From positions 1-64,000 of the forward strand of contig JAQWIT010000008.1 of NCBI GenBank assembly GCA_029248745.1: DNA of 64,000 nt. Reading direction: 5' to 3'. Position 1 is the first letter of the stretch; each line of letters begins with the position of its first letter. This document shows positions 1 to 64,000 of the stretch, in pieces. Position numbers and translations under genes: made by a program. Source of the DNA: Gammaproteobacteria bacterium (GTDB lineage Bacteria; Pseudomonadota; Gammaproteobacteria; Nitrosococcales; Methylophagaceae). The notes beneath the pieces were generated by a model, which was not told where the DNA came from, made no database searches, and worked only from the letters and a program-made list of their open reading frames with translations.

Positions 1-1
1 T

Positions 2-181
2 TACTTCACAGAGTTTACTGTGGCGCTTATCCCACCTTTATACCATATGGTTATGAAGAAAAAACTCGCTACATGGGACAGAGACTTCGCTACTGAAGGC
101 GAATTAGAAATCGCTGCTAGAATCAATACTCAAGCTGGCTATCATATGCCAGAGGGTCATGATTCATACAGCCCTATCTAA
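2..181 (+). CDS. C-terminal fragment of membrane-bound non-haem diiron monooxygenase/desaturase family protein (AlkB/XylM-like), truncated by window edge
   Basis: Frame 2 reads YFTEFTVALIPPLYHMVMKKKLATWDRDFATEGELEIAARINTQAGYHMPEGHDSYSPI*; the ALIPPLYHxVM...WD pattern resembles AlkB C-termini; next to ferredoxin and XylA-like reductase. Confidence 0.6.
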   Translation, partial: YFTEFTVALIPPLYHMVMKKKLATWDRDFATEGELEIAARINTQAGYHMPEGHDSYSPI

Positions 182-193
182 GCAGACCTCTTA

Positions 194-228
194 ATGGGCT
201 CGGAGATACCTCCGGGCCCATCTTTTTT
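194..228 (+). terminator. Rho-independent terminator after the monooxygenase fragment
   Basis: ATGGGCTCGGAG-ATAC-CTCCGGGCCCAT followed by TCTTTTTT. Confidence 0.8.
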
Positions 229-483
229 GAACCCACAATAGAAGAGATATCAAACAGGCGCCCTGAACAAGCACCTGAAGATTGACCAAACTGTTTAGGT
301 AGGCGACTGCTCAACAGGATATCTCTTGAACGAACTTAATGCTTCGATAGGTTTTATCTAAAGCAGTATTAAAATTCACAAACTTGGCCAGATTGAAGTA
401 ATACAAATCATGTTTGCTTCGGCCATACGCCCTGAATATGCCTGAATTATCGTGTCATATTCATTATAAAGTGAGGTAGAAAA

Positions 484-663
484 ATGGAAGTAAAATGGGA
501 TCAAAACGCCTGCGAACATGCCGGTGTATGTGTTAACTCTTTACCAAATGTCTTCAAAGTCGAAGATGGTAATTTTGTAATTGACACAAATGCAGCTTCT
601 GAGGCAGAAGTTCTGGAAACAATTGCGAAGTGCCCATCAGGTGCTTTAACAGTTCAAGACTAA
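484..663 (+). CDS. Small ferredoxin-like protein, divergent mono-cluster (Fer4_19-type)
   Basis: 59 aa MEVKWDQNACEHAGVCVNSLPNVFKVEDGNFVIDTNAASEAEVLETIAKCPSGALTVQD*; Cys pattern CxxxxxCV...CPSGAL. Confidence 0.8.
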   Translation: MEVKWDQNACEHAGVCVNSLPNVFKVEDGNFVIDTNAASEAEVLETIAKCPSGALTVQD

Positions 664-707
664 GTTTAATATTTTATTTTAATAAATTCTAAGTGGAGGA
701 AAGTTAA

Positions 708-1388
708 ATGGCTATTGGAGATCATTTATCAGATGTAAAAGTACTATGGGGTGTTGCTGGTTGTGCAAACACAAGTAAAATCCTACTAACGGCTGCAGAG
801 AAAGGCGTCGATATCGACGGTCGTTCTGTAGATGCAAACTCAGAAGTTGAAATGAATGAACTTAAAAAGAACTCACCGTTCGGTTCAATTCCAGTTCTTA
901 AAGATGTAGATTTCTACATTTACGGTACTGAAGCTATCATGTCATATTTAGATGACAAAGGTTTTGGTCCTTCGCTCGTTCCGCGTAACGGCGTAGTCAG
1001 AGCTGTTAATTATCAATGGTCTCACATTGCTTCTTCTCACTTCGGACCAGCTGTGGCTAAATTAGCAGAAGGTGACGATAGTGCCATGGAAGTCGTCAAG
1101 CTTGGCATGAACATGCTAGAAACACAGTTAAATTCACGTAACAAACGTGGAGATTACATTGTTGGTGAGTTCAGCTTAGCTGATATCCACTGGGCTCCAA
1201 GTATTCATGCATTATGCCTACACGGTCAAGAATCACTGGTTGATTCTATGCCAGGTATCAAAGCATGGTGGGGCAATATGAAAGTAAGAAAGAGTATGAG
1301 TAAAGAAAATTATGTTGCTTATACTGTTCTACCTTCTCTTGATGAGATCCGTAGTAATAAATTACGCTCAGTCAGCATTAACGTATAG
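708..1388 (+). CDS. Glutathione S-transferase family protein
   Basis: Thioredoxin-like N-domain with SIPVL and a GST C-domain with FSLADIHWAPSIHAL; strong RBS (GTGGAGGAAAG). Confidence 0.8.
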   Translation: MAIGDHLSDVKVLWGVAGCANTSKILLTAAEKGVDIDGRSVDANSEVEMNELKKNSPFGSIPVLKDVDFYIYGTEAIMSYLDDKGFGPSLVPRNGVVRAVNYQWSHIASSHFGPAVAKLAEGDDSAMEVVKLGMNMLETQLNSRNKRGDYIVGEFSLADIHWAPSIHALCLHGQESLVDSMPGIKAWWGNMKVRKSMSKENYVAYTVLPSLDEIRSNKLRSVSINV

Positions 1389-1422
1389 ACGTTACACACT
1401 TTTAACCTCAAAGAAATAATAT

Positions 1423-2499
1423 ATGTTTGGTTTTTTCAAAAATAAAAAGCAAGATTACACAGCCAGAGTTAATGGTTCCACTTCTCTTACTGTTAAACCG
1501 GGGGACAACCTCCTAAAAACAGCACTTGAAGCAGATTTAGCCTGGCCTCATGATTGTCGTGTTGGGAGCTGCGGCTCCTGTAAGTGTCGCCTCGTCGAAG
1601 GTAAGATCAAGCCCTTAGCTGATTTCAGCTACGTGCTTGAAGGAGATGAGTTAAAAAATGGTTACATCTTGGCTTGTCAAACTCAATTAAAGACTGATAT
1701 CGAAGTCGAAGTTGAATTGTTGGCTGAAGGTGAACAGCAGCATCACTGGGAATCTGACGCTGTCATTAAACAGATTCGTGACCTGACGCATGACATCAAA
1801 GAGTTAACTGTCGAAATTATCGACCCTGATAACAGTTCGTCTAGTGAACTCTTGTACAAAGCTGGCCAATATGCTGACTTGAAGCTACCACACCTAAGTG
1901 AAGGTCGTAGTTACTCGTTTGCAACTACACCCACACTTGGCCAGAAAGAATTCTTGTTTTACATCCGGAAAGTACCGGGTGGTGAATTTACCGACTGGTT
2001 GTTTGAGGAAGATCGTATCGGGCAAACATTAACAATGAGCGGACCCTACGGCCAATTCGGTTTGGCCGACGAACCAGCAATGATGACATGTGTTGCCGGC
2101 GGTAGTGGAATGAGTGCAGTGGTGGGTATTTTACAAGCTGCACTTGAATCAGGCGTTAAGCGTGATGTTCGCTTTATTTTTGGTGCTCGAAGCCAAAAAG
2201 ACCTTTACCTTGACGATCTAATTGCTCAGATGGCATCAGATTGGCAGAGCAAAGGTCTTGGCAGCTTCGAATATATCCCTTGTCTATCGGAAGAACCTGA
2301 TGATAGCGCATGGGAAGGCAGTCGAGGCTTATGTACTGAATTCATCGTTGATAGTGAATCAAACAATGTCTCAGGACAAGCTTACCTCTGTGGCCCACCG
2401 GGTATGATTGATGCGGCTATTAGCGTATTTGAAAAAAATGGTGTTACCAAAGAAGCTATCTTCTTTGATAAGTTCCTAGATAAAAGCAATACGCCTTAA
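1423..2499 (+). CDS. 2Fe-2S ferredoxin / FAD-NAD(P)H oxidoreductase, monooxygenase electron-transfer component (XylA/MmoC-like)
   Basis: CRVGSCGSCKC...C plant-type 2Fe-2S motif; RSYSFATTP FAD motif; NAD-binding domain ending YLCGPPGMIDAA. Confidence 0.85.
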   Translation: MFGFFKNKKQDYTARVNGSTSLTVKPGDNLLKTALEADLAWPHDCRVGSCGSCKCRLVEGKIKPLADFSYVLEGDELKNGYILACQTQLKTDIEVEVELLAEGEQQHHWESDAVIKQIRDLTHDIKELTVEIIDPDNSSSSELLYKAGQYADLKLPHLSEGRSYSFATTPTLGQKEFLFYIRKVPGGEFTDWLFEEDRIGQTLTMSGPYGQFGLADEPAMMTCVAGGSGMSAVVGILQAALESGVKRDVRFIFGARSQKDLYLDDLIAQMASDWQSKGLGSFEYIPCLSEEPDDSAWEGSRGLCTEFIVDSESNNVSGQAYLCGPPGMIDAAISVFEKNGVTKEAIFFDKFLDKSNTP

Positions 2500-2568
2500 T
2501 AGTAATAAACATGTCAGGGCTTAAGTGATTTTGCCCTGTTGATTAACTTAATAAATTGGAGATTAATT

Positions 2569-2772
2569 ATGGCTTCTTTTAAAGCAATAGTAGTTATGGT
2601 TATCTGGACAGCTATCGCAGGATATGGCTTGTTCACAATCGGTGCTCATGAGCACTTCAGAAACCCAGTGTGGGCCGTAGGTACTGGCGTCGCATTACTT
2701 GTTATTCATATGATTAACATGGCTTTATATTTCAAAATTGCGGGCGAACGTCCATTTGAATGGTTTAAATAA
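2569..2772 (+). CDS. Small two-helix membrane protein, function unknown
   Basis: MASFKAIVVMVIWTAIAGYGLFTIGAHEHFRN...; ATG at 2569 after a GGAG RBS. Confidence 0.65.
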   Translation: MASFKAIVVMVIWTAIAGYGLFTIGAHEHFRNPVWAVGTGVALLVIHMINMALYFKIAGERPFEWFK

Positions 2773-2791
2773 AGCATTTTAGCAACACCTG

Positions 2792-2836
2792 AAAGCAACG
2801 ATTATTGGCAACCTCGCTGATATCGTTGCTTTTTTG
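2792..2836 (+). terminator. Rho-independent terminator
   Basis: AAAGCAACGAT...ATCGTTGCTTTTTT. Confidence 0.75.
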
Positions 2837-3080
2837 CAACAAGCGCTTGGAAAATACCACTTTTTGTCACAAATGCGTGCATTACATCTAGACTTGCCTA
2901 ATAAGAACGATATATAGTCCGATATAACACACTGTGTTAGAGACAAACGTTAAAGAATTGATTTTAGTGTTAAAGCTAACTTTTATTCTCTAACGAAAAT
3001 ATAAGATGATTTTGAAATTGATTTATCGACTTCACCTTCATCGTTCAATTTATATAAATGAACAACAAAGAGGGAAATAA

Positions 3081-4385
3081 ATGAAAAAATTTAATCGCTT
3101 AGCTTTGTCGACAGCGCTGCTAGCAGCTACGTCCACAAGCGTGATGGCAGGGCCTTACGGCTATGACCTTCACAATGTCTTGGCCCCGGTTTCTGGCTCA
3201 ATGGCTGGTACTAGTATCGCTAAACCACTAGACAACGTATCTGCAGTATTTGGCAACCCAGCGGGTTTGTCAGAATTCCGTGGTACTGAATTCACTTTTG
3301 GTGCAACATGGTATAAACCAAGTGCTGTTCTAGAGCATAATGGAGCTGTAACAGGATTAGTTGGTGGCGGTGCTTTCAAACAAAGCAACCGTAACGAAGG
3401 CTACCTCGTACCACAGATAGCTGTGACACAAGATCTTCGCGGTCTAGGTATTCCTGGAACACTTGGTGCTGGTGTGACAGCAACAAATGGTATCGGTGTT
3501 GAGTACCGTAAAGATCCAAACGCAATTGGTGCGAGTGCAGAGCTTATCGTAATCGGCGCTAACTTCGGCTTGAGTTGGGATTTAACACAAAACCTAACAA
3601 TTGGTGCAGCAGCAACTACGACATACTCAATGCTTGATTTAGGCTTAGTATCTACATCAGCTCAAACACATGATATTGCCTTTAAAGGTAGCTTGGGTAT
3701 GACTTACAAACTGCCGCATGCCACACAAATTGGTATGTTCTATCACTCAGAATTACGTCAAGATTTTGATGATATTATCCAAGTATCCCCGAGCGGATCT
3801 GGTGCTGATGGTGCCATGACAAATTTAATCATTGAGCAACCTCGTACACTCGGTGTTGGTATCAGTAATGAAATGTACATGGATGGCAACTTATATTTAG
3901 CTGCTGATGTAATGTACAAAAACTATGCTAATGCTGATTTTTGGCAAGATGTTTACACTGACCAATGGATTTTCTCAATGGGTGCGCAATTGACACAAGG
4001 CCCATGGGAGTTCCGTGCTGGTTACGGTTACGCTGATGATCCATCACGTGAAAACGTTCAAGGCCTGAGTCAGTTGGCTAATGTATGTGCTGGCTTACCA
4101 GGATCATGTGCTGCAATACCTGCACAAGGCGCATTAGGTATTAACGTAACTGAATATCTACAAGCAGCACAAGCTCAAGTTATCTATCGTCACCGTGTCA
4201 GTGTTGGTGCTGGTTATAAGGGTTTCTTAGCGCCATTCTTAGATCTAGATATGCATGCTGCTTACCAACTTGAAGAAGATAGAGATTATGGTGATAGCCC
4301 AGGCGGACTCTTGTCTGGCAAGCACACAAACTCTGAAGTTTCATCATGGCATGCTGGTTTCGCACTAACATGGCACTTTGAATAA
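3081..4385 (+). CDS. Outer membrane hydrophobic-compound transporter, OMPP1/FadL/TodX family
   Basis: Signal peptide; YGYDLHNVLAPVSGSMAGTSIAKPLDNVSAVFGNPAGLS N-terminus typical of FadL/TodX family; beta-rich, ends WHFE. Confidence 0.85.
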   Translation: MKKFNRLALSTALLAATSTSVMAGPYGYDLHNVLAPVSGSMAGTSIAKPLDNVSAVFGNPAGLSEFRGTEFTFGATWYKPSAVLEHNGAVTGLVGGGAFKQSNRNEGYLVPQIAVTQDLRGLGIPGTLGAGVTATNGIGVEYRKDPNAIGASAELIVIGANFGLSWDLTQNLTIGAAATTTYSMLDLGLVSTSAQTHDIAFKGSLGMTYKLPHATQIGMFYHSELRQDFDDIIQVSPSGSGADGAMTNLIIEQPRTLGVGISNEMYMDGNLYLAADVMYKNYANADFWQDVYTDQWIFSMGAQLTQGPWEFRAGYGYADDPSRENVQGLSQLANVCAGLPGSCAAIPAQGALGINVTEYLQAAQAQVIYRHRVSVGAGYKGFLAPFLDLDMHAAYQLEEDRDYGDSPGGLLSGKHTNSEVSSWHAGFALTWHFE

Positions 4386-4452
4386 GCAAAAGCTTGTTTA
4401 GTAATGGCTTATAGTAGTAATATTATAACGTAGTGCCCATTACCTAAATTAG

Positions 4453-4484
4453 AAAGCCAGGGCATTTGTCCTGGCTTTTTTTAT
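4453..4484 (+). terminator. Rho-independent terminator
   Basis: AAAGCCAGG-GCATTTGT-CCTGGCTTTTTTT. Confidence 0.85.
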
Positions 4485-4514
4485 AAACAATTGAACACAT
4501 ATAGAGAGACTAAA

Positions 4515-4997
4515 ATGAAAAAACTACTTAACACTGTGTTATCTGCTAGTTTATTAGCGGCTTCATTCACTGCGATTGCAGAAGAGGCAAAAGGCCCAAC
4601 ATTATTCGAACGTATTGGCGGTGAGCCAGTTGCACGTGAAATCGTTTCTGATATCTGGGATAACCATGGTAAAAACCCAATCGTTAAAAACCGTTTCCAA
4701 TACAGCGATCCTGTTTATGTAAAACAAAAAGTATATGAAATCTTCGCAATGGCGACTGGTGCTAATGTTGAGTACACAGGCCAAGATATGAAGACGACAC
4801 ATGCTGCTATGAACATCAGTGAAACAGAATTCAATGCTGTTGTTGACGATATCATGTTAGCGCTTGACGAAAATGCTATCGCACAGCAAGAAAAAAATGA
4901 AATCCTAGCAATTCTTTGGTCTGTACGTCCAGATGTTGTTAACTCTAATGTAACAACACAAGCTCTAGCTCCAGCTAAAGCTCAACACGCACACTAA
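4515..4997 (+). CDS. Group 1 truncated haemoglobin with predicted signal peptide
   Basis: MKKLLNTVLSASLLAASFTAIAEE then TLFERIGGEPVAREIV...KTTHAAMNISETEFNAVV. Confidence 0.8.
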   Translation: MKKLLNTVLSASLLAASFTAIAEEAKGPTLFERIGGEPVAREIVSDIWDNHGKNPIVKNRFQYSDPVYVKQKVYEIFAMATGANVEYTGQDMKTTHAAMNISETEFNAVVDDIMLALDENAIAQQEKNEILAILWSVRPDVVNSNVTTQALAPAKAQHAH

Positions 4998-5007
4998 AAT
5001 GTATTCC

Positions 5008-5040
5008 AGCCCTCTTGCATTGGCAAGAGGGCTGATTTAT
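5008..5040 (+). terminator. Rho-independent terminator
   Basis: Perfect 11-bp stem AGCCCTCTTGC-ATTG-GCAAGAGGGCT then GATTTATT. Confidence 0.75.
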
Positions 5041-5170
5041 TCCTTCTAATTAGACCCTTCTTCGCACTACAACTTTCCTCGAAAACTACCCCTAAGCAAG
5101 CATTTTAATTGGCAAATTTAGCCAAACGCGCTATAGTCACGCCTTTTTAAAGTAGATAGCCATTAAGACA

Positions 5171-6367
5171 ATGACTGATTTGGTATTTCATAAAGCAGAA
5201 AAATATATTAAAGAAGATTTAGAGTATTATTTTTCTGGCGAACGCGATATTCACAGTCAAGTAAAACCTGGCCAAGATATTTATAGCTTTACACCAGACT
5301 CAACACATCTCAATATTGATTATAAAGATGGCAAAGTGGGTAATTTTTTCCTCCCTTTTGCTCCTGGTTCTCTAGATCGGATATACATAGGTATTAGCTT
5401 CCCTTTATTTGCAAATAGTTGGGGAGCTGCCTTTCTGAGACACTTAATGACATTAGTTAAACCAGATGGCTGTGTTGTTCTACCTGTCTATCCTGAAATG
5501 CAAGCCTCTGAAAAAAACTTCTGGGCTAGAAGCATTTTGGAGAATATCTTTATTAGCCGCAGCCGCTGGAAAGGGATGAGTAATATCTGGGCAGAAAATG
5601 ACGGTGTTATGTCGATGCGAATAGGACGTAAAAGCCCACCCGAAATTGACAGCACGGCAAACTTTTTATTGCGCCAGGGCAGTCAAGTAATTGTCAAACA
5701 GCTTATTTGCGAGCTAAAAACAGAGCTCTCTGCAAATGACTATTTCTTGAACCTGCACCAGTCTCACTGGATCAATATGGCCACCAGTGCCATCATAGAA
5801 AGGATAATTCAGGACCATTTTGGCCGTAAAGGTTCTGTTCATTTTTGTGCACTAGGCGATAACCCTAATAATGGTTTATTAGCAACTGAACTTTCGCTTA
5901 GCCCGCATATCAATATAAAAGACGCTGTAAGCCAGATAACAAGCACTGAGCCTTCGATTAACCACCCTGATGCGCTTCTGGCCTACCACAACAGACAATT
6001 GAGCAACAAGTTACACCTTGCTCATGATGAAGATACTGCATTAGCGTCAACTGAACTAAATGTGATTAGTTTGGTTAACACTTTGTCAGATAAAACCAAT
6101 GACGAACAAGTAACACTCATCAATAAAGCTTGGCAGAAACTTGCGCCGAATGGCCTGTTAATCGTACATGAAACTAGCTCAAACTTATCACCAGAACATA
6201 TCAAACAACAGCTGAGCAAATTAGGACCAACTAAATATTATTCGTCTATTGTTGCTTCTGAACATAAAGCAGATGTTGAAATAAGCCATTACTCACTTCT
6301 TATTGAAGAGGAGCTAAGAGAAGAAAATAAGAATAAAGCCGGCGTTTTTTGGGTCGTTCAGAACTAG
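5171..6367 (+). CDS. Methyltransferase-like protein, possibly two divergent SAM-MTase-fold domains
   Basis: RHLMTLVKPDGCVVLPVYPE and AWQKLAPNGLLIVHE resemble post-motif strands of class I MTases; no clear GxGxG. Confidence 0.45.
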   Translation: MTDLVFHKAEKYIKEDLEYYFSGERDIHSQVKPGQDIYSFTPDSTHLNIDYKDGKVGNFFLPFAPGSLDRIYIGISFPLFANSWGAAFLRHLMTLVKPDGCVVLPVYPEMQASEKNFWARSILENIFISRSRWKGMSNIWAENDGVMSMRIGRKSPPEIDSTANFLLRQGSQVIVKQLICELKTELSANDYFLNLHQSHWINMATSAIIERIIQDHFGRKGSVHFCALGDNPNNGLLATELSLSPHINIKDAVSQITSTEPSINHPDALLAYHNRQLSNKLHLAHDEDTALASTELNVISLVNTLSDKTNDEQVTLINKAWQKLAPNGLLIVHETSSNLSPEHIKQQLSKLGPTKYYSSIVASEHKADVEISHYSLLIEEELREENKNKAGVFWVVQN

Positions 6368-6729
6368 TTCAGCTTTCCCATGTCTTATTGCTAACTAGAT
6401 GCGCAAATATGGTTATGGCCTTTGCTTTCAAGCTGATTTTACTACTGAGTTTGAATTTGTCACGTAACAGGCAATGAATAGACTAAACAACGATAAAACT
6501 CAGCACGTTAGCGTCAGTTATCGACTTTATCCATATGACCGCGCCAATTATATAGCCGTAAAAAGCTAAAACATATTTGATATCAGGTTAAGAGTTGTTA
6601 ATAATATCCTGTTGTTAGTATTAAGTTATCGCACTCGAAATACAGGTTTATACGTGTTCACGAAGTGCAGGTGTCTAGCGTAACGTATAGGCTCACATTT
6701 TATTTTATAGAAACCCATACAGGTGGATA

Positions 6730-8049
6730 GTGAAAAAGTTATCTGAAAATACAACTGATTTACTTCAAGAAATCAAGACCGAGGCATCCGAGTTACCGAA
6801 GAACAAACGTCGTGACTTCATGCTCAACGGATTAAAATTAACCGCGGGAACCGCACTTGCCACGACAGTTGGTCAAGTAGCTGCGAGTCAATCGAACTTG
6901 CCGCCTAATGTTCCTGAATGGAGCAAAACCCTAGGCCGAGGCGTTGTCTCGGTACCTTATGGTCTGCCGTCATCATATGAATCGGACGTTATTCGCCGTA
7001 CAGTCGAATGGCTTACCGCTGATAAGATTGCTTCTATCAGTATGACACCACTACATGAAATGAGCGGTATCATCACACCAAGTGGTCTGCATTTTGAACG
7101 CTACCATGGTGGTGTTCCTGATATTAACCCTAATGAACATCGCTTGATGATCAACGGCATGGTTGATCGTCCGTTGTTATTTACGATGGATGACTTAATG
7201 CGATTCCCTTCTGAATCACATATTCATTTCCTAGAATGTCCTGCAAATGGTGGTATGGAATGGCGTGGCGCTCAAATGGAAGCATTGCAATTCACCCATG
7301 GTATGTTAAGTGGCTCTGAGTGGACAGGTGTCAGACTATCAACACTCTTGCAAGAAGCTGGAATCAAACCTGGTGCTAAGTGGGTCTTAGCAGAAGGGGC
7401 TGATGCTGCGGGTATGTCACGTAGTATTCCAATCGATAAAGCATTAGACGATACACTTATTGTCTTTGCTCAAAATGGTGAGATGCTTCGCCCAGAGCAA
7501 GGTTACCCTGTTCGATTGTTCACACCTGGCTGGGAAGGAAACACTAGTGTTAAATGGTTACGCCGCATAGAAGTCGGTGATATGCCATGGGAACATCGTG
7601 AGGAAACCTCTAAATACACCGATCTACTTGCAGATGGTACTGCAAGAAGACATACCTTCGTACAGGAAGTGAACTCTGTTATCACTTCACCATGCCCTGA
7701 AAAACCAATTCAAGGTAAAGGGCTACTTCAACTTGAAGGTATCGCATGGTCAGGCCGCGGTAAAGTGAAACGTGTTGATGTTTCTCTTGATGGTGGTGTG
7801 TCATGGCAAACAGCCAAAATTAAAGGCTTAGTGTTAACTAAATCACTGACACGTTTCAGTATGGAAATTAACTGGCAAGGTGAACCATTGTTGCTTCAAA
7901 GCCGCGCTATTGATGAAACTGGATATGTTCAACCCACGCTTGCACAGTTACGCGAAGCACGTGGTACGAACTCTATCTATCACAAAAACTCAATCCATAC
8001 TTGGCAGGTACAGACAGACGGGGCGGTAAACAATGTACAACTCGGTTAA
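6730..8049 (+). CDS. soxC: Sulfite dehydrogenase/sulfane dehydrogenase molybdopterin subunit SoxC
   Basis: Tat-type NKRRDFMLNGLKL leader; HFLECPANGG Mo-Cys motif; order CDXYZA. Confidence 0.93.
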   Translation: MKKLSENTTDLLQEIKTEASELPKNKRRDFMLNGLKLTAGTALATTVGQVAASQSNLPPNVPEWSKTLGRGVVSVPYGLPSSYESDVIRRTVEWLTADKIASISMTPLHEMSGIITPSGLHFERYHGGVPDINPNEHRLMINGMVDRPLLFTMDDLMRFPSESHIHFLECPANGGMEWRGAQMEALQFTHGMLSGSEWTGVRLSTLLQEAGIKPGAKWVLAEGADAAGMSRSIPIDKALDDTLIVFAQNGEMLRPEQGYPVRLFTPGWEGNTSVKWLRRIEVGDMPWEHREETSKYTDLLADGTARRHTFVQEVNSVITSPCPEKPIQGKGLLQLEGIAWSGRGKVKRVDVSLDGGVSWQTAKIKGLVLTKSLTRFSMEINWQGEPLLLQSRAIDETGYVQPTLAQLREARGTNSIYHKNSIHTWQVQTDGAVNNVQLG

Positions 8050-8974
8050 AAAAAAGTTTAAAACGTTGGTTTTGGCAGTTGCTGCACAAGGCCTTTTAAC
8101 ATCAACAGTCGCTTTTGCAGATGAGTCAAAATATGGTTTTGGCCGAACCGCAACTCAAGAAGAAATCGCAGGTTGGGATATCGATATCCGTCCTGATGGT
8201 CAGGGTCTCCCTGCTGGTAGCGGTTCTGTCGCTGATGGTGAAGGCTTGTATGAAGCAAAATGTGCGTCATGTCATGGCTTGTTCGGTGAAGGTGAAGGCC
8301 GCTGGCCTGTCCTTGCCGGCGGTGAAGGTACACTCGCTCATGAGCGTCCAGAAAAGACCGTTGGTAGCTACTGGCCATATGCAAGCACCTTGTGGGATTA
8401 CACGCGACGAGCAATGCCCTTTACAGCGCCACAATCATTAACTGCTGATGAAACATATGCGATTACTGCTTATGTCTTATATCTCAATGAAATTGTTGAT
8501 GAAGAGTTTGTGTTAAGCAAAGAGAACTTTTCGACTATCAAAATGCCTAACGAGCCAAACTTCTTTGAAGATGATAGGCCTGATGTCAAAAACACAACAT
8601 GTATGAAAGATTGTAAAGACCCAGCATCTATCAAAGTGGTTTCTACTATTGCTGGTGTAACACCCCTCGAGCACCTAGAAGAAGGTGCTGCAGAAACAGC
8701 CGCAGAAGCTGCATCAGAGACTACTCATGGTAAAGCTATTTACAACCAATCTTGTGCAGTATGTCATGACCATGGTGTAGCTGGTTCTCCTAAAACGGGT
8801 GATGCTGACGCCTGGGGCGACAGGATCGCTACCGGAACTGAAATGCTCGTTAAACGTGCTATTACAGGCTATGTCGGTGACGAAGGTGTTATGCCTCCTA
8901 AAGGCGGTAACATGAGTCTAAGTGACGAGGATGTAGCTGAAGCTGTGCATTACATGATCGAGAAAAGTCAATAA
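8033..8974 (+). CDS. soxD: Dihaem cytochrome c subunit SoxD
   Basis: Two CxxCH motifs (CASCH, CAVCH); overlaps soxC. Confidence 0.9.
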   Translation: MYNSVKKKFKTLVLAVAAQGLLTSTVAFADESKYGFGRTATQEEIAGWDIDIRPDGQGLPAGSGSVADGEGLYEAKCASCHGLFGEGEGRWPVLAGGEGTLAHERPEKTVGSYWPYASTLWDYTRRAMPFTAPQSLTADETYAITAYVLYLNEIVDEEFVLSKENFSTIKMPNEPNFFEDDRPDVKNTTCMKDCKDPASIKVVSTIAGVTPLEHLEEGAAETAAEAASETTHGKAIYNQSCAVCHDHGVAGSPKTGDADAWGDRIATGTEMLVKRAITGYVGDEGVMPPKGGNMSLSDEDVAEAVHYMIEKSQ

Positions 8975-8999
8975 AGTTCTTAAGAGGATATAAGCTATC

Positions 9000-9341
9000 A
9001 TGAACAAGTTAACACAACTTCTTACAGCGATGCTCCTACTTCCATTACTGCTCTCTTCTGCATACGCAGACAACATAGCAGAAGGTAAAGAGATTTCTTT
9101 TGACAGAAAGAAAGGCAATTGCTTAGCATGTCATGCAATGGATGACGGCGAATTAGCTGGTTTAGTTGGGCCGCCTTTGATGATGATGAAAGTCAGGTTT
9201 CCGGACAGGGCCGTACTAAGGGAACAAGTCTGGGACCCGACAATCAGAAATCCCGCTACATCAATGCCACCATATGGTCGCCACCGTATGATGACGGAAG
9301 AAGAAATTGATAAAGTCGTGGACTATCTGTACACGCTTTAG
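9000..9341 (+). CDS. soxX: Sulfur oxidation cytochrome c SoxX
   Basis: KGNCLACH motif and C-terminal EEIDKVVDYLYTL. Confidence 0.9.
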   Translation: MNKLTQLLTAMLLLPLLLSSAYADNIAEGKEISFDRKKGNCLACHAMDDGELAGLVGPPLMMMKVRFPDRAVLREQVWDPTIRNPATSMPPYGRHRMMTEEEIDKVVDYLYTL

Positions 9342-9379
9342 TACCCAACAACGATAAGAAATAACCTGGAGAAAACACA

Positions 9380-9832
9380 ATGCAACGAAGATTACTACTT
9401 AAAAGCCTGTTAGGCTTTACAACAATGGCTGCAGCAATGACTGCTATGCCAAGACTAGCAATGGCTAAATGGTCTAAAGCATTCGATAATGGTACCGTTG
9501 ATGGTGCCTTAAATGACCTGTACGGCAGTGCAGAACTGACTGCTGATGACGCAATTAAATTAAAAGTGCCAGAAATTGCTGAAAATGGTTCTGTTGTTCC
9601 TGTTACTGTGAAGTCAAAAATGGCTAACGTAACAAACATCAGTATCTTTGCAGACAAAAACCCACAACCTCTAGCAGCCTCTTTCACATTACCAGAGGGT
9701 GCTGCTGCAGAAGTTTCTATCCGTATTCGGCTTGGTGAAACTCAAGTCGTAAAAGCGGTCGTTGAAGCTGATGGTAAGCTCTACACTAAACAGCAAGAAG
9801 TTAAGGTAACAATCGGCGGCTGTGGCGGTTAA
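9380..9832 (+). CDS. soxY: Thiosulfate carrier protein SoxY
   Basis: Leader with MQRRLLLKSLLG; C-terminal GGCGG carrier motif. Confidence 0.95.
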   Translation: MQRRLLLKSLLGFTTMAAAMTAMPRLAMAKWSKAFDNGTVDGALNDLYGSAELTADDAIKLKVPEIAENGSVVPVTVKSKMANVTNISIFADKNPQPLAASFTLPEGAAAEVSIRIRLGETQVVKAVVEADGKLYTKQQEVKVTIGGCGG

Positions 9833-9859
9833 TCACTAAAAGATATTGAGGGTAGAAAC

Positions 9860-10162
9860 ATGAAAATTAAAGCAAAAATGAAAAAAGATATGGCTGTTGT
9901 CAAGGTACTTGCAAAGCACCCTATGGAAACGGGCCTTCGTAAAGACAAAAAAACAGATAAAGTTATCCCAGCTAAGTTCATCAAAGAACTTGTTTGTACA
10001 CATGGAGATAAAGTAGTGTTTCACGCTGACTTTGGCCGTGCGGTTTCTAAAAACCCATATGTGTCATTTTCATTCGCAGGCGCACAGAAAGGTGATACCA
10101 TTGCAATGACATGGACCGATAACACAAACGAAACGCTGACTGTTGAAGCGCCTGTTAAATAA
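9860..10162 (+). CDS. soxZ: Thiosulfate oxidation carrier complex protein SoxZ
   Basis: 100 aa, HPMETGLRKD...ARFGRAVSKNPYVSFSFAG-type sequence; follows soxY. Confidence 0.93.
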   Translation: MKIKAKMKKDMAVVKVLAKHPMETGLRKDKKTDKVIPAKFIKELVCTHGDKVVFHADFGRAVSKNPYVSFSFAGAQKGDTIAMTWTDNTNETLTVEAPVK

Positions 10163-10186
10163 GACGATACATTCAAGGATCTTTAT

Positions 10187-11023
10187 ATGAAAGGTTTAAC
10201 TTGTTTGTCTGCAATACTGCTTGGTTCACTGCTTGTTAGCGCCCCAAGTTATGCAGATCCTCAGTCTGACCAAGACGAAATCAGGACTTTTTTCCAAAAA
10301 CGTTTCCCTAAAGTCGAACTGGCAGGTTTTGCTGATGGTGCATATGCCATTAATGAAAATGCTCGCAGCCAATGGTTAGAAATTGAAGAATTTCCACCTT
10401 ACGAAGATGCCGTCGATGAAGGTCAAGAATACTTTGAAACACCTTTTGCAAACGGTAAAAGTTACGCTGACTGCTTCCCTAACGGCGGTATAGGTATTAA
10501 GCAGGATTACCCAAAATTTGATACTGACAGCGGTGAAGTCATCACTATCGAATATGCCATCAACCAATGTCGCACAAGCAATGGCGAAGAAGCTTTGCCA
10601 TACGGACAAGGCGAGCTCGCTTATGTCTCGGCTTACATGGCATCAACATCTAGAGACAATATTATTAATGTCATTATTCCAGATGATGAACGTGCTTTAG
10701 CCGCTTATGATGCGGGTAAGAGAATGTTTTATGAGCGAAAAGGCCAGCTTAACATGGCATGTGCTACTTGTCATATCAGCATTGCTGGCTCGCAATTGCG
10801 TGCAGAGATCACAAGCCCGGCATTAGGTCATACAACCCATTTCCCTGCATTTCGTTTCGCTTGGGATGATATCGGCACTTTACAAAAACGTTATGCGGGT
10901 TGTAATACACAAGTTCGTGCTAAACCCTTTGCACTTCAAAGTGAGCAATACCGTAACTTAGAGTATTTCCATACATATATGGCTAATGGCTTGCCGCTCA
11001 ATGGCCCAGGCTCAAGGAAATAA
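10187..11023 (+). CDS. soxA: Sulfur oxidation c-type cytochrome SoxA (mono-haem form)
   Basis: Signal peptide; single CATCH motif; C-terminal RYAGCNTQVRAKPF. Confidence 0.93.
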   Translation: MKGLTCLSAILLGSLLVSAPSYADPQSDQDEIRTFFQKRFPKVELAGFADGAYAINENARSQWLEIEEFPPYEDAVDEGQEYFETPFANGKSYADCFPNGGIGIKQDYPKFDTDSGEVITIEYAINQCRTSNGEEALPYGQGELAYVSAYMASTSRDNIINVIIPDDERALAAYDAGKRMFYERKGQLNMACATCHISIAGSQLRAEITSPALGHTTHFPAFRFAWDDIGTLQKRYAGCNTQVRAKPFALQSEQYRNLEYFHTYMANGLPLNGPGSRK

Positions 11024-11027
11024 CATC

Positions 11028-11387
11028 ATGGCAAAAACAACTTATTCTGCTTTCTTGGTTTTGCTTGCAGCCAGTGTAATAATGACTGGCTGTTCTGATT
11101 CAGGAATGGACACTGCTACAGAAAATCCTGCAACAGCACAACATGACGAGGCAGTCGATCTTGATACTTTGATCACAGATGCTGAGTCTTCACTTGCTGA
11201 AGCGGACAACCTCGGTTTTGCATGGAGTGTCACAGCGCCTCTTTTAGAGGAAGCCCACACTGCAGCCAAAGCCGGTAACGAAGAGCAAGCGATTGCTCTG
11301 TTCCAAGAAGTGAAACACCAATCTATGCTTGCTATAGAACAGGCTCACTATGCCGAGAAACATTGGCAATTACTTATCCCAAAGTAA
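11028..11387 (+). CDS. Lipoprotein, SoxK/SAXB-like (SoxXA-binding)
   Basis: Lipobox VIMTGC; helical repeat-like region; located between soxA and soxB. Confidence 0.65.
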   Translation: MAKTTYSAFLVLLAASVIMTGCSDSGMDTATENPATAQHDEAVDLDTLITDAESSLAEADNLGFAWSVTAPLLEEAHTAAKAGNEEQAIALFQEVKHQSMLAIEQAHYAEKHWQLLIPK

Positions 11388-11428
11388 ATAATTAGTTTAC
11401 TTTCAAAATAATTGAAGGAGAAAGACAT

Positions 11429-12082
11429 ATGAATAAAACGACACTCAAAGTAGCTGCTCTGTTTTTGTCACTTTTCGCTGTAGGTTCAGCATCAGCGCTT
11501 GATGTGCAATTAACACCAGAATTACCGTCAGTTGATGTGATGAACCATGGTGAGACAGTGACCATCATGAGAAATCAAGATACTAAAAATATGATTCGTG
11601 CTGATTACGCAAAAACATCTAGAAAATGTCCTCCTTTCTGTATCCGCCCTATTGTTATCGCTGAAGGTGTTGAAACCTTAGGTGAATTAGAAATCATTCA
11701 CTACGTTAAAATGGCCAGTGATGGCGACGATTCAATTTTGGTTATTGATTCACGCACACCTGACTGGGTTGCCAAAGGAACAATTGCTGGTTCTGTTAAT
11801 ATTCCATGGACGCATCTAGATACTGCTAAAGGTGCGAGCCCATTTGATATTGCTGAAATCATGCAAGAGAAATTTGGCGTCGAAGAACAAGAAGGTCTTT
11901 GGAACTACTCTAAAGCTAAAACATTAGTTCTGTTTTGTAATGGCATGTGGTGTGGTCAGTCTCCACGTAACATAAAAACGCTATTAAAATTTGGCTACCC
12001 AGCTTCAAAAATCAAGTGGTACCGTGGTGGTATGCAGAACTGGGAAACGTTAGGTTTATCTACAGTTAAGCCACCTAAGTAA
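11429..12082 (+). CDS. Periplasmic rhodanese-like sulfurtransferase (SoxL-like)
   Basis: Signal peptide; rhodanese domain with CNGMWCGQS active loop; between soxA/K and soxB. Confidence 0.8.
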   Translation: MNKTTLKVAALFLSLFAVGSASALDVQLTPELPSVDVMNHGETVTIMRNQDTKNMIRADYAKTSRKCPPFCIRPIVIAEGVETLGELEIIHYVKMASDGDDSILVIDSRTPDWVAKGTIAGSVNIPWTHLDTAKGASPFDIAEIMQEKFGVEEQEGLWNYSKAKTLVLFCNGMWCGQSPRNIKTLLKFGYPASKIKWYRGGMQNWETLGLSTVKPPK

Positions 12083-12114
12083 GCATCTAGCTTTACTTAC
12101 ACTTTACAACAAGG

Positions 12115-12158
12115 CAGCCTGGGACTATGTTATCAAGACTAGTTCTGGGCTGTTTTTT
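12115..12158 (+). terminator. Rho-independent terminator between rhodanese gene and soxB
   Basis: CAGCCTGGGACTA...TAGTTCTGGGCTGTTTTTT (stem with G-U pairs). Confidence 0.6.
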
Positions 12159-12184
12159 ATTATCTTACTGAAAAATGGTTAATT

Positions 12185-13945
12185 ATGAATCGTCGTGAAT
12201 TTACTCAGTTACTTGCTATCGCAAGTGCAGCCAATATTTTCCCTAGGACAGCGTTTTCTAATCACACTGCATCAAGACCGGAAAACATGTATGACATACC
12301 TAATTTTGGTAATGCTCGGCTGCTTCATATTACGGATAGTCACGCACAACTAAAGCCAATTTACTTTCGAGAGCCCAGTGTCAACATTGGCGTTCGCCAG
12401 GAAGATGGCAAACCACCCCATATCGTTGGTAAACCATTTCTAGATTATTTCAATATCAATGCCAATGGTATTCAATCACATGCTTTTACCTCTCTCGACT
12501 TCATTACAGCAGCAGAAAAATTTGGAAAAGTTGGCGGCTATGCTCACGTCAGTACTTTAGTTAAACAATTACGTCAAAGTTATGGTGATACTGACCGCTC
12601 ATTATTACTTGATGGCGGTGATACATGGCAGGGGTCAGCCACCGCTTATTGGACACGCGGCATGGATATGGTCGAAGCATCAAACTTGCTTGGGGTTGAT
12701 GTTATGACAGGACACTGGGAATTCACTTATCAAGATACTGAAGTCTTAAGTAATATCGAAGCCTTTAACGGAGAATTTATTGCGCACAACGTTAAAGTTA
12801 ACGAAGATGCCTTATTCGATGGTTCACCTGCTTACGATGAAGACACCGGTAACGCCTTTAAGCCATATACTATTAAAACGATGGGCAATCATCGCGTTGC
12901 TGTCATCGGACAGGCTTTCCCTTATACGCCAATAGCTAATCCAAGTCGTTTCATTCCAGATTGGACTTTTGGTATTCAAGCCCAAGAATTACAAGACCTT
13001 ATTGATGAGGTTAAGGAAACAGAGCAGCCTGATGCTGTCATACTCCTCTCTCATAATGGTATGGATGTCGATATCAAGCTTGCAGCGACTGTTGGTGGCT
13101 TAGACGCTATCTTAGGTGGACATACACATGATGGCGTACCTAAACCTGTCGAAGTTAGAAATGCTACTGGCGGTATCACATTAGTGACAAATGCTGGTTC
13201 AAACGGCAAATTTGTAGGCGTGTTAGACCTTGAATTGGGCAAAGGCCACGTTAAAGGCTTCCGTTACACCTTGCTGCCCGTTTTTTCTAACTACCTGGAA
13301 GCCGATGCAGAAATGGATACTTTCATCAATGATGTTCGTGCACCTTACGAAAGTCAGCTTAATGAAACCCTAGCTGTTTCTGATGAATTACTTTACCGTA
13401 GAGGTAACTTCAACGGTACCTTTGATCAGGTTATCTGCGATGCTCTTCGTGAAGTAAATGGTGCTGAAATTTCGTTATCACCTGGCTTCCGCTGGGGTAC
13501 GACCGTTATGCCAGGCCAAAACATTACCTTTGAACATGTTATGGATCAAACCTGCATCACTTACCCAGAAACCTACACACGTGAAATGACAGGTAGCGAA
13601 ATCAAGGCCATTCTTGAAGACGTCTGTGACAACTTATTCAATGTTGATCCTTTCTATCGTCAAGGCGGTGATATGGTTCGTGTTGGTGGTATGGATTATG
13701 TTTGTGACCCACTGGCAGGTTTTGGCGAACGCATCTCAAATATGACCCTAGATAGCGGTAAAACTATTGAGGCTGATAAGCGTTATAAGGTTGCTGGTTG
13801 GGCGACTGTGAACGCTCAGGCAGAAGGTGCGCCGATCTGGGATGTCGTTGCTGGTTACTTACGTGACAAGAAACAATTCTCAATTGAAAAGCTCAATACA
13901 CCGAAATTGAAGAATATGGCGGGTAACAAAGGCATTGTCACTTAA
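12185..13945 (+). CDS. soxB: Thiosulfohydrolase SoxB
   Basis: MNRREFTQLL leader; LLHITDSHAQLKP, LLDGGDTWQGS, MTGHWEFTY metallophosphatase motifs. Confidence 0.95.
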   Translation: MNRREFTQLLAIASAANIFPRTAFSNHTASRPENMYDIPNFGNARLLHITDSHAQLKPIYFREPSVNIGVRQEDGKPPHIVGKPFLDYFNINANGIQSHAFTSLDFITAAEKFGKVGGYAHVSTLVKQLRQSYGDTDRSLLLDGGDTWQGSATAYWTRGMDMVEASNLLGVDVMTGHWEFTYQDTEVLSNIEAFNGEFIAHNVKVNEDALFDGSPAYDEDTGNAFKPYTIKTMGNHRVAVIGQAFPYTPIANPSRFIPDWTFGIQAQELQDLIDEVKETEQPDAVILLSHNGMDVDIKLAATVGGLDAILGGHTHDGVPKPVEVRNATGGITLVTNAGSNGKFVGVLDLELGKGHVKGFRYTLLPVFSNYLEADAEMDTFINDVRAPYESQLNETLAVSDELLYRRGNFNGTFDQVICDALREVNGAEISLSPGFRWGTTVMPGQNITFEHVMDQTCITYPETYTREMTGSEIKAILEDVCDNLFNVDPFYRQGGDMVRVGGMDYVCDPLAGFGERISNMTLDSGKTIEADKRYKVAGWATVNAQAEGAPIWDVVAGYLRDKKQFSIEKLNTPKLKNMAGNKGIVT

Positions 13946-14083
13946 ATTAATGGCATAGCCCCAATATCAAACCTCCTTTTATTTAAACCAAATAGTTGAC
14001 AATAAAATCCCTATCTCCAAATTATAAATGCCTAAGCATACTGCAAAGCGTAGTCATAAAGACAGATACTATGAGGATAACGC

Positions 14084-14630
14084 CATGTCACAAACTGATG
14101 TAAAAAATGCCATGATGAAGATCATCACGGGCATTCAAGAAAACCCAAGCTCGTCTAAAGTTTTTTTCCGCGCAGCTACGCAGTGGGAAGAAGACGTTCG
14201 TTGTACAGCACAGGTAAGAGACTTCCCGCCAATGGTCATAGACGAACCGCCTGTTTTAGGTGGACAAGATGCTGGCCAAAACCCTGTCGAGCTCGTCCTA
14301 GTTGCATTAGGTACTTGCCAAGAAATCATGTATTCAGCTTATGCATCTGTCATGGGCGTTGAAATTGATTCTGTTAAAGTTAATGTGAAAGGTAATCTAG
14401 ACTTGAAAGGCATGTTTGGTCTTGATGAAACTGTTCCAGCTGGATTTACAGATGTTAGCTTTCAAACAGCTATCGAAAGTAGTGCCGATGACGAAGCATT
14501 GCTTAAACTTATAGAAGCTGCGGAAAGCAATTGTCCTGTATTAGACATCTTGACAAGAAAAGTGCCTGTCGATGGTACCGTGTCAATTAATGGGCGCGAC
14601 ATGAATAGCCTGATCAAAAAAAGTGTTTAA
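14084..14630 (+). CDS. OsmC family protein
   Basis: PVELVLVALGTCQEIMYSAYAS and ESNCPVLDIL motifs. Confidence 0.8.
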
Positions 14631-14655
14631 TTTTTGACCCGTACATGAAAATGTT

Positions 14656-14685
14656 GAGGGCTATCATATAGCCCTCTATTTCTTA
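14656..14685 (+). terminator. Rho-independent terminator
   Basis: GAGGGCTAT-CAT-ATAGCCCTC followed by TATTTCTT. Confidence 0.6.
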
Positions 14686-14756
14686 TCCAAGCATCCTTTA
14701 CCCATTAAAGCTTCCGTGACACTATAGTACCCACTCCGACAACACCTTGCTCCAAA

Positions 14757-15683
14757 ATGAGTATTTCAATGTTTTATCTCAGACAAATCATTCTCACTAG
14801 CACAGCCTTCCTTGCTTTTCTGGCACCTCCCGTTTATGCAAACTATATAGAGGTCACGCTGCTCGGCACTGGTACACCTAGGCCAAGTCTAGAACGCTTT
14901 GGCCCCTCAACACTAGTTCAAGCAAAAGGCCAATACTTCCTCTTTGATAGCGGTCGCGGTACAACAATTCGCTTAACACAAGCAGGGGTGCCACTCTCGC
15001 AAATCGAACATATTTATCTTACTCACTTACACTCTGATCACATTTCAGGCTTGAGCGATCTTTCTTTAACAAGTTGGATCTGGCAAAGACCAACGCCCTT
15101 GAAGCTAACCGGGCCCACAGGCACAAAAAACTTAGCCGAACATCTCAACCAAGCTTATGCTGCTGATTTTGATTATCGTACGAAGAATACCGGATTAGAC
15201 CCTAAGACATTTAGTATTGAAGGCCATAATATTTCAACAGAAGACGTTGTATACAAGCAGGGTGGCATAACCATCACAGCCTTCCTAGTTGATCATCACC
15301 CTGTTAAACCTGCATTTGGTTACCGTATTGACTATGGGAATGCTAGCGTTGTCATCTCTGGCGATACAGCGTATTCCACCAACCTCATTAAACATGCAAA
15401 AGGCGTTGACCTACTCATTCATGAAATCGCCGCTGCTAATACTCAACTACTAGCACAGAACCCCCGACTCAAAAAAGTATTGTCTTATCACACAACGCCT
15501 GAGCAAGCTGGCCGATTATTTGAGATCGTCCAGCCCAAGGCGGCTGTCTATAACCATGTTTTATTATTTGGTATTGATGAAGAGACTATCCTAGAAACAA
15601 CGCGTTCTTTTTTTCAGGGAAACCTGCGTGTGGGTAAAGACTTAATGAAAATAGGTGTTGGTGAAACCATTACCTTTTATTAA
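14757..15683 (+). CDS. Exported MBL-fold metallohydrolase (RNase Z-like branch)
   Basis: Signal peptide; LTHLHSDHISG motif; GDTAYS; YNHVLLF. Confidence 0.8.
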   Translation: MSISMFYLRQIILTSTAFLAFLAPPVYANYIEVTLLGTGTPRPSLERFGPSTLVQAKGQYFLFDSGRGTTIRLTQAGVPLSQIEHIYLTHLHSDHISGLSDLSLTSWIWQRPTPLKLTGPTGTKNLAEHLNQAYAADFDYRTKNTGLDPKTFSIEGHNISTEDVVYKQGGITITAFLVDHHPVKPAFGYRIDYGNASVVISGDTAYSTNLIKHAKGVDLLIHEIAAANTQLLAQNPRLKKVLSYHTTPEQAGRLFEIVQPKAAVYNHVLLFGIDEETILETTRSFFQGNLRVGKDLMKIGVGETITFY

Positions 15684-15917
15684 ACCAATTTCAAATTAAC
15701 CATTTAGTCAGTTTAAACTTTAATTCAGGCTTTTTTGAAAACTTCTTGGATCGAATTTGGTCTAGATATTCGTACAGTATAAAACTGGATATTTATGTCA
15801 TTTCACGCAGCATAACTTACTCTAACGAATTATCTCGTAATAATAGCCATATGATAGATAACACCGTATTCTTCCTGTACTTAGGGGCAATATTATTGAT
15901 TTAAAAAGCGCAGCAAT

Positions 15918-15935
15918 CCTAGTATTAATACTAGG
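15918..15935. promoter_or_regulatory. 18-bp perfect palindrome upstream of mtoX (candidate operator)
   Basis: CCTAGTATTAATACTAGG. Confidence 0.4.
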
Positions 15936-16164
15936 CTCTATTTCAATATCATTGATGTATCATCCGTGTAGGTATCTATCGATATAGGTATGTCAAGACT
16001 ATGATGCCTGCATGAAGGCGCATCATTTAAAGGCTAAAAACATCATTGAGTTTGGATTAAATTTTAACACTGGCAGAGAAAAACAGCCTTATGTTACTAT
16101 CTCTACCAAGCAGTATAAATTAAGTGTTTTAGTTTTGATGCGAATCGTAAATTTAGGAGATGAT

Positions 16165-17541
16165 ATGAATATCAAAAAGTTTATTAGCAAACCGCTAAAA
16201 GTATTAGCGCCATTTGTAGCTGCCTCAGTGATGGCTACAAACCCAGTTATGGCTGATGAAACATGTATGTCACCGTACATGGTTAAAATCGTTGGTCAAG
16301 AAGACTTCGTTTATGTTTGGACTCTGGGTGTTGAAGGCCTAGGTGACGGACAAGATAAAATGGTTACCGTTGACGTTAACCCAAAATCTGACAACTACGG
16401 TAAAGTGATTGCCTCTGAATCTGTCGGTGGACGTAACGAAGCACATCATTCTGGTTTCACAGATGATCGTAAATACCTTTGGGCTGGTGGTTTAGATTCA
16501 AACAAAATCTTTATCTTTGACGTACACACTGATCCAGCTAAAGCTACTTTAGTTAAAACTATCGATGACTTCGTTAGCAAATCAGGTGGTGTTGTTGGTC
16601 CTCACACAACTTACGCTCTTCCAGGCCGTATGATTATCACTGGTTTATCAAATAACCAAGATCACGGCGGTCGTACTGCATTAGTTGAATACACAAACGG
16701 TGGTGAATACATCGACACTTACTGGATGCCTACTGATGATAACCTTCAAGGTGCTCACAAAGGTGGACAGTTTGCTGACGGTTACGGCTACGACGTACGT
16801 GCATTACCATCTAAAAACGTGATGTTAACTTCATCATTCACTGGCTGGTCCAACTACATGATGGACTTCGGTGCGATGTTAGGTGATGCAGAAGCGATGA
16901 AACGTTTCGGTAACACAATGGTTATCTGGGATCTTCACACTCGTAAGCCTAAGCAAGTCTTAGACGTACCAGGTGCACCTCTAGAAGTACGTTGTGCATG
17001 GAAACCTGAAAACCAATACTGTTTCTCCACAACGGCATTGACTTCACAAATCGTTTTACTTCATGACAATGATAACGACGGTATGTGGCAAGCTGATAAC
17101 GTATCAGATATCGCTAACCCAGCTGATATCCCGTTACCAGTTGATATCTCTATCCAAAGTGATGATGCTCTTTTATGGGTTAACACTTTCTTAGACGGTA
17201 TGACACGTGCTTACGATATTACTGATCCACATGCGCCTAAAGAAGTCTACTCCAAGAAAATTGGTAACCAAGTAAACATGGTTTCTTCAAGCTGGGATGG
17301 TAAGCGTCTTTACTACACCACTTCTTTACTAGGTAACTGGGATAAGAAAGCACAAGATAATGACCAATTCATTAAACTTTACCACTGGGATGGTAAAGAA
17401 ATGACTGAACAGTTCGTTATTGACTTCCATGCAGAAAAACTAGGTCGTGCTCACCAAATGCGTTTTGGTGCTTACTCTCTCTACGGCAAAACAGCTAAAG
17501 TTGAGCAAGCTAAAAACCCAATCGTAGCAATGAGCAAGTAA
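16165..17541 (+). CDS. mtoX: Methanethiol oxidase (selenium-binding protein SBP56 family), exported
   Basis: Signal peptide MNIKKFISKPLKVLAPFVAASVMATNPVMA; NEAHHSGFTDDRKYLWAGGLDSNKIFIFD, YGYDVRALPSKNVMLTSSF, AHQMRFGAY; next to MauG-like gene. Confidence 0.85.
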   Translation: MNIKKFISKPLKVLAPFVAASVMATNPVMADETCMSPYMVKIVGQEDFVYVWTLGVEGLGDGQDKMVTVDVNPKSDNYGKVIASESVGGRNEAHHSGFTDDRKYLWAGGLDSNKIFIFDVHTDPAKATLVKTIDDFVSKSGGVVGPHTTYALPGRMIITGLSNNQDHGGRTALVEYTNGGEYIDTYWMPTDDNLQGAHKGGQFADGYGYDVRALPSKNVMLTSSFTGWSNYMMDFGAMLGDAEAMKRFGNTMVIWDLHTRKPKQVLDVPGAPLEVRCAWKPENQYCFSTTALTSQIVLLHDNDNDGMWQADNVSDIANPADIPLPVDISIQSDDALLWVNTFLDGMTRAYDITDPHAPKEVYSKKIGNQVNMVSSSWDGKRLYYTTSLLGNWDKKAQDNDQFIKLYHWDGKEMTEQFVIDFHAEKLGRAHQMRFGAYSLYGKTAKVEQAKNPIVAMSK

Positions 17542-17559
17542 TAGAAGTAAAGTGAAAAA

Positions 17560-18966
17560 ATGAAATATTCAAGTTTAAAAGTTAGTCTGCTAATACCGTT
17601 TTTTTTTTATAGTAACTACGGCTTTTCAGAAGAAATAACCGCCCAAGGAGCTGATAAAGTTCGGGACTTTTATAACGAAGAACATTTTATTATTGAGGAG
17701 CCAGAGGCAGGAGAGCAATCTCCCGCCTCTGGTAAGCCTCAAACCATAAACGGTGTTCGCATCGGGCCAGGAGATGATAAGACCGGATATGAGACAACAG
17801 GGTATACCACTAACTCTGTTGCTATAACGGCCCGTCAAGGCATAAAAGCAGACTTAATCCGTGTCGTAGAAAACCCACCTTTAGGCCTTCCTGAAATACC
17901 TGTACCAGTCGACAATCCTTTGACTGCTGAAAAAATTAATCTGGGTAGAAAATTATTTTTTGACCGTCGTTTATCCCTTAATGACACTTTTTCCTGTGCT
18001 ATGTGCCATGTTCCAGAGCAAGGGTTTACTAGCCATGAAGTCGAAAAGGCGGTTGGGCTAGAAGGGCGTTCAAATCGTCGAAACTCTCCATCAATCTATA
18101 ACACGGCCTATCTCGAACGATTATTTCATGATAATCGCGAAACAAGCCTAGAAAACCAAATATGGGGTCCTCTATTATCCAAAAATGAAATGGCAATGAC
18201 TTCTTTTGGCCATGTCTTGCAAAAACTAAGTACCCTCAAAGATTATGATGGCCTATTTGAAGCCGCATTCGACGGGGAAGGTGCCAATATTCTTACATTA
18301 GGTAAGGCTTTTGCCAGCTACCAGCGTGTGCTTGTATCAGGTAACTCCGCCTTTGACCGTTGGTATTTTGCTAATGAAGAAAATGCTATTTCAGACCAAG
18401 CCAAACGCGGATTTGAGTTGTTCCGTGGCAAAGGCCAATGTATCAGTTGTCATAGTGTTGGAGAGAAAACAGCTTTATTCACTGACAAGCTCGCGCACAA
18501 TACAGGCCTCGGCTTTAAGCGCTCTATGGGGAAAAAACCAGAGAAAGAGCGTATGTTGATCGCGCCAGGCACTTATGCTTACGTTAAGAAGTCCAAAAAG
18601 GATTTAGTTGGGCATCCAGAAATGGCTGATGTCGGTGTTTATGAGGTAACTCAAAATCCTGATGACCGATGGAAATACCGAACCCCAACATTGCGTAATG
18701 TTATTCTGACTGCGCCCTATATGCACGACGGTTCGATGCCCGACTTGAAAGAAGTAATTGCTTTTTATAATCAAGGCGGCATGCTCAAGAACGAAAGTGG
18801 CTTTCCGAATGTCACACAATCACCTCTGATACAACCCTTGGGTCTAACAGAGAATGAGATTAACGACTTAATTGCTTTTATGGAGACGTTGACGGGTGAC
18901 AATATTGCTGAAGTGATTTCTGATGCATTTTCCACACCGGTAGGCGATACAACAAATGAACACTAA
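17560..18966 (+). CDS. Dihaem cytochrome c peroxidase/MauG family protein
   Basis: Signal peptide; CAMCH and CISCH; YRTPTLRNVILTAPYMHDGSMPDLKEVIAFY. Confidence 0.88.
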   Translation: MKYSSLKVSLLIPFFFYSNYGFSEEITAQGADKVRDFYNEEHFIIEEPEAGEQSPASGKPQTINGVRIGPGDDKTGYETTGYTTNSVAITARQGIKADLIRVVENPPLGLPEIPVPVDNPLTAEKINLGRKLFFDRRLSLNDTFSCAMCHVPEQGFTSHEVEKAVGLEGRSNRRNSPSIYNTAYLERLFHDNRETSLENQIWGPLLSKNEMAMTSFGHVLQKLSTLKDYDGLFEAAFDGEGANILTLGKAFASYQRVLVSGNSAFDRWYFANEENAISDQAKRGFELFRGKGQCISCHSVGEKTALFTDKLAHNTGLGFKRSMGKKPEKERMLIAPGTYAYVKKSKKDLVGHPEMADVGVYEVTQNPDDRWKYRTPTLRNVILTAPYMHDGSMPDLKEVIAFYNQGGMLKNESGFPNVTQSPLIQPLGLTENEINDLIAFMETLTGDNIAEVISDAFSTPVGDTTNEH

Positions 18967-19492
18967 ACAATTCACACGATTTTCACGCCATGCATTTGTC
19001 ATTATCTGCTTAGCACTTTTTTCAGTAAACAGTTTCGCGAGTGATAAACCACTCATGTCTGAAATGACAGGTAATCGCACCGCACCTCCTATTGCATTGC
19101 CGGATAGTAATGGCCAGCCTTTCGATATGAAGGAATACGAAGGTAAATACGTTCTCGTTAACTTCTGGGCTCACTGGTGTGGCCCTTGTGTTAAAGAATT
19201 TCCTGCAATGCAGGCGCTATATGATGCTTTAAACCAAGATGGTTTTGAAATTATCGCCATTCATGCTGGACCGCCTCAGGGCCGTGTCCGTCCTTTCCTA
19301 AAAAAACACAATATCACTTTTAAAACTGTTTTAGACGCCAATATGTCCGTCGAAGGTTGGGAAGTTAAAGCATTACCGATGAGTTACCTTATTAGTTCTG
19401 AAGGTAAATTAATTTATAAAGCGCTTGGACCAAGGGAATGGGAAATTGATAAGATGCGAGCTTTAATGTCTGACTCGGGAAAAGCAAGCTAA
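18956..19492 (+). CDS. TlpA-like exported thioredoxin-fold protein
   Basis: Signal peptide; NFWAHWCGPCVKEFPAMQ. Confidence 0.88.
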   Translation: MNTKQFTRFSRHAFVIICLALFSVNSFASDKPLMSEMTGNRTAPPIALPDSNGQPFDMKEYEGKYVLVNFWAHWCGPCVKEFPAMQALYDALNQDGFEIIAIHAGPPQGRVRPFLKKHNITFKTVLDANMSVEGWEVKALPMSYLISSEGKLIYKALGPREWEIDKMRALMSDSGKAS

Positions 19493-19596
19493 TCATCACA
19501 ACCGTTTAATGCTCTCAGTGCCTACTAGGCGCTAAGCTATTTTATAGAATCTTTCGCTACCTAATATCAGGCAGTGCCTGAATGAGATTATAAATT

Positions 19597-20787
19597 ATGT
19601 CTGAACAACATTATGAGATTGTGATTGTCGGTGGTGGTGCTGCCGGCATCAGCACGGCAGCAAGGCTGGCTAAAGAACTACCTAGTGGCAGTATTGCCAT
19701 TATTGAACCTTCAACAGAACACTATTACCAACCGATTTGGACTTTAGTCGGTGGCGGTGTAGTGCCTAAAGAAGTTTCACAAAGAGATACTGCTACCCTT
19801 ATTCCTGAAAGTTGTGAATGGATTAGAGATGCCGCTACGGGCTTTGATCCTGAAAACAATAAAATCACCACTAAAGACAGCGGTGATATTCACTACGAAT
19901 ACTTAATCGTTGCCGCTGGTTTACAGATCAACTGGACCGATATCAAAGGCCTTTCACGTAATTTAGGTAAAAAAGGCATTTGTAGTAACTATAGCTATAA
20001 ATCTCTCGACTCAACGTGGGCAAACATCCGTAATCTAGGTAAAGGCACAGCGATATTTACCCAACCTGGTAGCCCTATCAAGTGTGGTGGTGCACCGCAG
20101 AAGATCATGTATCTAGCAGAAGATTACTTCAAACGTTCAGGTCTTAGAAACCAAATCGACGTTAAATTTGTATCAGGCATGCCTGGTATCTTTGCTGTTA
20201 AGAAGTATGCTGAACAACTCAATAAAATTTGTGATACTCGAGGTATAGAACGTACCTTCAGGCATGATCTGGTCGAAGTTGATGCAGATAATAAAGTCGC
20301 TATATTTAAAGACTTAGATTCGGAAGAATTGGTGTCAATGGAATACGATATGCTGCATGTCACACCTCGCATGGGGCCACCTACTTTTATTAAGAAAAGT
20401 CGCTTGACGAATGATGCTGGTTGGATCGATGTCAATAAAGAAACAATGCAGCACACCAGCTATGACAACATCTTCGCCTGTGGTGACTGTAGCAACTTGC
20501 CTACGTCTAAAACTGCTGCTGCAATTCGTGCTCAAGTCCCTGTCATGGTCAGAAATATACTCGCTGCACGCGATAATCAGCCGTTAGTTGATCAATATGA
20601 TGGTTACACTTCCTGCCCATTAGTGACAGGCTATGGGCGTTTGATTTTGGCTGAGTTCGATTATGACTTAAACCCAAAAGAAACTTTCCCCTTTGATCAA
20701 AGTGTTGAAAGAAAGAGCATGTATATCTTGAAGAAAGATCTACTGCCCAAGTTATACTGGCACGGTATGTTAAAAGGTCGCTTTTAA
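19597..20787 (+). CDS. sqr: Sulfide:quinone oxidoreductase-like flavoprotein
   Basis: IVIVGGGAAGIS; EHYYQPIWTLVGGG; FTQPGSPIKCGGAPQKIMYLAEDY; NIFACGDCSNLPTSKTAAAI. Confidence 0.9.
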   Translation: MSEQHYEIVIVGGGAAGISTAARLAKELPSGSIAIIEPSTEHYYQPIWTLVGGGVVPKEVSQRDTATLIPESCEWIRDAATGFDPENNKITTKDSGDIHYEYLIVAAGLQINWTDIKGLSRNLGKKGICSNYSYKSLDSTWANIRNLGKGTAIFTQPGSPIKCGGAPQKIMYLAEDYFKRSGLRNQIDVKFVSGMPGIFAVKKYAEQLNKICDTRGIERTFRHDLVEVDADNKVAIFKDLDSEELVSMEYDMLHVTPRMGPPTFIKKSRLTNDAGWIDVNKETMQHTSYDNIFACGDCSNLPTSKTAAAIRAQVPVMVRNILAARDNQPLVDQYDGYTSCPLVTGYGRLILAEFDYDLNPKETFPFDQSVERKSMYILKKDLLPKLYWHGMLKGRF

Positions 20788-20847
20788 CCTTTCCTAAGCT
20801 ACTTAACATCTTATTTCAGTATGATGTTTAAAATGAAAAAAACCACT

Positions 20848-20886
20848 AATGCCAATCTGATTTATTTCAGCTTGGCATTTTTTCAT
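20848..20886 (+). terminator. Rho-independent terminator after sqr
   Basis: AATGCCAATCTGA...TTCAGCTTGGCATTTTTT. Confidence 0.7.
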
Positions 20887-20927
20887 GTCGTTGCTTCTTT
20901 GTATGTACTTAGACTAGGCCTATTGTG

Positions 20928-22634
20928 ATGAAAAGAATGTTACCCATTTTACAATGGTTACCTAATTACACGCGTCAAACTTTCTCTGGTGATATCGTTG
21001 CCGGTATCACTGTTGCCATTATGATTATCCCGCAGTCTATGGCCTATGCTTTATTAGCAGGGTTATCACCTGAAATAGGGCTTTACGCAAGCATCGTTCC
21101 CATGATGCTTTATGCGCTTTTTGGCAGCAGTCGTTATCTTGCTGTTGGTCCTGTTGCCCTTGTGTCATTGATGACTGCCAGCGTGATGGGCGGTGTGACC
21201 GCTTCAGGTCATGTTGATTATCATACCGGTGCGCTTGTGATTGCGTTATTGAGCGGAATACTCCTGCTGGTCATGAGTTTAGCTCGCTTGGGTGTCCTAG
21301 CCACACTGCTCAGCAAACCTATTCTGAGCGGCTTTACCAGTGCCGCAGCCATTATTATCGGTATGAGCCAATTGAAATATTTATTAGGCATGCACATTCC
21401 GTCTGGTTTAAACCCGGTTGAAAAATTGTATTTCGCATTAAGCCACTGGCAAGACAGTAGTTTGTTAGCGCTGTTCGTTGGGATCAGTTCTACTCTGGTT
21501 ATTCTCTTTTCTGGTCGTGTACTAAAACGGCTACTTTCCCAACTTCAGCCCTCTGTCACCCTCATTAATGTTTGCTCCAAGCTAGGTCCCTTATTTGCTG
21601 TTGCGATTTTTACCCTACTCGCATGGTTTTATAACTGGCATGAGATCTTCAATTTACGCATCGTTGGTGATATCCCCAGTGGGTTGCCAAGTTTTGGTAT
21701 GCCCATTATTGATCGGGATTTATTTTGGGAGTTGTTGGGCCCAGCCATCTTAATCGCCTTGGTTGGTACTATTGAAAGTATTTCTGTTGCTAAATCACTT
21801 GCGAGTAAGGAAAGAGAAAAAATTGAACCCAACCGTGAGTTGTTTGGTTTGGGTATGGCTAATTTAGGGGCTTCATTTACGGGTGCTTATCCTATTACAG
21901 GTGGTTTGAGTCGTTCAATTGTCAATTACAGCGCCGGCGCGCAAACCCCTTTTGCCTCTATTTTCACTGGCCTCATCGTGCTGGTTGTCGTTCTGTTCCT
22001 CACTTCTTGGTTTTATTTTCTGCCTCTAGCTGTTTTATCTTCTATTGTTATCATTGCTGTGACAAAACTTTTTGATATGAAGGGGTTTATGGAGATCTGG
22101 CGTTACAATAAGGGTGATGCCATTTCAATGTTGGTGACTTTTGTTGTTGTCCTGTTTAGGGGGGTCGAATTAGGTATTTTTGTTGGCGTCGTTTTATCGG
22201 TGCTATTTTTCTTATTCCGGACAAGCCAACCTCATGTCGCTGTTTTAGGCCGTGTCGAGCATGGCCATTTTCGCAATGTCTTGCGCTACGACACAAAAGG
22301 CCCTTCTAATTTGCTCGCCCTCCGTATCGATGAAAGCCTATTTTTTGTTAATGCGAGTTACATCGAAAATTTAATTTCAGAGAAAATGTCTACTCACCCA
22401 GAGATCGAACATCTTATTTTAGTTTGTAGTGGTATCAACTTTATCGATAGTAGCGCCTTGGAAACGCTTGAGCATTTGTCTGAGGCATTAAAAGAAGCAG
22501 GGATAAGTATTCACCTTGCCGAAGTGAAAGGGCCCGTTATGGACAAACTCTCGCACACTCACTTTATACAAAACCTCACTGGCCAAGTTTTTTTAAGTAC
22601 AGAAGATGCTTTTTCATCTTTGGCAAGTAAATAA
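20928..22634 (+). CDS. SulP family inorganic anion (sulfate) transporter with STAS domain
   Basis: GDIVAGITVAIMIIPQSMAYALLAGLSPEIGLYAS; C-terminal STAS IDSSALETLEHL. Confidence 0.92.
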   Translation: MKRMLPILQWLPNYTRQTFSGDIVAGITVAIMIIPQSMAYALLAGLSPEIGLYASIVPMMLYALFGSSRYLAVGPVALVSLMTASVMGGVTASGHVDYHTGALVIALLSGILLLVMSLARLGVLATLLSKPILSGFTSAAAIIIGMSQLKYLLGMHIPSGLNPVEKLYFALSHWQDSSLLALFVGISSTLVILFSGRVLKRLLSQLQPSVTLINVCSKLGPLFAVAIFTLLAWFYNWHEIFNLRIVGDIPSGLPSFGMPIIDRDLFWELLGPAILIALVGTIESISVAKSLASKEREKIEPNRELFGLGMANLGASFTGAYPITGGLSRSIVNYSAGAQTPFASIFTGLIVLVVVLFLTSWFYFLPLAVLSSIVIIAVTKLFDMKGFMEIWRYNKGDAISMLVTFVVVLFRGVELGIFVGVVLSVLFFLFRTSQPHVAVLGRVEHGHFRNVLRYDTKGPSNLLALRIDESLFFVNASYIENLISEKMSTHPEIEHLILVCSGINFIDSSALETLEHLSEALKEAGISIHLAEVKGPVMDKLSHTHFIQNLTGQVFLSTEDAFSSLASK

Positions 22635-22660
22635 AAAAGCCCTTCATAAAGAAGGGCCAA
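22632..22660 (-). terminator. Terminator for ompW (minus strand)
   Basis: On minus strand GCCCTTC-TTTAT-GAAGGGC followed by TTTTTTAT. Confidence 0.7.
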
Positions 22661-22708
22661 ATGGGGGTTGATATTTCACTCCAACATTCGCCAGAGTAAT
22701 TCTGGCTT

Positions 22709-23386
22709 TTAAAACCGTCGGCCTATACCAATGCCGTATACAAAAGGGTTTATCTCAGTATTAATGTTCGCGGTGTTAACCAGATTAATACCGCTGAACC
22801 GTGCTTCTGTCTGGATATCAATATATTTAACGTCCAGGTTAGCAAACCAATCTTGGTTTATATCTATATCGATGCCTGCTTGTGCCGCCAGCCCCCAAGA
22901 GGCATCAAGCTTAACTTTAGCGCCCGGTTGATCGAGTACACCGGAAACACTTTCATCAAAGAAGTGGGTGTAATTCACGCCCAAGCCGACATAAGGGCGG
23001 ACAGTTGCGTTAGGCAAAAAATGATATTGCAGTGTTAGCGTGGAAGGTAGGACCATTGCATCAATCACTTTGCCTAAGCCAAGGCCTGAAGGTACACCAC
23101 GACTATCAACATCGTGTTGTGAATAAGCCAAGATAAGTTCTAACCCCCAATATGGACTCAACATATAGGTGATGTCTAATTCAGGTACCGTATCTTCGTT
23201 TACGGAAACACCTTCACCTAAATTAGCCGCGCCTGTATAAAGGTCGCCGCTATCGTCATTCGGATTCACATCGATAATACGTCCCCGTACAAGCCAGTCT
23301 CCTGCTTCGTAGGCCAACGCTGTCTGTATTGGCCCACTCATTACTATTCCTGTAATACAGGCATAGGCCAATTTTCTTAACCTCAT
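22709..23386 (-). CDS. ompW: OmpW family outer membrane protein
   Basis: YMLSPYWGLELILAYS; LTLQYHFLPNATVRPYVGLGVNYTHFF; C-terminal GIGIGRRF. Confidence 0.9.
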   Translation of the reverse strand: MRLRKLAYACITGIVMSGPIQTALAYEAGDWLVRGRIIDVNPNDDSGDLYTGAANLGEGVSVNEDTVPELDITYMLSPYWGLELILAYSQHDVDSRGVPSGLGLGKVIDAMVLPSTLTLQYHFLPNATVRPYVGLGVNYTHFFDESVSGVLDQPGAKVKLDASWGLAAQAGIDIDINQDWFANLDVKYIDIQTEARFSGINLVNTANINTEINPFVYGIGIGRRF

Positions 23387-23451
23387 TCTATCTCCTAAAA
23401 CTCTTGTTTTTACGTTTTGGGGATAGCTTACCGAGATGTTGGTTTTTCACA

Positions 23452-23465
23452 TTGACATAGATCAA
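23452..23465. promoter_or_regulatory. FNR/ANR-type site upstream of ompW
   Basis: TTGAC-ATAG-ATCAA, one mismatch from TTGATNNNNATCAA, about 66-80 bp 5' of the ompW start. Confidence 0.6.
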
Positions 23466-23500
23466 GTGAACAGCTGTTTTTTGATTTTCTAACTAATTTG

Positions 23501-24256
23501 TTAGCCGCACAATGCTTGTAATCTTTCAATTTCAGCTAATGACACGACTTTACCTTCTGTTTTAATTAGGCCGTCATCTTGAAACTTGGTGAAAACACGA
23601 CTAATGGTTTCTACTGCGAGTCCTAAGTGATTCGCTATATCACTACGTGACATTGTCAACACAAATTGTTTTGCTGAAAAACCGCGCAATTCAAAGCGTT
23701 TAGAAAGCGACAGCAAATAAGTCGCTAATTTTTCTTCTGATGTTTTCTTGCCAAGCAACAGCATGAAGTTTTTATCGCCCGCTAATTCTTTGCTCAACCT
23801 GTTAAGCAACTGAGATTGTAGCCGAGGCAATTTTTCACCAAGTGCTTGTACTTTTTGATATGGCAAGGCACAAATACTACTGGTTTCTAGCGCTACTGCT
23901 GATGATTGGTAAGAGGGCATATGTAACGCCTCCAAACCAACAAACTCACCTGGGAAATAAAACCCTGTGACTTGTTCTCGACCATTGCTGGTCGAAATCA
24001 TTGTTTTAAAAGAGCCGGAGCGCACAACAAACAAAGTACTAAAAGCTTCTGTAGCGGTAAATAAGCTTTGTTTGGCTTGATAATTTCCACTACGCATTAC
24101 AATTTCATCTAGCAATAGCAAATCGTCTCGATGCAGGCCGAGAGGTAAGCAAAGTCTGTATAATGAACAGTCCTCGCATGCAATTTGCTGCTCCTGTTCT
24201 CTTTTGGCTAAATCTTCGATTAATGGTTGAATATTGCTAGTTTGTGACATTGTCAC
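23501..24256 (-). CDS. FNR-type Crp family transcriptional regulator
   Basis: N-terminal [10 protein letters not shown] cysteine cluster; cNMP-fold; [32 protein letters not shown]. Confidence 0.9.
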
Positions 24257-24354
24257 TTCTCATCCTGACACTAATTCACTATGATACCCTTCAAACCAAT
24301 TGCTTAAACAGTTATCATTGTTTATTACTATTTATCAATGCGCTAGGACACACC

Positions 24355-24948
24355 ATGACAACTCGCACCGCCACCGTTGCGCGTAATACACTTGAAACAC
24401 AAATCGAGGTTGCTATCAATCTTGATGGACAAGGCCAATTCAGTGCTGAAACAGGTGTTCCTTTCCTTGACCACATGATGGAACAAATTGCCCGTCACGG
24501 CCTATTCGATTTAACGATTAAAGCCAATGGTGACTTAGAAATAGACGCTCACCACACTGTCGAAGATATTGGTATCACACTAGGCCAGGCTTTTAAAAAG
24601 GCGGTTGGTGATAAAAAAGGTGTAATCCGTTACGGCCACAGCTATGTGCCTTTAGACGAGGCTTTGAGTCGCGTTGTTTTAGATTTATCAGGTCGGCCTG
24701 GTATTGAATATGATGTGTCCTTTATCCGCGATAAGATCGGTGGGTTCGATGTCGACTTGTTCTATGAGTTTTTCCAGGGCTTTGTGAACCACGCGGGTGT
24801 CAGTTTACACATTGATAATTTGAAAGGACGTAATGCGCATCACATTGCTGAAACGATGTTTAAAGCATTTGGTCGTGCTTTACGTATGGCGGTCACTTTA
24901 GATGAACGTGCACTTGGTCAAATGCCATCAACAAAAGGCAGCCTTTAA
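24355..24948 (+). CDS. hisB: Imidazoleglycerol-phosphate dehydratase
   Basis: [36 protein letters not shown]. Confidence 0.95.
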
Positions 24949-25017
24949 TTAAAAAGACGTTATCGTCGATTTTTTTAAGCACGTAAAACACAAAATGTTA
25001 ACTCAGATAGGTTTGGT

Positions 25018-25659
25018 ATGCGTCACGTAGCGGTGATTGATTATGGTATGGGCAATTTACGCTCTGTTTCTAAAGCGTTAGAAACGGTTTCGGAAAGTGC
25101 TGAGATCCATATAACGTCTGATCCAAAACACATTCTAGATGCAGACCACATTGTCTTCCCTGGTGTTGGGGCTATGCGTGATTGTGTCTCAGAACTCAGA
25201 CGTTTGGGCCTTGATGATGTCATTCGCGAAGCAAGCCAAACAAAGCCTTTCTTAGGTATTTGCTTAGGCATGCAAGCTTTGCTTAGTTATAGTGAAGAAA
25301 ACAATGGCGTCACTGCTTTGGACATTGTACCTGGCCAAGTTCGTCATTTTGATACCCAACGTGAACGATCAGGTAATGACTTCAAAGTGCCGCATATGGG
25401 GTGGAATGAAGTCAGGCAAAACATTTCACACCCCCTTTGGCAAAAGATTGATGATGCAAGTCGTTTCTACTTTGTTCATAGTTTTTATGTTGATCCGACA
25501 GACGCTGGTGTGATTGCTGGTACGAGCCGATATCAACATGAATTTAGTGCTGCTTTGAGCCAAGAAAATGTGTTTGCTGTGCAATTTCACCCAGAAAAAA
25601 GTCAGTCTGCTGGATTACAATTGCTTAAGAATTTTTTAAACTGGGACGGACAATCCTAA
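25018..25659 (+). CDS. hisH: Imidazole glycerol phosphate synthase subunit HisH
   Basis: [30 protein letters not shown]. Confidence 0.95.
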
Positions 25660-25685
25660 ATCATGAACAAAATGGAGACATTGTT

Positions 25686-26438
25686 ATGTTGTTAATTCCT
25701 GCCATTGATCTTAAAGAAGGACACTGTGTCCGTCTAAGACAAGGTCGAATGGAAGACAATACCGTTTTTTCTAAAGATCCTGTCGCTGTTGCCGAACAGT
25801 GGGTCGATGCAGGTGCTAAGCGGTTACATATCGTTGATTTGGATGGTGCTTTCGCCGGCAAACCGGTCAATGCCGGTGTTGTTAATGACATCTGCAGTAC
25901 TTTCCCTGATCTTGATGTACAAGTCGGAGGTGGTATTCGTGATGAAGATACCATTCAAACCTACCTTGAAGCCGGTGTTCGTTACACTATTATTGGTACC
26001 AAAGCGATTAATGCGCCGCACTTTATTGGTGATGTCTGTGCTGAATTTCCTGGCCATATTATTGTCGGTTTAGATGCAAAAGACGGCAAAGTCGCCATTG
26101 ATGGCTGGTCAAAACTATCTCATCATGACGTAACAGATATCGCACAACAATTTGAACAGGATGGTGTCGAAGCGATTATCTACACAGATATTAGCCGCGA
26201 TGGCATGATGCAAGGTGTTAACTTAGAGTCGACACGTGATCTCGCTCGAGCTATCCATATTCCTGTTATCGCTTCTGGTGGTGTCACCGATTACGACGAC
26301 GTTAAAGCACTATGCCATTACGAAAGTGAAGGTGTGATGGGTGCCATTGTTGGACGTGCCATTTATGAGGGCACTATTGATTTAGCAAAAGCACAGGCAC
26401 TGGCCGATCGTTTAAACCCACCCCAAAGTCATACTTAA
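25686..26438 (+). CDS. hisA: ProFAR isomerase HisA
   Basis: [44 protein letters not shown]. Confidence 0.95.
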
Positions 26439-26441
26439 ATA

Positions 26442-27215
26442 ATGGGCCTCGCTAAACGCATTATTCCTTGCCTTGACGTTGATAATGGCCGTGTTGTCAA
26501 AGGCGTGCAATTTGTCGATATCCGTGATGCCGGCGATCCGGTAGAAATTGCAAAACGTTATGATCAGCAAGGTGCTGACGAGCTCACTTTCTTGGACATT
26601 ACGGCAACGCATGATAATCGCGATACGATTGTGCATGTCGTTGAAGCTGTAGCAAGCCAAGTCTTCATACCTCTAACAGTCGGTGGTGGTATCAGACAAT
26701 TAGCGGATATTCGCCGAATGCTCAATGCCGGTGCCGATAAGGTCGGGATTAATTCTGCCGCTATAAGTAATCCCGAATTCGTACGTGAAGCCGCTGAAAA
26801 ATTTGGCTCACAGTGTATCGTTGTCGCGATTGATGCTAAACGTGTTTCAGACCAAGATGAAGCCGATAAATGGGAAATTTTTACTCATGGTGGTCGCAAA
26901 CCAACGGGAATTGATGCCGTTGAGTGGGCAAAAAAAATGGTAACTTATGGTGGCGGAGAAATTTTGTTAACCAGTATGGACCGTGATGGGACTAAGTCCG
27001 GTTTTGATCTCGCTTTAACCCGTGCGGTAAGCCAAGCAGTTAATGTACCTGTTATTGCCTCTGGTGGTGTCGGTGAGTTACAAGATTTAACTGATGGCGT
27101 AAAACTGGGGGAGGCAGATGCTGTCTTAGCGGCCAGTATCTTCCATTTTGGCGAACATACCGTTGGTGAAGCTAAACAACAAATGGCCCGCCAAGGCATC
27201 GAGGTAAGACTATGA
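26442..27215 (+). CDS. hisF: Imidazole glycerol phosphate synthase subunit HisF
   Basis: [36 protein letters not shown]. Confidence 0.96.
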
Positions 27216-27595
27216 GTGATTGGCTTGATCAAGTGAAATGGAATGATGATGGTCTCGTGCCTGTCATCGCACAAGAAACGGTGACAGGGCAAGTCTTGAC
27301 ACTTGCCTGGATGAACCGAGAATCTTTGGCACTTACTCTCGAAACTGGCCATGCTGTTTACTGGTCGCGATCTCGCCAAAAACTTTGGCATAAAGGAGAA
27401 ACATCCGGCCATCAGCAGCAAGTGAAATCAATCCGAATTGATTGCGATTATGATGCTGTCTTGCTAGAAGTCGAACAGCTAGGTGGGATAGCTTGCCATA
27501 CAGGTCGTCATCATTGTTTTTATTTGCGTTTCGAAAATAATGAGTGGGTCAGCGCTGATCCCGTATTAAAAGATCCTAAAGAGATATACTCATGA
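27212..27595 (+). CDS. hisI: Phosphoribosyl-AMP cyclohydrolase
   Basis: [45 protein letters not shown]. Confidence 0.95.
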
Positions 27596-27918
27596 ATGAT
27601 GATGTATTACGCCAGTTAGCGGCTGTTTTAGAAGCTCGTAAATCCGCCGATCCCGATAGTTCTTACGTTGCCAGTTTATACCATGCTGGCACTGACAAAA
27701 TCCTGAAAAAGCTGGGTGAAGAGGCCACTGAAACAGTGATTGCTGGTAAAGGCGGCGATCGTGATGAAATCATTTATGAAACTGCCGATTTATGGTTTCA
27801 CAGTCTTGTCTTATTAGCCCACTATAAAATAGAACCTCAAACTATTTTAGATGAGTTAGATCGCCGGTTTGGTTTATCGGGGCTCGAGGAAAAGGCGAAT
27901 AGAGCCCCTGATGACTGA
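27592..27918 (+). CDS. hisE: Phosphoribosyl-ATP pyrophosphatase
   Basis: [30 protein letters not shown]. Confidence 0.95.
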
Positions 27919-28249
27919 TTGCCTTTTTTGTAGGATTGTCGCCGGTGAAATTCCTGCTGAGATCGTTTATGAAGATGAACAAATCTTAGTTTTTAAGGAT
28001 ATTAATCCTCGTGCAGCTGTTCATTTATTAGCGATTCCTAAAATACATCTGACTTGTTTGGAAGAGATAACGAGCGAGCATCAAATGTTGATAGGGCATA
28101 TAATGGTGCAATTACCCCACTTAGCACGCGCTCAGGGTTTACCTGATGGATTTAGGGCGATTATCAATAGCGGGCCTGGCGGTGGGCAAGAAGTAGGGCA
28201 TTTACACGTACATTTACTGGGTGGCGAAGGCCTTCCTGGTTTTAATTAG
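27911..28249 (+). CDS. HIT family (HinT-like) protein
   Basis: [27 protein letters not shown]; start reassigned to ATG at 27911. Confidence 0.92.
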
Positions 28250-28258
28250 GAGAACATC

Positions 28259-28501
28259 ATGGGATTTGGCGGTATTAGTATTTGGCAATTACTGATTGTC
28301 TTGGCCATTGTTATTTTATTATTTGGCACTAAAAAGCTTCGCTCTATGGGTGGTGATTTAGGCAGTGCCATTAAGAGCTTCAAACAGTCTGTCCGTGAAG
28401 GTGAAGATGAAGTTAACAATAAAGGTGACTCTACACTAGAGCATACCAGCGGTGAAGACGCATCAGTACAACAAACAGAAAAAGATAAGCAGTCGAGCTA
28501 A
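28259..28501 (+). CDS. tatA: Sec-independent translocase TatA
   Basis: [37 protein letters not shown]. Confidence 0.95.
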
Positions 28502-28570
28502 ACCAAATCAATCTGCTTGTTAGCTATTTTAGCTACCACATTTTGATTTCACTTTCTCTCGCAGACTATT

Positions 28571-28951
28571 ATGTTTGATATTGGCTTTTGGGAAATATTA
28601 ATGATTGCTGTCGTTGCTTTGATCGTAGTTGGTCCTGAGCGAATGCCCCGACTCATTAGAGTAACTGGTCTGTGGATCGGTAAAGCCAGTGCGTCGATTC
28701 AATCCGTTCGTAATGAAATTTCTCGCGAGCTAAATGCTGAAGAATTACGAAACTCCATTTCAGAACAAATTTCTGATCCAACTGACGCTGCTGAACGTTA
28801 TCTTTTCCCTGAGGATGCTGAGAAGAAACCCAGCTATGTTGAAGCAGAACCTGTTGATGACGCCATTGTCGCAATCAATGATGATCCTGCAGAAGCATTA
28901 GATATCACGGCCGAAGATAAGCCGACAGATAAAGATAATTATGGCAACTGA
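28571..28951 (+). CDS. tatB: Sec-independent translocase TatB
   Basis: MFDIGFWEILMIAVVALIVVGPERMPRLIR. Confidence 0.95.
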   Translation: MFDIGFWEILMIAVVALIVVGPERMPRLIRVTGLWIGKASASIQSVRNEISRELNAEELRNSISEQISDPTDAAERYLFPEDAEKKPSYVEAEPVDDAIVAINDDPAEALDITAEDKPTDKDNYGN

Positions 28952-29705
28952 AAATCAGCAACAGCTGGTTTCTCACCTTATTGAGTTACGAGACAGGCTA
29001 CTACGCGGCATTCTGGCAGTTTTGGTAATTGCTGTTGTCTTATTGCCATTCTCTAATGATCTTTATCATTTCCTTGCTGAGCCCTTACTGAGCCATTTAC
29101 CTGAGAGCAGCACCATGATTGCGACAGAAGTCGCTTCACCCTTTTTAACACCTTTTAAATTAACATTATGTACTGCGATCATGTTGGCCATTCCGGTTCT
29201 ATTATTCCAATTATGGGGATTTGTGGCGCCTGGATTGTATGACAATGAAAAACGTATTATCTTTCCCTTATTATTTGCCAGTACAACTTTGTTTTTTTTA
29301 GGCATTCTCTTCGCCTACTTTGTTGTATTCCCATTAGTCTTCGGCTTTTTAACACAAGCAGCGCCTGAAGGTGTTGCCGTCATGACTGATATCAGCAGTT
29401 ATTTAGACTTTGTCTTAAAGCTGTTTTTTGCCTTTGGTTTTGCTTTTGAAGTGCCTATTGCAACACTGTTGCTAATTTGGGCTGGAATTTCTACTGTAGA
29501 AAGCTTGAGTGATAAACGGCCTTATATTATTGTCGGGGCTTTTGTAATTGGGATGTTATTAACACCACCCGATGTGATTTCTCAGACATTGTTGGCTGTA
29601 CCTGTCTGGTTATTATTTGAATTGGGCTTGTTTTGTTCTCGTTGGTTACCTAAAAAAGCAGACTCAGAGAGCGAAGACAAGGGTGTAACAGAAGCAGAAC
29701 GCTAA
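28941..29705 (+). CDS. tatC: Sec-independent translocase TatC
   Basis: LVSHLIELRDRLLRG; FWGFVAPGLY-type region; multi-TM. Confidence 0.96.
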   Translation: MATENQQQLVSHLIELRDRLLRGILAVLVIAVVLLPFSNDLYHFLAEPLLSHLPESSTMIATEVASPFLTPFKLTLCTAIMLAIPVLLFQLWGFVAPGLYDNEKRIIFPLLFASTTLFFLGILFAYFVVFPLVFGFLTQAAPEGVAVMTDISSYLDFVLKLFFAFGFAFEVPIATLLLIWAGISTVESLSDKRPYIIVGAFVIGMLLTPPDVISQTLLAVPVWLLFELGLFCSRWLPKKADSESEDKGVTEAER

Positions 29706-30043
29706 GTATAACGCAGTCGCGGACCGTATTCTAATGATAATAAAGTTTCATCTGCTCTAATTTCTCTTGGGAAACGAGCACCAGAAATTTTCGCGGCGTG
29801 AATACTCGCCCCTTCGAAATTGATACATTTAGAAAAATCGACGCCTCTTAAATCTGATTGTCGAAAGTAACTGTCCGAGAAGTCCAAACCGTCCGCATTG
29901 AGCTGTTGTAAATTAATATGTCTAAAATCACAGCCCTTCAGATCTACCGTTTCTCCTGCAGCAATGCGTTGGTTAAACTCATCTATCTTGCCTATCCGTA
30001 GTAGACGGTATAACGGGTCATCTGAAATCCTTGGACCGGCCAT
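29702..30043 (-). CDS. Pentapeptide repeat-like protein
   Basis: LKGCDFRHINLQQLNADGLDFSDSYFRQSDLRGVDFSKCINFEGASI. Confidence 0.75.
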   Translation of the reverse strand: MAGPRISDDPLYRLLRIGKIDEFNQRIAAGETVDLKGCDFRHINLQQLNADGLDFSDSYFRQSDLRGVDFSKCINFEGASIHAAKISGARFPREIRADETLLSLEYGPRLRYT

Positions 30044-30047
30044 TTCT

Positions 30048-30158
30048 CTATTCCTGTTTAGATAGTGATATCAATAGTAGCACCAAAGATTCACCTTGGG
30101 CCAATGGGTTCGTTAATGTTGATTGATTACTGAACGGCGATATTCCTGGAATTTCCAT
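30048..30158 (-). CDS. Putative 36-aa small protein
   Basis: MEIPGISPFSNQSTLTNPLAQGESLVLLLISLSKQE* with GAGGAG RBS about 7 nt upstream; not in the ORF track. Confidence 0.4.
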   Translation of the reverse strand: MEIPGISPFSNQSTLTNPLAQGESLVLLLISLSKQE

Positions 30159-30330
30159 TTTACGCTCCTCTATTTAATGAATGGCATAACGCCACAACGC
30201 ATTGTGACGTAGTTTCATTGACACTATTTGTGACTGTCTTAGCATTTTTAGAACAATAAAATGTTGTGAAAAACAGACAATATTTACTGTAAGATACAAT
30301 TTATCTTGTTTACCCGTTACGGAGTCCTGC

Positions 30331-30570
30331 ATGGCCATTAAGCAAAAGATTATCGATGAAATCGAAGTTTTGTTACGTTACAACTTAGATACGACCTATG
30401 AAGGCATTAAGATCCACCGTGATGCTCGAGAAGCATTACGTGATGCAGCAAAACGTTTATTTGATAAAGGCTTAATTACGCAGGAAGATGGGGGATATTT
30501 AACTGATTTAGGCCATGAAGCTGCAGAACATACACAGGCTGCTATTGCGATAATACTGCCTAGGGCTTAG
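30331..30570 (+). CDS. TIGR02647-like small conserved protein
   Basis: 79 aa MAIKQKIIDEIEVLLRYNLDTTYEGIKIHRDA... Confidence 0.65.
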   Translation: MAIKQKIIDEIEVLLRYNLDTTYEGIKIHRDAREALRDAAKRLFDKGLITQEDGGYLTDLGHEAAEHTQAAIAIILPRA

Positions 30571-30573
30571 CGG

Positions 30574-31059
30574 TTATTTTCGCTGATAAACCATGAAGCT
30601 ATAAGGATATTCATTGTTATCATCAGCCGGGTGTTTCTCTTCTGATACACATCGCCATTCATCTTTATTCCATTCAGGAAACCAAGTGTCTCCGGCTAAA
30701 GTGGCATGTACTTGTGTCAGATAAATGATATCGACCATGGGTAAGCATTGCTCATACAACGATGATCCGCCCATAATCATTGCCTCTTCTGCATCCTGGC
30801 AAGCTTGTAAAGCCTCTGCTATTGAATATGTGACAATACACCCCTCTACTTGATACTGCGTATCAGAGGTAATAATTATATTATCTCTGCCTGGCAAAGG
30901 GCGCCCAATTGATTCATGTGTTTTTCGCCCCATAATAATTGGCTTACCAATGGTAGTATGTCTAAAATATTGTAAATCTGCAGATAATCGCCAAGGTAAA
31001 TCATTATTTTTACCAATTAATCCTGCTTCGTCTGTTGCTACAATAAGTGATAATTTCAT
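30574..31059 (-). CDS. folA: Dihydrofolate reductase
   Basis: MKLSLIVATDEAGLIGKNNDLPWRLSADLQYFR; IMGRKTHESIGRPLPGR; start moved to 31059 (161 aa). Confidence 0.93.
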   Translation of the reverse strand: MKLSLIVATDEAGLIGKNNDLPWRLSADLQYFRHTTIGKPIIMGRKTHESIGRPLPGRDNIIITSDTQYQVEGCIVTYSIAEALQACQDAEEAMIMGGSSLYEQCLPMVDIIYLTQVHATLAGDTWFPEWNKDEWRCVSEEKHPADDNNEYPYSFMVYQRK

Positions 31060-31150
31060 CAATTTGTCCCGTTCTTGATGCGCATAGAATACCACCAGAT
31101 GTATGAAGGATAAGATCTGTATAAATAGACTGATAAAGAAACGAACAAAC

Positions 31151-31288
31151 TGTTGATAACTTTTCCTGTGGATAACTAGGTAACTTATACACAATTAGTC
31201 AGACAATTTAAGGGATCATTATCCACAAGATGATACTATTTAAATCACTGAAACTGCATCATTAATTAAGTTTATCCCCTTATCCACA
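31151..31288. promoter_or_regulatory. Cluster of DnaA-box-like 9-mers between folA and priA
   Basis: TGTTGATAA 31151-31159, TGTGGATAA 31167-31175, TTATACACA 31185-31193, TTATCCACA 31219-31227, TTATCCACA 31280-31288; AT-rich 31313-31343. Confidence 0.6.
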
Positions 31289-31344
31289 GGCATTAATCAT
31301 CAACAACAAACATCTTTTAAATAAATACTATTTATTATTAATCT

Positions 31345-33522
31345 ATGCCGCGTATTGCTGAAATTGCTATTGCCTGTCCTTTAAGACAAACATTCGATTA
31401 TTTAATTGAATCGGATTTTGCTGATATTCAAGTTGGCTATCGGGTGAAAATACCCTTTGGATCCCGTGAAGTTATAGGCTTTGTTATCGCAATTAAGGAA
31501 ACAACAACTCAAAAGGTAAAAGCAATAACGCACTGTTTTGAACAAGAACCCGTCATTACACATGAACTCGCTCAATTAATTCAATGGACCAGTGATTATT
31601 ATCACCACCCCATTGGTGATTGCTATCAAGTTGCTTTACCCAAAAAAATACGATTAGGTGGTGACAATAAACTAAAAACCGTGTCCTCATGGTCTCTGTC
31701 AAAAAATGATTTACCGGATAAATTTTTAGGGGAAAAACAACAAGCGATTGTTGATTTACTATTACAATCAGTCAATAAAACCTTACTTCAAACGCAGATT
31801 TATGAACAATTAGGTTCTTGTCTTAGTACGCTTAACCGTTTAGCTGAGTTGGGGGTGATCACTACTTCAGAATCGGTTAAAGGACCTTTTATTAACCAGC
31901 TCCCAGATCCCTTTAAAAAACTTAATAGTGAGCAGTCACATACTGTAAAAACTATATGTGATAATAGTGATTCATTTGATGTTAGTTTAATTCAAGGTAT
32001 TACAGGAAGTGGTAAAACAGAGGTTTATATTCAATTAGCGGAAAAAATGCTTGCAAAAAAACGGCAAGTGTTGGTTTTGATTCCAGAGATTGGATTAACC
32101 TATCAAATTGTTGCCCGTTTTAAATCACATTTGTCGGCAAAGATCGTCGTTATTAACTCTTCGATGAATGAAACCGATCGCCACCAAGCTTGGTTATTAG
32201 CCAATAAAGGTTATGCCGATATTGTGATAGGTACCCGTTCTGCTGTGTTTACGCCTCTGGCAGATTTAGGACTTATTATCATTGATGAGGAGCATGATAG
32301 TTCTTACAAGCAACGAGATAGTCTACGTTACCATGCTCGTAATGTTGCATTAATAAGAGCAAAGCAGGCTAATATCCCCATTGTTTTAGGTAGTGCGACA
32401 CCTTCGCTAGAATCGTTTTACCATGCACAAGCACAACGGTATCGTTTGTTATCGATGACAAAGCGTGCAACAGGGGCTGTATTGCCACAGGTTAAGTTAA
32501 TTGATAGTGAAGGTCCTCATGCTAGCAATGGCTTATCTTCAATCCTTTATAAAGCTATAGAGGCTGAATTAGCGAAAGATAACCAAGTTCTATTATTCAT
32601 TAATAAACGGGGTTATGCCCCCGTTCTTATGTGTCATGATTGTGATTGGCAGGCAGTCTGTCCTAATTGTGATGCCAAAATGATTGTGCATCAGGGACGT
32701 TATCAACTACGTTGTCATCACTGTGGTTTTAATCAACCTCTGATTCATACTTGCCCTGATTGTGAATCCAGTGATTTAGGCCATTATGGCGCAGGAACAG
32801 AACAGATTGAGCATAGTCTTCAAATGTTATTTCCTTCTGTGCCAGTTTTACGTGTTGATCGAGATAGTATTCAACAGCTGGGGGCCTTTTCTGCACTGGT
32901 CAATGAGATTCAACAAGGGGGTGCGAAAATATTAGTGGGCACCCAAATGTTGGCAAAAGGACATGATTTTCATGATGTCACTTTGGTTGGGGTATTAGAT
33001 GCGGATCATGGTTTGTTCAGCGCAGACTTTCGTGCAATAGAAAATTTGGCACAACTCATTATTCAAGTCACTGGACGTGCAGGAAGAGGGGAAAAAGCTG
33101 GGCGTGTTTTCATTCAGACAAGTCAAATAGAGCACCCTTTCTGGAAAAAACTACTGAGTCATAATTACCATGCTATTGCACAAGATTTACTGACAGAACG
33201 AGAAATGAGTGCTATGCCGCCTATCGGTTCTTTATGTGTTATTCGTGCAAGAGCCAAAGAACAATCGTTATCACTGGCTTTTTTAACAGAAGTGGCAGTG
33301 TTACTCAATCAGGCCAATCAACAGGGTGTTTTGGTATTAGGCCCGGTACCTGCGATGATGGAAAAACGGGCGGGATATTTCCGTGCTCAATTATTATTAA
33401 CAACACAACAACGTAAAGTCTTACATCAGTTACTAGACCATACCTTACCCGCTATTTCAGCTTTGAAAAGCAGCCGAAAAGTGAAGTGGTCAATTGATAT
33501 TGATCCGATGGATTTAATGTAA
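31345..33522 (+). CDS. priA: Primosomal protein N' (PriA helicase)
   Basis: GITGSGKTEVYIQL; IIDEEHDSSYKQ; zinc-binding CHDCDWQAVCPNCDAKM; QVTGRAGRGEKAG. Confidence 0.96.
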   Translation: MPRIAEIAIACPLRQTFDYLIESDFADIQVGYRVKIPFGSREVIGFVIAIKETTTQKVKAITHCFEQEPVITHELAQLIQWTSDYYHHPIGDCYQVALPKKIRLGGDNKLKTVSSWSLSKNDLPDKFLGEKQQAIVDLLLQSVNKTLLQTQIYEQLGSCLSTLNRLAELGVITTSESVKGPFINQLPDPFKKLNSEQSHTVKTICDNSDSFDVSLIQGITGSGKTEVYIQLAEKMLAKKRQVLVLIPEIGLTYQIVARFKSHLSAKIVVINSSMNETDRHQAWLLANKGYADIVIGTRSAVFTPLADLGLIIIDEEHDSSYKQRDSLRYHARNVALIRAKQANIPIVLGSATPSLESFYHAQAQRYRLLSMTKRATGAVLPQVKLIDSEGPHASNGLSSILYKAIEAELAKDNQVLLFINKRGYAPVLMCHDCDWQAVCPNCDAKMIVHQGRYQLRCHHCGFNQPLIHTCPDCESSDLGHYGAGTEQIEHSLQMLFPSVPVLRVDRDSIQQLGAFSALVNEIQQGGAKILVGTQMLAKGHDFHDVTLVGVLDADHGLFSADFRAIENLAQLIIQVTGRAGRGEKAGRVFIQTSQIEHPFWKKLLSHNYHAIAQDLLTEREMSAMPPIGSLCVIRARAKEQSLSLAFLTEVAVLLNQANQQGVLVLGPVPAMMEKRAGYFRAQLLLTTQQRKVLHQLLDHTLPAISALKSSRKVKWSIDIDPMDLM

Positions 33523-33594
33523 TCATTTTTGCCTAAAACCCTGATGTGTGCCAAGTTGACTTGTCGCATCACTAATGCTGTTTAACCCACTAAT

Positions 33595-34765
33595 TTATGT
33601 TGCTTCACGCAGACTATAGTTATTCTCTTCTGCAAGTTCCCACGTCTGAGAAAAAGCACTTACCATTTTATCTTTGTGTTTTTGGTGAATGTCTTCTAAG
33701 GGCCATTGTTGACCACTGCGGTTTTGAACCCATTCGAAATAACTAAGGGTGACACCACCTGCATCGGCAAGGACATCGGGTATCACTTCAATATTCTTCT
33801 TAAAGAGAACTTCATCAGTTTCAAATAAAAAAAGACCATTGGCTATTTCGACAATGGCTTTGGCTTTAATGTTACTGACGTCGTCTTTGGTAATGACCCT
33901 ACGAGGGTGGCCGGGATTAAAATATCAACATCGAGTTCAAGTAATTTGGCATTGGTAATGGATGTGTGGTTAATGATCTCACAAATAGACCCATTACAAT
34001 AAACGGCACGTATTTGGCGAGATCTTTGTTTTTCTTACCATAGGCTGTCGATATGGAACCCGGTTGTTGAATAGAACCCACCTTTCGAATCGCTAATAGC
34101 GACAATTTTACGGCCCACTTTTTCAAGTGATTTGACAATATGGTAGACACCATTACCACACCCTTGTATGACGACAGTTAGCTCATTAGGTGACCAGCCC
34201 ATTTCTCTAACCAGTTCTAATGTGCAAAGGTAAGCGCCACGTCCGGTCGCATCATCCCTAGCCAAACTCAATTGGTTTTCCAGTAATTACATCAGGGCTA
34301 TGTTCGCGTTTTATTGATTCATATTCATCTAACATCCATGTCATAATTAAAGCATTGGTGTCGACGTCTCGTACTGGTATATCTCGGTGTGGGCCAACAA
34401 AGTTAATCATAGATCGCATATAAGCTCGGGAGCGTCGTTCCAATTTCATTGCGGAAAGTTGTTTTAGGTCAACAGTAATACCGCCTTTCCCGCCGCCAAA
34501 AGGAAGGTTTACGACAGCACATCTAACCGTCATCCATAATGCGAGCGCTTGTACGTTTATCTCTATTCACGTTTGGGTGAAAGCGAATGCCGCCTCTGGC
34601 TGGGGCGTGAGTATTGTATATCTGCAACGGTAAGCAGGGAAGTATTGTTTGCTGCCATCGTCCATGCGAATGCGCAGGCTAACGGACATTATTTCTTTCG
34701 GGTGGCTAAAGCATATGAATATATGCTGTTAATCAATGATGTGTTCCACAAGTGGATCAGTTAAA
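33595..34765 (-). pseudogene. Glu/Leu/Phe/Val dehydrogenase (glutamate dehydrogenase-like) pseudogene, multiple frameshifts
   Basis: Minus-strand pieces in different frames: ARGGIRFHPNVNRD, LWMTVRCAVVNLPFGGGKGGI, NFVGPHRDIPVRDVDTN, VVIQGCGNGVYH, MIPDVLADAGGVTLSYFEWVQN. Confidence 0.9.
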
Positions 34766-34803
34766 ATGACGCGATAACATTTCCCTATTGAAGGCTTTAC
34801 CCG

Positions 34804-36564
34804 TTGAAAGAACAGCTTAGACAGATTATCAAAACCGCATTGACGCAGCTTATTAGCCAAAAAAGTTTGCCTGAGCTTGTATTACCAGAGATACAAATCG
34901 ATCGCACAAAGGATAAATCTCACGGTGATTTTGCTTGTAATATCGCGATGATGTTGGCCCGTCAGGCTAAGATGAATCCGAGACAAATAGCCACATTGTT
35001 GATTGAAGAGTTACCAGAAACAAAGTTTATTACGCAGGTTGATATTGCTGGCCCTGGTTTCATTAATTTCACTTTATCTGCCGATGCAGCACAAGAAATT
35101 GTAAAAACGGTTTTACAAGCAGGTGAGCAATTTGGCCAAAGTCAATTAGGGGCAGGTAAATCTGTTCAAGTTGAGTTCGTATCAGCTAATCCAACAGGGC
35201 CACTCCACGTTGGTCATGGTCGTGGCGCGGCTTATGGTTCTGCTGTTAGTAATTTGTTGTCTACTGCGGGCTTTAAGGTTCATCGTGAATATTACGTTAA
35301 TGATGCCGGCCGCCAAATGGATATTTTAGCGACCAGTGTTTGGTTACGTTATCTTGAAGCTTGTGGCGAAAAATTAGTATTCCCAAGTAATGGTTACAAG
35401 GGCGATTATGTTCTAACTATTGCCAATGATATAAAAACAGAACAGGGCGATACTTTCGTCAAAGCTGTTGCTGACGTTTTTGAAAGTGTGGCGGCAGATG
35501 AACCCGCCGGTGGCGATAAAGAACAACATATCGATGATTTGATTGCTAAAGCACAAGATTTATTAGGTGATGAGGCTTATCGACAAGTATTTGACGCTGG
35601 TCTTCAATCTATTTTGTCTGAGATTCGCCAAGACTTATCTGACTTTGGGACTGATTATGAGGAATGGTTTTCGGAACGTTCATTGATGGAAATGGGTGTG
35701 GTGGATAAAGTCATTACTCAGTTGAAAGCGGTTGACATGCTTTACGAACAAGGTGGTGCTTGGTGGTTTAGGTCAACGCAATTCGGTGATGAAAAAGATC
35801 GTGTAGTGGTGCGAAATAATGGCCAAACAACCTATTTTGCATCAGATATAGCCTATCACTTGAATAAATACCAACGCGGTTTTGATACCGTCATTGATAT
35901 TTGGGGTTCAGATCACCATGGTTATATCCCACGTGTTAAAGCATCTTTAGCTGCAGCAGGTGAAGATGTTGAACGCTTGAAAGTATTATTAGTGCAGTTT
36001 GCAGTGCTTTATCGTGGCAGTGAAAAAGTGGCTATGTCCACTCGTAGTGGTCAGTTTGTGACATTACGTGAGTTAAGAGAAGAAGTGGGTAAAGACGCAG
36101 CGCGTTTTTTCTATGTGTTGCGTAGTGCCGATCAGCATATGGATTTTGATCTGGAATTGGCTAAATCTCAAAGCAACGATAATCCGGTTTATTATGTGCA
36201 ATATGCTCATGCCCGTGTGTGCAGTGTGTTTAGGGAGTTGTCAGAGCGCGGTTTGGCTTGGGATAAAGCAGAAGGTGAGCAAGCATTGTCACGATTAACG
36301 GAAGAACATGAACAAGCCATCATGTCGATGCTATCGCGTTACCCAGAAGTAATAAATTCAGCAGCAGTTAACTATACGCCGCATCTATTAGCGCATTACT
36401 TAATGGATCTCGCTCGTGATTTCCATACTTACTACAATGCCCACCAATTTATTGTTGATGATCATGGATTGAGCCAAGCGCGTTTGACGTTGATTACGGC
36501 TGTCAAACAAGTGATTTCAAATGGTTTAGGCGTGTTAGGTGTGTCTGCACCGGGGACAATGTAA
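34804..36564 (+). CDS. argS: Arginyl-tRNA synthetase
   Basis: [57 protein letters not shown] start. Confidence 0.96.
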
Positions 36565-37125
36565 ATGGCGACAAAACGCAGAAATAGGCGTAAACAGCCA
36601 GAGAAGAAAGGGCTACCCATTGCAGCGATGTTGATCAGTTTTGCTGTTGGGGCTTTTATGATGTTTTTATTGCATCACAAAGATAATGTGCCTGTTGATA
36701 ATATGGCAGAACCGCGAGAAAAAGTCGCTGAAAAATCAGTGTCTGATACCATTGAGCCGACCTTTGATTTTTATGACATTTTGCCGGAAATGGAAGTCAA
36801 AGTAGACAAGCCAAAAGTCCCAGTGAAAAAGCCAGTAGCATCAAAAGAGCAAAAGAAAACAGCAGCGATTAAAAAGAACGAAAGCATCAGTTATTTAATT
36901 CAAGTGGGCTCGTTCAAAAATGCAGCTGATGCTGATGGTTTCAAAGCAAGAGTCGCTTTGCTGGGTATTGAATCTAAGGTCCAAACAGTGACGATTGATA
37001 ACAGTGAAACCTGGCACCGAGTATTGATTGGTCCAATTGTTGGTCGTGATAAAGCAGATAGTATTCAGCAGCGACTTAAGAAAAATAAATTTGATTCATT
37101 TTTACTGCGTACAAGACGTAGTTAA
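36565..37125 (+). CDS. SPOR domain membrane protein
   Basis: N-terminal TM; SYLIQVGSFKNAADADGFKARVALLGIESKVQ. Confidence 0.88.
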   Translation: MATKRRNRRKQPEKKGLPIAAMLISFAVGAFMMFLLHHKDNVPVDNMAEPREKVAEKSVSDTIEPTFDFYDILPEMEVKVDKPKVPVKKPVASKEQKKTAAIKKNESISYLIQVGSFKNAADADGFKARVALLGIESKVQTVTIDNSETWHRVLIGPIVGRDKADSIQQRLKKNKFDSFLLRTRRS

Positions 37126-37196
37126 GGCAGCCATATTGCGGTATGCTTAAGGATTGAGGATTCATTTTATCTCCACATTGGGGGTTGAGGCAAAAG

Positions 37197-38471
37197 ATGG
37201 CTGAAAGCAATGATGTTTGTGTTTTTCATGAAGTAGCTAGTCCGTTTTGTGGCATTGCTTCTGATGATTTAACAATCGAAGTGTCAGGTCAGACCGTTTC
37301 AGTGATAGAAAACGGCGATGCGATCACCAAAAAGGGATTTGAAACCCAAATTACAGATACAGAGCCTCGTATTGATGGCCAAGAGGTCTCGTTAGAAGAA
37401 GCCATTGCTAAAGCAGCTGATATTGTGAATGCCAGCCAGCAACCCGTTATTGGCGGCATGGCTTCCGATATCAATGGCATTCGTGCTGCCATGGCTTTGG
37501 CAGATAAAACGGGTGCAACTGTAGATAGTATGGATTCTGATTCAGCCTTCCGTAATTTGCTGGTGTTACAGGATACCGGTTGGATGACCACGACATTAAC
37601 TGAAGTCAGAAATCGGGTTGATTTATTGCTGGTTGTTGGCAGTGATATTGAAGCAGATTATCCCCGTTTTTATGAGCGGATGGTCTGGAACGAAGTATCG
37701 CTATTTGATCAGGATACATCTTCACGTGATGTCATTTACCTCGGCAAGGCACCATCTGGTGATACTTCAACGTCGCCTAATGGACAAAAAGCACAAGTAT
37801 TAGCTTGCGATGATAATGATTTACCAGAAGTGTTATCAGTATTGCGGGCTTTAGTGAATGGCAAAGTGATTCAAGCTGAACAAGTCGGTGGTTTAACGCT
37901 AGTTGACTTGACAGACTTGGCTGAAAAACTGAAACAAGCTGCTTATTCAGTAGTGGCTTGGGCTTCTGGTTCAATGCAATTTGATCATGCCGAAGTCAGC
38001 ATACAAATGCTGAATGAAATGATTAAAGATCTGAATGAAACGACACGATCTAGCGGTTTACCATTGGGCGGTAAAGAAGGCAGTACTTCAGTGTATAACG
38101 TGTCTTCATGGCAATCAGGTTATCCGATGAGGACCAGTTTTAATCGCGGTTACCCAGATTACGATCCCTACCTGTTCGATAGTAAAAGCATGCTGGCCAA
38201 TGGCGAAGCAGATAGCCTGGTCTGGGTATCGAGTTTTAATGTCGATCGGACGCCACCTGAAACTGGTGCCCCAACCGTGGTGATTGGCCGTTCTGGGATG
38301 ACTTTTGATCAGGAGCCGGCGGTCTTTATTCCTGTCGGTGTGCCAGGTATTGATCATGCTGGTCGAAGCTTCCGTGGCGATAGTTCTGTGGCAGTGCCAC
38401 TACGAAAATTACGTGACAGTGGTTTGCCAAGCACCTTTGATGTGCTCAGTGCTATTGAGCAAGCCTTATAG
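37197..38471 (+). CDS. fhcB: Formyltransferase/hydrolase complex subunit FhcB (formylmethanofuran dehydrogenase B homologue)
   Basis: FHEVASPFCGIASDDLTIEV; operon order B-A-D-C. Confidence 0.9.
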   Translation: MAESNDVCVFHEVASPFCGIASDDLTIEVSGQTVSVIENGDAITKKGFETQITDTEPRIDGQEVSLEEAIAKAADIVNASQQPVIGGMASDINGIRAAMALADKTGATVDSMDSDSAFRNLLVLQDTGWMTTTLTEVRNRVDLLLVVGSDIEADYPRFYERMVWNEVSLFDQDTSSRDVIYLGKAPSGDTSTSPNGQKAQVLACDDNDLPEVLSVLRALVNGKVIQAEQVGGLTLVDLTDLAEKLKQAAYSVVAWASGSMQFDHAEVSIQMLNEMIKDLNETTRSSGLPLGGKEGSTSVYNVSSWQSGYPMRTSFNRGYPDYDPYLFDSKSMLANGEADSLVWVSSFNVDRTPPETGAPTVVIGRSGMTFDQEPAVFIPVGVPGIDHAGRSFRGDSSVAVPLRKLRDSGLPSTFDVLSAIEQAL

Positions 38472-38484
38472 AGGGATCGCAAAC

Positions 38485-40152
38485 ATGTTAACGAAATTAA
38501 CAGGTGGCCGAATTATTGATCCTTCACAGGGTATCAATGACAAAGTCGGTGACCTTTATATCCAAGATGGCCGGATTATTGATCCTCCTAGTGATGCCAA
38601 AATAGATGAGGAAATTAACCTCAGGGGCAAGATAGTGATGGCAGGTGCAATCGATATGCATACTCATATTGGAGGCGGTAAGGTCAATATAGCCCGGACG
38701 ATGCTGCCCGAAGATCATGCAGCCGATGTCATCGCGCGAACGGAGTTAATGCGCTCTGGTTGTGGCCATGCTGCTCCGAGTACACTTTCTGCTGGATACC
38801 GTTATGCCGAGATGGGCTACACAGCAGGGTTTGAACCGGCAATTTTGCCTGTTAATGCCAGACAAGCCCATATGGAAATGCATGACACGCCCATTATTGA
38901 TAAAGGCGGCTATGTCATGTTGGGCAGTGATGATTTCTTACTTCGTATGATGGCGGCGAATAAAGATCAAGAAGCGATTAATAACTATGTTGCGTGGACG
39001 ATTACCCATAGCCAGGCGGTCGGGGTTAAGGTGGTTAACCCGGGTGGGATTAATGCCTTTAAGTTTAATCAACGTAAATTAGATTTAGATGAAGAAAACG
39101 CCTACTACGGCATCACCCCGCGTGATATTTTGCACCGCCTTGCCCGTGCTGTGAATGAACTGGGCGTGCCACACCCTTTGCATGTCCATGGCTGTAATTT
39201 AGGGGTTCCAGGAAATATGGGCACGACCTTAGACACCATCACGGGCATTGAAGGGTTACCGATGCATATGACCCATATTCAATTCCACAGTTATGGCATA
39301 GAGGGCGATTTCAAATTCTCCTCAGGTGCAGCTGAAATTGCTGAAGCGATTAATGCCAATAAAAATATTACGGTTGATGTCGGCCAAATTTTGTTTGGTC
39401 AAACGGTGACAGCATCAGGTGATAATATGCGTCAACATGCCGGCCATAGCCATGCGCATCCCAATAAATGGGTCAGTATGGATATTGAGTGTGAAGCGGG
39501 TTGTGGTGTGGTGCCATTCAAATACAAAGACCAAAGTTATGTGAATGCCTTGCAGTGGATGATTGGTTTAGAAACCTTTCTGCTCGTGGATGATCCTTGG
39601 CGTATTTTCTTGACCACGGATCACCCAAATGGGGCGCCGTTTACGTCTTATCCTCACTTGATCAGATTATTGATGGATAAAACATTCCGTAATGACATCA
39701 TGTCTAGACTACACCCAGAGGCTCAGGCAGCGAGTCATTTAGCATCGGTTGAGCGAGAATATTCATTGTATGAGATTGCGATTATGACCCGTGCCGGTGC
39801 GGCTAAACTGGTGGGTTTATCTGATCGGGGTCGTTTGTCGAAAGGTGCGGCGGCAGATATTACGGTGTACACCGAACATGAAGATAAAGAGAAGATGTTT
39901 AGTAAACCAGATTATGTGTTTAAAGATGGTCAAATGGTTGTTAAAGATGGCAATTTGATTCATGTTAGTTGGGGGACAACGCATGTGGTTAAACCAGATT
40001 ATGACGAAAGTATTGAGAAAGAACTAAAACCATACTTTGATCGTTTTCATACGATGAAAATGGGTAATCACAAAATCAGTGATGATGAGATTATCGATGA
40101 TGGCCGAGGCAGTTTGACAGTGCAGCCTTTACATGCAGGAGGCCCGATATGA
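38485..40152 (+). CDS. fhcA: Formyltransferase/hydrolase complex subunit FhcA
   Basis: Amidohydrolase VMAGAIDMHTHIGGGKVN; FLTTDHPNGAPFTSYPHLIRLLMDK; ATG at 38485. Confidence 0.93.
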   Translation: MLTKLTGGRIIDPSQGINDKVGDLYIQDGRIIDPPSDAKIDEEINLRGKIVMAGAIDMHTHIGGGKVNIARTMLPEDHAADVIARTELMRSGCGHAAPSTLSAGYRYAEMGYTAGFEPAILPVNARQAHMEMHDTPIIDKGGYVMLGSDDFLLRMMAANKDQEAINNYVAWTITHSQAVGVKVVNPGGINAFKFNQRKLDLDEENAYYGITPRDILHRLARAVNELGVPHPLHVHGCNLGVPGNMGTTLDTITGIEGLPMHMTHIQFHSYGIEGDFKFSSGAAEIAEAINANKNITVDVGQILFGQTVTASGDNMRQHAGHSHAHPNKWVSMDIECEAGCGVVPFKYKDQSYVNALQWMIGLETFLLVDDPWRIFLTTDHPNGAPFTSYPHLIRLLMDKTFRNDIMSRLHPEAQAASHLASVEREYSLYEIAIMTRAGAAKLVGLSDRGRLSKGAAADITVYTEHEDKEKMFSKPDYVFKDGQMVVKDGNLIHVSWGTTHVVKPDYDESIEKELKPYFDRFHTMKMGNHKISDDEIIDDGRGSLTVQPLHAGGPI

Positions 40153-41045
40153 TTATCAATGGTGTTGTGATTGATGAAACCTTTGCTGAAGCCTTTCCGA
40201 TGAAAGGAACGCGGCTGATTATTACAGCGCATAATGCTAAATGGGCGATGATTTCAGCCCAAGCCTTCAGCGGTTTTGCCACGTCAGTCATTGCCTGTGG
40301 TTGTGAAGCGGGTATTGAACGAGAGTTGGATCCGAGTGAAACACCTGATGGCCGACATGGTGTCTCGATATTGATTTTTGCGATGGGTGGAAAAGGCTTG
40401 GCGAAACAAGTCGAAACCCGTGCAGGCCAATGTGTCTTAACCTCACCGACTTCTGCCTTGTTTGCTGGGATAGAAAGTGAAAAACAAATGGCCTTGGGCC
40501 AAAATTTACGTTTCTTTGGTGATGGTTTCCAAATCTCTAAAGTGATTGATGGCAAGCGTTACTGGCGTATTCCGGTGATGGACGGTGAATTTTTAACCGA
40601 AGAAAAAACCGGTGTGGTTGAATCTGTTGGTGGTGGTAACTTCCTCGTGTTGGCAGAATCACAAGGCCAAGCTTTAACTGCCTGTGAAGCTGCGATAGAA
40701 GCGATGAGGCAAATTCCGAATGTGATTATGCCTTTCCCAGGTGGTGTTGTAAGGTCAGGCTCTAAAGTCGGCTCAAAATATAAAGCGTTAAATGCGTCAA
40801 CCAACGATGCGTTTTGTCCGACTCTAAAAGGTCAAACCAAAAGCGATTTATCACCTGAAGTGGAATCGGTGATGGAGATCGTGATTGATGGTCTGACCAA
40901 AGAAGATATTGATGAAGCGATGAAAGTTGGTATTCAAGCGGTGTGTGACTTGGGTTTTGAAAAAGGCATCCGACGCGTTAGTGCAGGTAACTACGGTGGC
41001 AAATTAGGTCCATTCCATTTCCATCTACAGGAGATCATGGCATGA
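40149..41045 (+). CDS. fhcD: Formylmethanofuran--tetrahydromethanopterin N-formyltransferase
   Basis: INGVVIDETFAEAFPMKGTRLIITA; PFPGGVVRSGSKVGSKYK. Confidence 0.95.
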   Translation: MIINGVVIDETFAEAFPMKGTRLIITAHNAKWAMISAQAFSGFATSVIACGCEAGIERELDPSETPDGRHGVSILIFAMGGKGLAKQVETRAGQCVLTSPTSALFAGIESEKQMALGQNLRFFGDGFQISKVIDGKRYWRIPVMDGEFLTEEKTGVVESVGGGNFLVLAESQGQALTACEAAIEAMRQIPNVIMPFPGGVVRSGSKVGSKYKALNASTNDAFCPTLKGQTKSDLSPEVESVMEIVIDGLTKEDIDEAMKVGIQAVCDLGFEKGIRRVSAGNYGGKLGPFHFHLQEIMA

Positions 41046-41857
41046 GTGCACTTACACTGACTTTAAAAGCCGTTCCAATGCAACGGATAGATTGCTCTCC
41101 TTTGACGCCTGATGCTTTGGCAGAACAATCATTAGCCGATATTGCAGCGATTGAGCTATCAGTGGGTAATATGATGCAACGCGTTGATGCTTTGTTTGAT
41201 ATCACTGATGGGGATAGTGGCCAGATTCAGATTAATAATAGCCACGCCAACCTCGACTTTGTTGGTCGGAATATGCAATCAGGGTCTATCACGACAGATG
41301 GTGATATTGGTGCTTATGCCGGTATTTTTATGGAAGGTGGTGAGTTAACCATTAATGGCGATAGTGGTATCTACACCGCTTGTGAAATGGCTGGCGGCCT
41401 GATTAACGTCGATGGTAATGGCGGCGACTTTATCGGCGGTGCGAGACCAGGCTATAAGAACGGCATGACCGGTGGAACAGTCATTATAACTGGCGATAGT
41501 GGTGATAGAACAGGTGATCATATGCGCCGTGGTTTTATCCTAATCGAGGGTAATGCGGGTGATTACTGTGGTTCACGGATGGTGTCCGGCACGATTTCAG
41601 TATTAGCTGATGTTGGTGCTCATCTTGGTTATGGCATGAAACGCGGTACGATTTTACTGACTCAGATGCCATCACGCGGTATCACAGCTAATTTCAATGA
41701 CTGTGGTTCGCACACCCTAGCGTTTTTACCGCTGATGTTTGCATCATTTAAAAAGCTCGATAGCCAGTTTGCTCAATTAGAACCTTTCTCCCGTGTGCAG
41801 CGCTATGCTGGAGATATTGGTGGGATTGGCATGGGTGAGGTGTTGGTTAAGATTTAG
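41042..41857 (+). CDS. fhcC: Formyltransferase/hydrolase complex subunit FhcC
   Basis: GXXGXXXG beta-helix repeats (GDIGAYAGIFMEGGELTINGDSGIYTACEMAGG). Confidence 0.93.
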   Translation: MSALTLTLKAVPMQRIDCSPLTPDALAEQSLADIAAIELSVGNMMQRVDALFDITDGDSGQIQINNSHANLDFVGRNMQSGSITTDGDIGAYAGIFMEGGELTINGDSGIYTACEMAGGLINVDGNGGDFIGGARPGYKNGMTGGTVIITGDSGDRTGDHMRRGFILIEGNAGDYCGSRMVSGTISVLADVGAHLGYGMKRGTILLTQMPSRGITANFNDCGSHTLAFLPLMFASFKKLDSQFAQLEPFSRVQRYAGDIGGIGMGEVLVKI

Positions 41858-41912
41858 CTTTTGTTAAGTGTGTTATGGATAGTTATATCTTGTAAAGATA
41901 TAAAGGATAAGT

Positions 41913-42191
41913 ATGTCAGAACAAAGTATGGAGGTATTTAGAGGGCTCAAAAGTGCTGAGCAAAAATTTGATTACTTTATGCTTGGAATGACGGCAGCGC
42001 TTTTTGCTTACATTGGGGAAAGATAAACACCTCAGCCTCCTTATTTGCCTCAAAATACTATAGAGCTTTCGGCGCTGTTGATTCCAGCAGTGTCATTAAT
42101 TGCAGGTTTTAAAAGTTTAGGTTTTAGCATTCAGCTCCAGCATATTAACTTCGATATATTGCATCTTGGTGAGAAGGGGGTGCTATCATAA
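41913..42191 (+). pseudogene. Small membrane protein gene interrupted by in-frame TAA
   Basis: MSEQSMEVFRGLKSAEQKFDYFMLGMTAALFAYIGER*TPQPPYLPQNTIELSALLIPAVSLIAGFKSLG...; TAA at 42024-42026; frame continues to TAA 42189-42191. Confidence 0.6.
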
Positions 42192-42436
42192 TGGCACTCT
42201 CTCAACCTGGTGAAAAGTTAAATTCTCATACAGGAGAGCGGTTTAACTCAGGTGAACCGGCATACGAGGCAGAATTAACCGGAGAGCATCTTCCAAAGTT
42301 GGATAAAAGAGTTAAAACAATACAAAACTATAATAATATTGCTTCTAAGATTAGGAACTGGAGTTTAGTCTTAGGCCTTATTCTTCTAGCTGTTTCCAAA
42401 TTTATTGGGGCTTATGTGTTTTGTATTAGTGCCTAA
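42191..42436 (+). CDS. Small single-TM protein, translationally coupled to preceding reading frame
   Basis: ATAATGG stop/start overlap; 81 aa with C-terminal TM helix. Confidence 0.5.
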   Translation: MALSQPGEKLNSHTGERFNSGEPAYEAELTGEHLPKLDKRVKTIQNYNNIASKIRNWSLVLGLILLAVSKFIGAYVFCISA

Positions 42437-42590
42437 TAACCTGAATTTGTGAGTATAAAATTAGATAAAGGCAAACAAAGAGGTAGGAACGCACTTATTC
42501 TTTTTGGATTAATAGGCATTAATCAGTTTACTAAGGGGTCAGAGCCCCTTTCCTGTTTCTCTGTTGCGAAGTATTGTGTGATCAAAGGCC

Positions 42591-42920
42591 ATGAAGAAAT
42601 TACTATTTGTTCGTAATCAAAATAAACTTCGCTCCCCAACTGCGGAAGCGATATTTAGTAATGATCCTGATTTAGTTGTCAGGTCTGCTGGCTTGAACAA
42701 TGATGCGGAGGCTCCTTTAGGAGCTGAAGATATAGAATGGGCGGAGATAATTTTTGTCATGGAACAAGCCCGGAAAAGAAAGCTCCAAAAGAGATTTAAG
42801 GCGAGCTTAAAAAGCCAAAAATTGGTTTGTTTGAGTATTCCAGATGATTATGAGTATATGCAGTCAGAATTAATCGCGTTATCTAAGAAAAAACTGCCCC
42901 AATTTTTACAGGGAATTTAG
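42591..42920 (+). CDS. Low-molecular-weight tyrosine phosphatase-like protein, active-site Cys replaced
   Basis: MKKLLFVRNQNKLRSPTAEAIF; the family normally has C before SxNxxRSPTAE. Confidence 0.65.
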   Translation: MKKLLFVRNQNKLRSPTAEAIFSNDPDLVVRSAGLNNDAEAPLGAEDIEWAEIIFVMEQARKRKLQKRFKASLKSQKLVCLSIPDDYEYMQSELIALSKKKLPQFLQGI

Positions 42921-42957
42921 GGGCTGGCGCCCTTTTATAGTTTGAAAATGAGATATC

Positions 42958-43332
42958 GTGATAAAAGTTTATATCAGTATTGATGTTGCAGACTTAAAAC
43001 AAGCTGAGACTTTTTATATCGGAGCATTGGGATGTATAAAGCTTAGAGATCAAGGCGCTGATATGGTGGTGTTATCGACAGAGAATTGCGAACTCTATTT
43101 ACAGGAAAAAGCAGCAGGAAAAAACCCTTTCAAGACAAGCGTAACACCCCGTAACTATGATCGACATTGAACGCCTGTTCATTTGGGTTTTTTGACTGAG
43201 AATGTTGATGAAGCAGTTAAGAAAATACTCGAATTAGGCGGGCCACATGAAGTCGGCGAAAGTGGCGACTGGGGGTCGGTTGCTTATTGTGCTGACCCTT
43301 TTGGCAAAGGCTTATGTGTTACTAATGAATAG
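42958..43332 (+). pseudogene. VOC/glyoxalase family protein interrupted by in-frame TGA
   Basis: MIKVYISIDVADLKQAETFYIGALGC...NYDRH*TPVHLGFLTENVDEAVKKIL...; TGA at 43168-43170 where Trp is expected. Confidence 0.75.
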
Positions 43333-43362
43333 TGAGGCATTGCGTGTTGTCGAAATAGAGAT

Positions 43363-43737
43363 ATGAACGCTGAATTTACCTTTTTACTAGCAGCCGACGC
43401 TATGTTGGTCTTACATGTATTGGTCATTCTACTTGTTATCTTTGGTTGGTCTTTACGATAATAGGTCAATTGTTATCTTGGTCTTGGGTGCGTAGCCCGT
43501 GGTTTCGACTGATTCACCTTATTACGATTGCTGTTGTGGCTTTTCAGTCATAGATAGGGACAGTGTGCCCGCTAACAACCTGATGGTGAGACCTATGCCG
43601 GTTCATTTATTGCGCATTGGGTGGAACAGCTCATTTCTTATAACGCACCGAGCTGGCTGTTTATTTTGTGTTACACCGCATTTGGCTTGTTAGTATTGAT
43701 TAGTTGGTTTCGGGTTCGTCCGAATTCATTTAAATAG
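43363..43737 (+). pseudogene. DUF2784-like membrane protein pseudogene
   Basis: MNAEFTFLLAADAMLVLHVLVILLVIFGWSLR* then, in another frame, TYAGSFIAHWVEQLISYNAPSWLFILCYTAFGLLVLISWFRVRPNSFK*. Confidence 0.6.
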
Positions 43738-43752
43738 GATTAAGAGAGTTAA

Positions 43753-44226
43753 GTGAAAAAAGTCAGCTTATTTGTCGATGTACAAAACATTTATTACACG
43801 TCAAGAAGCGTTTATAAGCGAAGTTTTGATTACAATAAATTCTGGGCGAAAGCGACGGAAGATAGAGTCGTGGTCAATGCCTTTGCTTATGCGGTTGATC
43901 GCGGTGATGAAAAGCAGAAGCAATTCCAAAATATACTCAGGGCGATTGGTTTTGAAGTGAAGTTAAAACCGTATATTCAACGTGCTGATGGCTCTAGTAA
44001 AGGGGATTGGGACGTTGGTATTGCCGTCGATATGATGGAGTGTGCACGTGACTCGGACATTATCGTATTGGCATCTGGCGATGGCGATTTCGATATTTTG
44101 GTGAACAAGCTGTGTGCTGATTATGAAGCTGAAGTCGAAGTGTATGGTGTGGAAAAGTTAACAGCAGCCAGCCTTATCAATGCAGCTTCAAGGTATTACC
44201 CGATAGAAAGTGGGTTGCTTTTATAG
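43753..44226 (+). CDS. NYN domain (LabA/DUF88-like) protein
   Basis: VSLFVDVQNIYYTSR; DWDVGIAVDMME; DIIVLASGDGDFDILV. Confidence 0.88.
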   Translation: MKKVSLFVDVQNIYYTSRSVYKRSFDYNKFWAKATEDRVVVNAFAYAVDRGDEKQKQFQNILRAIGFEVKLKPYIQRADGSSKGDWDVGIAVDMMECARDSDIIVLASGDGDFDILVNKLCADYEAEVEVYGVEKLTAASLINAASRYYPIESGLLL

Positions 44227-44355
44227 TGTAGAGCTAACAAAGAGATTAACTATTGATGTGACTAATCAAAGAAAGTAAGAATCGGATAAGCTTATAAGTG
44301 ATAGTTAAAAATAACGTATTATGGATGTTAACTAATTTAAAGTAAGGTTTGAATG

Positions 44356-45366
44356 ATGTCTGATATTGGTAAGTCTATTATTCAATTTATGGTTGAAGAA
44401 CAACGCAATCACCCGGCTTCAACGGGGTCTTTTACGGGCTTAATGACCGATATTGCTAGTGCCTGTAAGAAAATTTCTCATCTGGTTAACCGCAGCGGCA
44501 TCATTGGCATTGGTGGTGCTGCCGAGACCGAAAATGTTCAGGGTGAAGTGCAAAAGAAGCTCGATATAATTACCCATGATGTGATGGTGGATCATTTGAA
44601 TTGGACCGGTCATTTGTCGGCAATGGCATCAGAAGAGATCGAGGAGTTGGTGCAAATTCCGGATGGTTTACCAAAAGGCCGGTATTTGATTGCTTTTGAT
44701 CCTTTAGATGGATCTTCAAATATTGATGTGAATATTTCAGTTGGAACGATCTTTTCTATTTTACGTTGTCCGCCAGATGTGACAGAGCCAACGGTTGAAG
44801 ACTTCATGCAGCCAGGTACTGAGCAAGTGTGTGCTGGTTTTTGTGTCTATGGTCCGACGACGATGATGATTATGACGACGGGTAATGGCGTGAATGGTTT
44901 TACCTTAGATCGTGATGTCGGTGAATTTATCCTGACGCATCCTAAAATGACGATTCCGGAAGAAACGGCTGAGTTTGCGATTAATATGTCGAATCAACGC
45001 TTTTGGGAGCCACCTGTACAACGCTATATTGATGAGTGTATGAGTGGTGTTGATGGTGGTAGAGAGAAAAATTTTAATATGCGTTGGGTAGCATCGATGG
45101 TGGCCGAAGTTTATCGGGTACTGATACGTGGCGGTATTTTCTTATATCCCTTGGATACTAAATCAGGCACTAAAGGCGGTAAATTAAGGCTGCTTTATGA
45201 GGCGAGCCCAATGAGCTTTATTGTCGAACAGGCGGGCGGATTGAGTTCAACAGGTCGTGAGCGCATTATGGAGATTAAGCCGAATGACGTGCATCAACGG
45301 GTGCCGGTTATTCTAGGCTCGAAGAATGAAGTGGAGCGTTTGGGGTTCTATTACGAAGATGAGTAA
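44356..45366 (+). CDS. fbp: Fructose-1,6-bisphosphatase class I
   Basis: LIAFDPLDGSSNIDVNISVGTIFSI; GGIFLYP; PMSFIVEQAGG. Confidence 0.95.
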   Translation: MSDIGKSIIQFMVEEQRNHPASTGSFTGLMTDIASACKKISHLVNRSGIIGIGGAAETENVQGEVQKKLDIITHDVMVDHLNWTGHLSAMASEEIEELVQIPDGLPKGRYLIAFDPLDGSSNIDVNISVGTIFSILRCPPDVTEPTVEDFMQPGTEQVCAGFCVYGPTTMMIMTTGNGVNGFTLDRDVGEFILTHPKMTIPEETAEFAINMSNQRFWEPPVQRYIDECMSGVDGGREKNFNMRWVASMVAEVYRVLIRGGIFLYPLDTKSGTKGGKLRLLYEASPMSFIVEQAGGLSSTGRERIMEIKPNDVHQRVPVILGSKNEVERLGFYYEDE

Positions 45367-45678
45367 ATAAGGACTCTAATATCGTGAGCTTTGTGGATGG
45401 TTTCAGAGGTTTTCGATGAAAAAATTAAAGAATGAAAAGGAATGGCTAAAAAAGCTACTTTAGCTGGCGTTAAATATGGTGAAGAACGAGGTGTTGTCGA
45501 GTTCGAGGCGACCGATTCGGCAAAGGAAAAGTCGAATATATTTATCGTTTACTTGTTCATGACAAAGTAATAAAGGGGCTAGCAGAAGATCAGGTAACAT
45601 TAAAATCAATGCAGCATAAATTGGCTGTTAGGGCCTCGAAGTTATAGAGGCAATTAATTTAAAGAGGCGGAGCTATTA

Positions 45679-45965
45679 ATGAAAATGTCGCTGGCACAAT
45701 TTCATGAAAAATATTTGCTGGCAAAACCGCCCCGAAGCCTATTTTTTATCTTTTTATTGACGGCTATTTCAGCTTGGTATGTTCAAGATTTTAAGCTTGC
45801 GCAGATCTTGACGTTGGGTGTGGTTTTTTGGCGATATTTTTAATGTTTACCTTATTTTTTCGTACTTTGATATTGGCTTTGATTGCTATCGTACCTAATT
45901 TGGTTGTAGGTGTATCGGTATTAGGTTTGATGGGAGGAGTAGGTATTTCATTTACTGATAAATAG
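45679..45965 (+). pseudogene. RND-superfamily exporter remnant with internal deletion
   Basis: N-terminal piece MKMSLAQFHEKYLLAKPPRSLFFIFLLTAISAWYVQDFKL joined to LTLGVVF / FLAIFLMFTLFFRTLILALIAIVPNLVVGVSVLGLMGGVGISFTDK* in a shifted frame. Confidence 0.65.
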
Positions 45966-46001
45966 ATAAAGTCATTTCTTATTTATGGCTCTAACAATAC
46001 T

Positions 46002-47117
46002 TTAACTGGTTATTTGTTTTATGGCATGGATGGCAGAAGCTAAAGCGCCTTCTAAATACCCACCGGCATTTGAGGTCGATTCTGTTCCGGCAATGATGAG
46101 CTTATTGTCCCATAATGTATTGTTTGATAAAGGCAAGCCGTACATGGGATGATTATTTGCACCGATTTGATCTTGCTCAGTCGCAGTTAGAGGTTCTTGC
46201 GACCAATCGACTAAAAAGGCGTCGACAGGGTTTGCTGCTTCTGGCCCGAATAGCTCAGAGAGTTGTTTAAGCGTCACTTCGATGAGTAAATCTCGACCAG
46301 CTGTTTTTCTCGCTGATGCATTCACGCCAACGAAACCAAATAATGCGGCTTTGCCCTCTATCGCTGAAGCATCGTGCACCTCTACTAAAGGCCCTGTTTG
46401 GCTACTCGCAGAACCAGATAGGCCTTGTTGGCGCCAGAAAGGGGTTTCATAAACAGCCACGAATTTGGCATGTGCAGCCATCCAAGTCATGGTGTTATGG
46501 CAATGGTTCAACAGATTTTTAGGTAATGCTGGTGAAAATTCAATATTGTTAGCAAGAAGACGAAGTGGCAAAGCGAAAATAACTTGTTGTGCTGTGATAT
46601 TCGTTTCACCATTCGTAGTGGAAAAAGACAGTGAAAGGGTGTCATCTACTTGCTGTGATATCTCGGTGAGTTGATGATTCAGTTGAATTGATTCTGCTGG
46701 CAGTTTATCAGTAAGCGCTTCAATTAGGCTGAGCATGCCGCCAGCGAGGCGCATTGAGATTGGGCTGGTGGTCATGCCAAGTTCGTGGCGTTGTGGTGGG
46801 TGGCCCCGACCACGATCGAAAAGATGGGCGCCGGTTTGGTATTGCTGAAAAGCCGTTAAACCGAGTTCCTCAACTAGATTTGTCATGAGTGGGTGCATAT
46901 CTGGCCAAAACCAAGAAGGCCCCAAGTCATAGCGCTCGACGTTAGTGTCTACATTGTTTGAAGGTTGTGATGATGGAAGTGAAACGATGCGCCCACCGAG
47001 GCGATCACGGGCCTCGTAAACGGTTGCCTTAATGCCTTGTTGTTGATATAAATAGGCAGTGTAAAGCCCGCTTAAGCCACCGCCGATAATGGCGATAGGG
47101 AGATTGTGTGTTGTCAT
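46002..47117 (-). CDS. FAD-dependent flavin amine oxidase family protein
   Basis: PIAIIGGGLSGLYTAYLYQQQGIKATVYEARDRLGGRI; C-terminal GTESTSNAGGYLEGALASA. Confidence 0.9.
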   Translation of the reverse strand: MTTHNLPIAIIGGGLSGLYTAYLYQQQGIKATVYEARDRLGGRIVSLPSSQPSNNVDTNVERYDLGPSWFWPDMHPLMTNLVEELGLTAFQQYQTGAHLFDRGRGHPPQRHELGMTTSPISMRLAGGMLSLIEALTDKLPAESIQLNHQLTEISQQVDDTLSLSFSTTNGETNITAQQVIFALPLRLLANNIEFSPALPKNLLNHCHNTMTWMAAHAKFVAVYETPFWRQQGLSGSASSQTGPLVEVHDASAIEGKAALFGFVGVNASARKTAGRDLLIEVTLKQLSELFGPEAANPVDAFLVDWSQEPLTATEQDQIGANNHPMYGLPLSNNTLWDNKLIIAGTESTSNAGGYLEGALASAIHAIKQITS

Positions 47118-47126
47118 GATAATGTC

Positions 47127-47786
47127 TTAAAAAAATTCGGAGTGTGGTCTAATATCGAGTTCGTGTGTCCAGGTTGAAGGGGCTTGATGAACGAGATCCC
47201 AATAGCATTGAGCAAGATCTTCGGGTTGCAAGCAATTTTCTTGTTTGATGATAGGGAAACGTGTTCGACTCAATTCGGACCAGATAATGCCATCAAGAAT
47301 AGGGTGAACAATATGAATACCTTGAGGTTGGAACTCTCTTGCTAATGATTGAGCAAGACCTCGTAACGCGAACTTAGCAGAACTAAATGGGCCAAAGCCT
47401 TTGCTACCACGTGTGCTTGCGGTTGCTCCGGTCAGAATTAATGTTCCACTGCCTTGGGTCAGCATAATCGGTAAAACGCTTTGACTAACATTTATGGCTG
47501 TCAGGACACTACTACGCCAAGCTTGTTGGAAGTCACTGATGCTAAGGTCGAGGAAAGGGCCTCTAATGAGTTCAGCGACATTGTGAATAACGACAGCCGG
47601 TTGGCCTTTATCTTGGATGGCGGCTTCGATAGCGGTTTGGGTTTGTTGGGGGTCCGTTAAATCAGCATGGAAGTCGCCTTGGTTTCTTGCGATGCCGGTG
47701 ACTTGGTAGCCCTGCTGCTCAAAATGTTTTTCGAGGGCTTGGCCTAAGCCTGCTGCATAGCCGGTAATAATAAGGTGAGGTGTCAT
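47127..47786 (-). CDS. Short-chain dehydrogenase/reductase
   Basis: ITGYAAGLGQALEKHFEQQGYQVTGIAR; SSAKFALRGLAQSLARE (note SSAKF in place of the usual YSASK). Confidence 0.8.
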   Translation of the reverse strand: MTPHLIITGYAAGLGQALEKHFEQQGYQVTGIARNQGDFHADLTDPQQTQTAIEAAIQDKGQPAVVIHNVAELIRGPFLDLSISDFQQAWRSSVLTAINVSQSVLPIMLTQGSGTLILTGATASTRGSKGFGPFSSAKFALRGLAQSLAREFQPQGIHIVHPILDGIIWSELSRTRFPIIKQENCLQPEDLAQCYWDLVHQAPSTWTHELDIRPHSEFF

Positions 47787-47795
47787 GATGATCCT

Positions 47796-48326
47796 TTAAA
47801 AACTGGCATCAGGTATTGAGAGCGTCAGCTGTTTGCCTTGTTGTGACATTTTTAAATGTCTTAGAAATGACATACCTAATAGAATCTCGTCAAATTGCAT
47901 ACCAGTGCTAATACTGGCTGGCACATTGGTTAAGGTAAGAGGGCCAAGTGAGGCAGTGTCGAGCCGGGTCATGTATGAGGTACTAGTGCCATTGGCTGTA
48001 ATAGTTTGTTGAGCAGGTCCTTTTTCTAGCTTAAGTTGCTTAGCAATATGCTCTGGAATAGCAACATTGGTTGCACCGGTATCGAGTAAAAACTGAACAG
48101 GTTGGCCATTAATTTTACCGGTGGCTACATAATGGCCTTGTCGGTTTTGTTTGAGTACGACTTGGGGTAAGCCACCCTCAGATACGTTTACTGTGACGGT
48201 CCGATTAGGATTATTAATGCCTTCTAACAGATCATCGAAAAAGAAGCTGGCGCCGGCTAATAATGCAATCCAGATCAGTGCGATGGTGAAGGTGTTGAAG
48301 GTCGGTGGGTTTGCGGGTTCACTCAT
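47796..48326 (-). CDS. Membrane-anchored retropepsin-like aspartic protease (TIGR02281-like)
   Basis: TM anchor; GQPVQFLLDTGATNVAIPEHIAKQL; EILLGMSFLRHLKM. Confidence 0.85.
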   Translation of the reverse strand: MSEPANPPTFNTFTIALIWIALLAGASFFFDDLLEGINNPNRTVTVNVSEGGLPQVVLKQNRQGHYVATGKINGQPVQFLLDTGATNVAIPEHIAKQLKLEKGPAQQTITANGTSTSYMTRLDTASLGPLTLTNVPASISTGMQFDEILLGMSFLRHLKMSQQGKQLTLSIPDASF

Positions 48327-48488
48327 GGTGATTAAGACTTTAAAAAAGCGGTTTGGTTGCGCGTCATCGTGCCGTGTTTTGTTAGCTAATGCAATGTTTT
48401 GCTCGCTGTTGTAGCGAAAAGGGAGGTTGTGCGTCTTTATTTTGGAAAAGAAATGTATCTAAATGGGCCTAGATATCGTATGAAGATG

Positions 48489-48942
48489 ATGAAGCGTGAA
48501 AATAACAATGAAAACTGGGTTTAGGTGAAACAATTGGCTGAACAAGATAATCGTTGGGAAAAGGATGAACAACGATGGTCGGAGTTGATTGCGGCAAGCC
48601 ATTCTGGTGATATAGCATCTTATGCTCAGTTGTTGAATGAGCTAACAGAGGCATTAACGGCTTATTTGTAGGCTCAGTTTGGACAGTTTGATTTGGTAGA
48701 AGATTGTGTTCAGGAGTGCTTGATTGCGATACATAAGGCACGACACACGTATGACCCAGAACGCCCTTTCAGGTCCTAGTTATTTACAATTGCCCGACAC
48801 AGGACGGTTGATGTGTTGAGGCAATTAAACCGGTATGACCAAATCAAGACGACCATGGTGGGAGTGGATGTTGGGGGAACGAGTGCAGAGAGTTTTAACC
48901 GGCAGTTAGATGGTGTGAAGCTCATGGTACATTTATCATAAA
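48489..48942 (+). pseudogene. ECF-type sigma-70 factor remnant with three in-frame TAG codons
   Basis: ...LTAYL*AQFGQFDLVEDCVQECLIAIHKARHTYDPERPFRS*LFTIARHRTVDVLRQLNRYDQ...; TAG at 48522, 48669, 48777 in one frame. Confidence 0.75.
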
Positions 48943-48945
48943 CCA

Positions 48946-49230
48946 ATGGGTGATCAGGGCATTGATGAAAATGGAACAGTAGAATTGGTAGGTGCTGCCG
49001 GTTCTACAACCCCTGATAGTTTCGATGCGTTCAATGCCTTTATTTTATTTGCTGGTGCAGGTGATTTAACGGATGAGGAATTATTAGCACTTAATTTCAC
49101 TGACTATGACAGTATTGGTTCCTTCACGTTAATAAACGTGTCAGAGGTGCCTATACCTGCGGTGGCTTTCTTATTTGGCCCTGCTTTATTAGGTTTCTTG
49201 GGTTCACACCGTAAAGCTAAAACTGCCTAA
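48946..49230 (+). CDS. Short protein ending in a PEP-CTERM-type sorting signal (probable truncated remnant)
   Basis: C-terminus VSEVPIPAVAFLFGPALLGFLGSHRKAKTA; no signal peptide. Confidence 0.6.
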   Translation: MGDQGIDENGTVELVGAAGSTTPDSFDAFNAFILFAGAGDLTDEELLALNFTDYDSIGSFTLINVSEVPIPAVAFLFGPALLGFLGSHRKAKTA

Positions 49231-49307
49231 ATAAATTTAAAATCATTGCTTCTAAGTGGAGTATTCAGGGATGGGTACCCCTCTAGTTTTTGTGCTTTAG
49301 CAACGAA

Positions 49308-50609
49308 TTAATGTGTTGTATTCGGGTTTTTCGGTTTTCTGTGTCTACGGGAACGACTTGGCCGTTTATTGGGGGCGGATGCGTCTCTCCCTTGGTTTCT
49401 TGAGCGATTGTCGGCCGTCTTGGGTTTCCGTTTTTGATGTTTGTGAGGTTTGTCTAAACTGGAAGGGGGAAGCCCATGTGTAGGTTCAAAACCTTCAATC
49501 ACCCTGCGTTCAATGAGTTCACCCGTTAAATGTTCGATATCTGATAGATAGGGGAACTCATCAGCACACACTAAAGAGATTGCGTGGCCGGTGGCACTGG
49601 CCCTGCCTGTACGTCCAATACGGTGTACATAGTCTTCAGGAATATTCGGCAAATCGAAATTGATGACATAAGGCAATTGATCGATATCAATGCCTCGCGC
49701 AGCAATATCTGTTGCGACCAGCACTTGGATTGTGTTGTCTTTAAAGTTTGCTAATGCTTTTGTACGCGCGCCTTGGCTTTTATTACCATGAATAGCAGCG
49801 GCTCTTAAGCCTGTCGCTTCAAGCTGTCTGACTAATTTGTTGGCGCCGTGTTTGGTGCGAGAGAAGACGAGGACTTGGTGCCATTGGTTATCGTTGATTA
49901 GGTGGCAGAGTAGCGGTGACTTTTGTTTTTTATCAACAGGGCAAATCCATTGTTCGACAGATTTAACAGTGGTGTTTCTCGGGCTAACAGAGATTTCAAC
50001 GGGATTATTGACTAAGCCTTTTGCAAGATCGCGAATTTCGTTAGAAAAGGTCGCTGAGAAAAGCAGGTTTTGACGTTTTTTTGGCAATAATTTCAGAATT
50101 TTCTTTATATCGATAATGAAGCCCATATCCAGCATGCGATCGGCTTCATCTAAGACGAGTATTTCTAGCTGGCTGAATTTCACGGCATTTTGGTTGTAGA
50201 GGTCGAGCAGCCGGCCAGGTGTGGCGACGAGAATATCGACACCCCGCCGTAACTTCATCATTTGAGGGTTGATTTTGACACCGCCAAAGACGACAGCTGA
50301 TTTTAAGGGTAAAAACTGGCCATAGTTGGTGACACTGTCATGCACTTGGGCAGCTAATTCACGTGTGGGTGTTAAGACGAGGGCTCTTGCCTGATTTGCC
50401 GGGGCCTGTTGACCTTGCGATAGGCGAGCGAGAAGGGGTAAGGTGAAGCCTGCGGTTTTACCGGTGCCCGTTTGTGCCGCTGCCATAACATCTTGGCCTC
50501 TTAGGATTGCAGGTATAGCCTGTTCCTGAATGGGTGTGGGTGTGTCGTAGCCTTGTTGTGTGACGGCTTTGAGGAGTGCCTCTGGCAAGCCGAGATCGGT
50601 AAAATGCAT
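49308..50609 (-). CDS. rhlE: DEAD-box RNA helicase, RhlE-like
   Basis: [41 protein letters not shown]; basic C-terminal tail. Confidence 0.92.
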
Positions 50610-50754
50610 AAGGGTTTGGTGCTCAGGTGTTTTGAAAGGTTAGTAAGCTTACAGCTTATCTGCTGTGGGGGCTATTAAATTATTGATGTTTCAGCTCTTT
50701 TTCCTTTGAAGTTGGGTATAATTATTTCCTTTTATCGAGTGGAATAAGAAAATT

Positions 50755-51678
50755 ATGTTTGGAAAGCTTGCGGGTGTGTTGGGTTCTCTTGTTTTATTGC
50801 TGACATCAGGATTAACGATGGCAAGTGACTGTGAGCGTGGCCGTCTGACGCTACAAGTTTTGGGATCTGGTGGCCCGGAGCTGGATGATGGGCGAGTGTC
50901 GACGAGTTATCTTCTCTGGCTTGATGATAAGGCCCGCGCATTGATTGATTTAGGCCCAGGGTCTAGCGTTAATTTTGGACAGTCTGGCGCTAGATTAGAA
51001 GATATCAGTGTGGTGATGCTGACCCATTTACATGTCGACCATAGTGCCGACTTACCGGCTTTCGTGAAGGGTTCTTTTTTTACGCAACGCGATAAAGATT
51101 TAACGCTATTAGGCCCGGAAGGAAATGAGCTGATGCCGTCCATGGAGGCGTTTGTATCTCGCTTGTTTGGCAATGAGGGTGCTTTTTCATATTTATCCAG
51201 CTATGTGGATGCGGATAAAGAGAGTGCATTTAAGTTGAGAACTAAGAGTGTGGGTTTGGACTTAAAAGAGGTCACGTATTATCCCATTGGGCGAGATATG
51301 ATTTTAAGTGCGATACCGGTACATCATGGCCCGATTGCTTCGGTGGCTTGGCGTGTTGATGTCGCTGGATGTGCGCTTACGTTTTCTGGTGATATGAATA
51401 ACCAGTACGAGACTTTAGAAAAACTGGCATTAAATAGTGATATTTTAGTGATGCATAATGCCGTGCCTGAAACAGCGAAAGGGGCTGCTGCACATTTGCA
51501 TATGACACCTTCACAAATTGGTCAGATAGCTGAAAAGGCACAAGTTAAGCAGTTGATAATTTCTCACAGAATGAAGCGGACCATTGGCAAAGAAGCATTA
51601 ACTGAAAAGCAAATACGACAGACTTATCAAGGGCCGATATCTTTTGCTGAAGGTTTGGACCGCTTTAAGCCGCTTTAG
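50755..51678 (+). CDS. Exported MBL-fold metallohydrolase
   Basis: Signal peptide; MLTHLHVDHSADLPAFVKG; FSGDMNN; LIISHRM. Confidence 0.85.
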   Translation: MFGKLAGVLGSLVLLLTSGLTMASDCERGRLTLQVLGSGGPELDDGRVSTSYLLWLDDKARALIDLGPGSSVNFGQSGARLEDISVVMLTHLHVDHSADLPAFVKGSFFTQRDKDLTLLGPEGNELMPSMEAFVSRLFGNEGAFSYLSSYVDADKESAFKLRTKSVGLDLKEVTYYPIGRDMILSAIPVHHGPIASVAWRVDVAGCALTFSGDMNNQYETLEKLALNSDILVMHNAVPETAKGAAAHLHMTPSQIGQIAEKAQVKQLIISHRMKRTIGKEALTEKQIRQTYQGPISFAEGLDRFKPL

Positions 51679-51726
51679 CATCATAGCGAGTGCTATTATG
51701 CTCGATAATTTTATGAGTAGTTGTCG

Positions 51727-53451
51727 ATGATAGAAAAGACCCTGATTAAGGGGAAAGATCGTGATTTAGAGTCGAGTATTGCATTTATGCAATCTCAGCT
51801 CATGTCCTTTGGCTTTGAGATTGAAGAAGTCTCATGGCTAAACCCTGTTGAGGGGGTATATTCAGTACATATCCGAGATAAGCACTGCCACACTTTGTTT
51901 ACCAATGGCAAAGGAAGTTCTAAAAAAGCATGTTTGGCAAGTGCCTTAGGTGAGTTTATTGAGCGGTTAAGCTGTAATTATTTCTTTGCAGACTATTACC
52001 TGGGTGACAGTATTGCAGAGGCTTCTTTTGTCCATTACCCCAATGAGCGCTGGTTTCAAGTTGAAGATGGCATACGGCCAGAAGGATTAATGAACAATGC
52101 TTTGTGGGACTATTTTGATCCAGAGCAACAACTTAACCCTGCCGCCTTGTTTGACACGAATTCGGGTTCAGGTGAACGAGGGGTTTGTGCTTTGCCTTAC
52201 GTCCAGTTGTCGACACAAGAGACGACCTATATTCCGGTCAATGTGATTGGTAATATTTTTGTAAGTAATGGCATGTCAGCCGGTAATACGCTCTATGAAG
52301 CGAAAGTACAGGCTTTATCTGAAATTTGTGAGCGTTATGTAAAACGTAAGATCATTGCTGAAGGGATGTGTTTACCAGAGGTTCCGTTAACGGTAATTAA
52401 CCGTTTCCCTGCTATTGCCGAATCGATAAAAGTGATAGAAGATCATGGTTATCACCTAAAGGTTGCTGATGCTTCCCTTGGTGGCATGTATCCGGTTATG
52501 AGTGTGACGTTAATTAACCCGAAAGATGGGTCTGTATTCGCGTCCTTTGGCGCTCACCCTTGTTTTGAAGTCGCCCTTGAGCGGACGGTGACAGAGTTAT
52601 TACAAGGTCGTGGCTTAGACCAAATGGATGTATTTCACCCGCCTATCTTCGATTTGGATGAAGTGGCGGCACCACAAAATATTGAGATGCATTTTATTGA
52701 TTCCAGTGGCTATTTATCGAATGACTTTTTTCGTTCTAAACCGGATCATGATTTTGTTGATTGGGGTTGGGAAGGCACAACAGCAGAGGAATATCACTTT
52801 TTAACGTCTTTGATTCATCAGCAAGGTTATGAGATTTATTGTGCTGAATATGACCATTTATCTGTGCCGGCTTGTCGTATTTTAGTCCCTGGAATGTCAG
52901 ATATTTATCCCGTTGATGAATTAGTTTGGGAAAATAATAATGAAGGGGCGGTGTTTCGTGAACGTTTGTTAATGCTCGCTAGCTTGTTTTCTGAAGCGTG
53001 GCAAACGTTGTTGGATGAATTAGAAGAGGGCGGCTATAACGATCAAACCTTGGTAGCACCGTTTATTGGACTATTGCCCGATGCTGATAGCTTATGGGGA
53101 AGCATTCGTTTAGGTCAAATAAAGGCGATGTTGTGTTTGGCATTACAGGATGAAATGGCGATTGATTGGGTTGACTGGTGTTTGTCTTTGGAAGGGTTAA
53201 GTGAACAACAGCTTAGACATTATCGCTGTGTTAAGGCGTTACTAGACATAAAATGGCATGCAGAACGCGATTATGCAGATTACATTGATGGGCTAGCGCT
53301 ACTTTATGGCGATGAAACTGCAAGGCACGCTTTAGCTGTTGTCACTGGCGAGCGATTATTTGACGGGCTGACAGAAACAGGGCTGTCGCTAGTGGGATTT
53401 GAAAAGCATTTGGGTTTATTAGCGGCTTATGTAAAAAGGCCGATGTCTTAA
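51727..53451 (+). CDS. ycaO: YcaO-domain protein (E. coli YcaO-like)
   Basis: TLFTNGKGSSKKACLASALGEFIERLSCNYFFADYYLG; EAKVQALSEICERYVKR. Confidence 0.92.
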   Translation: MIEKTLIKGKDRDLESSIAFMQSQLMSFGFEIEEVSWLNPVEGVYSVHIRDKHCHTLFTNGKGSSKKACLASALGEFIERLSCNYFFADYYLGDSIAEASFVHYPNERWFQVEDGIRPEGLMNNALWDYFDPEQQLNPAALFDTNSGSGERGVCALPYVQLSTQETTYIPVNVIGNIFVSNGMSAGNTLYEAKVQALSEICERYVKRKIIAEGMCLPEVPLTVINRFPAIAESIKVIEDHGYHLKVADASLGGMYPVMSVTLINPKDGSVFASFGAHPCFEVALERTVTELLQGRGLDQMDVFHPPIFDLDEVAAPQNIEMHFIDSSGYLSNDFFRSKPDHDFVDWGWEGTTAEEYHFLTSLIHQQGYEIYCAEYDHLSVPACRILVPGMSDIYPVDELVWENNNEGAVFRERLLMLASLFSEAWQTLLDELEEGGYNDQTLVAPFIGLLPDADSLWGSIRLGQIKAMLCLALQDEMAIDWVDWCLSLEGLSEQQLRHYRCVKALLDIKWHAERDYADYIDGLALLYGDETARHALAVVTGERLFDGLTETGLSLVGFEKHLGLLAAYVKRPMS

Positions 53452-53470
53452 TGACAATCGGCCTTTATTT
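53435..53470 (+). terminator. Rho-independent terminator at ycaO 3' end
   Basis: AAAGGCCGAT...ATCGGCCTTTATTTT; the stem includes the ycaO 3' end. Confidence 0.7.
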
Positions 53471-53495
53471 TGATGAATGGCAAATGCCGTTAATT

Positions 53496-54014
53496 TTATT
53501 TTAGTTTTGTTCCCCAGCTCGACTCACTTATCCCGGCTAACTTGAGATCGGGGTGACCACTAATGACCCGGTCTATAGTGGGCTCTTCTTTTTGGTTACC
53601 ATCGACTAATAAGATGTGTTTACCTTCATGTAAGAGCTTTTGGAAGGGTGCAAAGTTAACATTGGGTTTTTGAATCCCAATTAAACCGCCTTCCCATGTA
53701 CAAAAGCCCAGTGTGACGATGGATAAAAAGATCAAGGGTAGCCAACCTGCGGCAGTACTCGCCCAGCCGAATAAATACGCTAGGACTAACACGGATAAAG
53801 CCCCAATAACGCCAACGATGGCACCCACTTCTGCTGAATGAACAACATCTTGTTGCTGTAGGGAATTGACCATATGCAAGTGATGGTTTTCTACATCAGC
53901 TGCACTTTCGCTTAATACGTGGATATGTGATTCTTTGATGCCTGCTGACTGGAGCTCTTGTTCGATTTGCTCTAATTCGTCGAGATCATCGGCAATATAA
54001 TAATGTTTAATCAT
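53496..54014 (-). CDS. Membrane protein of unknown function with YflT/GS17M-like N-terminus
   Basis: YYIADDLDELEQIEQELQSAGIKESHIHVLSE; two TM helices. Confidence 0.6.
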   Translation of the reverse strand: MIKHYYIADDLDELEQIEQELQSAGIKESHIHVLSESAADVENHHLHMVNSLQQQDVVHSAEVGAIVGVIGALSVLVLAYLFGWASTAAGWLPLIFLSIVTLGFCTWEGGLIGIQKPNVNFAPFQKLLHEGKHILLVDGNQKEEPTIDRVISGHPDLKLAGISESSWGTKLK

Positions 54015-54304
54015 GATACCTACTCCTCAAGTTCTAACAATTTGCAAGATTAAAAGGGAAAACGTACCTAATTACCATTATTCCCCTAAAAATTGATTCT
54101 AGCAACACCGGTGTAAAAAGTTTGTTAGTTGTGTAAATAGGGGAAAGCGTTGCCTTTGTTGTTGATGTCAGAGGAACAGGGCTATTAAAAGAAGGGTTGA
54201 AGGAATAGCTGGGCTGGGGATTAGACAAAATAATGTTTCACGTGGATCATAATTGCTGTATCCTCCTCGCTTCTTGTTAATTGTTCAGAATTAACAGTTA
54301 ATGC

Positions 54305-54381
54305 GGAGCGGTAGTTCAGCTGGTTAGAATGCTGGCCTGTCACGCCGGAGGTCGCGGGTTCGAGTCCCGTCCGCTCCGCCA
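54305..54381 (+). tRNA. tRNA-Asp (GTC anticodon), CCA encoded
   Basis: GGAGCGG...CTGTCAC anticodon loop...GGTTCGAGTCC...CCGCTCCGCCA; 77 nt cloverleaf. Confidence 0.97.
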
Positions 54382-54537
54382 TTTCTTTTTACTTCCTGTC
54401 TATGCTATAAATTAACCCAGATTAGGTTTTTGAACCTTTAATACAAGTTCAAAGTGGCTGTTACTTAGGCGACGATGATATAGTGATATCTCTGACCGAG
54501 TTGAAAATGAAAATTAGGTTTAATATGAGGAAGGCAT

Positions 54538-55290
54538 TTAAAGTAATTGAAATTCTATTAAATTAATAGACGGGATATTAAGTGTTTTGATGCTTTCCTT
54601 ATCAAGTTCAGTGTTGTACCCCCAATCGGCAAGTAACAATTGCACTTCTTTTAAATCATGCTCGTCCATTACATTTATCAATGTTGGGAGTCGGTCTTCT
54701 ATAAAAAGAATGGCCCGATCAGGGTGTTCATTTTGTAGCTGCCTCAAGACTTGTTGTTTACTCAGTTGTCGGTCAAGACCATAAATATGTTCTTTCGGGA
54801 TCGAAATGTCATTGGCAGATAAGATTTGCTCAACAAAGCGTTCTTGTTTTGTTGTGATGATGAAACAGTCAGTATTCTTGAACGAGGCTAATTTTTGTTG
54901 AATACCAGGGAAAAGCGGATTCATTGTTAACCAGTTCTTTAAGTCGGTTTCTATCCATTGATCGCGTGTCTTGCCAAAACGGTATTTGAGTTTATCGATA
55001 TTGAGTTGGTCTCGGCGAATGATGCCTTCAAGGCGGTGGGAATACTCAGCTAGTAATGTTTCAGGGCTTACCCCTTCAAAAAGCAACCTGATAATGAGAA
55101 TGGCTTCATAACCTGTTTCTAATGCTGGTCTGACTAGTTTAAATTGTGCGTTGAGTTCTTCCGAAATATTTTCTGGCATTTTAGGCCATAAGTATTCACG
55201 CGCTGCTTTCCATGCTGTGATGCTAGTTTCTAACGCGCTATCGCAGATAACGCCATCGAAATCGAGGGCATAAAGTGGCGGTTTTGACAT
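54538..55290 (-). CDS. HAD-superfamily hydrolase
   Basis: ALDFDGVICDSALET; FIITTKQERFVEQIL; AILFIEDRLPTL. Confidence 0.8.
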   Translation of the reverse strand: MSKPPLYALDFDGVICDSALETSITAWKAAREYLWPKMPENISEELNAQFKLVRPALETGYEAILIIRLLFEGVSPETLLAEYSHRLEGIIRRDQLNIDKLKYRFGKTRDQWIETDLKNWLTMNPLFPGIQQKLASFKNTDCFIITTKQERFVEQILSANDISIPKEHIYGLDRQLSKQQVLRQLQNEHPDRAILFIEDRLPTLINVMDEHDLKEVQLLLADWGYNTELDKESIKTLNIPSINLIEFQLL

Positions 55291-55296
55291 TATTTA

Positions 55297-55476
55297 TTAC
55301 GGCAATAGGCAGTGTTTAGCATAGTCAGCCACTTCATTAGCGGTCCATTCGCCCTTGGCTTTATTATCCATAGCCTTACACCATGATTCGCTGCCTACTT
55401 CTGGTGAACAGGCTGTTATAAGTGCCATTAGATATAGGCCAAGGCTGGCCTTAATAATACGTGTTGTTAGTTTCAT
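55297..55476 (-). CDS. DUF3012-like small lipoprotein
   Basis: 59 aa MKLTTRIIKASLGLYLMALITACSPEVGSESWCKAMDNKAKGEWTANEVADYAKHCLLP*; lipobox; missing from ORF track. Confidence 0.75.
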   Translation of the reverse strand: MKLTTRIIKASLGLYLMALITACSPEVGSESWCKAMDNKAKGEWTANEVADYAKHCLLP

Positions 55477-55491
55477 ATGATTGTCTTTGAA

Positions 55492-55956
55492 TTATTGGGC
55501 AACGCGGATCTCACCATTGATGGTCATGAGTTTGACTCTATCACCGATATGAAAAGGTCTTTCAGGGTTGTATGCTTGGACAATGGCGATGATTTTATTG
55601 CTAGTGACAAGACGAATGATCAGTTCTTCACCTTGTGACTTAGTTAAGCCTTCTTCAGCAGCAGCACCGGCTAAACCACCAGCAATGGCACCGATAACAG
55701 CGGCTACTTGAGCGCCTTTGCCATCGCCGATAGCACTACCAGCAATCCCACCTACAGCGGCACCAGCAACACTGCCGATAGGAGATTTTGTGCCTTCAAT
55801 GACGACAAGGCGAACATCTTCAATGGTACCAAATTCTACCGTTTGTACCTGGCGAGCATCGTCACGCGAATAACTGTCGCCTTGTAAATTAGTAGCGCAG
55901 GCTGAGAGCAGGAATAAGGGAGCGGTGATAGCGAGAATGTGCATTTTTTTTGTCAT
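55492..55956 (-). CDS. Glycine-zipper outer membrane lipoprotein (SlyB-like)
   Basis: Lipobox LLSAC; GSVAGAAVGGIAGSAIGDGKGAQVAAVIGAIAGGLAGAAAEE. Confidence 0.9.
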   Translation of the reverse strand: MTKKMHILAITAPLFLLSACATNLQGDSYSRDDARQVQTVEFGTIEDVRLVVIEGTKSPIGSVAGAAVGGIAGSAIGDGKGAQVAAVIGAIAGGLAGAAAEEGLTKSQGEELIIRLVTSNKIIAIVQAYNPERPFHIGDRVKLMTINGEIRVAQ

Positions 55957-56009
55957 GACAGTGTCCTTTGTTTTTTTAGCTTATAGCTATGACACATGAG
56001 AGTCATTTT

Positions 56010-57287
56010 TTATCCCTTTTGATAGGCAATTTGCCCATTTAGCAGCGTATAGGCAACATCGTAGTCAAAATGCCAACCGTCAAAGGGACTATTCTTACCC
56101 GCGCTGATAAAGTTTTCAGGTTGACATTCAGAGTCGGCTTTTGGGTCAATGATACAGATATCCGCTTTTGCGCCGAGGGATAAATGACCGGCATCAATGC
56201 CTAACACTTGGGCTGGGTTTTGAGTTAAGCATGCAATAGCTTGCTGTAATGGTAGCTCCTCACCTTGCGCCAGTTTTAATGTCAAGGAGAGTAGGCTTTC
56301 TAGGCCTGAGATACCCGGTTCTGTTTCGGCAAAAGGGCCGAGTTTGGCATCATTGTCTAAAGGACGGTGATGAGAACTGATTACTGTGATAATGCCATCT
56401 TTCACTGCTTGTTGTAGTTGTTCGCGATCCCGAGTGCTGCGCAAAGGTGGGATAACGTGACTCTGACTATCGTAATTGCCGATGTCGTGTTCGGTTAGAT
56501 GCAAGTGATATGGGCTCACATCGGCAGTGATGGGTAGTCCTCTGTTTTGGGCATCTTTGATCATGTTAATAGTTTTGCCACTAGAAATACTGTGGAAATG
56601 GGCGTTGACACCAGTTTGCTCGATGAGTGAGAGATCGCGGGCAATGGCAATGGTTTCAGCTGCTTCCGGAATACCGCCTAAGCCAAGTCTTGAGCTTACA
56701 ACACCTTCATGGATGCAGCCTTGTGCTTGTAGCCAGGGATCTGATGCTTTAATAAATAGGGTAAGGTCTAATGTGGCAGCGTATTCCATTGCTCTGCGTA
56801 GAATAAGCGTATTCTTTATGGTTTTGGGACCATTACTTAGTCCGAGACAACCAGCTTGTTTGAGAGCAAGCATTTCACTGAGTAATTCGCCCTGTAAACC
56901 TTGTGTAAGCGCACCAATGGTATGGACATTGGCTTGTCCTGCTCTGGTAACTTGACCTTCGATGAGATCAACTGTTGCAGGGGAATCAATAATGGGGTCA
57001 TGATCAGGTGCGATACATAGTGTCGTTATACCACCTTTAATGGCTGCTTTGGTTTCGCTGGCAATGCTGGCGGTGTTATGTTGACCTCGTTCCCTCAAGC
57101 GGGCGGATAGATCAATTAAACCAGGGCAGATAACAAGGTTGCTAGCATTGATGCTGTGGTCTGAGGTAAAGCCCTCTGGCTGGCGGCCTATGCTGACAAT
57201 ACGGCCTTGATCGATGTAGAGGTTTTGCTTGGCATTAATTTGGTTGCTTGGGTCAATAAGATGGCCATTGATAATGCTGAGCTTCAT
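56010..57287 (-). CDS. Dihydroorotase-like protein, probably non-catalytic PyrC'
   Basis: Amidohydrolase fold; [15 protein letters not shown] lacks the DxHxH metal motif; overlaps pyrB. Confidence 0.9.
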
Positions 57288-58258
57288 GCATTAACCTCTT
57301 GTTGCTCTGAGTGTGAGCCAAGGGTCATGGACATGACGGCCATGCGGACAGCGATGCCGTGAGTAACTTGTTCTAGGATAACCGACTGTGGCCCATCTGC
57401 GACTGCAGAGGCAATTTCAACGCCCCGGTTGATAGGGCCAGGATGCATGACAATGGCATCAGGTTTGGCAAATTTCAGTTTATCTTCTGTTAAGCCATAG
57501 TTTGCAAAATACTCTTGTGCGCTTGGTATTAATGCGCCTTGCATACGTTCGAATTGTAGCCGGAGGGTAATGATGACATCGACATCTTTCAGGCCTGCTG
57601 CCATATTGTGATAAACGTGAACGCCGAGTGTTTGACTATCTGCGGGTAATAGCGTTTTAGGGCCAATAACGCGTATTTCGCCGACACCGAGCGTTGAGAG
57701 TGCTTGAATTTGTGACCGAGCAACCCGGGAATGCAAAATATCGCCAACGATGGCTACCCGTAAATCGGGAAAATGCCCCTTATGGCGGCGAATCGTAAAC
57801 ATATCTAGCATGGCTTGTGTGGGATGAGCATGACACCCATCGCCGGCATTGATGACACTGACATGAGGGGCAACATGTTGTGCAATAAATTCTGCAGCGC
57901 CACTTTGATTATGTCGAACAACAAACATATCGGTGTGCATGGCTTGTAGGTTATGTAGGGTGTCGAGCAAACTTTCACCTTTTGATGTGGCGGAAGTATT
58001 GATATTGAGATTCATGACATCGGCTGATAGTCGCTTGGCGGCCAGTTCAAATGTTGTTCTTGTACGCGTGCTGTTTTCAAAAAACAGATTCATGATGGTT
58101 TTGCCGCGGAGCAATGGGACTTTTTTGACTTGGCGCCCTGAAATACTAGAAAACTGTTCTGCGCGGTCCATAATGTCAGTGAGTAAGTCGCGCTTAAGCC
58201 CTTCGATGGTCAGAAAGTGCTTAAGTTGCCCTGACTCTGTCAGCTGATGACGGCTCAT
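57284..58258 (-). CDS. pyrB: Aspartate carbamoyltransferase catalytic subunit
   Basis: [38 protein letters not shown]. Confidence 0.96.
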
Positions 58259-58794
58259 GTTGCGCTTCCGTTATCTTTCAACTCGAGTTGGAGGGTGCTG
58301 TAATTAGTGAGCTTGATTTGTTGATTTTGGTTGAGTTCAATGGTTTGGCCTACGATATCGGCTTGTATGGGCAGCTCACGACCGTCGCGCTCAATCAATA
58401 CGGCGAGAGTGACTGCTGCAGGACGGCCATAATCAAAAATTTCATTCAAAGCTGCGCGAACAGTTCTGCCACTATGTAGAACGTCATCGACTAAGAGTAA
58501 TTGGCGGTCATCGACGGCAAAAGGGAGGTCAGAAGGCATCACTTGCGGATGCATACCAATTCGTGTGAAGTCATCTCGGTAGTAGGCAATATTCAATGTG
58601 CCGAGCGTGGCATCAAAAAAATCACTGTCTAATATCTCAGCGAGGGCTTTAGCTATCCATACACCACCACTATGAATACCGATTAATAAAGGTTGTTTGC
58701 CACTCAGGCTGATGCGGATATCATGAGCCATTGCTTTGAGTGTTTGCTCTATGTCGATCTGTTCTATTGGCGTTGTCATTGCTGGTTTAACCAT
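58255..58794 (-). CDS. pyrR: PyrR bifunctional uracil phosphoribosyltransferase/regulator
   Basis: [34 protein letters not shown]. Confidence 0.94.
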
Positions 58795-59195
58795 GATTGA
58801 AGAATAAGTTGGGCTGAGATGCGATCAACATCTTCGCGGTTATTAGACTGCATTTTGCTCTGAATGCCAAGTTGATCGAGGGTTTCAAAGGTACTAAGCC
58901 GCTCATCCTGCCATTCGACAGGTAGGTGGAAACGGCCGTTCAGGCGGTTTCCGAAGCGTCTTGCGGCCTGAGTCATTTCTTGTTCTGTACCATCCATATT
59001 AAAGGGAAGGCCGACAATAAGTTGCTGTGGCTGCCATTGATCAATGAGGGCCTGTATTTGACCCCAATTGGGAATACCTTCTCGGGCTTTAATAACTGTT
59101 AAGGGGTTTGCTGAGTGGGTGAGGTCTTGCCCAACAGCGACGCCGATATTTTTCATACCAAAATCGAAACCAAGAAAAGTCCGTACTTGGCTCAT
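58776..59195 (-). CDS. ruvX: Holliday junction resolvase-like RuvX/YqgF
   Basis: FLGFDFGMKNIGVAVGQ; LIVGLPFNMDGTEQ; DERLSTFE. Confidence 0.94.
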   Translation of the reverse strand: MSQVRTFLGFDFGMKNIGVAVGQDLTHSANPLTVIKAREGIPNWGQIQALIDQWQPQQLIVGLPFNMDGTEQEMTQAARRFGNRLNGRFHLPVEWQDERLSTFETLDQLGIQSKMQSNNREDVDRISAQLILQSWLNQQ

Positions 59196-59758
59196 GCTCG
59201 GCCACTGTCATCTGAGATGAGTAGAATATCAATCCCTAATAGAGAAGCCGCCTGCTGCCATGCATCTTGTCCCTCACTGTGAAATAGGATATCGCTCGTT
59301 GCGGTGACAGTTAGCCAATCATTGTTAAGGATTTCTTGTTCTAACTGTCCAGCTGTCCAGCTGGCATAACCCAGCGTAACTAAAATATTGTTGGGCCCGG
59401 CTTGGTTTGCGATCGTTCTGAGAAGGTCGGTTGAGCTGCTTAAGAAAATGTTATCTGATATGGCGATACTGTTTTCAAGGTCATCTGGCGAGTCGTGAAG
59501 AACCATGCCTTGGTTTTTAGCGACGGGACCGCCGAAGAGGACGGGTATTTTGTTTGCATTAGTGTTGTGATGGGGTATTTCAATGTGGTCGAATAGCTCA
59601 TCGAGCATAATTTTGCTTGGACGGTTGATAATAAAGCCCAACGCACCCTGGTCTGAATGCTCGCATAAATAAATAACCGACTGATGAAACAGAGGGTCGT
59701 TTAATGCCGGCATGGCGATGAGGAAATTGTTTTTGAGCGAGTTCTCGATATCGGCCAT
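59192..59758 (-). CDS. yqgE: YqgE/AlgH family protein
   Basis: NNFLIAMPALNDPLFHQSVIYLCEHSDQGALGFIINRP. Confidence 0.94.
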   Translation of the reverse strand: MADIENSLKNNFLIAMPALNDPLFHQSVIYLCEHSDQGALGFIINRPSKIMLDELFDHIEIPHHNTNANKIPVLFGGPVAKNQGMVLHDSPDDLENSIAISDNIFLSSSTDLLRTIANQAGPNNILVTLGYASWTAGQLEQEILNNDWLTVTATSDILFHSEGQDAWQQAASLLGIDILLISDDSGRA

Positions 59759-59764
59759 GGCTTA

Positions 59765-61138
59765 TTAGAAGAAGGTGATACCGACGGAGAAAAGCCGTTC
59801 GACTTCGGTGATATAGCGCTTATTGATGAGGAACAAAATAACATGGTCCCCTGCCTCAATAACGGTGTCATGGTGTGTAATAACTACATTGTTGCCTCGT
59901 ACAATGGCGCCGATGGTGGTGCCGGGAGGTAATTTGATTTCGCTGATACTTTTACCTACAACGAGAGAAGAGTTTTTGTCTCCATGAGCAATGGCTTCAA
60001 GGGCCTCGGCTGCGCCACGACGCAGGGAATGAACAGCAACAATATCGCCGCGACGGATATGGGCTAGTAAGCTACCAATGGTGGCTTGTTGCGGTGATAA
60101 GGCAATATCAATGCTGCCACTTTCAACGAGGTCAACATAAGCTGCACGATTAATGAGTGAGAGTACTTTTCTTGCGCCTAGCCGTTTCGCCAACATTGCT
60201 GATAGGATATTGGCTTCATCATCGTTGGTGAGTGCACAAAAGAGATCGACATTATCAATGTCTTCTTCAATCAGGAGTTCTTCGTTGGCCACATCGCCGA
60301 GTAAAACGATGCTGTTACTCAGTTCTTCGGATAATGCTTCTGCGCGCTGGGGATTGGCTTCAATAATTTTGACTTGGTAGTCATCTTCTAGTGCCTTAGC
60401 AAGTCTTGCGCCAATGTTACCGCCACCGGCTAAAATAATGCGTTTGTAGGGTTTATCAAGACGACGTAGTTCGCTCATAACAGCTAAGGTGTCTTCTTTA
60501 GCGGCGATAAAGAAGACTTCATCGTCTGCTTCGATAATGGTATCTGCTTGCGGAATTATAGGGCTACCGTCTCTAAAAATAGCAGCAACACGAGTATCTG
60601 TTTTAGGTATGTGTTGGCGGAGTTCTTTCAATGGGCTGCCGACGAGTGGTCCGCCATGGAAGGCCTTGACTGCAACAAGTTGGACTTTGCCATCTGCGAA
60701 ATTGAGGACTTGTAAGGCGTTGGGATGCTCTATTAGACGCTCAATGTAATCTGTGACGATTTGTTCTGGACTAATGAGCATGTCTATAGGTAGCTTTTCT
60801 GGCCCATATAATTCTGTAGCAGACAAATAAGCGCCGTTGCGGATTCGAGCAATTTTGGTGGGAGTCTGGTAGAGGGTATGGCAGATTTGGCAGGCGATCA
60901 TATTGGTTTCATCACTGTTGGTGACAGCGAGGATGAGGTCTGCATCTTCTGCGCCTGCGCGAGCGAGGACATCTGGGTGGGAAGCTTTACCTAGGACAGT
61001 GCGGATATCGTAGTGATCTTGCAGCCGGTCTAATAGTTCACTGCTTTTATCGACAACGGTAATGTCATCATCTTCACGGGCGAGGCTGGCTGCGACTGAT
61101 GAGCCTACTTGACCTGCACCGAGAATAAGAATTTTCAT
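59765..61138 (-). CDS. trkA: Trk system potassium uptake protein TrkA
   Basis: Two Rossmann RCK units [19 protein letters not shown] and [18 protein letters not shown]; two TrkA_C regions. Confidence 0.95.
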
Positions 61139-61146
61139 AGTGTGTC

Positions 61147-62421
61147 CTAGGTTTGTTTGGTGTCGATATCTAAGGAACGTAGTTTACGATATAGATGGGT
61201 GCGTTCCATGCCGGCAAGTTTTGCTGCTTTACCTACATTGCCCGCTGTTTGTTGTAACTTGTAGAGTAGATAGATTCGTTCAAACTGTTCGCGGGCCTCT
61301 CTTAAAGGCAGTTCATAATTAATGGTGTTACTGGCTTTTTGTTCTTCTTTGGATGGTGTCAGAGCTTGTTCTACATCAGCTTCATCAATATCATCATTAT
61401 CACCTAATACAAGGAGACGTTGAATAATATTTTGTAATTCGATGATATTGCCAGGCCAAGGGTAGTTTCTTAAACGGTTTTGAGCTGCGACAGTAAAATG
61501 GCGATACGGTAGTTGGTTTTCTGAGGTGTACTGGTCAACGAAATAATGGATTAATTCTGGGATGTCCTCAATGTGGTCGGCTAGTCTAGGTAATTGAAGA
61601 GAGATACTGTTGATTTTATAGAGTAAGGCTTCACTAAACAAACCGTTAGTCACATTTTCTTCAAGATTGTGCGGGCTGGCGAAAATGAGCTGGCATTGGT
61701 TAAGTTTTTCATTTTCGAGTAAATGTAACAGCAATGTTTGGGCTTTTGCATCTAGCCTTGAAACATCATTAAGGTAGAGGCAGTTGTTTTGAGCGAGGGT
61801 CGATAGTTTAAGACTATCGACGGGAAAGCTCTCAGCAGAGAGTTCAATGAATTTACCTTCAGTGTATGCGCCTAAAGAATGTAAGTAATGAGCAAAACAA
61901 CGTTTGCCGGTACCACCTTCCCCTATTAATAAAATAGGCATAGGGTGTTTGGCGACGCGTTGTGCTTGTTTGCGTAATAGGACGGTTTCTGGGCTTTTAC
62001 CAACAGGTTCTTGTGTTTGATGCTGCTTATTGGAAGCCTGTTTAAGTTGATTAGCCAATGCCGTTTCAACGCCACGTAATAATTTTGCGATGGAGAGTGG
62101 TTTCTCAATGAAATCGCTGGCGCCAAGGCGAGTTGCTTCTACTGCTGTTTCAATGGTGCCATGGCCCGACATCATGACGACAGTAAGATGAGGTTCTTGT
62201 TGTTTAAATTCTCTTAACAAGCTGATACCGTCTACGTCTGGCATCCAGATATCTAATAAGACTAATTGAGGAAGCCTGTCAGTTAAGTATTTACGAGCTG
62301 ATGCACCATCTTCTGCAGTCGTGACTTGATAGCCTTCATCTTGTAGGATATCTCGGATCAATTCTCTGATCGCTGGTTCATCGTCAACAACTAGGATATA
62401 AGGTTTGTCTTCTGTACTCAC
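61147..62421 (-). CDS. NtrX-like response regulator with degenerate sigma-54-type AAA+ domain
   Basis: Receiver [21 protein letters not shown]+ region without a GAFTGA motif; Fis-type C-terminal HTH. Confidence 0.88.
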
Positions 62422-64000
62422 AGTGTAGTTTTCTCCAGTGGTAGCCGTATTATTATACAGGCACCAGTAGGTTCTTGGTTTTCAGTCCAAACAGTGCCTT
62501 GGTGTTCATCAATAATTTTTTTTACGATAGCAAGACCTAACCCCGTACCACGCACTTTGTTGGTGGCGTAAGGTTCAAATAATGTGGTCATCATATCATC
62601 AGGAATACCCGGTCCAAGATCTTCAATCGTAAGCTCTAACCAGCGTTGACCAGAGAGGGAGACGGACTTGTAATGAAGGTTGATGTCGACAGGCATATTT
62701 GCTTCTTCGCTGGCTTCGATCGCATTTTTTATCAGGTTATGGAGGACCTGTCTAAAGCGGTTACTGTCGATATTGATATTTAAATCAGGTGTTTCGGTTA
62801 ATGAGATTTTATGTTGTGTATTACTTTGGTAAAGTGCGATGACCTCACGAATAAATGCTGCTAAGGGGATGGATTCTATTTTTAGACTGGGCGTTTTTGC
62901 GTAGTCTGAAAAATCATTCACCATTTCTTTCATGGCATCCACTTGCTGAATGATGGTATTGGTCAACTTTTGTAATTGCTCAGTTTGATTGTCAGGCACC
63001 AGTGGTTGATATTTTATCTGTAACCGTTCGGCTGATAATTGGATAGGGGTTAGCGGATTCTTTATTTCGTGGGCAAGACGACGGGCGACTTCACCCCAAG
63101 CGGCGTCACGTTGCGCTTGAATTAGGGTGGTGATATCGTCAAAGACAATGACCCAACCGGCGCTGTTGGGTAAAGGCGTACCACGACACATCAATATTTG
63201 TAATTGCATGCCGGAATGTAATTCAATTTGTTGATGCCAACTGGTTTTGTGGGTTATTTCTGTTGAAACCAGCTCGGTAAAACTTTGCAGATGGCGATGT
63301 TGTTGGGAGAGCCTACTGAAAGGAAGTTCTAAAAGTGGTTGTAGGTTTGTATCCAAGATGCTGCTACTTGCGACATTGGCGGTTTTGAGGAAGAGTTGTT
63401 CATCAAGGGTGATAACACCACTGGAGAGGCTGCCGAGAACAGCACCTAAGTAATTAGTTTGTTCTTCTAACAGACGGTGACTGACTAGGGTCGCATCTCT
63501 GGCATGGGTTAGACGCTCGGTCATTTGATTGAATGAGCGGACAAGGAAGCCGATTTCATCATCACCTTTGGTCGTGAGTTGGGTGTTGTAATTACCGGAG
63601 GCGACAGATTGCGTTCCATCAGCGAGTTCTTGTAATGGATGAACAATGCGCCTCGAGATCCAAATTGCGAACCAAATAGAAGCGAGAACGGTTAAAAGTA
63701 CGATTAAGCTCAAGGTTAGGGTAAAGATGCTAATTAAAGGCTTTCTAAGATAATTGAGTTCTTTATAGTCGGTATAAGCATTTTCTACGGTTTTGCCTAA
63801 GTCACTCAATTGCTCATTGACTGGGAATAGGACATGTAACATTTTTTCATCTTCATCGATACCGGTTCTTGGAATCAGGACTGCGGCACGAAGCTGCAAT
63901 TTGTCACCAATACTCGGGTCGAGCCCGATATAGTCTTCTTGTTGTCTTAATTGACGAAAGATGGCGTCATTAGGCCGATCAGGTACGATGATATTGGGGT
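62418..64000 (-). CDS. NtrY-like sensor histidine kinase (partial; 5' end beyond window)
   Basis: HAMP, PAS and HisKA/HATPase (RRLAHEIKNPLTPIQLSAERL; GTGLGLAIVKKI); frame open to window end. Confidence 0.9.
   Translation of the reverse strand, partial: PNIIVPDRPNDAIFRQLRQQEDYIGLDPSIGDKLQLRAAVLIPRTGIDEDEKMLHVLFPVNEQLSDLGKTVENAYTDYKELNYLRKPLISIFTLTLSLIVLLTVLASIWFAIWISRRIVHPLQELADGTQSVASGNYNTQLTTKGDDEIGFLVRSFNQMTERLTHARDATLVSHRLLEEQTNYLGAVLGSLSSGVITLDEQLFLKTANVASSSILDTNLQPLLELPFSRLSQQHRHLQSFTELVSTEITHKTSWHQQIELHSGMQLQILMCRGTPLPNSAGWVIVFDDITTLIQAQRDAAWGEVARRLAHEIKNPLTPIQLSAERLQIKYQPLVPDNQTEQLQKLTNTIIQQVDAMKEMVNDFSDYAKTPSLKIESIPLAAFIREVIALYQSNTQHKISLTETPDLNINIDSNRFRQVLHNLIKNAIEASEEANMPVDINLHYKSVSLSGQRWLELTIEDLGPGIPDDMMTTLFEPYATNKVRGTGLGLAIVKKIIDEHQGTVWTENQEPTGACIIIRLPLEKTTL

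Follow-up and report, generated by a model that had tools for sequence, protein, structure and literature searches.

The locus studied here raises the question of which compound is oxidized by a membrane oxygenase that, together with a set of partner genes, lies at the very start of the window (the whole stretch of gammaproteobacterial DNA that was analysed, 64 kb long). Dimethyl sulfide (DMS) is a climate-relevant gas, and for the best-studied organisms that grow on it, both marine and terrestrial, the first enzyme of its catabolism is missing. Papers up to 2022 still give this enzyme as a methyltransferase yet to be identified; in the 2026 papers examined, DMS sinks are counted by dmoA, ddhA, tmm and dso only. 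The reading favored here is that the oxygenase of the module is a DMS monooxygenase, membrane-bound and of the AlkB superfamily, which would convert DMS to methanethiol and formaldehyde. This is considered likely (probability about 0.7); substrate and activity are inferred, and there are no activity data.

Gene Content and Transcription Units of the Module

A first-pass annotation, made from the sequence alone, had described seven collinear genes on the plus strand. All seven are present in that arrangement, with Pfam support for all but the oxygenase fragment and the 67-residue protein; the fragment is identified by a 219-residue copy and full-length relatives. The module opens with the 3′ end of a gene for an AlkB-superfamily membrane di-iron oxygenase (OXY; 2..181, 59 codons), the remainder of which lies beyond the contig end. 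It is followed by a 59-residue single-cluster ferredoxin of the Fer4_19 type (484..663; Pfam E 6e-15, 55.4 bits with a cut-off of 24), whose motif CxHAGxC...CPSGA is kept in most partner clusters, and by a GST-like protein (708..1388; Pfam) with a Cys near its N-terminus (GCANTSK). The GST-like gene is kept in most clusters, but not in all; as it is missing from Thiobacillus-type clusters, it is regarded as auxiliary. Next are a XylA/BenC-like NAD(P)H reductase with 2Fe-2S, FAD and NAD domains (1423..2499; Pfam Fer2, FAD_binding_6 and NAD_binding_1) and a 67-residue protein with two hydrophobic segments (SMALL; 2569..2772), found only in oxygenase-bearing genomes. The latter is possibly an accessory subunit of the oxygenase, a role that is inferred. 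The outer-membrane channel (3081..4385) meets the Pfam cut-off for the FadL/TodX family (FadL/Toluene_X, E 1e-13, 50.9 bits with a cut-off of 29.7), its substrate being inferred. The last gene encodes an exported truncated globin (4515..4997; Bac_globin, E 1.5e-9) with a signal peptide recognized by eye, MKKLLNTVLSASLLAASFTAIAEE, and is kept in the compared clusters.

Three terminators had also been claimed. A terminator scan found the one between the oxygenase and ferredoxin genes (intrinsic, 194..221, plus strand), while the other two, at about 2790-2830 and at 4453-4484, can be seen in the sequence but are absent from the scanner output. Given the intergenic gaps and the terminator at 194-221, the module is read as several transcription units and not as one operon. 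It is closed by a bidirectional terminator found by the scan (5007..5034, plus strand), after which a conserved protein of unknown function (5171..6367, plus strand) adjoins the module in both genera (about 46–64% identity). An Rfam search returned tRNA only.

The window takes up the initial 64 kb of contig C12, which belongs to a 1.73 Mb genome; as its base 1 is also base 1 of the contig, the oxygenase gene cannot be extended upstream directly. On its own, the 59-residue fragment gave no Pfam or family match, and full-length relatives were therefore used instead. The fragment matches the last part of the 219-residue copy elsewhere in the same genome at 83% identity; that copy lies at the end of contig C17, with a copy of the 67-residue gene behind it. 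Contig C13 begins with the same 226 bases as the window (99%), and three oxygenase 5′ ends are found at the ends of contigs C14, C13 and C1. The genome thus likely holds three oxygenase copies, none of which is assembled whole, and the contig breaks inside the gene because it is repeated. By synteny with a related genome (G018, locus L087), the missing upstream half is inferred to be the right end of C13, which is likely; an oxygenase start comes there after ACAD-HK-RR, NorQ-like and VWA genes. In several genomes there is more than one oxygenase paralogue; a clade with GST-like genes in tandem is among these.

Fold, Iron Site and Phylogeny of the Oxygenase

The full-length relatives mostly have 380–430 residues and fall under Pfam FA_desaturase (PF00487). 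Their only PDB matches in a phmmer search are to AlkB (E 1e-28). An AlphaFold2 model built from 59 relatives (pLDDT 84.6, pTM 0.88) was compared to the PDB with Foldseek, and only two AlkB structures were significant (TM 0.74, E 1e-12). An AlkB-type fold, which was taken as one criterion for the AlkB/XylM superfamily, is therefore met. The second criterion, the presence of nine ligand His, is not. FtAlkB coordinates its two irons by nine His and one Glu (PMC10113152). Eight of these nine His are invariant in the 77 family sequences, and the Glu is kept in 72 of them. The ninth, equivalent to the Fe2 ligand His311, is Gln in 77/77, while it is His in all eight AlkB/XylM-type outgroups.

In the tree the family forms one clade on a long stem, outside XylM and AlkB (SH-aLRT 99); this tree was a quick search, and its long branches caution against reading the outgroup order. 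Identity to AlkB and XylM is about 27–30%, and no NCBIfam model names the family. Altogether, the oxygenase belongs to an AlkB/XylM relative with a modified iron site that is neither AlkB nor XylM. An AlkB orthologue was rejected on the separate clade, the Gln site and the partners, which are a 2Fe-2S reductase and a Fer4_19 ferredoxin instead of rubredoxin; a XylM orthologue was rejected because the family does not group with XylM in the tree and has the Gln site. A plain lipid desaturase was likewise rejected, on fold, partners and distribution.

Inheritance of the Partner Genes

Of 64 loci, 34 have the reductase gene (RED) or SMALL within 5 kb downstream of the oxygenase gene (SMALL 26, RED 22), while the 5 kb upstream hold RED in none and SMALL in one of 68 loci. 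SMALL occurs in nine of 369 Gammaproteobacteria, all nine being oxygenase-positive (p 2e-15). Where the oxygenase gene stands alone, as in Porisulfidus-like and Thiothrix-like sulfur oxidisers, FDX-GST-RED-SMALL lie together elsewhere in the three genomes examined; at that position a related genome has OXY-GLB-FDX-GST-RED-SMALL (L177-L179, L181). The ferredoxin, GST, XylA-like reductase and 67-residue protein are thus co-inherited with the oxygenase, even when sited elsewhere in the genome. In many clusters a cytosolic truncated globin follows the oxygenase gene. Recurrent upstream genes encode a NorQ/CbbQ-type ATPase with a VWA protein, a FixLJ-like two-component pair and an acyl-CoA-dehydrogenase-like flavoprotein.

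A sub-clade of seven marine entries (SAR86, OCS116, Porticoccaceae and others) has OXY-RED-SMALL without FDX and GST. Here mtoX was found in none of the six tested, and the Fe2 carboxylate is lost in five of the seven. Given this sub-clade without mtoX, it is possible that the substrate varies across the oxygenase family.

Association with Methanethiol Oxidase

Downstream of the module, the window carries genes for sulfur and methanethiol oxidation, all on the plus strand. SoxC (6730..8049; 659 bits, cut-off 420) is followed by a cytochrome c (8033..8974) that has no equivalog match and is SoxD-like by its position after SoxC. SoxX (9000..9341), SoxY (9380..9832), SoxA (10187..11023) and SoxB (12185..13945) all score over their cut-offs. 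The methanethiol oxidase gene mtoX (16165..17541), 11 kb downstream of the module, meets the NF052453 equivalog (747.7 bits, cut-off 650); its start is uncertain, with the longest ORF running from 16012. The mto cluster continues with a MauG-like di-heme protein (17560..18966), a TlpA/SCO-like protein (18956..19492), a sulfide:quinone reductase-like protein (19597..20787) with a homologue in the Methylophaga mto cluster, and a SulP permease (20925..22634), a composition as described for M. thiooxydans (PMC6548844). The fhc genes of the H4MPT pathway are found at 37–42 kb.

In the family to which the window's genome belongs, the oxygenase is present in 11 and mtoX in 12 of 57 genomes, 10 of these being shared. 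Among the 36 good genomes of this family, both genes mark the identical eight (p 3e-8). Genomes that break the match were not counted as contradictions, being 81–84% complete (G043 and G022 with mtoX only, G010 with the oxygenase only). Across 369 Gammaproteobacteria, mtoX is found in 12 of 13 oxygenase genomes vs 22 of 356 others (p 6e-13), and without the window's own family in 10/11 vs 22/354. Four genomes with only distant AlkB-like matches all lack mtoX. Counted by family code, all seven oxygenase families have mtoX, compared to 23 of at least 174 others, and mtoX is present in 40 of 50 further oxygenase genomes. As related genomes do not count as independent cases, the p-values serve as guides only. 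Linkage in the same cluster is stronger evidence than such counts. The two genes are physically linked in the window, in Methylophaga (Methylophagaceae), in Thiobacillus (L140, L142, L157), in marine gammas (L149, L150, L152) and in G228. In the marine gammas they lie in a single run, OXY-FDX-GST-RED-SMALL-FADL-MTOX-MAUG-TLPA. Co-inheritance and linkage with mtoX are shown, as are the gene content and the AlkB fold and ligand pattern.

Occurrence in DMS-Degrading Bacteria

Only two of 24 Methylophaga genomes (g15) hold the oxygenase, M. thiooxydans DMS010 (G070) and M. sulfidovorans (G067), and both species are reported to grow on DMS. The identity of G070 agrees with its mtoX (256503-257906, scaffold 1104571000268). 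In M. thiooxydans grown on DMS, a 'fatty acid desaturase' (MDMS009_226), an 'NAD(P)H flavin reductase' (MDMS009_61) and a FadL-like porin were up-regulated (Kroeber and Schaefer, 2019; PMC6548844). MDMS009_226 was read by these authors as a lipid repair enzyme, and the first DMS step was left open. The genome has two FA_desaturase genes, one of 307 residues and the other, the family oxygenase, located on the scaffold where the mto genes have tags in the range 97-284. MDMS009_226 is therefore very likely the family oxygenase, an identification inferred from tag ranges and not from annotation. In DMS-SIP experiments on soils, Methylophilaceae and Thiobacillus were dominant and dmoA was not found, while Hyphomicrobium was raised in lake sediment (PMC4611497). 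The oxygenase family is present in Methylobacillus sp. MM3, in several Thiobacillus including T. thioparus DSM 505, and in Hyphomicrobium zavarzinii.

The known enzyme DmoA is no candidate for a DMS monooxygenase in the window's genome. In six of eight oxygenase genomes examined (that of the window and five relatives), no luciferase-family gene (PF00296) was found, so that DmoA is absent from the window's genome and was rejected as a background DMS enzyme. The oxygenase itself cannot be DmoA, as it belongs to PF00487 and not to PF00296. A difficulty is that DMS monooxygenase activity was undetected in M. thiooxydans (Boden et al., 2010, cited in PMC6548844), and that the H4F pathway is induced on DMS, the authors favoring a methyltransferase (PMC6548844). 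The undetected activity might be due to the lability of a membrane enzyme whose soluble partners are separate; this is an inference and no more than possible. M. aminisulfidivorans reportedly grows on DMS without mtoX, which indicates that other routes exist. No membrane or AlkB-type DMS oxygenase was found in the literature searched, preprints and most subscription papers being outside its scope.

Proposed Function

The first-pass annotation had inferred a dedicated oxygenase system, membrane-bound and supplied by an electron chain of ferredoxin and reductase, to be checked by a His count, a tree and neighborhood conservation, and to be abandoned if the oxygenase proved an ordinary lipid desaturase with which reductase and ferredoxin are not co-conserved. 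This inference is supported: the fold is that of AlkB, eight of nine ligand His are present, the family is a clade of its own outside AlkB and XylM, and the partners lie downstream or are co-inherited elsewhere; the refuting case was checked and not met. From its list of substrates, a methylated sulfur compound is favored, since the family travels with mtoX, occurs in DMS degraders and has published induction on DMS; an alkane or aromatic substrate is not supported, nor is the suggestion that the GST handles an epoxide.

In the proposed mechanism, of which substrate, product, electron path and the roles of the small protein and GST are all inferred, DMS would cross the outer membrane through the FadL-type channel. 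Electrons from NADH would enter at the 2Fe-2S/FAD reductase and reach the di-iron oxygenase, probably by way of the Fer4_19 ferredoxin; the 67-residue membrane protein probably accompanies the oxygenase. Hydroxylation of one methyl group of DMS would yield CH3-S-CH2OH, predicted to collapse to methanethiol and formaldehyde. MtoX would then split methanethiol, the Sox and SQR gene products would oxidize the sulfur, and the H4MPT pathway (fhc) would oxidize formaldehyde. The GST may handle glutathione adducts of formaldehyde or sulfur.

A bolder reading is considered more likely than not, again with the activity inferred. According to it, the oxygenases make up a new membrane di-iron family that has an eight-His site (one His to Gln), a dedicated ferredoxin and reductase and, as a new subunit, the 67-residue membrane protein. 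This family would supply the missing first enzyme of DMS catabolism in Methylophaga, Thiobacillus, Methylobacillus and Hyphomicrobium as well as in numerous marine or symbiotic sulfur oxidisers, and would thereby be a widespread, unseen DMS sink gene. If true, this marker gene for DMS consumption would change DMS-sink counts in metagenomes, and the His-to-Gln iron site and small membrane partner would be new for the AlkB superfamily.

Alternative Explanations

The strongest rival is that the substrate is another small methylated or alkylated sulfur compound, such as dimethyl disulfide or another thioether, or that DMS is S-oxygenated to DMSO. The linkage to mtoX implies only that methanethiol is a likely product, several genomes have more than one paralogue, including the clade with tandem GST-like genes, and T. 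thioparus is reported to oxidize DMS to DMSO. However, a DMSO product would not need mtoX, and M. thiooxydans induces the genes on DMS, as far as the inferred identity of the desaturase is correct. This rival is considered unlikely.

Two other explanations are less probable still. The oxygenase could be a desaturase serving membrane-lipid repair under the peroxide or sulfide stress of methanethiol oxidation, as proposed in PMC6548844 and in line with the Pfam umbrella FA_desaturase. Against this, fold and sequence matches are those of AlkB, the reductase, ferredoxin, small protein and FadL channel are dedicated, the oxygenase is absent from most of the window's family, and three broken copies point to a multicopy gene in a 1.7 Mb genome; the explanation is very unlikely. 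The same grade is given to a hydrocarbon oxygenase acting on a short alkane or aromatic methyl group, with the mtoX association resulting from a shared habitat. The identity to AlkB and XylM and the FadL/TodX-type channel would fit, but neither alcohol or aldehyde dehydrogenase genes nor genes for ring degradation adjoin the oxygenase, unlike xylM, mtoX is found in 12/13 genomes as well as in the same cluster, and the family occurs in methylotrophs and thiobacilli.

Comparison with Known Systems

The DMS monooxygenase proposed here shares with AlkB (FtAlkB, PDB 8F6T/8SBB) the membrane di-iron fold, eight of nine ligand His and, mostly, the Glu. It differs by the Gln in place of His311, by an identity of about 25% to FtAlkB, by a ferredoxin and XylA-like reductase instead of rubredoxin, by the lack of an alcohol dehydrogenase and by the link to mtoX. 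With XylMA of pWW0 it has in common a hydroxylase with a single-polypeptide 2Fe-2S/FAD/NAD reductase and a nearby outer-membrane transporter (27% identity over 98%). XylM, however, keeps the His, belongs to a separate clade, and comes without ferredoxin, GST and 67-residue protein; substrate chemistry and neighbors differ as well. The Acinetobacter DMS S-oxygenase DsoABCDEF is also di-iron and multicomponent and acts on DMS, but it is of the phenol-hydroxylase type, unrelated to the family oxygenase, and its product is DMSO. DmoA of Hyphomicrobium sulfonivorans is a soluble, FMNH2-dependent enzyme of the luciferase family, which the window's genome lacks, whereas the reaction of DmoA/B, from DMS to methanethiol and formaldehyde, is the same as the one proposed for the membrane oxygenase.

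Variant oxygenase clades and module copies

A marine sub-clade of the AlkB-superfamily oxygenase (L091, L128, L151, L154, L155, L156 and L159; SAR86, OCS116, Porticoccaceae, Woeseiaceae and others) has the gene order oxygenase, XylA-like reductase, small membrane protein, without the Fer4_19 ferredoxin and the GST. The glutamate ligand of the iron site is replaced by glycine in five of its seven oxygenases, and the methanethiol oxidase gene mtoX is absent from all six genomes tested, the L156 genome being outside the test. Possibly, this sub-clade acts on a different substrate.

In a second clade (L025, L073, L074, L131 and L133-L137), the genes after that of the oxygenase encode the small membrane protein and a tandem array of two to four GST-like proteins. 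A 178-residue ORF at 7690-8226 of L079 (G000 C13:40001-55000), in the genome of the window, resembles the oxygenase start in its N-terminal part (48%) and a tandem GST-like protein in its C-terminal part. The ORF has the look of a second oxygenase paralogue that has suffered a deletion, unless it is a chimera created during assembly. On the same contig, L008 (G000 C13:1-12000) carries an oxygenase 3′ end almost the same as that of the window, followed by a reductase gene (261-563) of 100 residues that ends past the 2Fe-2S domain and is likely a truncated copy.

Associated genes

A conserved protein of unknown function (window 5171-6367) is kept beside the module across genera; its matches are solely sub-threshold and methyltransferase-like. 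Divergent from the oxygenase, a VWA protein and a NorQ/CbbQ-type AAA ATPase are encoded in L063 (9159-12067), L065 (79-3002) and L077 (11381-14301). Such pairs are of the kind that matures metal enzymes, and this one might be an iron-site activator for the oxygenase.

The FadL gene of L064 (G018; 14337-15594) is split into three ORFs, the remaining cluster being intact. A second mtoX cluster of M. thiooxydans (G070:C16:159561-166968) has its own FadL-like gene approximately 5 kb away, which may correspond to MDMS009_906, the porin induced on DMS.

Follow-up and report, generated by a model that had tools for sequence, protein, structure and literature searches.

The 64-kb window analysed here (64,000 nucleotides) opens contig C12 of a 20-contig MAG from a methanol-eating marine bacterium. 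Its PriA matches Methylophaga or Piscirickettsiaceae/Methylophagaceae MAGs, which places the organism in Methylophagaceae, a family of marine methylotrophs. At 31 kb from the left end of the contig is a 285-bp intergenic gap (31060–31344, 69% A+T) flanked on the left by folA, which encodes dihydrofolate reductase on the minus strand (30574–31059; PF00186, 212 bits), and on the right by priA, which encodes the primosomal helicase N' on the plus strand (31345–33522; PriA_3primeBD, PriA_C and Zn_ribbon_PriA; PF17764, PF18074, PF18319). Beside folA the window also encodes a 79-aa DUF5669 protein (PF18918; 30331–30570) that is kept in G027 and G198.

Between 31151 and 31288 the gap contains four strict DnaA boxes (TTATNCACA) and one near-match. 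Boxes A and B are on the minus strand: box A (31151–31159; motif TGTTGATAA) reads TTATCAACA in the window genome versus TTATCCACA in nearly all relatives, and box B (TTATCCACA, 31167–31175) is inside the motif CCTGTGGATAAC. The remaining three are on the plus strand, with box C (TTATACACA, 31185–31193) inside the motif CTTATACACA, followed by boxes D (31219–31227) and E (31280–31288), both TTATCCACA; column conservation from A to E is 0.99, 1.0, 0.96, 0.88 and 0.84. A possible weak box, TTATACAGA, is located further left on the minus strand (31117–31125; 2 mismatches; alignment A1), where the surrounding GTATAA is kept in the family and the columns 31118–31126 are conserved at 0.79. Box E adjoins a proposed DNA unwinding element (31289–31344, 80% A+T), and in a nearest-neighbour stability scan no 50-bp segment of the entire window is less stable than 31291–31340, directly after this box. 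Within the proposed element, a motif at 31295–31307 is conserved at 0.90 (family consensus AATCATTAACATC). The motifs that a preliminary description of this DNA had placed between folA and priA were all recovered in position, followed by the AT-rich stretch that runs up to the priA start.

The box clustering is not due to chance. The window-wide total of strict boxes is unremarkable (6 observed versus 3.6 expected) and it is the clustering that is informative: there are 71 strict TTATNCACA sites in the whole 1.73-Mb genome, the folA–priA cluster is the only place where three or more are close together, and when 71 sites were placed at random 20,000 times, 4 never fell together in any 122-bp stretch. 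An Rfam search returned no matches.

The group is also conserved; its absence from the folA–priA gap of relatives was part of what the preliminary description had named as refuting. Boxes at near-fixed spacing are present in all 27 relatives and all 32 family genomes with a readable gap (two overlapping sets), at distances of about −194, −178, −160, −126 and −64 from priA. Box columns are 84–100% conserved (96–100% for A–C) versus 52–54% for the B–C and C–D spacers. In G436, from another genus of the family, the contig is broken beside folA and the boxes are retained. An exception is the small genome G402 of this family, with 1.1 Mb and a reported completeness of 100%, which has neither a box triplet nor a DnaA-box cluster, and no PriA match at 1e-100. 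Searching 369 genomes of the class for the A–B–C triplet yielded matches only in Methylophagaceae, apart from a single match with 3 mismatches and unrelated flanks in G241. That box group (C9, 99993), in a genome of another family, is situated between glucose-1-phosphate thymidylyltransferase-like and tRNA methyltransferase-like genes and may be an unusual origin or a chance occurrence.

The genome sequence was sampled in stretches. We used base composition at third codon positions as a measure of strand bias. G versus C was scored on the own coding strand of mechanically called ORFs and fitted with a maximum-likelihood changepoint model having separate rates for each strand. For the contig of the window (141 genes), the best changepoint falls between 31194 and 31345 (dLL 260), within the gap, and in two other genomes it falls in the homologous folA–priA gap: between 528544 (priA) and 528847 (folA) in G027 (dLL 301) and between 1987802 and 1988120 in G414 (dLL 28). 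Plus-strand genes of the contig average −0.15 to the left of the gap (C-biased, 28 genes) versus +0.30 to the right (G-biased, 62 genes; Mann–Whitney p = 6e-13). The GC-skew analysis that had been suggested for this locus thus finds a switch exactly at the folA–priA gap. In the contig of the window, where only 31 kb precede the gap, the switch is clear only after strand correction, the uncorrected GC skew left of the gap being about zero and not negative. On the 918-kb contig of G027, plain GC skew passes from about −0.15 to about +0.15 around the gap; it stays near zero for some 30 kb on the folA–his side because the genes there are head-on. In the single-contig genome G419 (3.1 Mb), the skew changes sign near 300–330 kb, with priA at 303–306 kb, and again near 1.6–2.0 Mb, roughly opposite the first change. 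Both G419 and G414 show only a weak skew. The preliminary description had cautioned that gene orientation does not switch here as expected at an origin. This objection loses its force, as strand composition does switch and the plus-strand genes to the left carry the reversed third-position bias of lagging-strand genes; the his and tat genes simply run head-on to replication.

The conventional addresses, dnaA and gidA, were evaluated as candidates and rejected. On the contig of the window, gidA is at 90.7 kb, 60 kb from the gap, and dnaA is at 116.1–117.1 kb, 85 kb from the gap. Skew remains positive past both, and therefore neither is the origin. No box cluster and no skew switch was found at either locus, and the dnaA–dnaN gap contains no box when up to 1 mismatch is allowed, the nearest being inside dnaN. 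A dnaA-linked oriC, with its boxes between dnaA and dnaN or between rpmH and dnaA, does not describe this genome.

Several features by which an oriC is recognized come together in the folA–priA gap: a box cluster, an adjacent unstable AT-rich element, a composition switch, and a conserved position and architecture, in a genome that encodes DnaA with a standard DNA-binding signature (PF00308, 233 bits; the translation contains GGRDHTTVLHACRK). The computed evidence for the position of the origin is strong, and we conclude that the gap is very probably oriC, a standard DnaA-dependent chromosomal origin of this Methylophagaceae bacterium. Among the options first considered for the cluster, that of a replication origin is the one strongly supported by the skew switch at the gap and by box conservation. 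Following the standard DnaA mechanism, DnaA-ATP would bind boxes A–E and a filament extending from box E would melt the AT-rich element at 31289–31344; according to the general oriC model, DnaB would then be loaded at the melted element and two opposite forks would depart, one via priA–argS–ftsN and the other via folA–tat–his. A second DnaA-family match (C15:21186, 239 aa) is probably Hda which, if so, would allow regulatory inactivation of DnaA.

DnaA-titrating or reloading loci of the datA or DARS kind are, as is established for E. coli, intergenic clusters of DnaA boxes too, and the preliminary description had listed a titrating or reactivating site among its options, in which case the true origin would be elsewhere. 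Such loci, however, mark no leading/lagging switch and have no unwinding element, whereas here three genomes have their composition switch exactly at the gap, and box E is immediately followed by an unwinding element; moreover, the genome has no other box cluster to act as oriC. We consider a datA- or DARS-like locus very improbable. DnaA is a known transcription regulator, and the gap is upstream of both folA and priA so that the boxes must overlap their promoters, which raises the alternative of a DnaA-controlled divergent promoter region devoid of origin function. Such a region would predict neither the strand switch nor five boxes held at fixed distances together with a conserved AT-rich element, and a scan for sigma-70 promoters and terminators gave nothing above chance, with no clear sigma-70 promoter in the box region; regulation without an origin therefore seems even less probable, although DnaA control of priA and folA may coexist with the origin as an additional role. 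Finally, a composition switch produced by inversion or mis-assembly, its breakpoint falling by chance beside a DnaA-box cluster, is hardly credible despite the MAG assembly and the near-zero uncorrected skew left of the gap, as the independently assembled G027 and G414 share the gene order and the switch point, gene order around the boxes in G417 is identical to that of the window, and independent single-contig genomes already imply the same order across the gap.

Comparison with other origins places the proposed Methylophagaceae oriC among known elements while setting apart its address. E. coli oriC sits at gidA–mioC. The folA–priA gap is like it in having the same DnaA-box consensus, a strong A+T element beside an outer box, and a location apart from dnaA, but it differs in gene neighbours and in the order and orientation of the boxes, and the gidA–mioC location is not shared, gidA of the window genome being 60 kb off. 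SeqA and the many GATC sites of E. coli are a further difference, with only 2 GATC in the 285-bp gap. SeqA was not found in G000, G027, G414 or G034 (the E. coli control was positive), and therefore sequestration as in E. coli would not be expected. The preliminary description's comparison with E. coli R1, R2 and R4 stands for the single boxes but does not extend to box order, location or SeqA control.

The basal unwinding system consists of a DnaA box, a GC spacer and DnaA-trios (PMC8287927). Box E of the window is similarly followed by GG and then by the conserved AT-rich motif, but in a set of 28 sequences the (.A.)n trios do not exceed chance. If at least three (.A.) trios are required in the 16 bp next to the box, the window has three after box E with a 4-nt spacer, and the family mean is 2.6 versus 2.9 for shuffled sequences. 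A Francisella paper, the only one of its kind found, has oriC, priA and folA together, with priA merely listed near oriC. The literature search found no work that joins Methylophaga and oriC, although automatic origin databases (DoriC, BOriS DB) may list this origin, and judging from their titles, none of the publications on Methylophaga with 'origin of replication' is about its chromosome. Two genomes of other gammaproteobacterial families, G043 and G048, have DnaA-box groups upstream of priA with 12–14 bp spacing and a different layout; we rejected these as the same origin, as the spacing differs and G048 is without a skew switch.

The sister family (G034, G038, G039), which belongs to the same order, has its box cluster beside dnaA, in the dnaA–dnaN gap, and no boxes upstream of priA. 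The DnaA-box consensus is the same and priA is about 15–25 kb from dnaA and the cluster, so that the wider neighbourhood is shared, yet the placement of boxes is the reverse of that in Methylophagaceae. The simplest reading is a change of origin address within this shared neighbourhood: the common ancestor probably had its origin at dnaA–dnaN, and it would have moved to folA–priA in Methylophagaceae, the direction being inferred. The folA–priA address and box layout appear to be specific to Methylophagaceae, while the kind of element is known. As the proposed unwinding element doubles as the priA leader, it is possible that priA transcription is coupled to initiation. A more far-reaching idea, which we regard as rather doubtful, is that of a family-wide move from dnaA–dnaN to folA–priA in which the unwinding element also serves as the priA leader, such that origin opening and DnaA binding would directly set the supply of PriA, the replication-restart helicase.

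A family-wide origin at this position would be missed by dnaA-first annotation, as dnaA is 85 kb away in the window genome and some 145 kb away in G419. The correct origin is needed both to linearise a genome and to estimate growth rates from peak-to-trough read depth. Set against the sister family, the folA–priA origin would also provide a clean natural case of a bacterial origin changing address. In G417, a single-contig Methylophagaceae genome of 3.1 Mb, priA beside the intact box cluster is in two overlapping frames with internal stops (C1, 1438928–1440984), reflecting either a frameshift or a sequencing error, and in G003 the conserved cluster has two extra strict boxes as neighbours, some 300 bp upstream (C1, 302833–303182).
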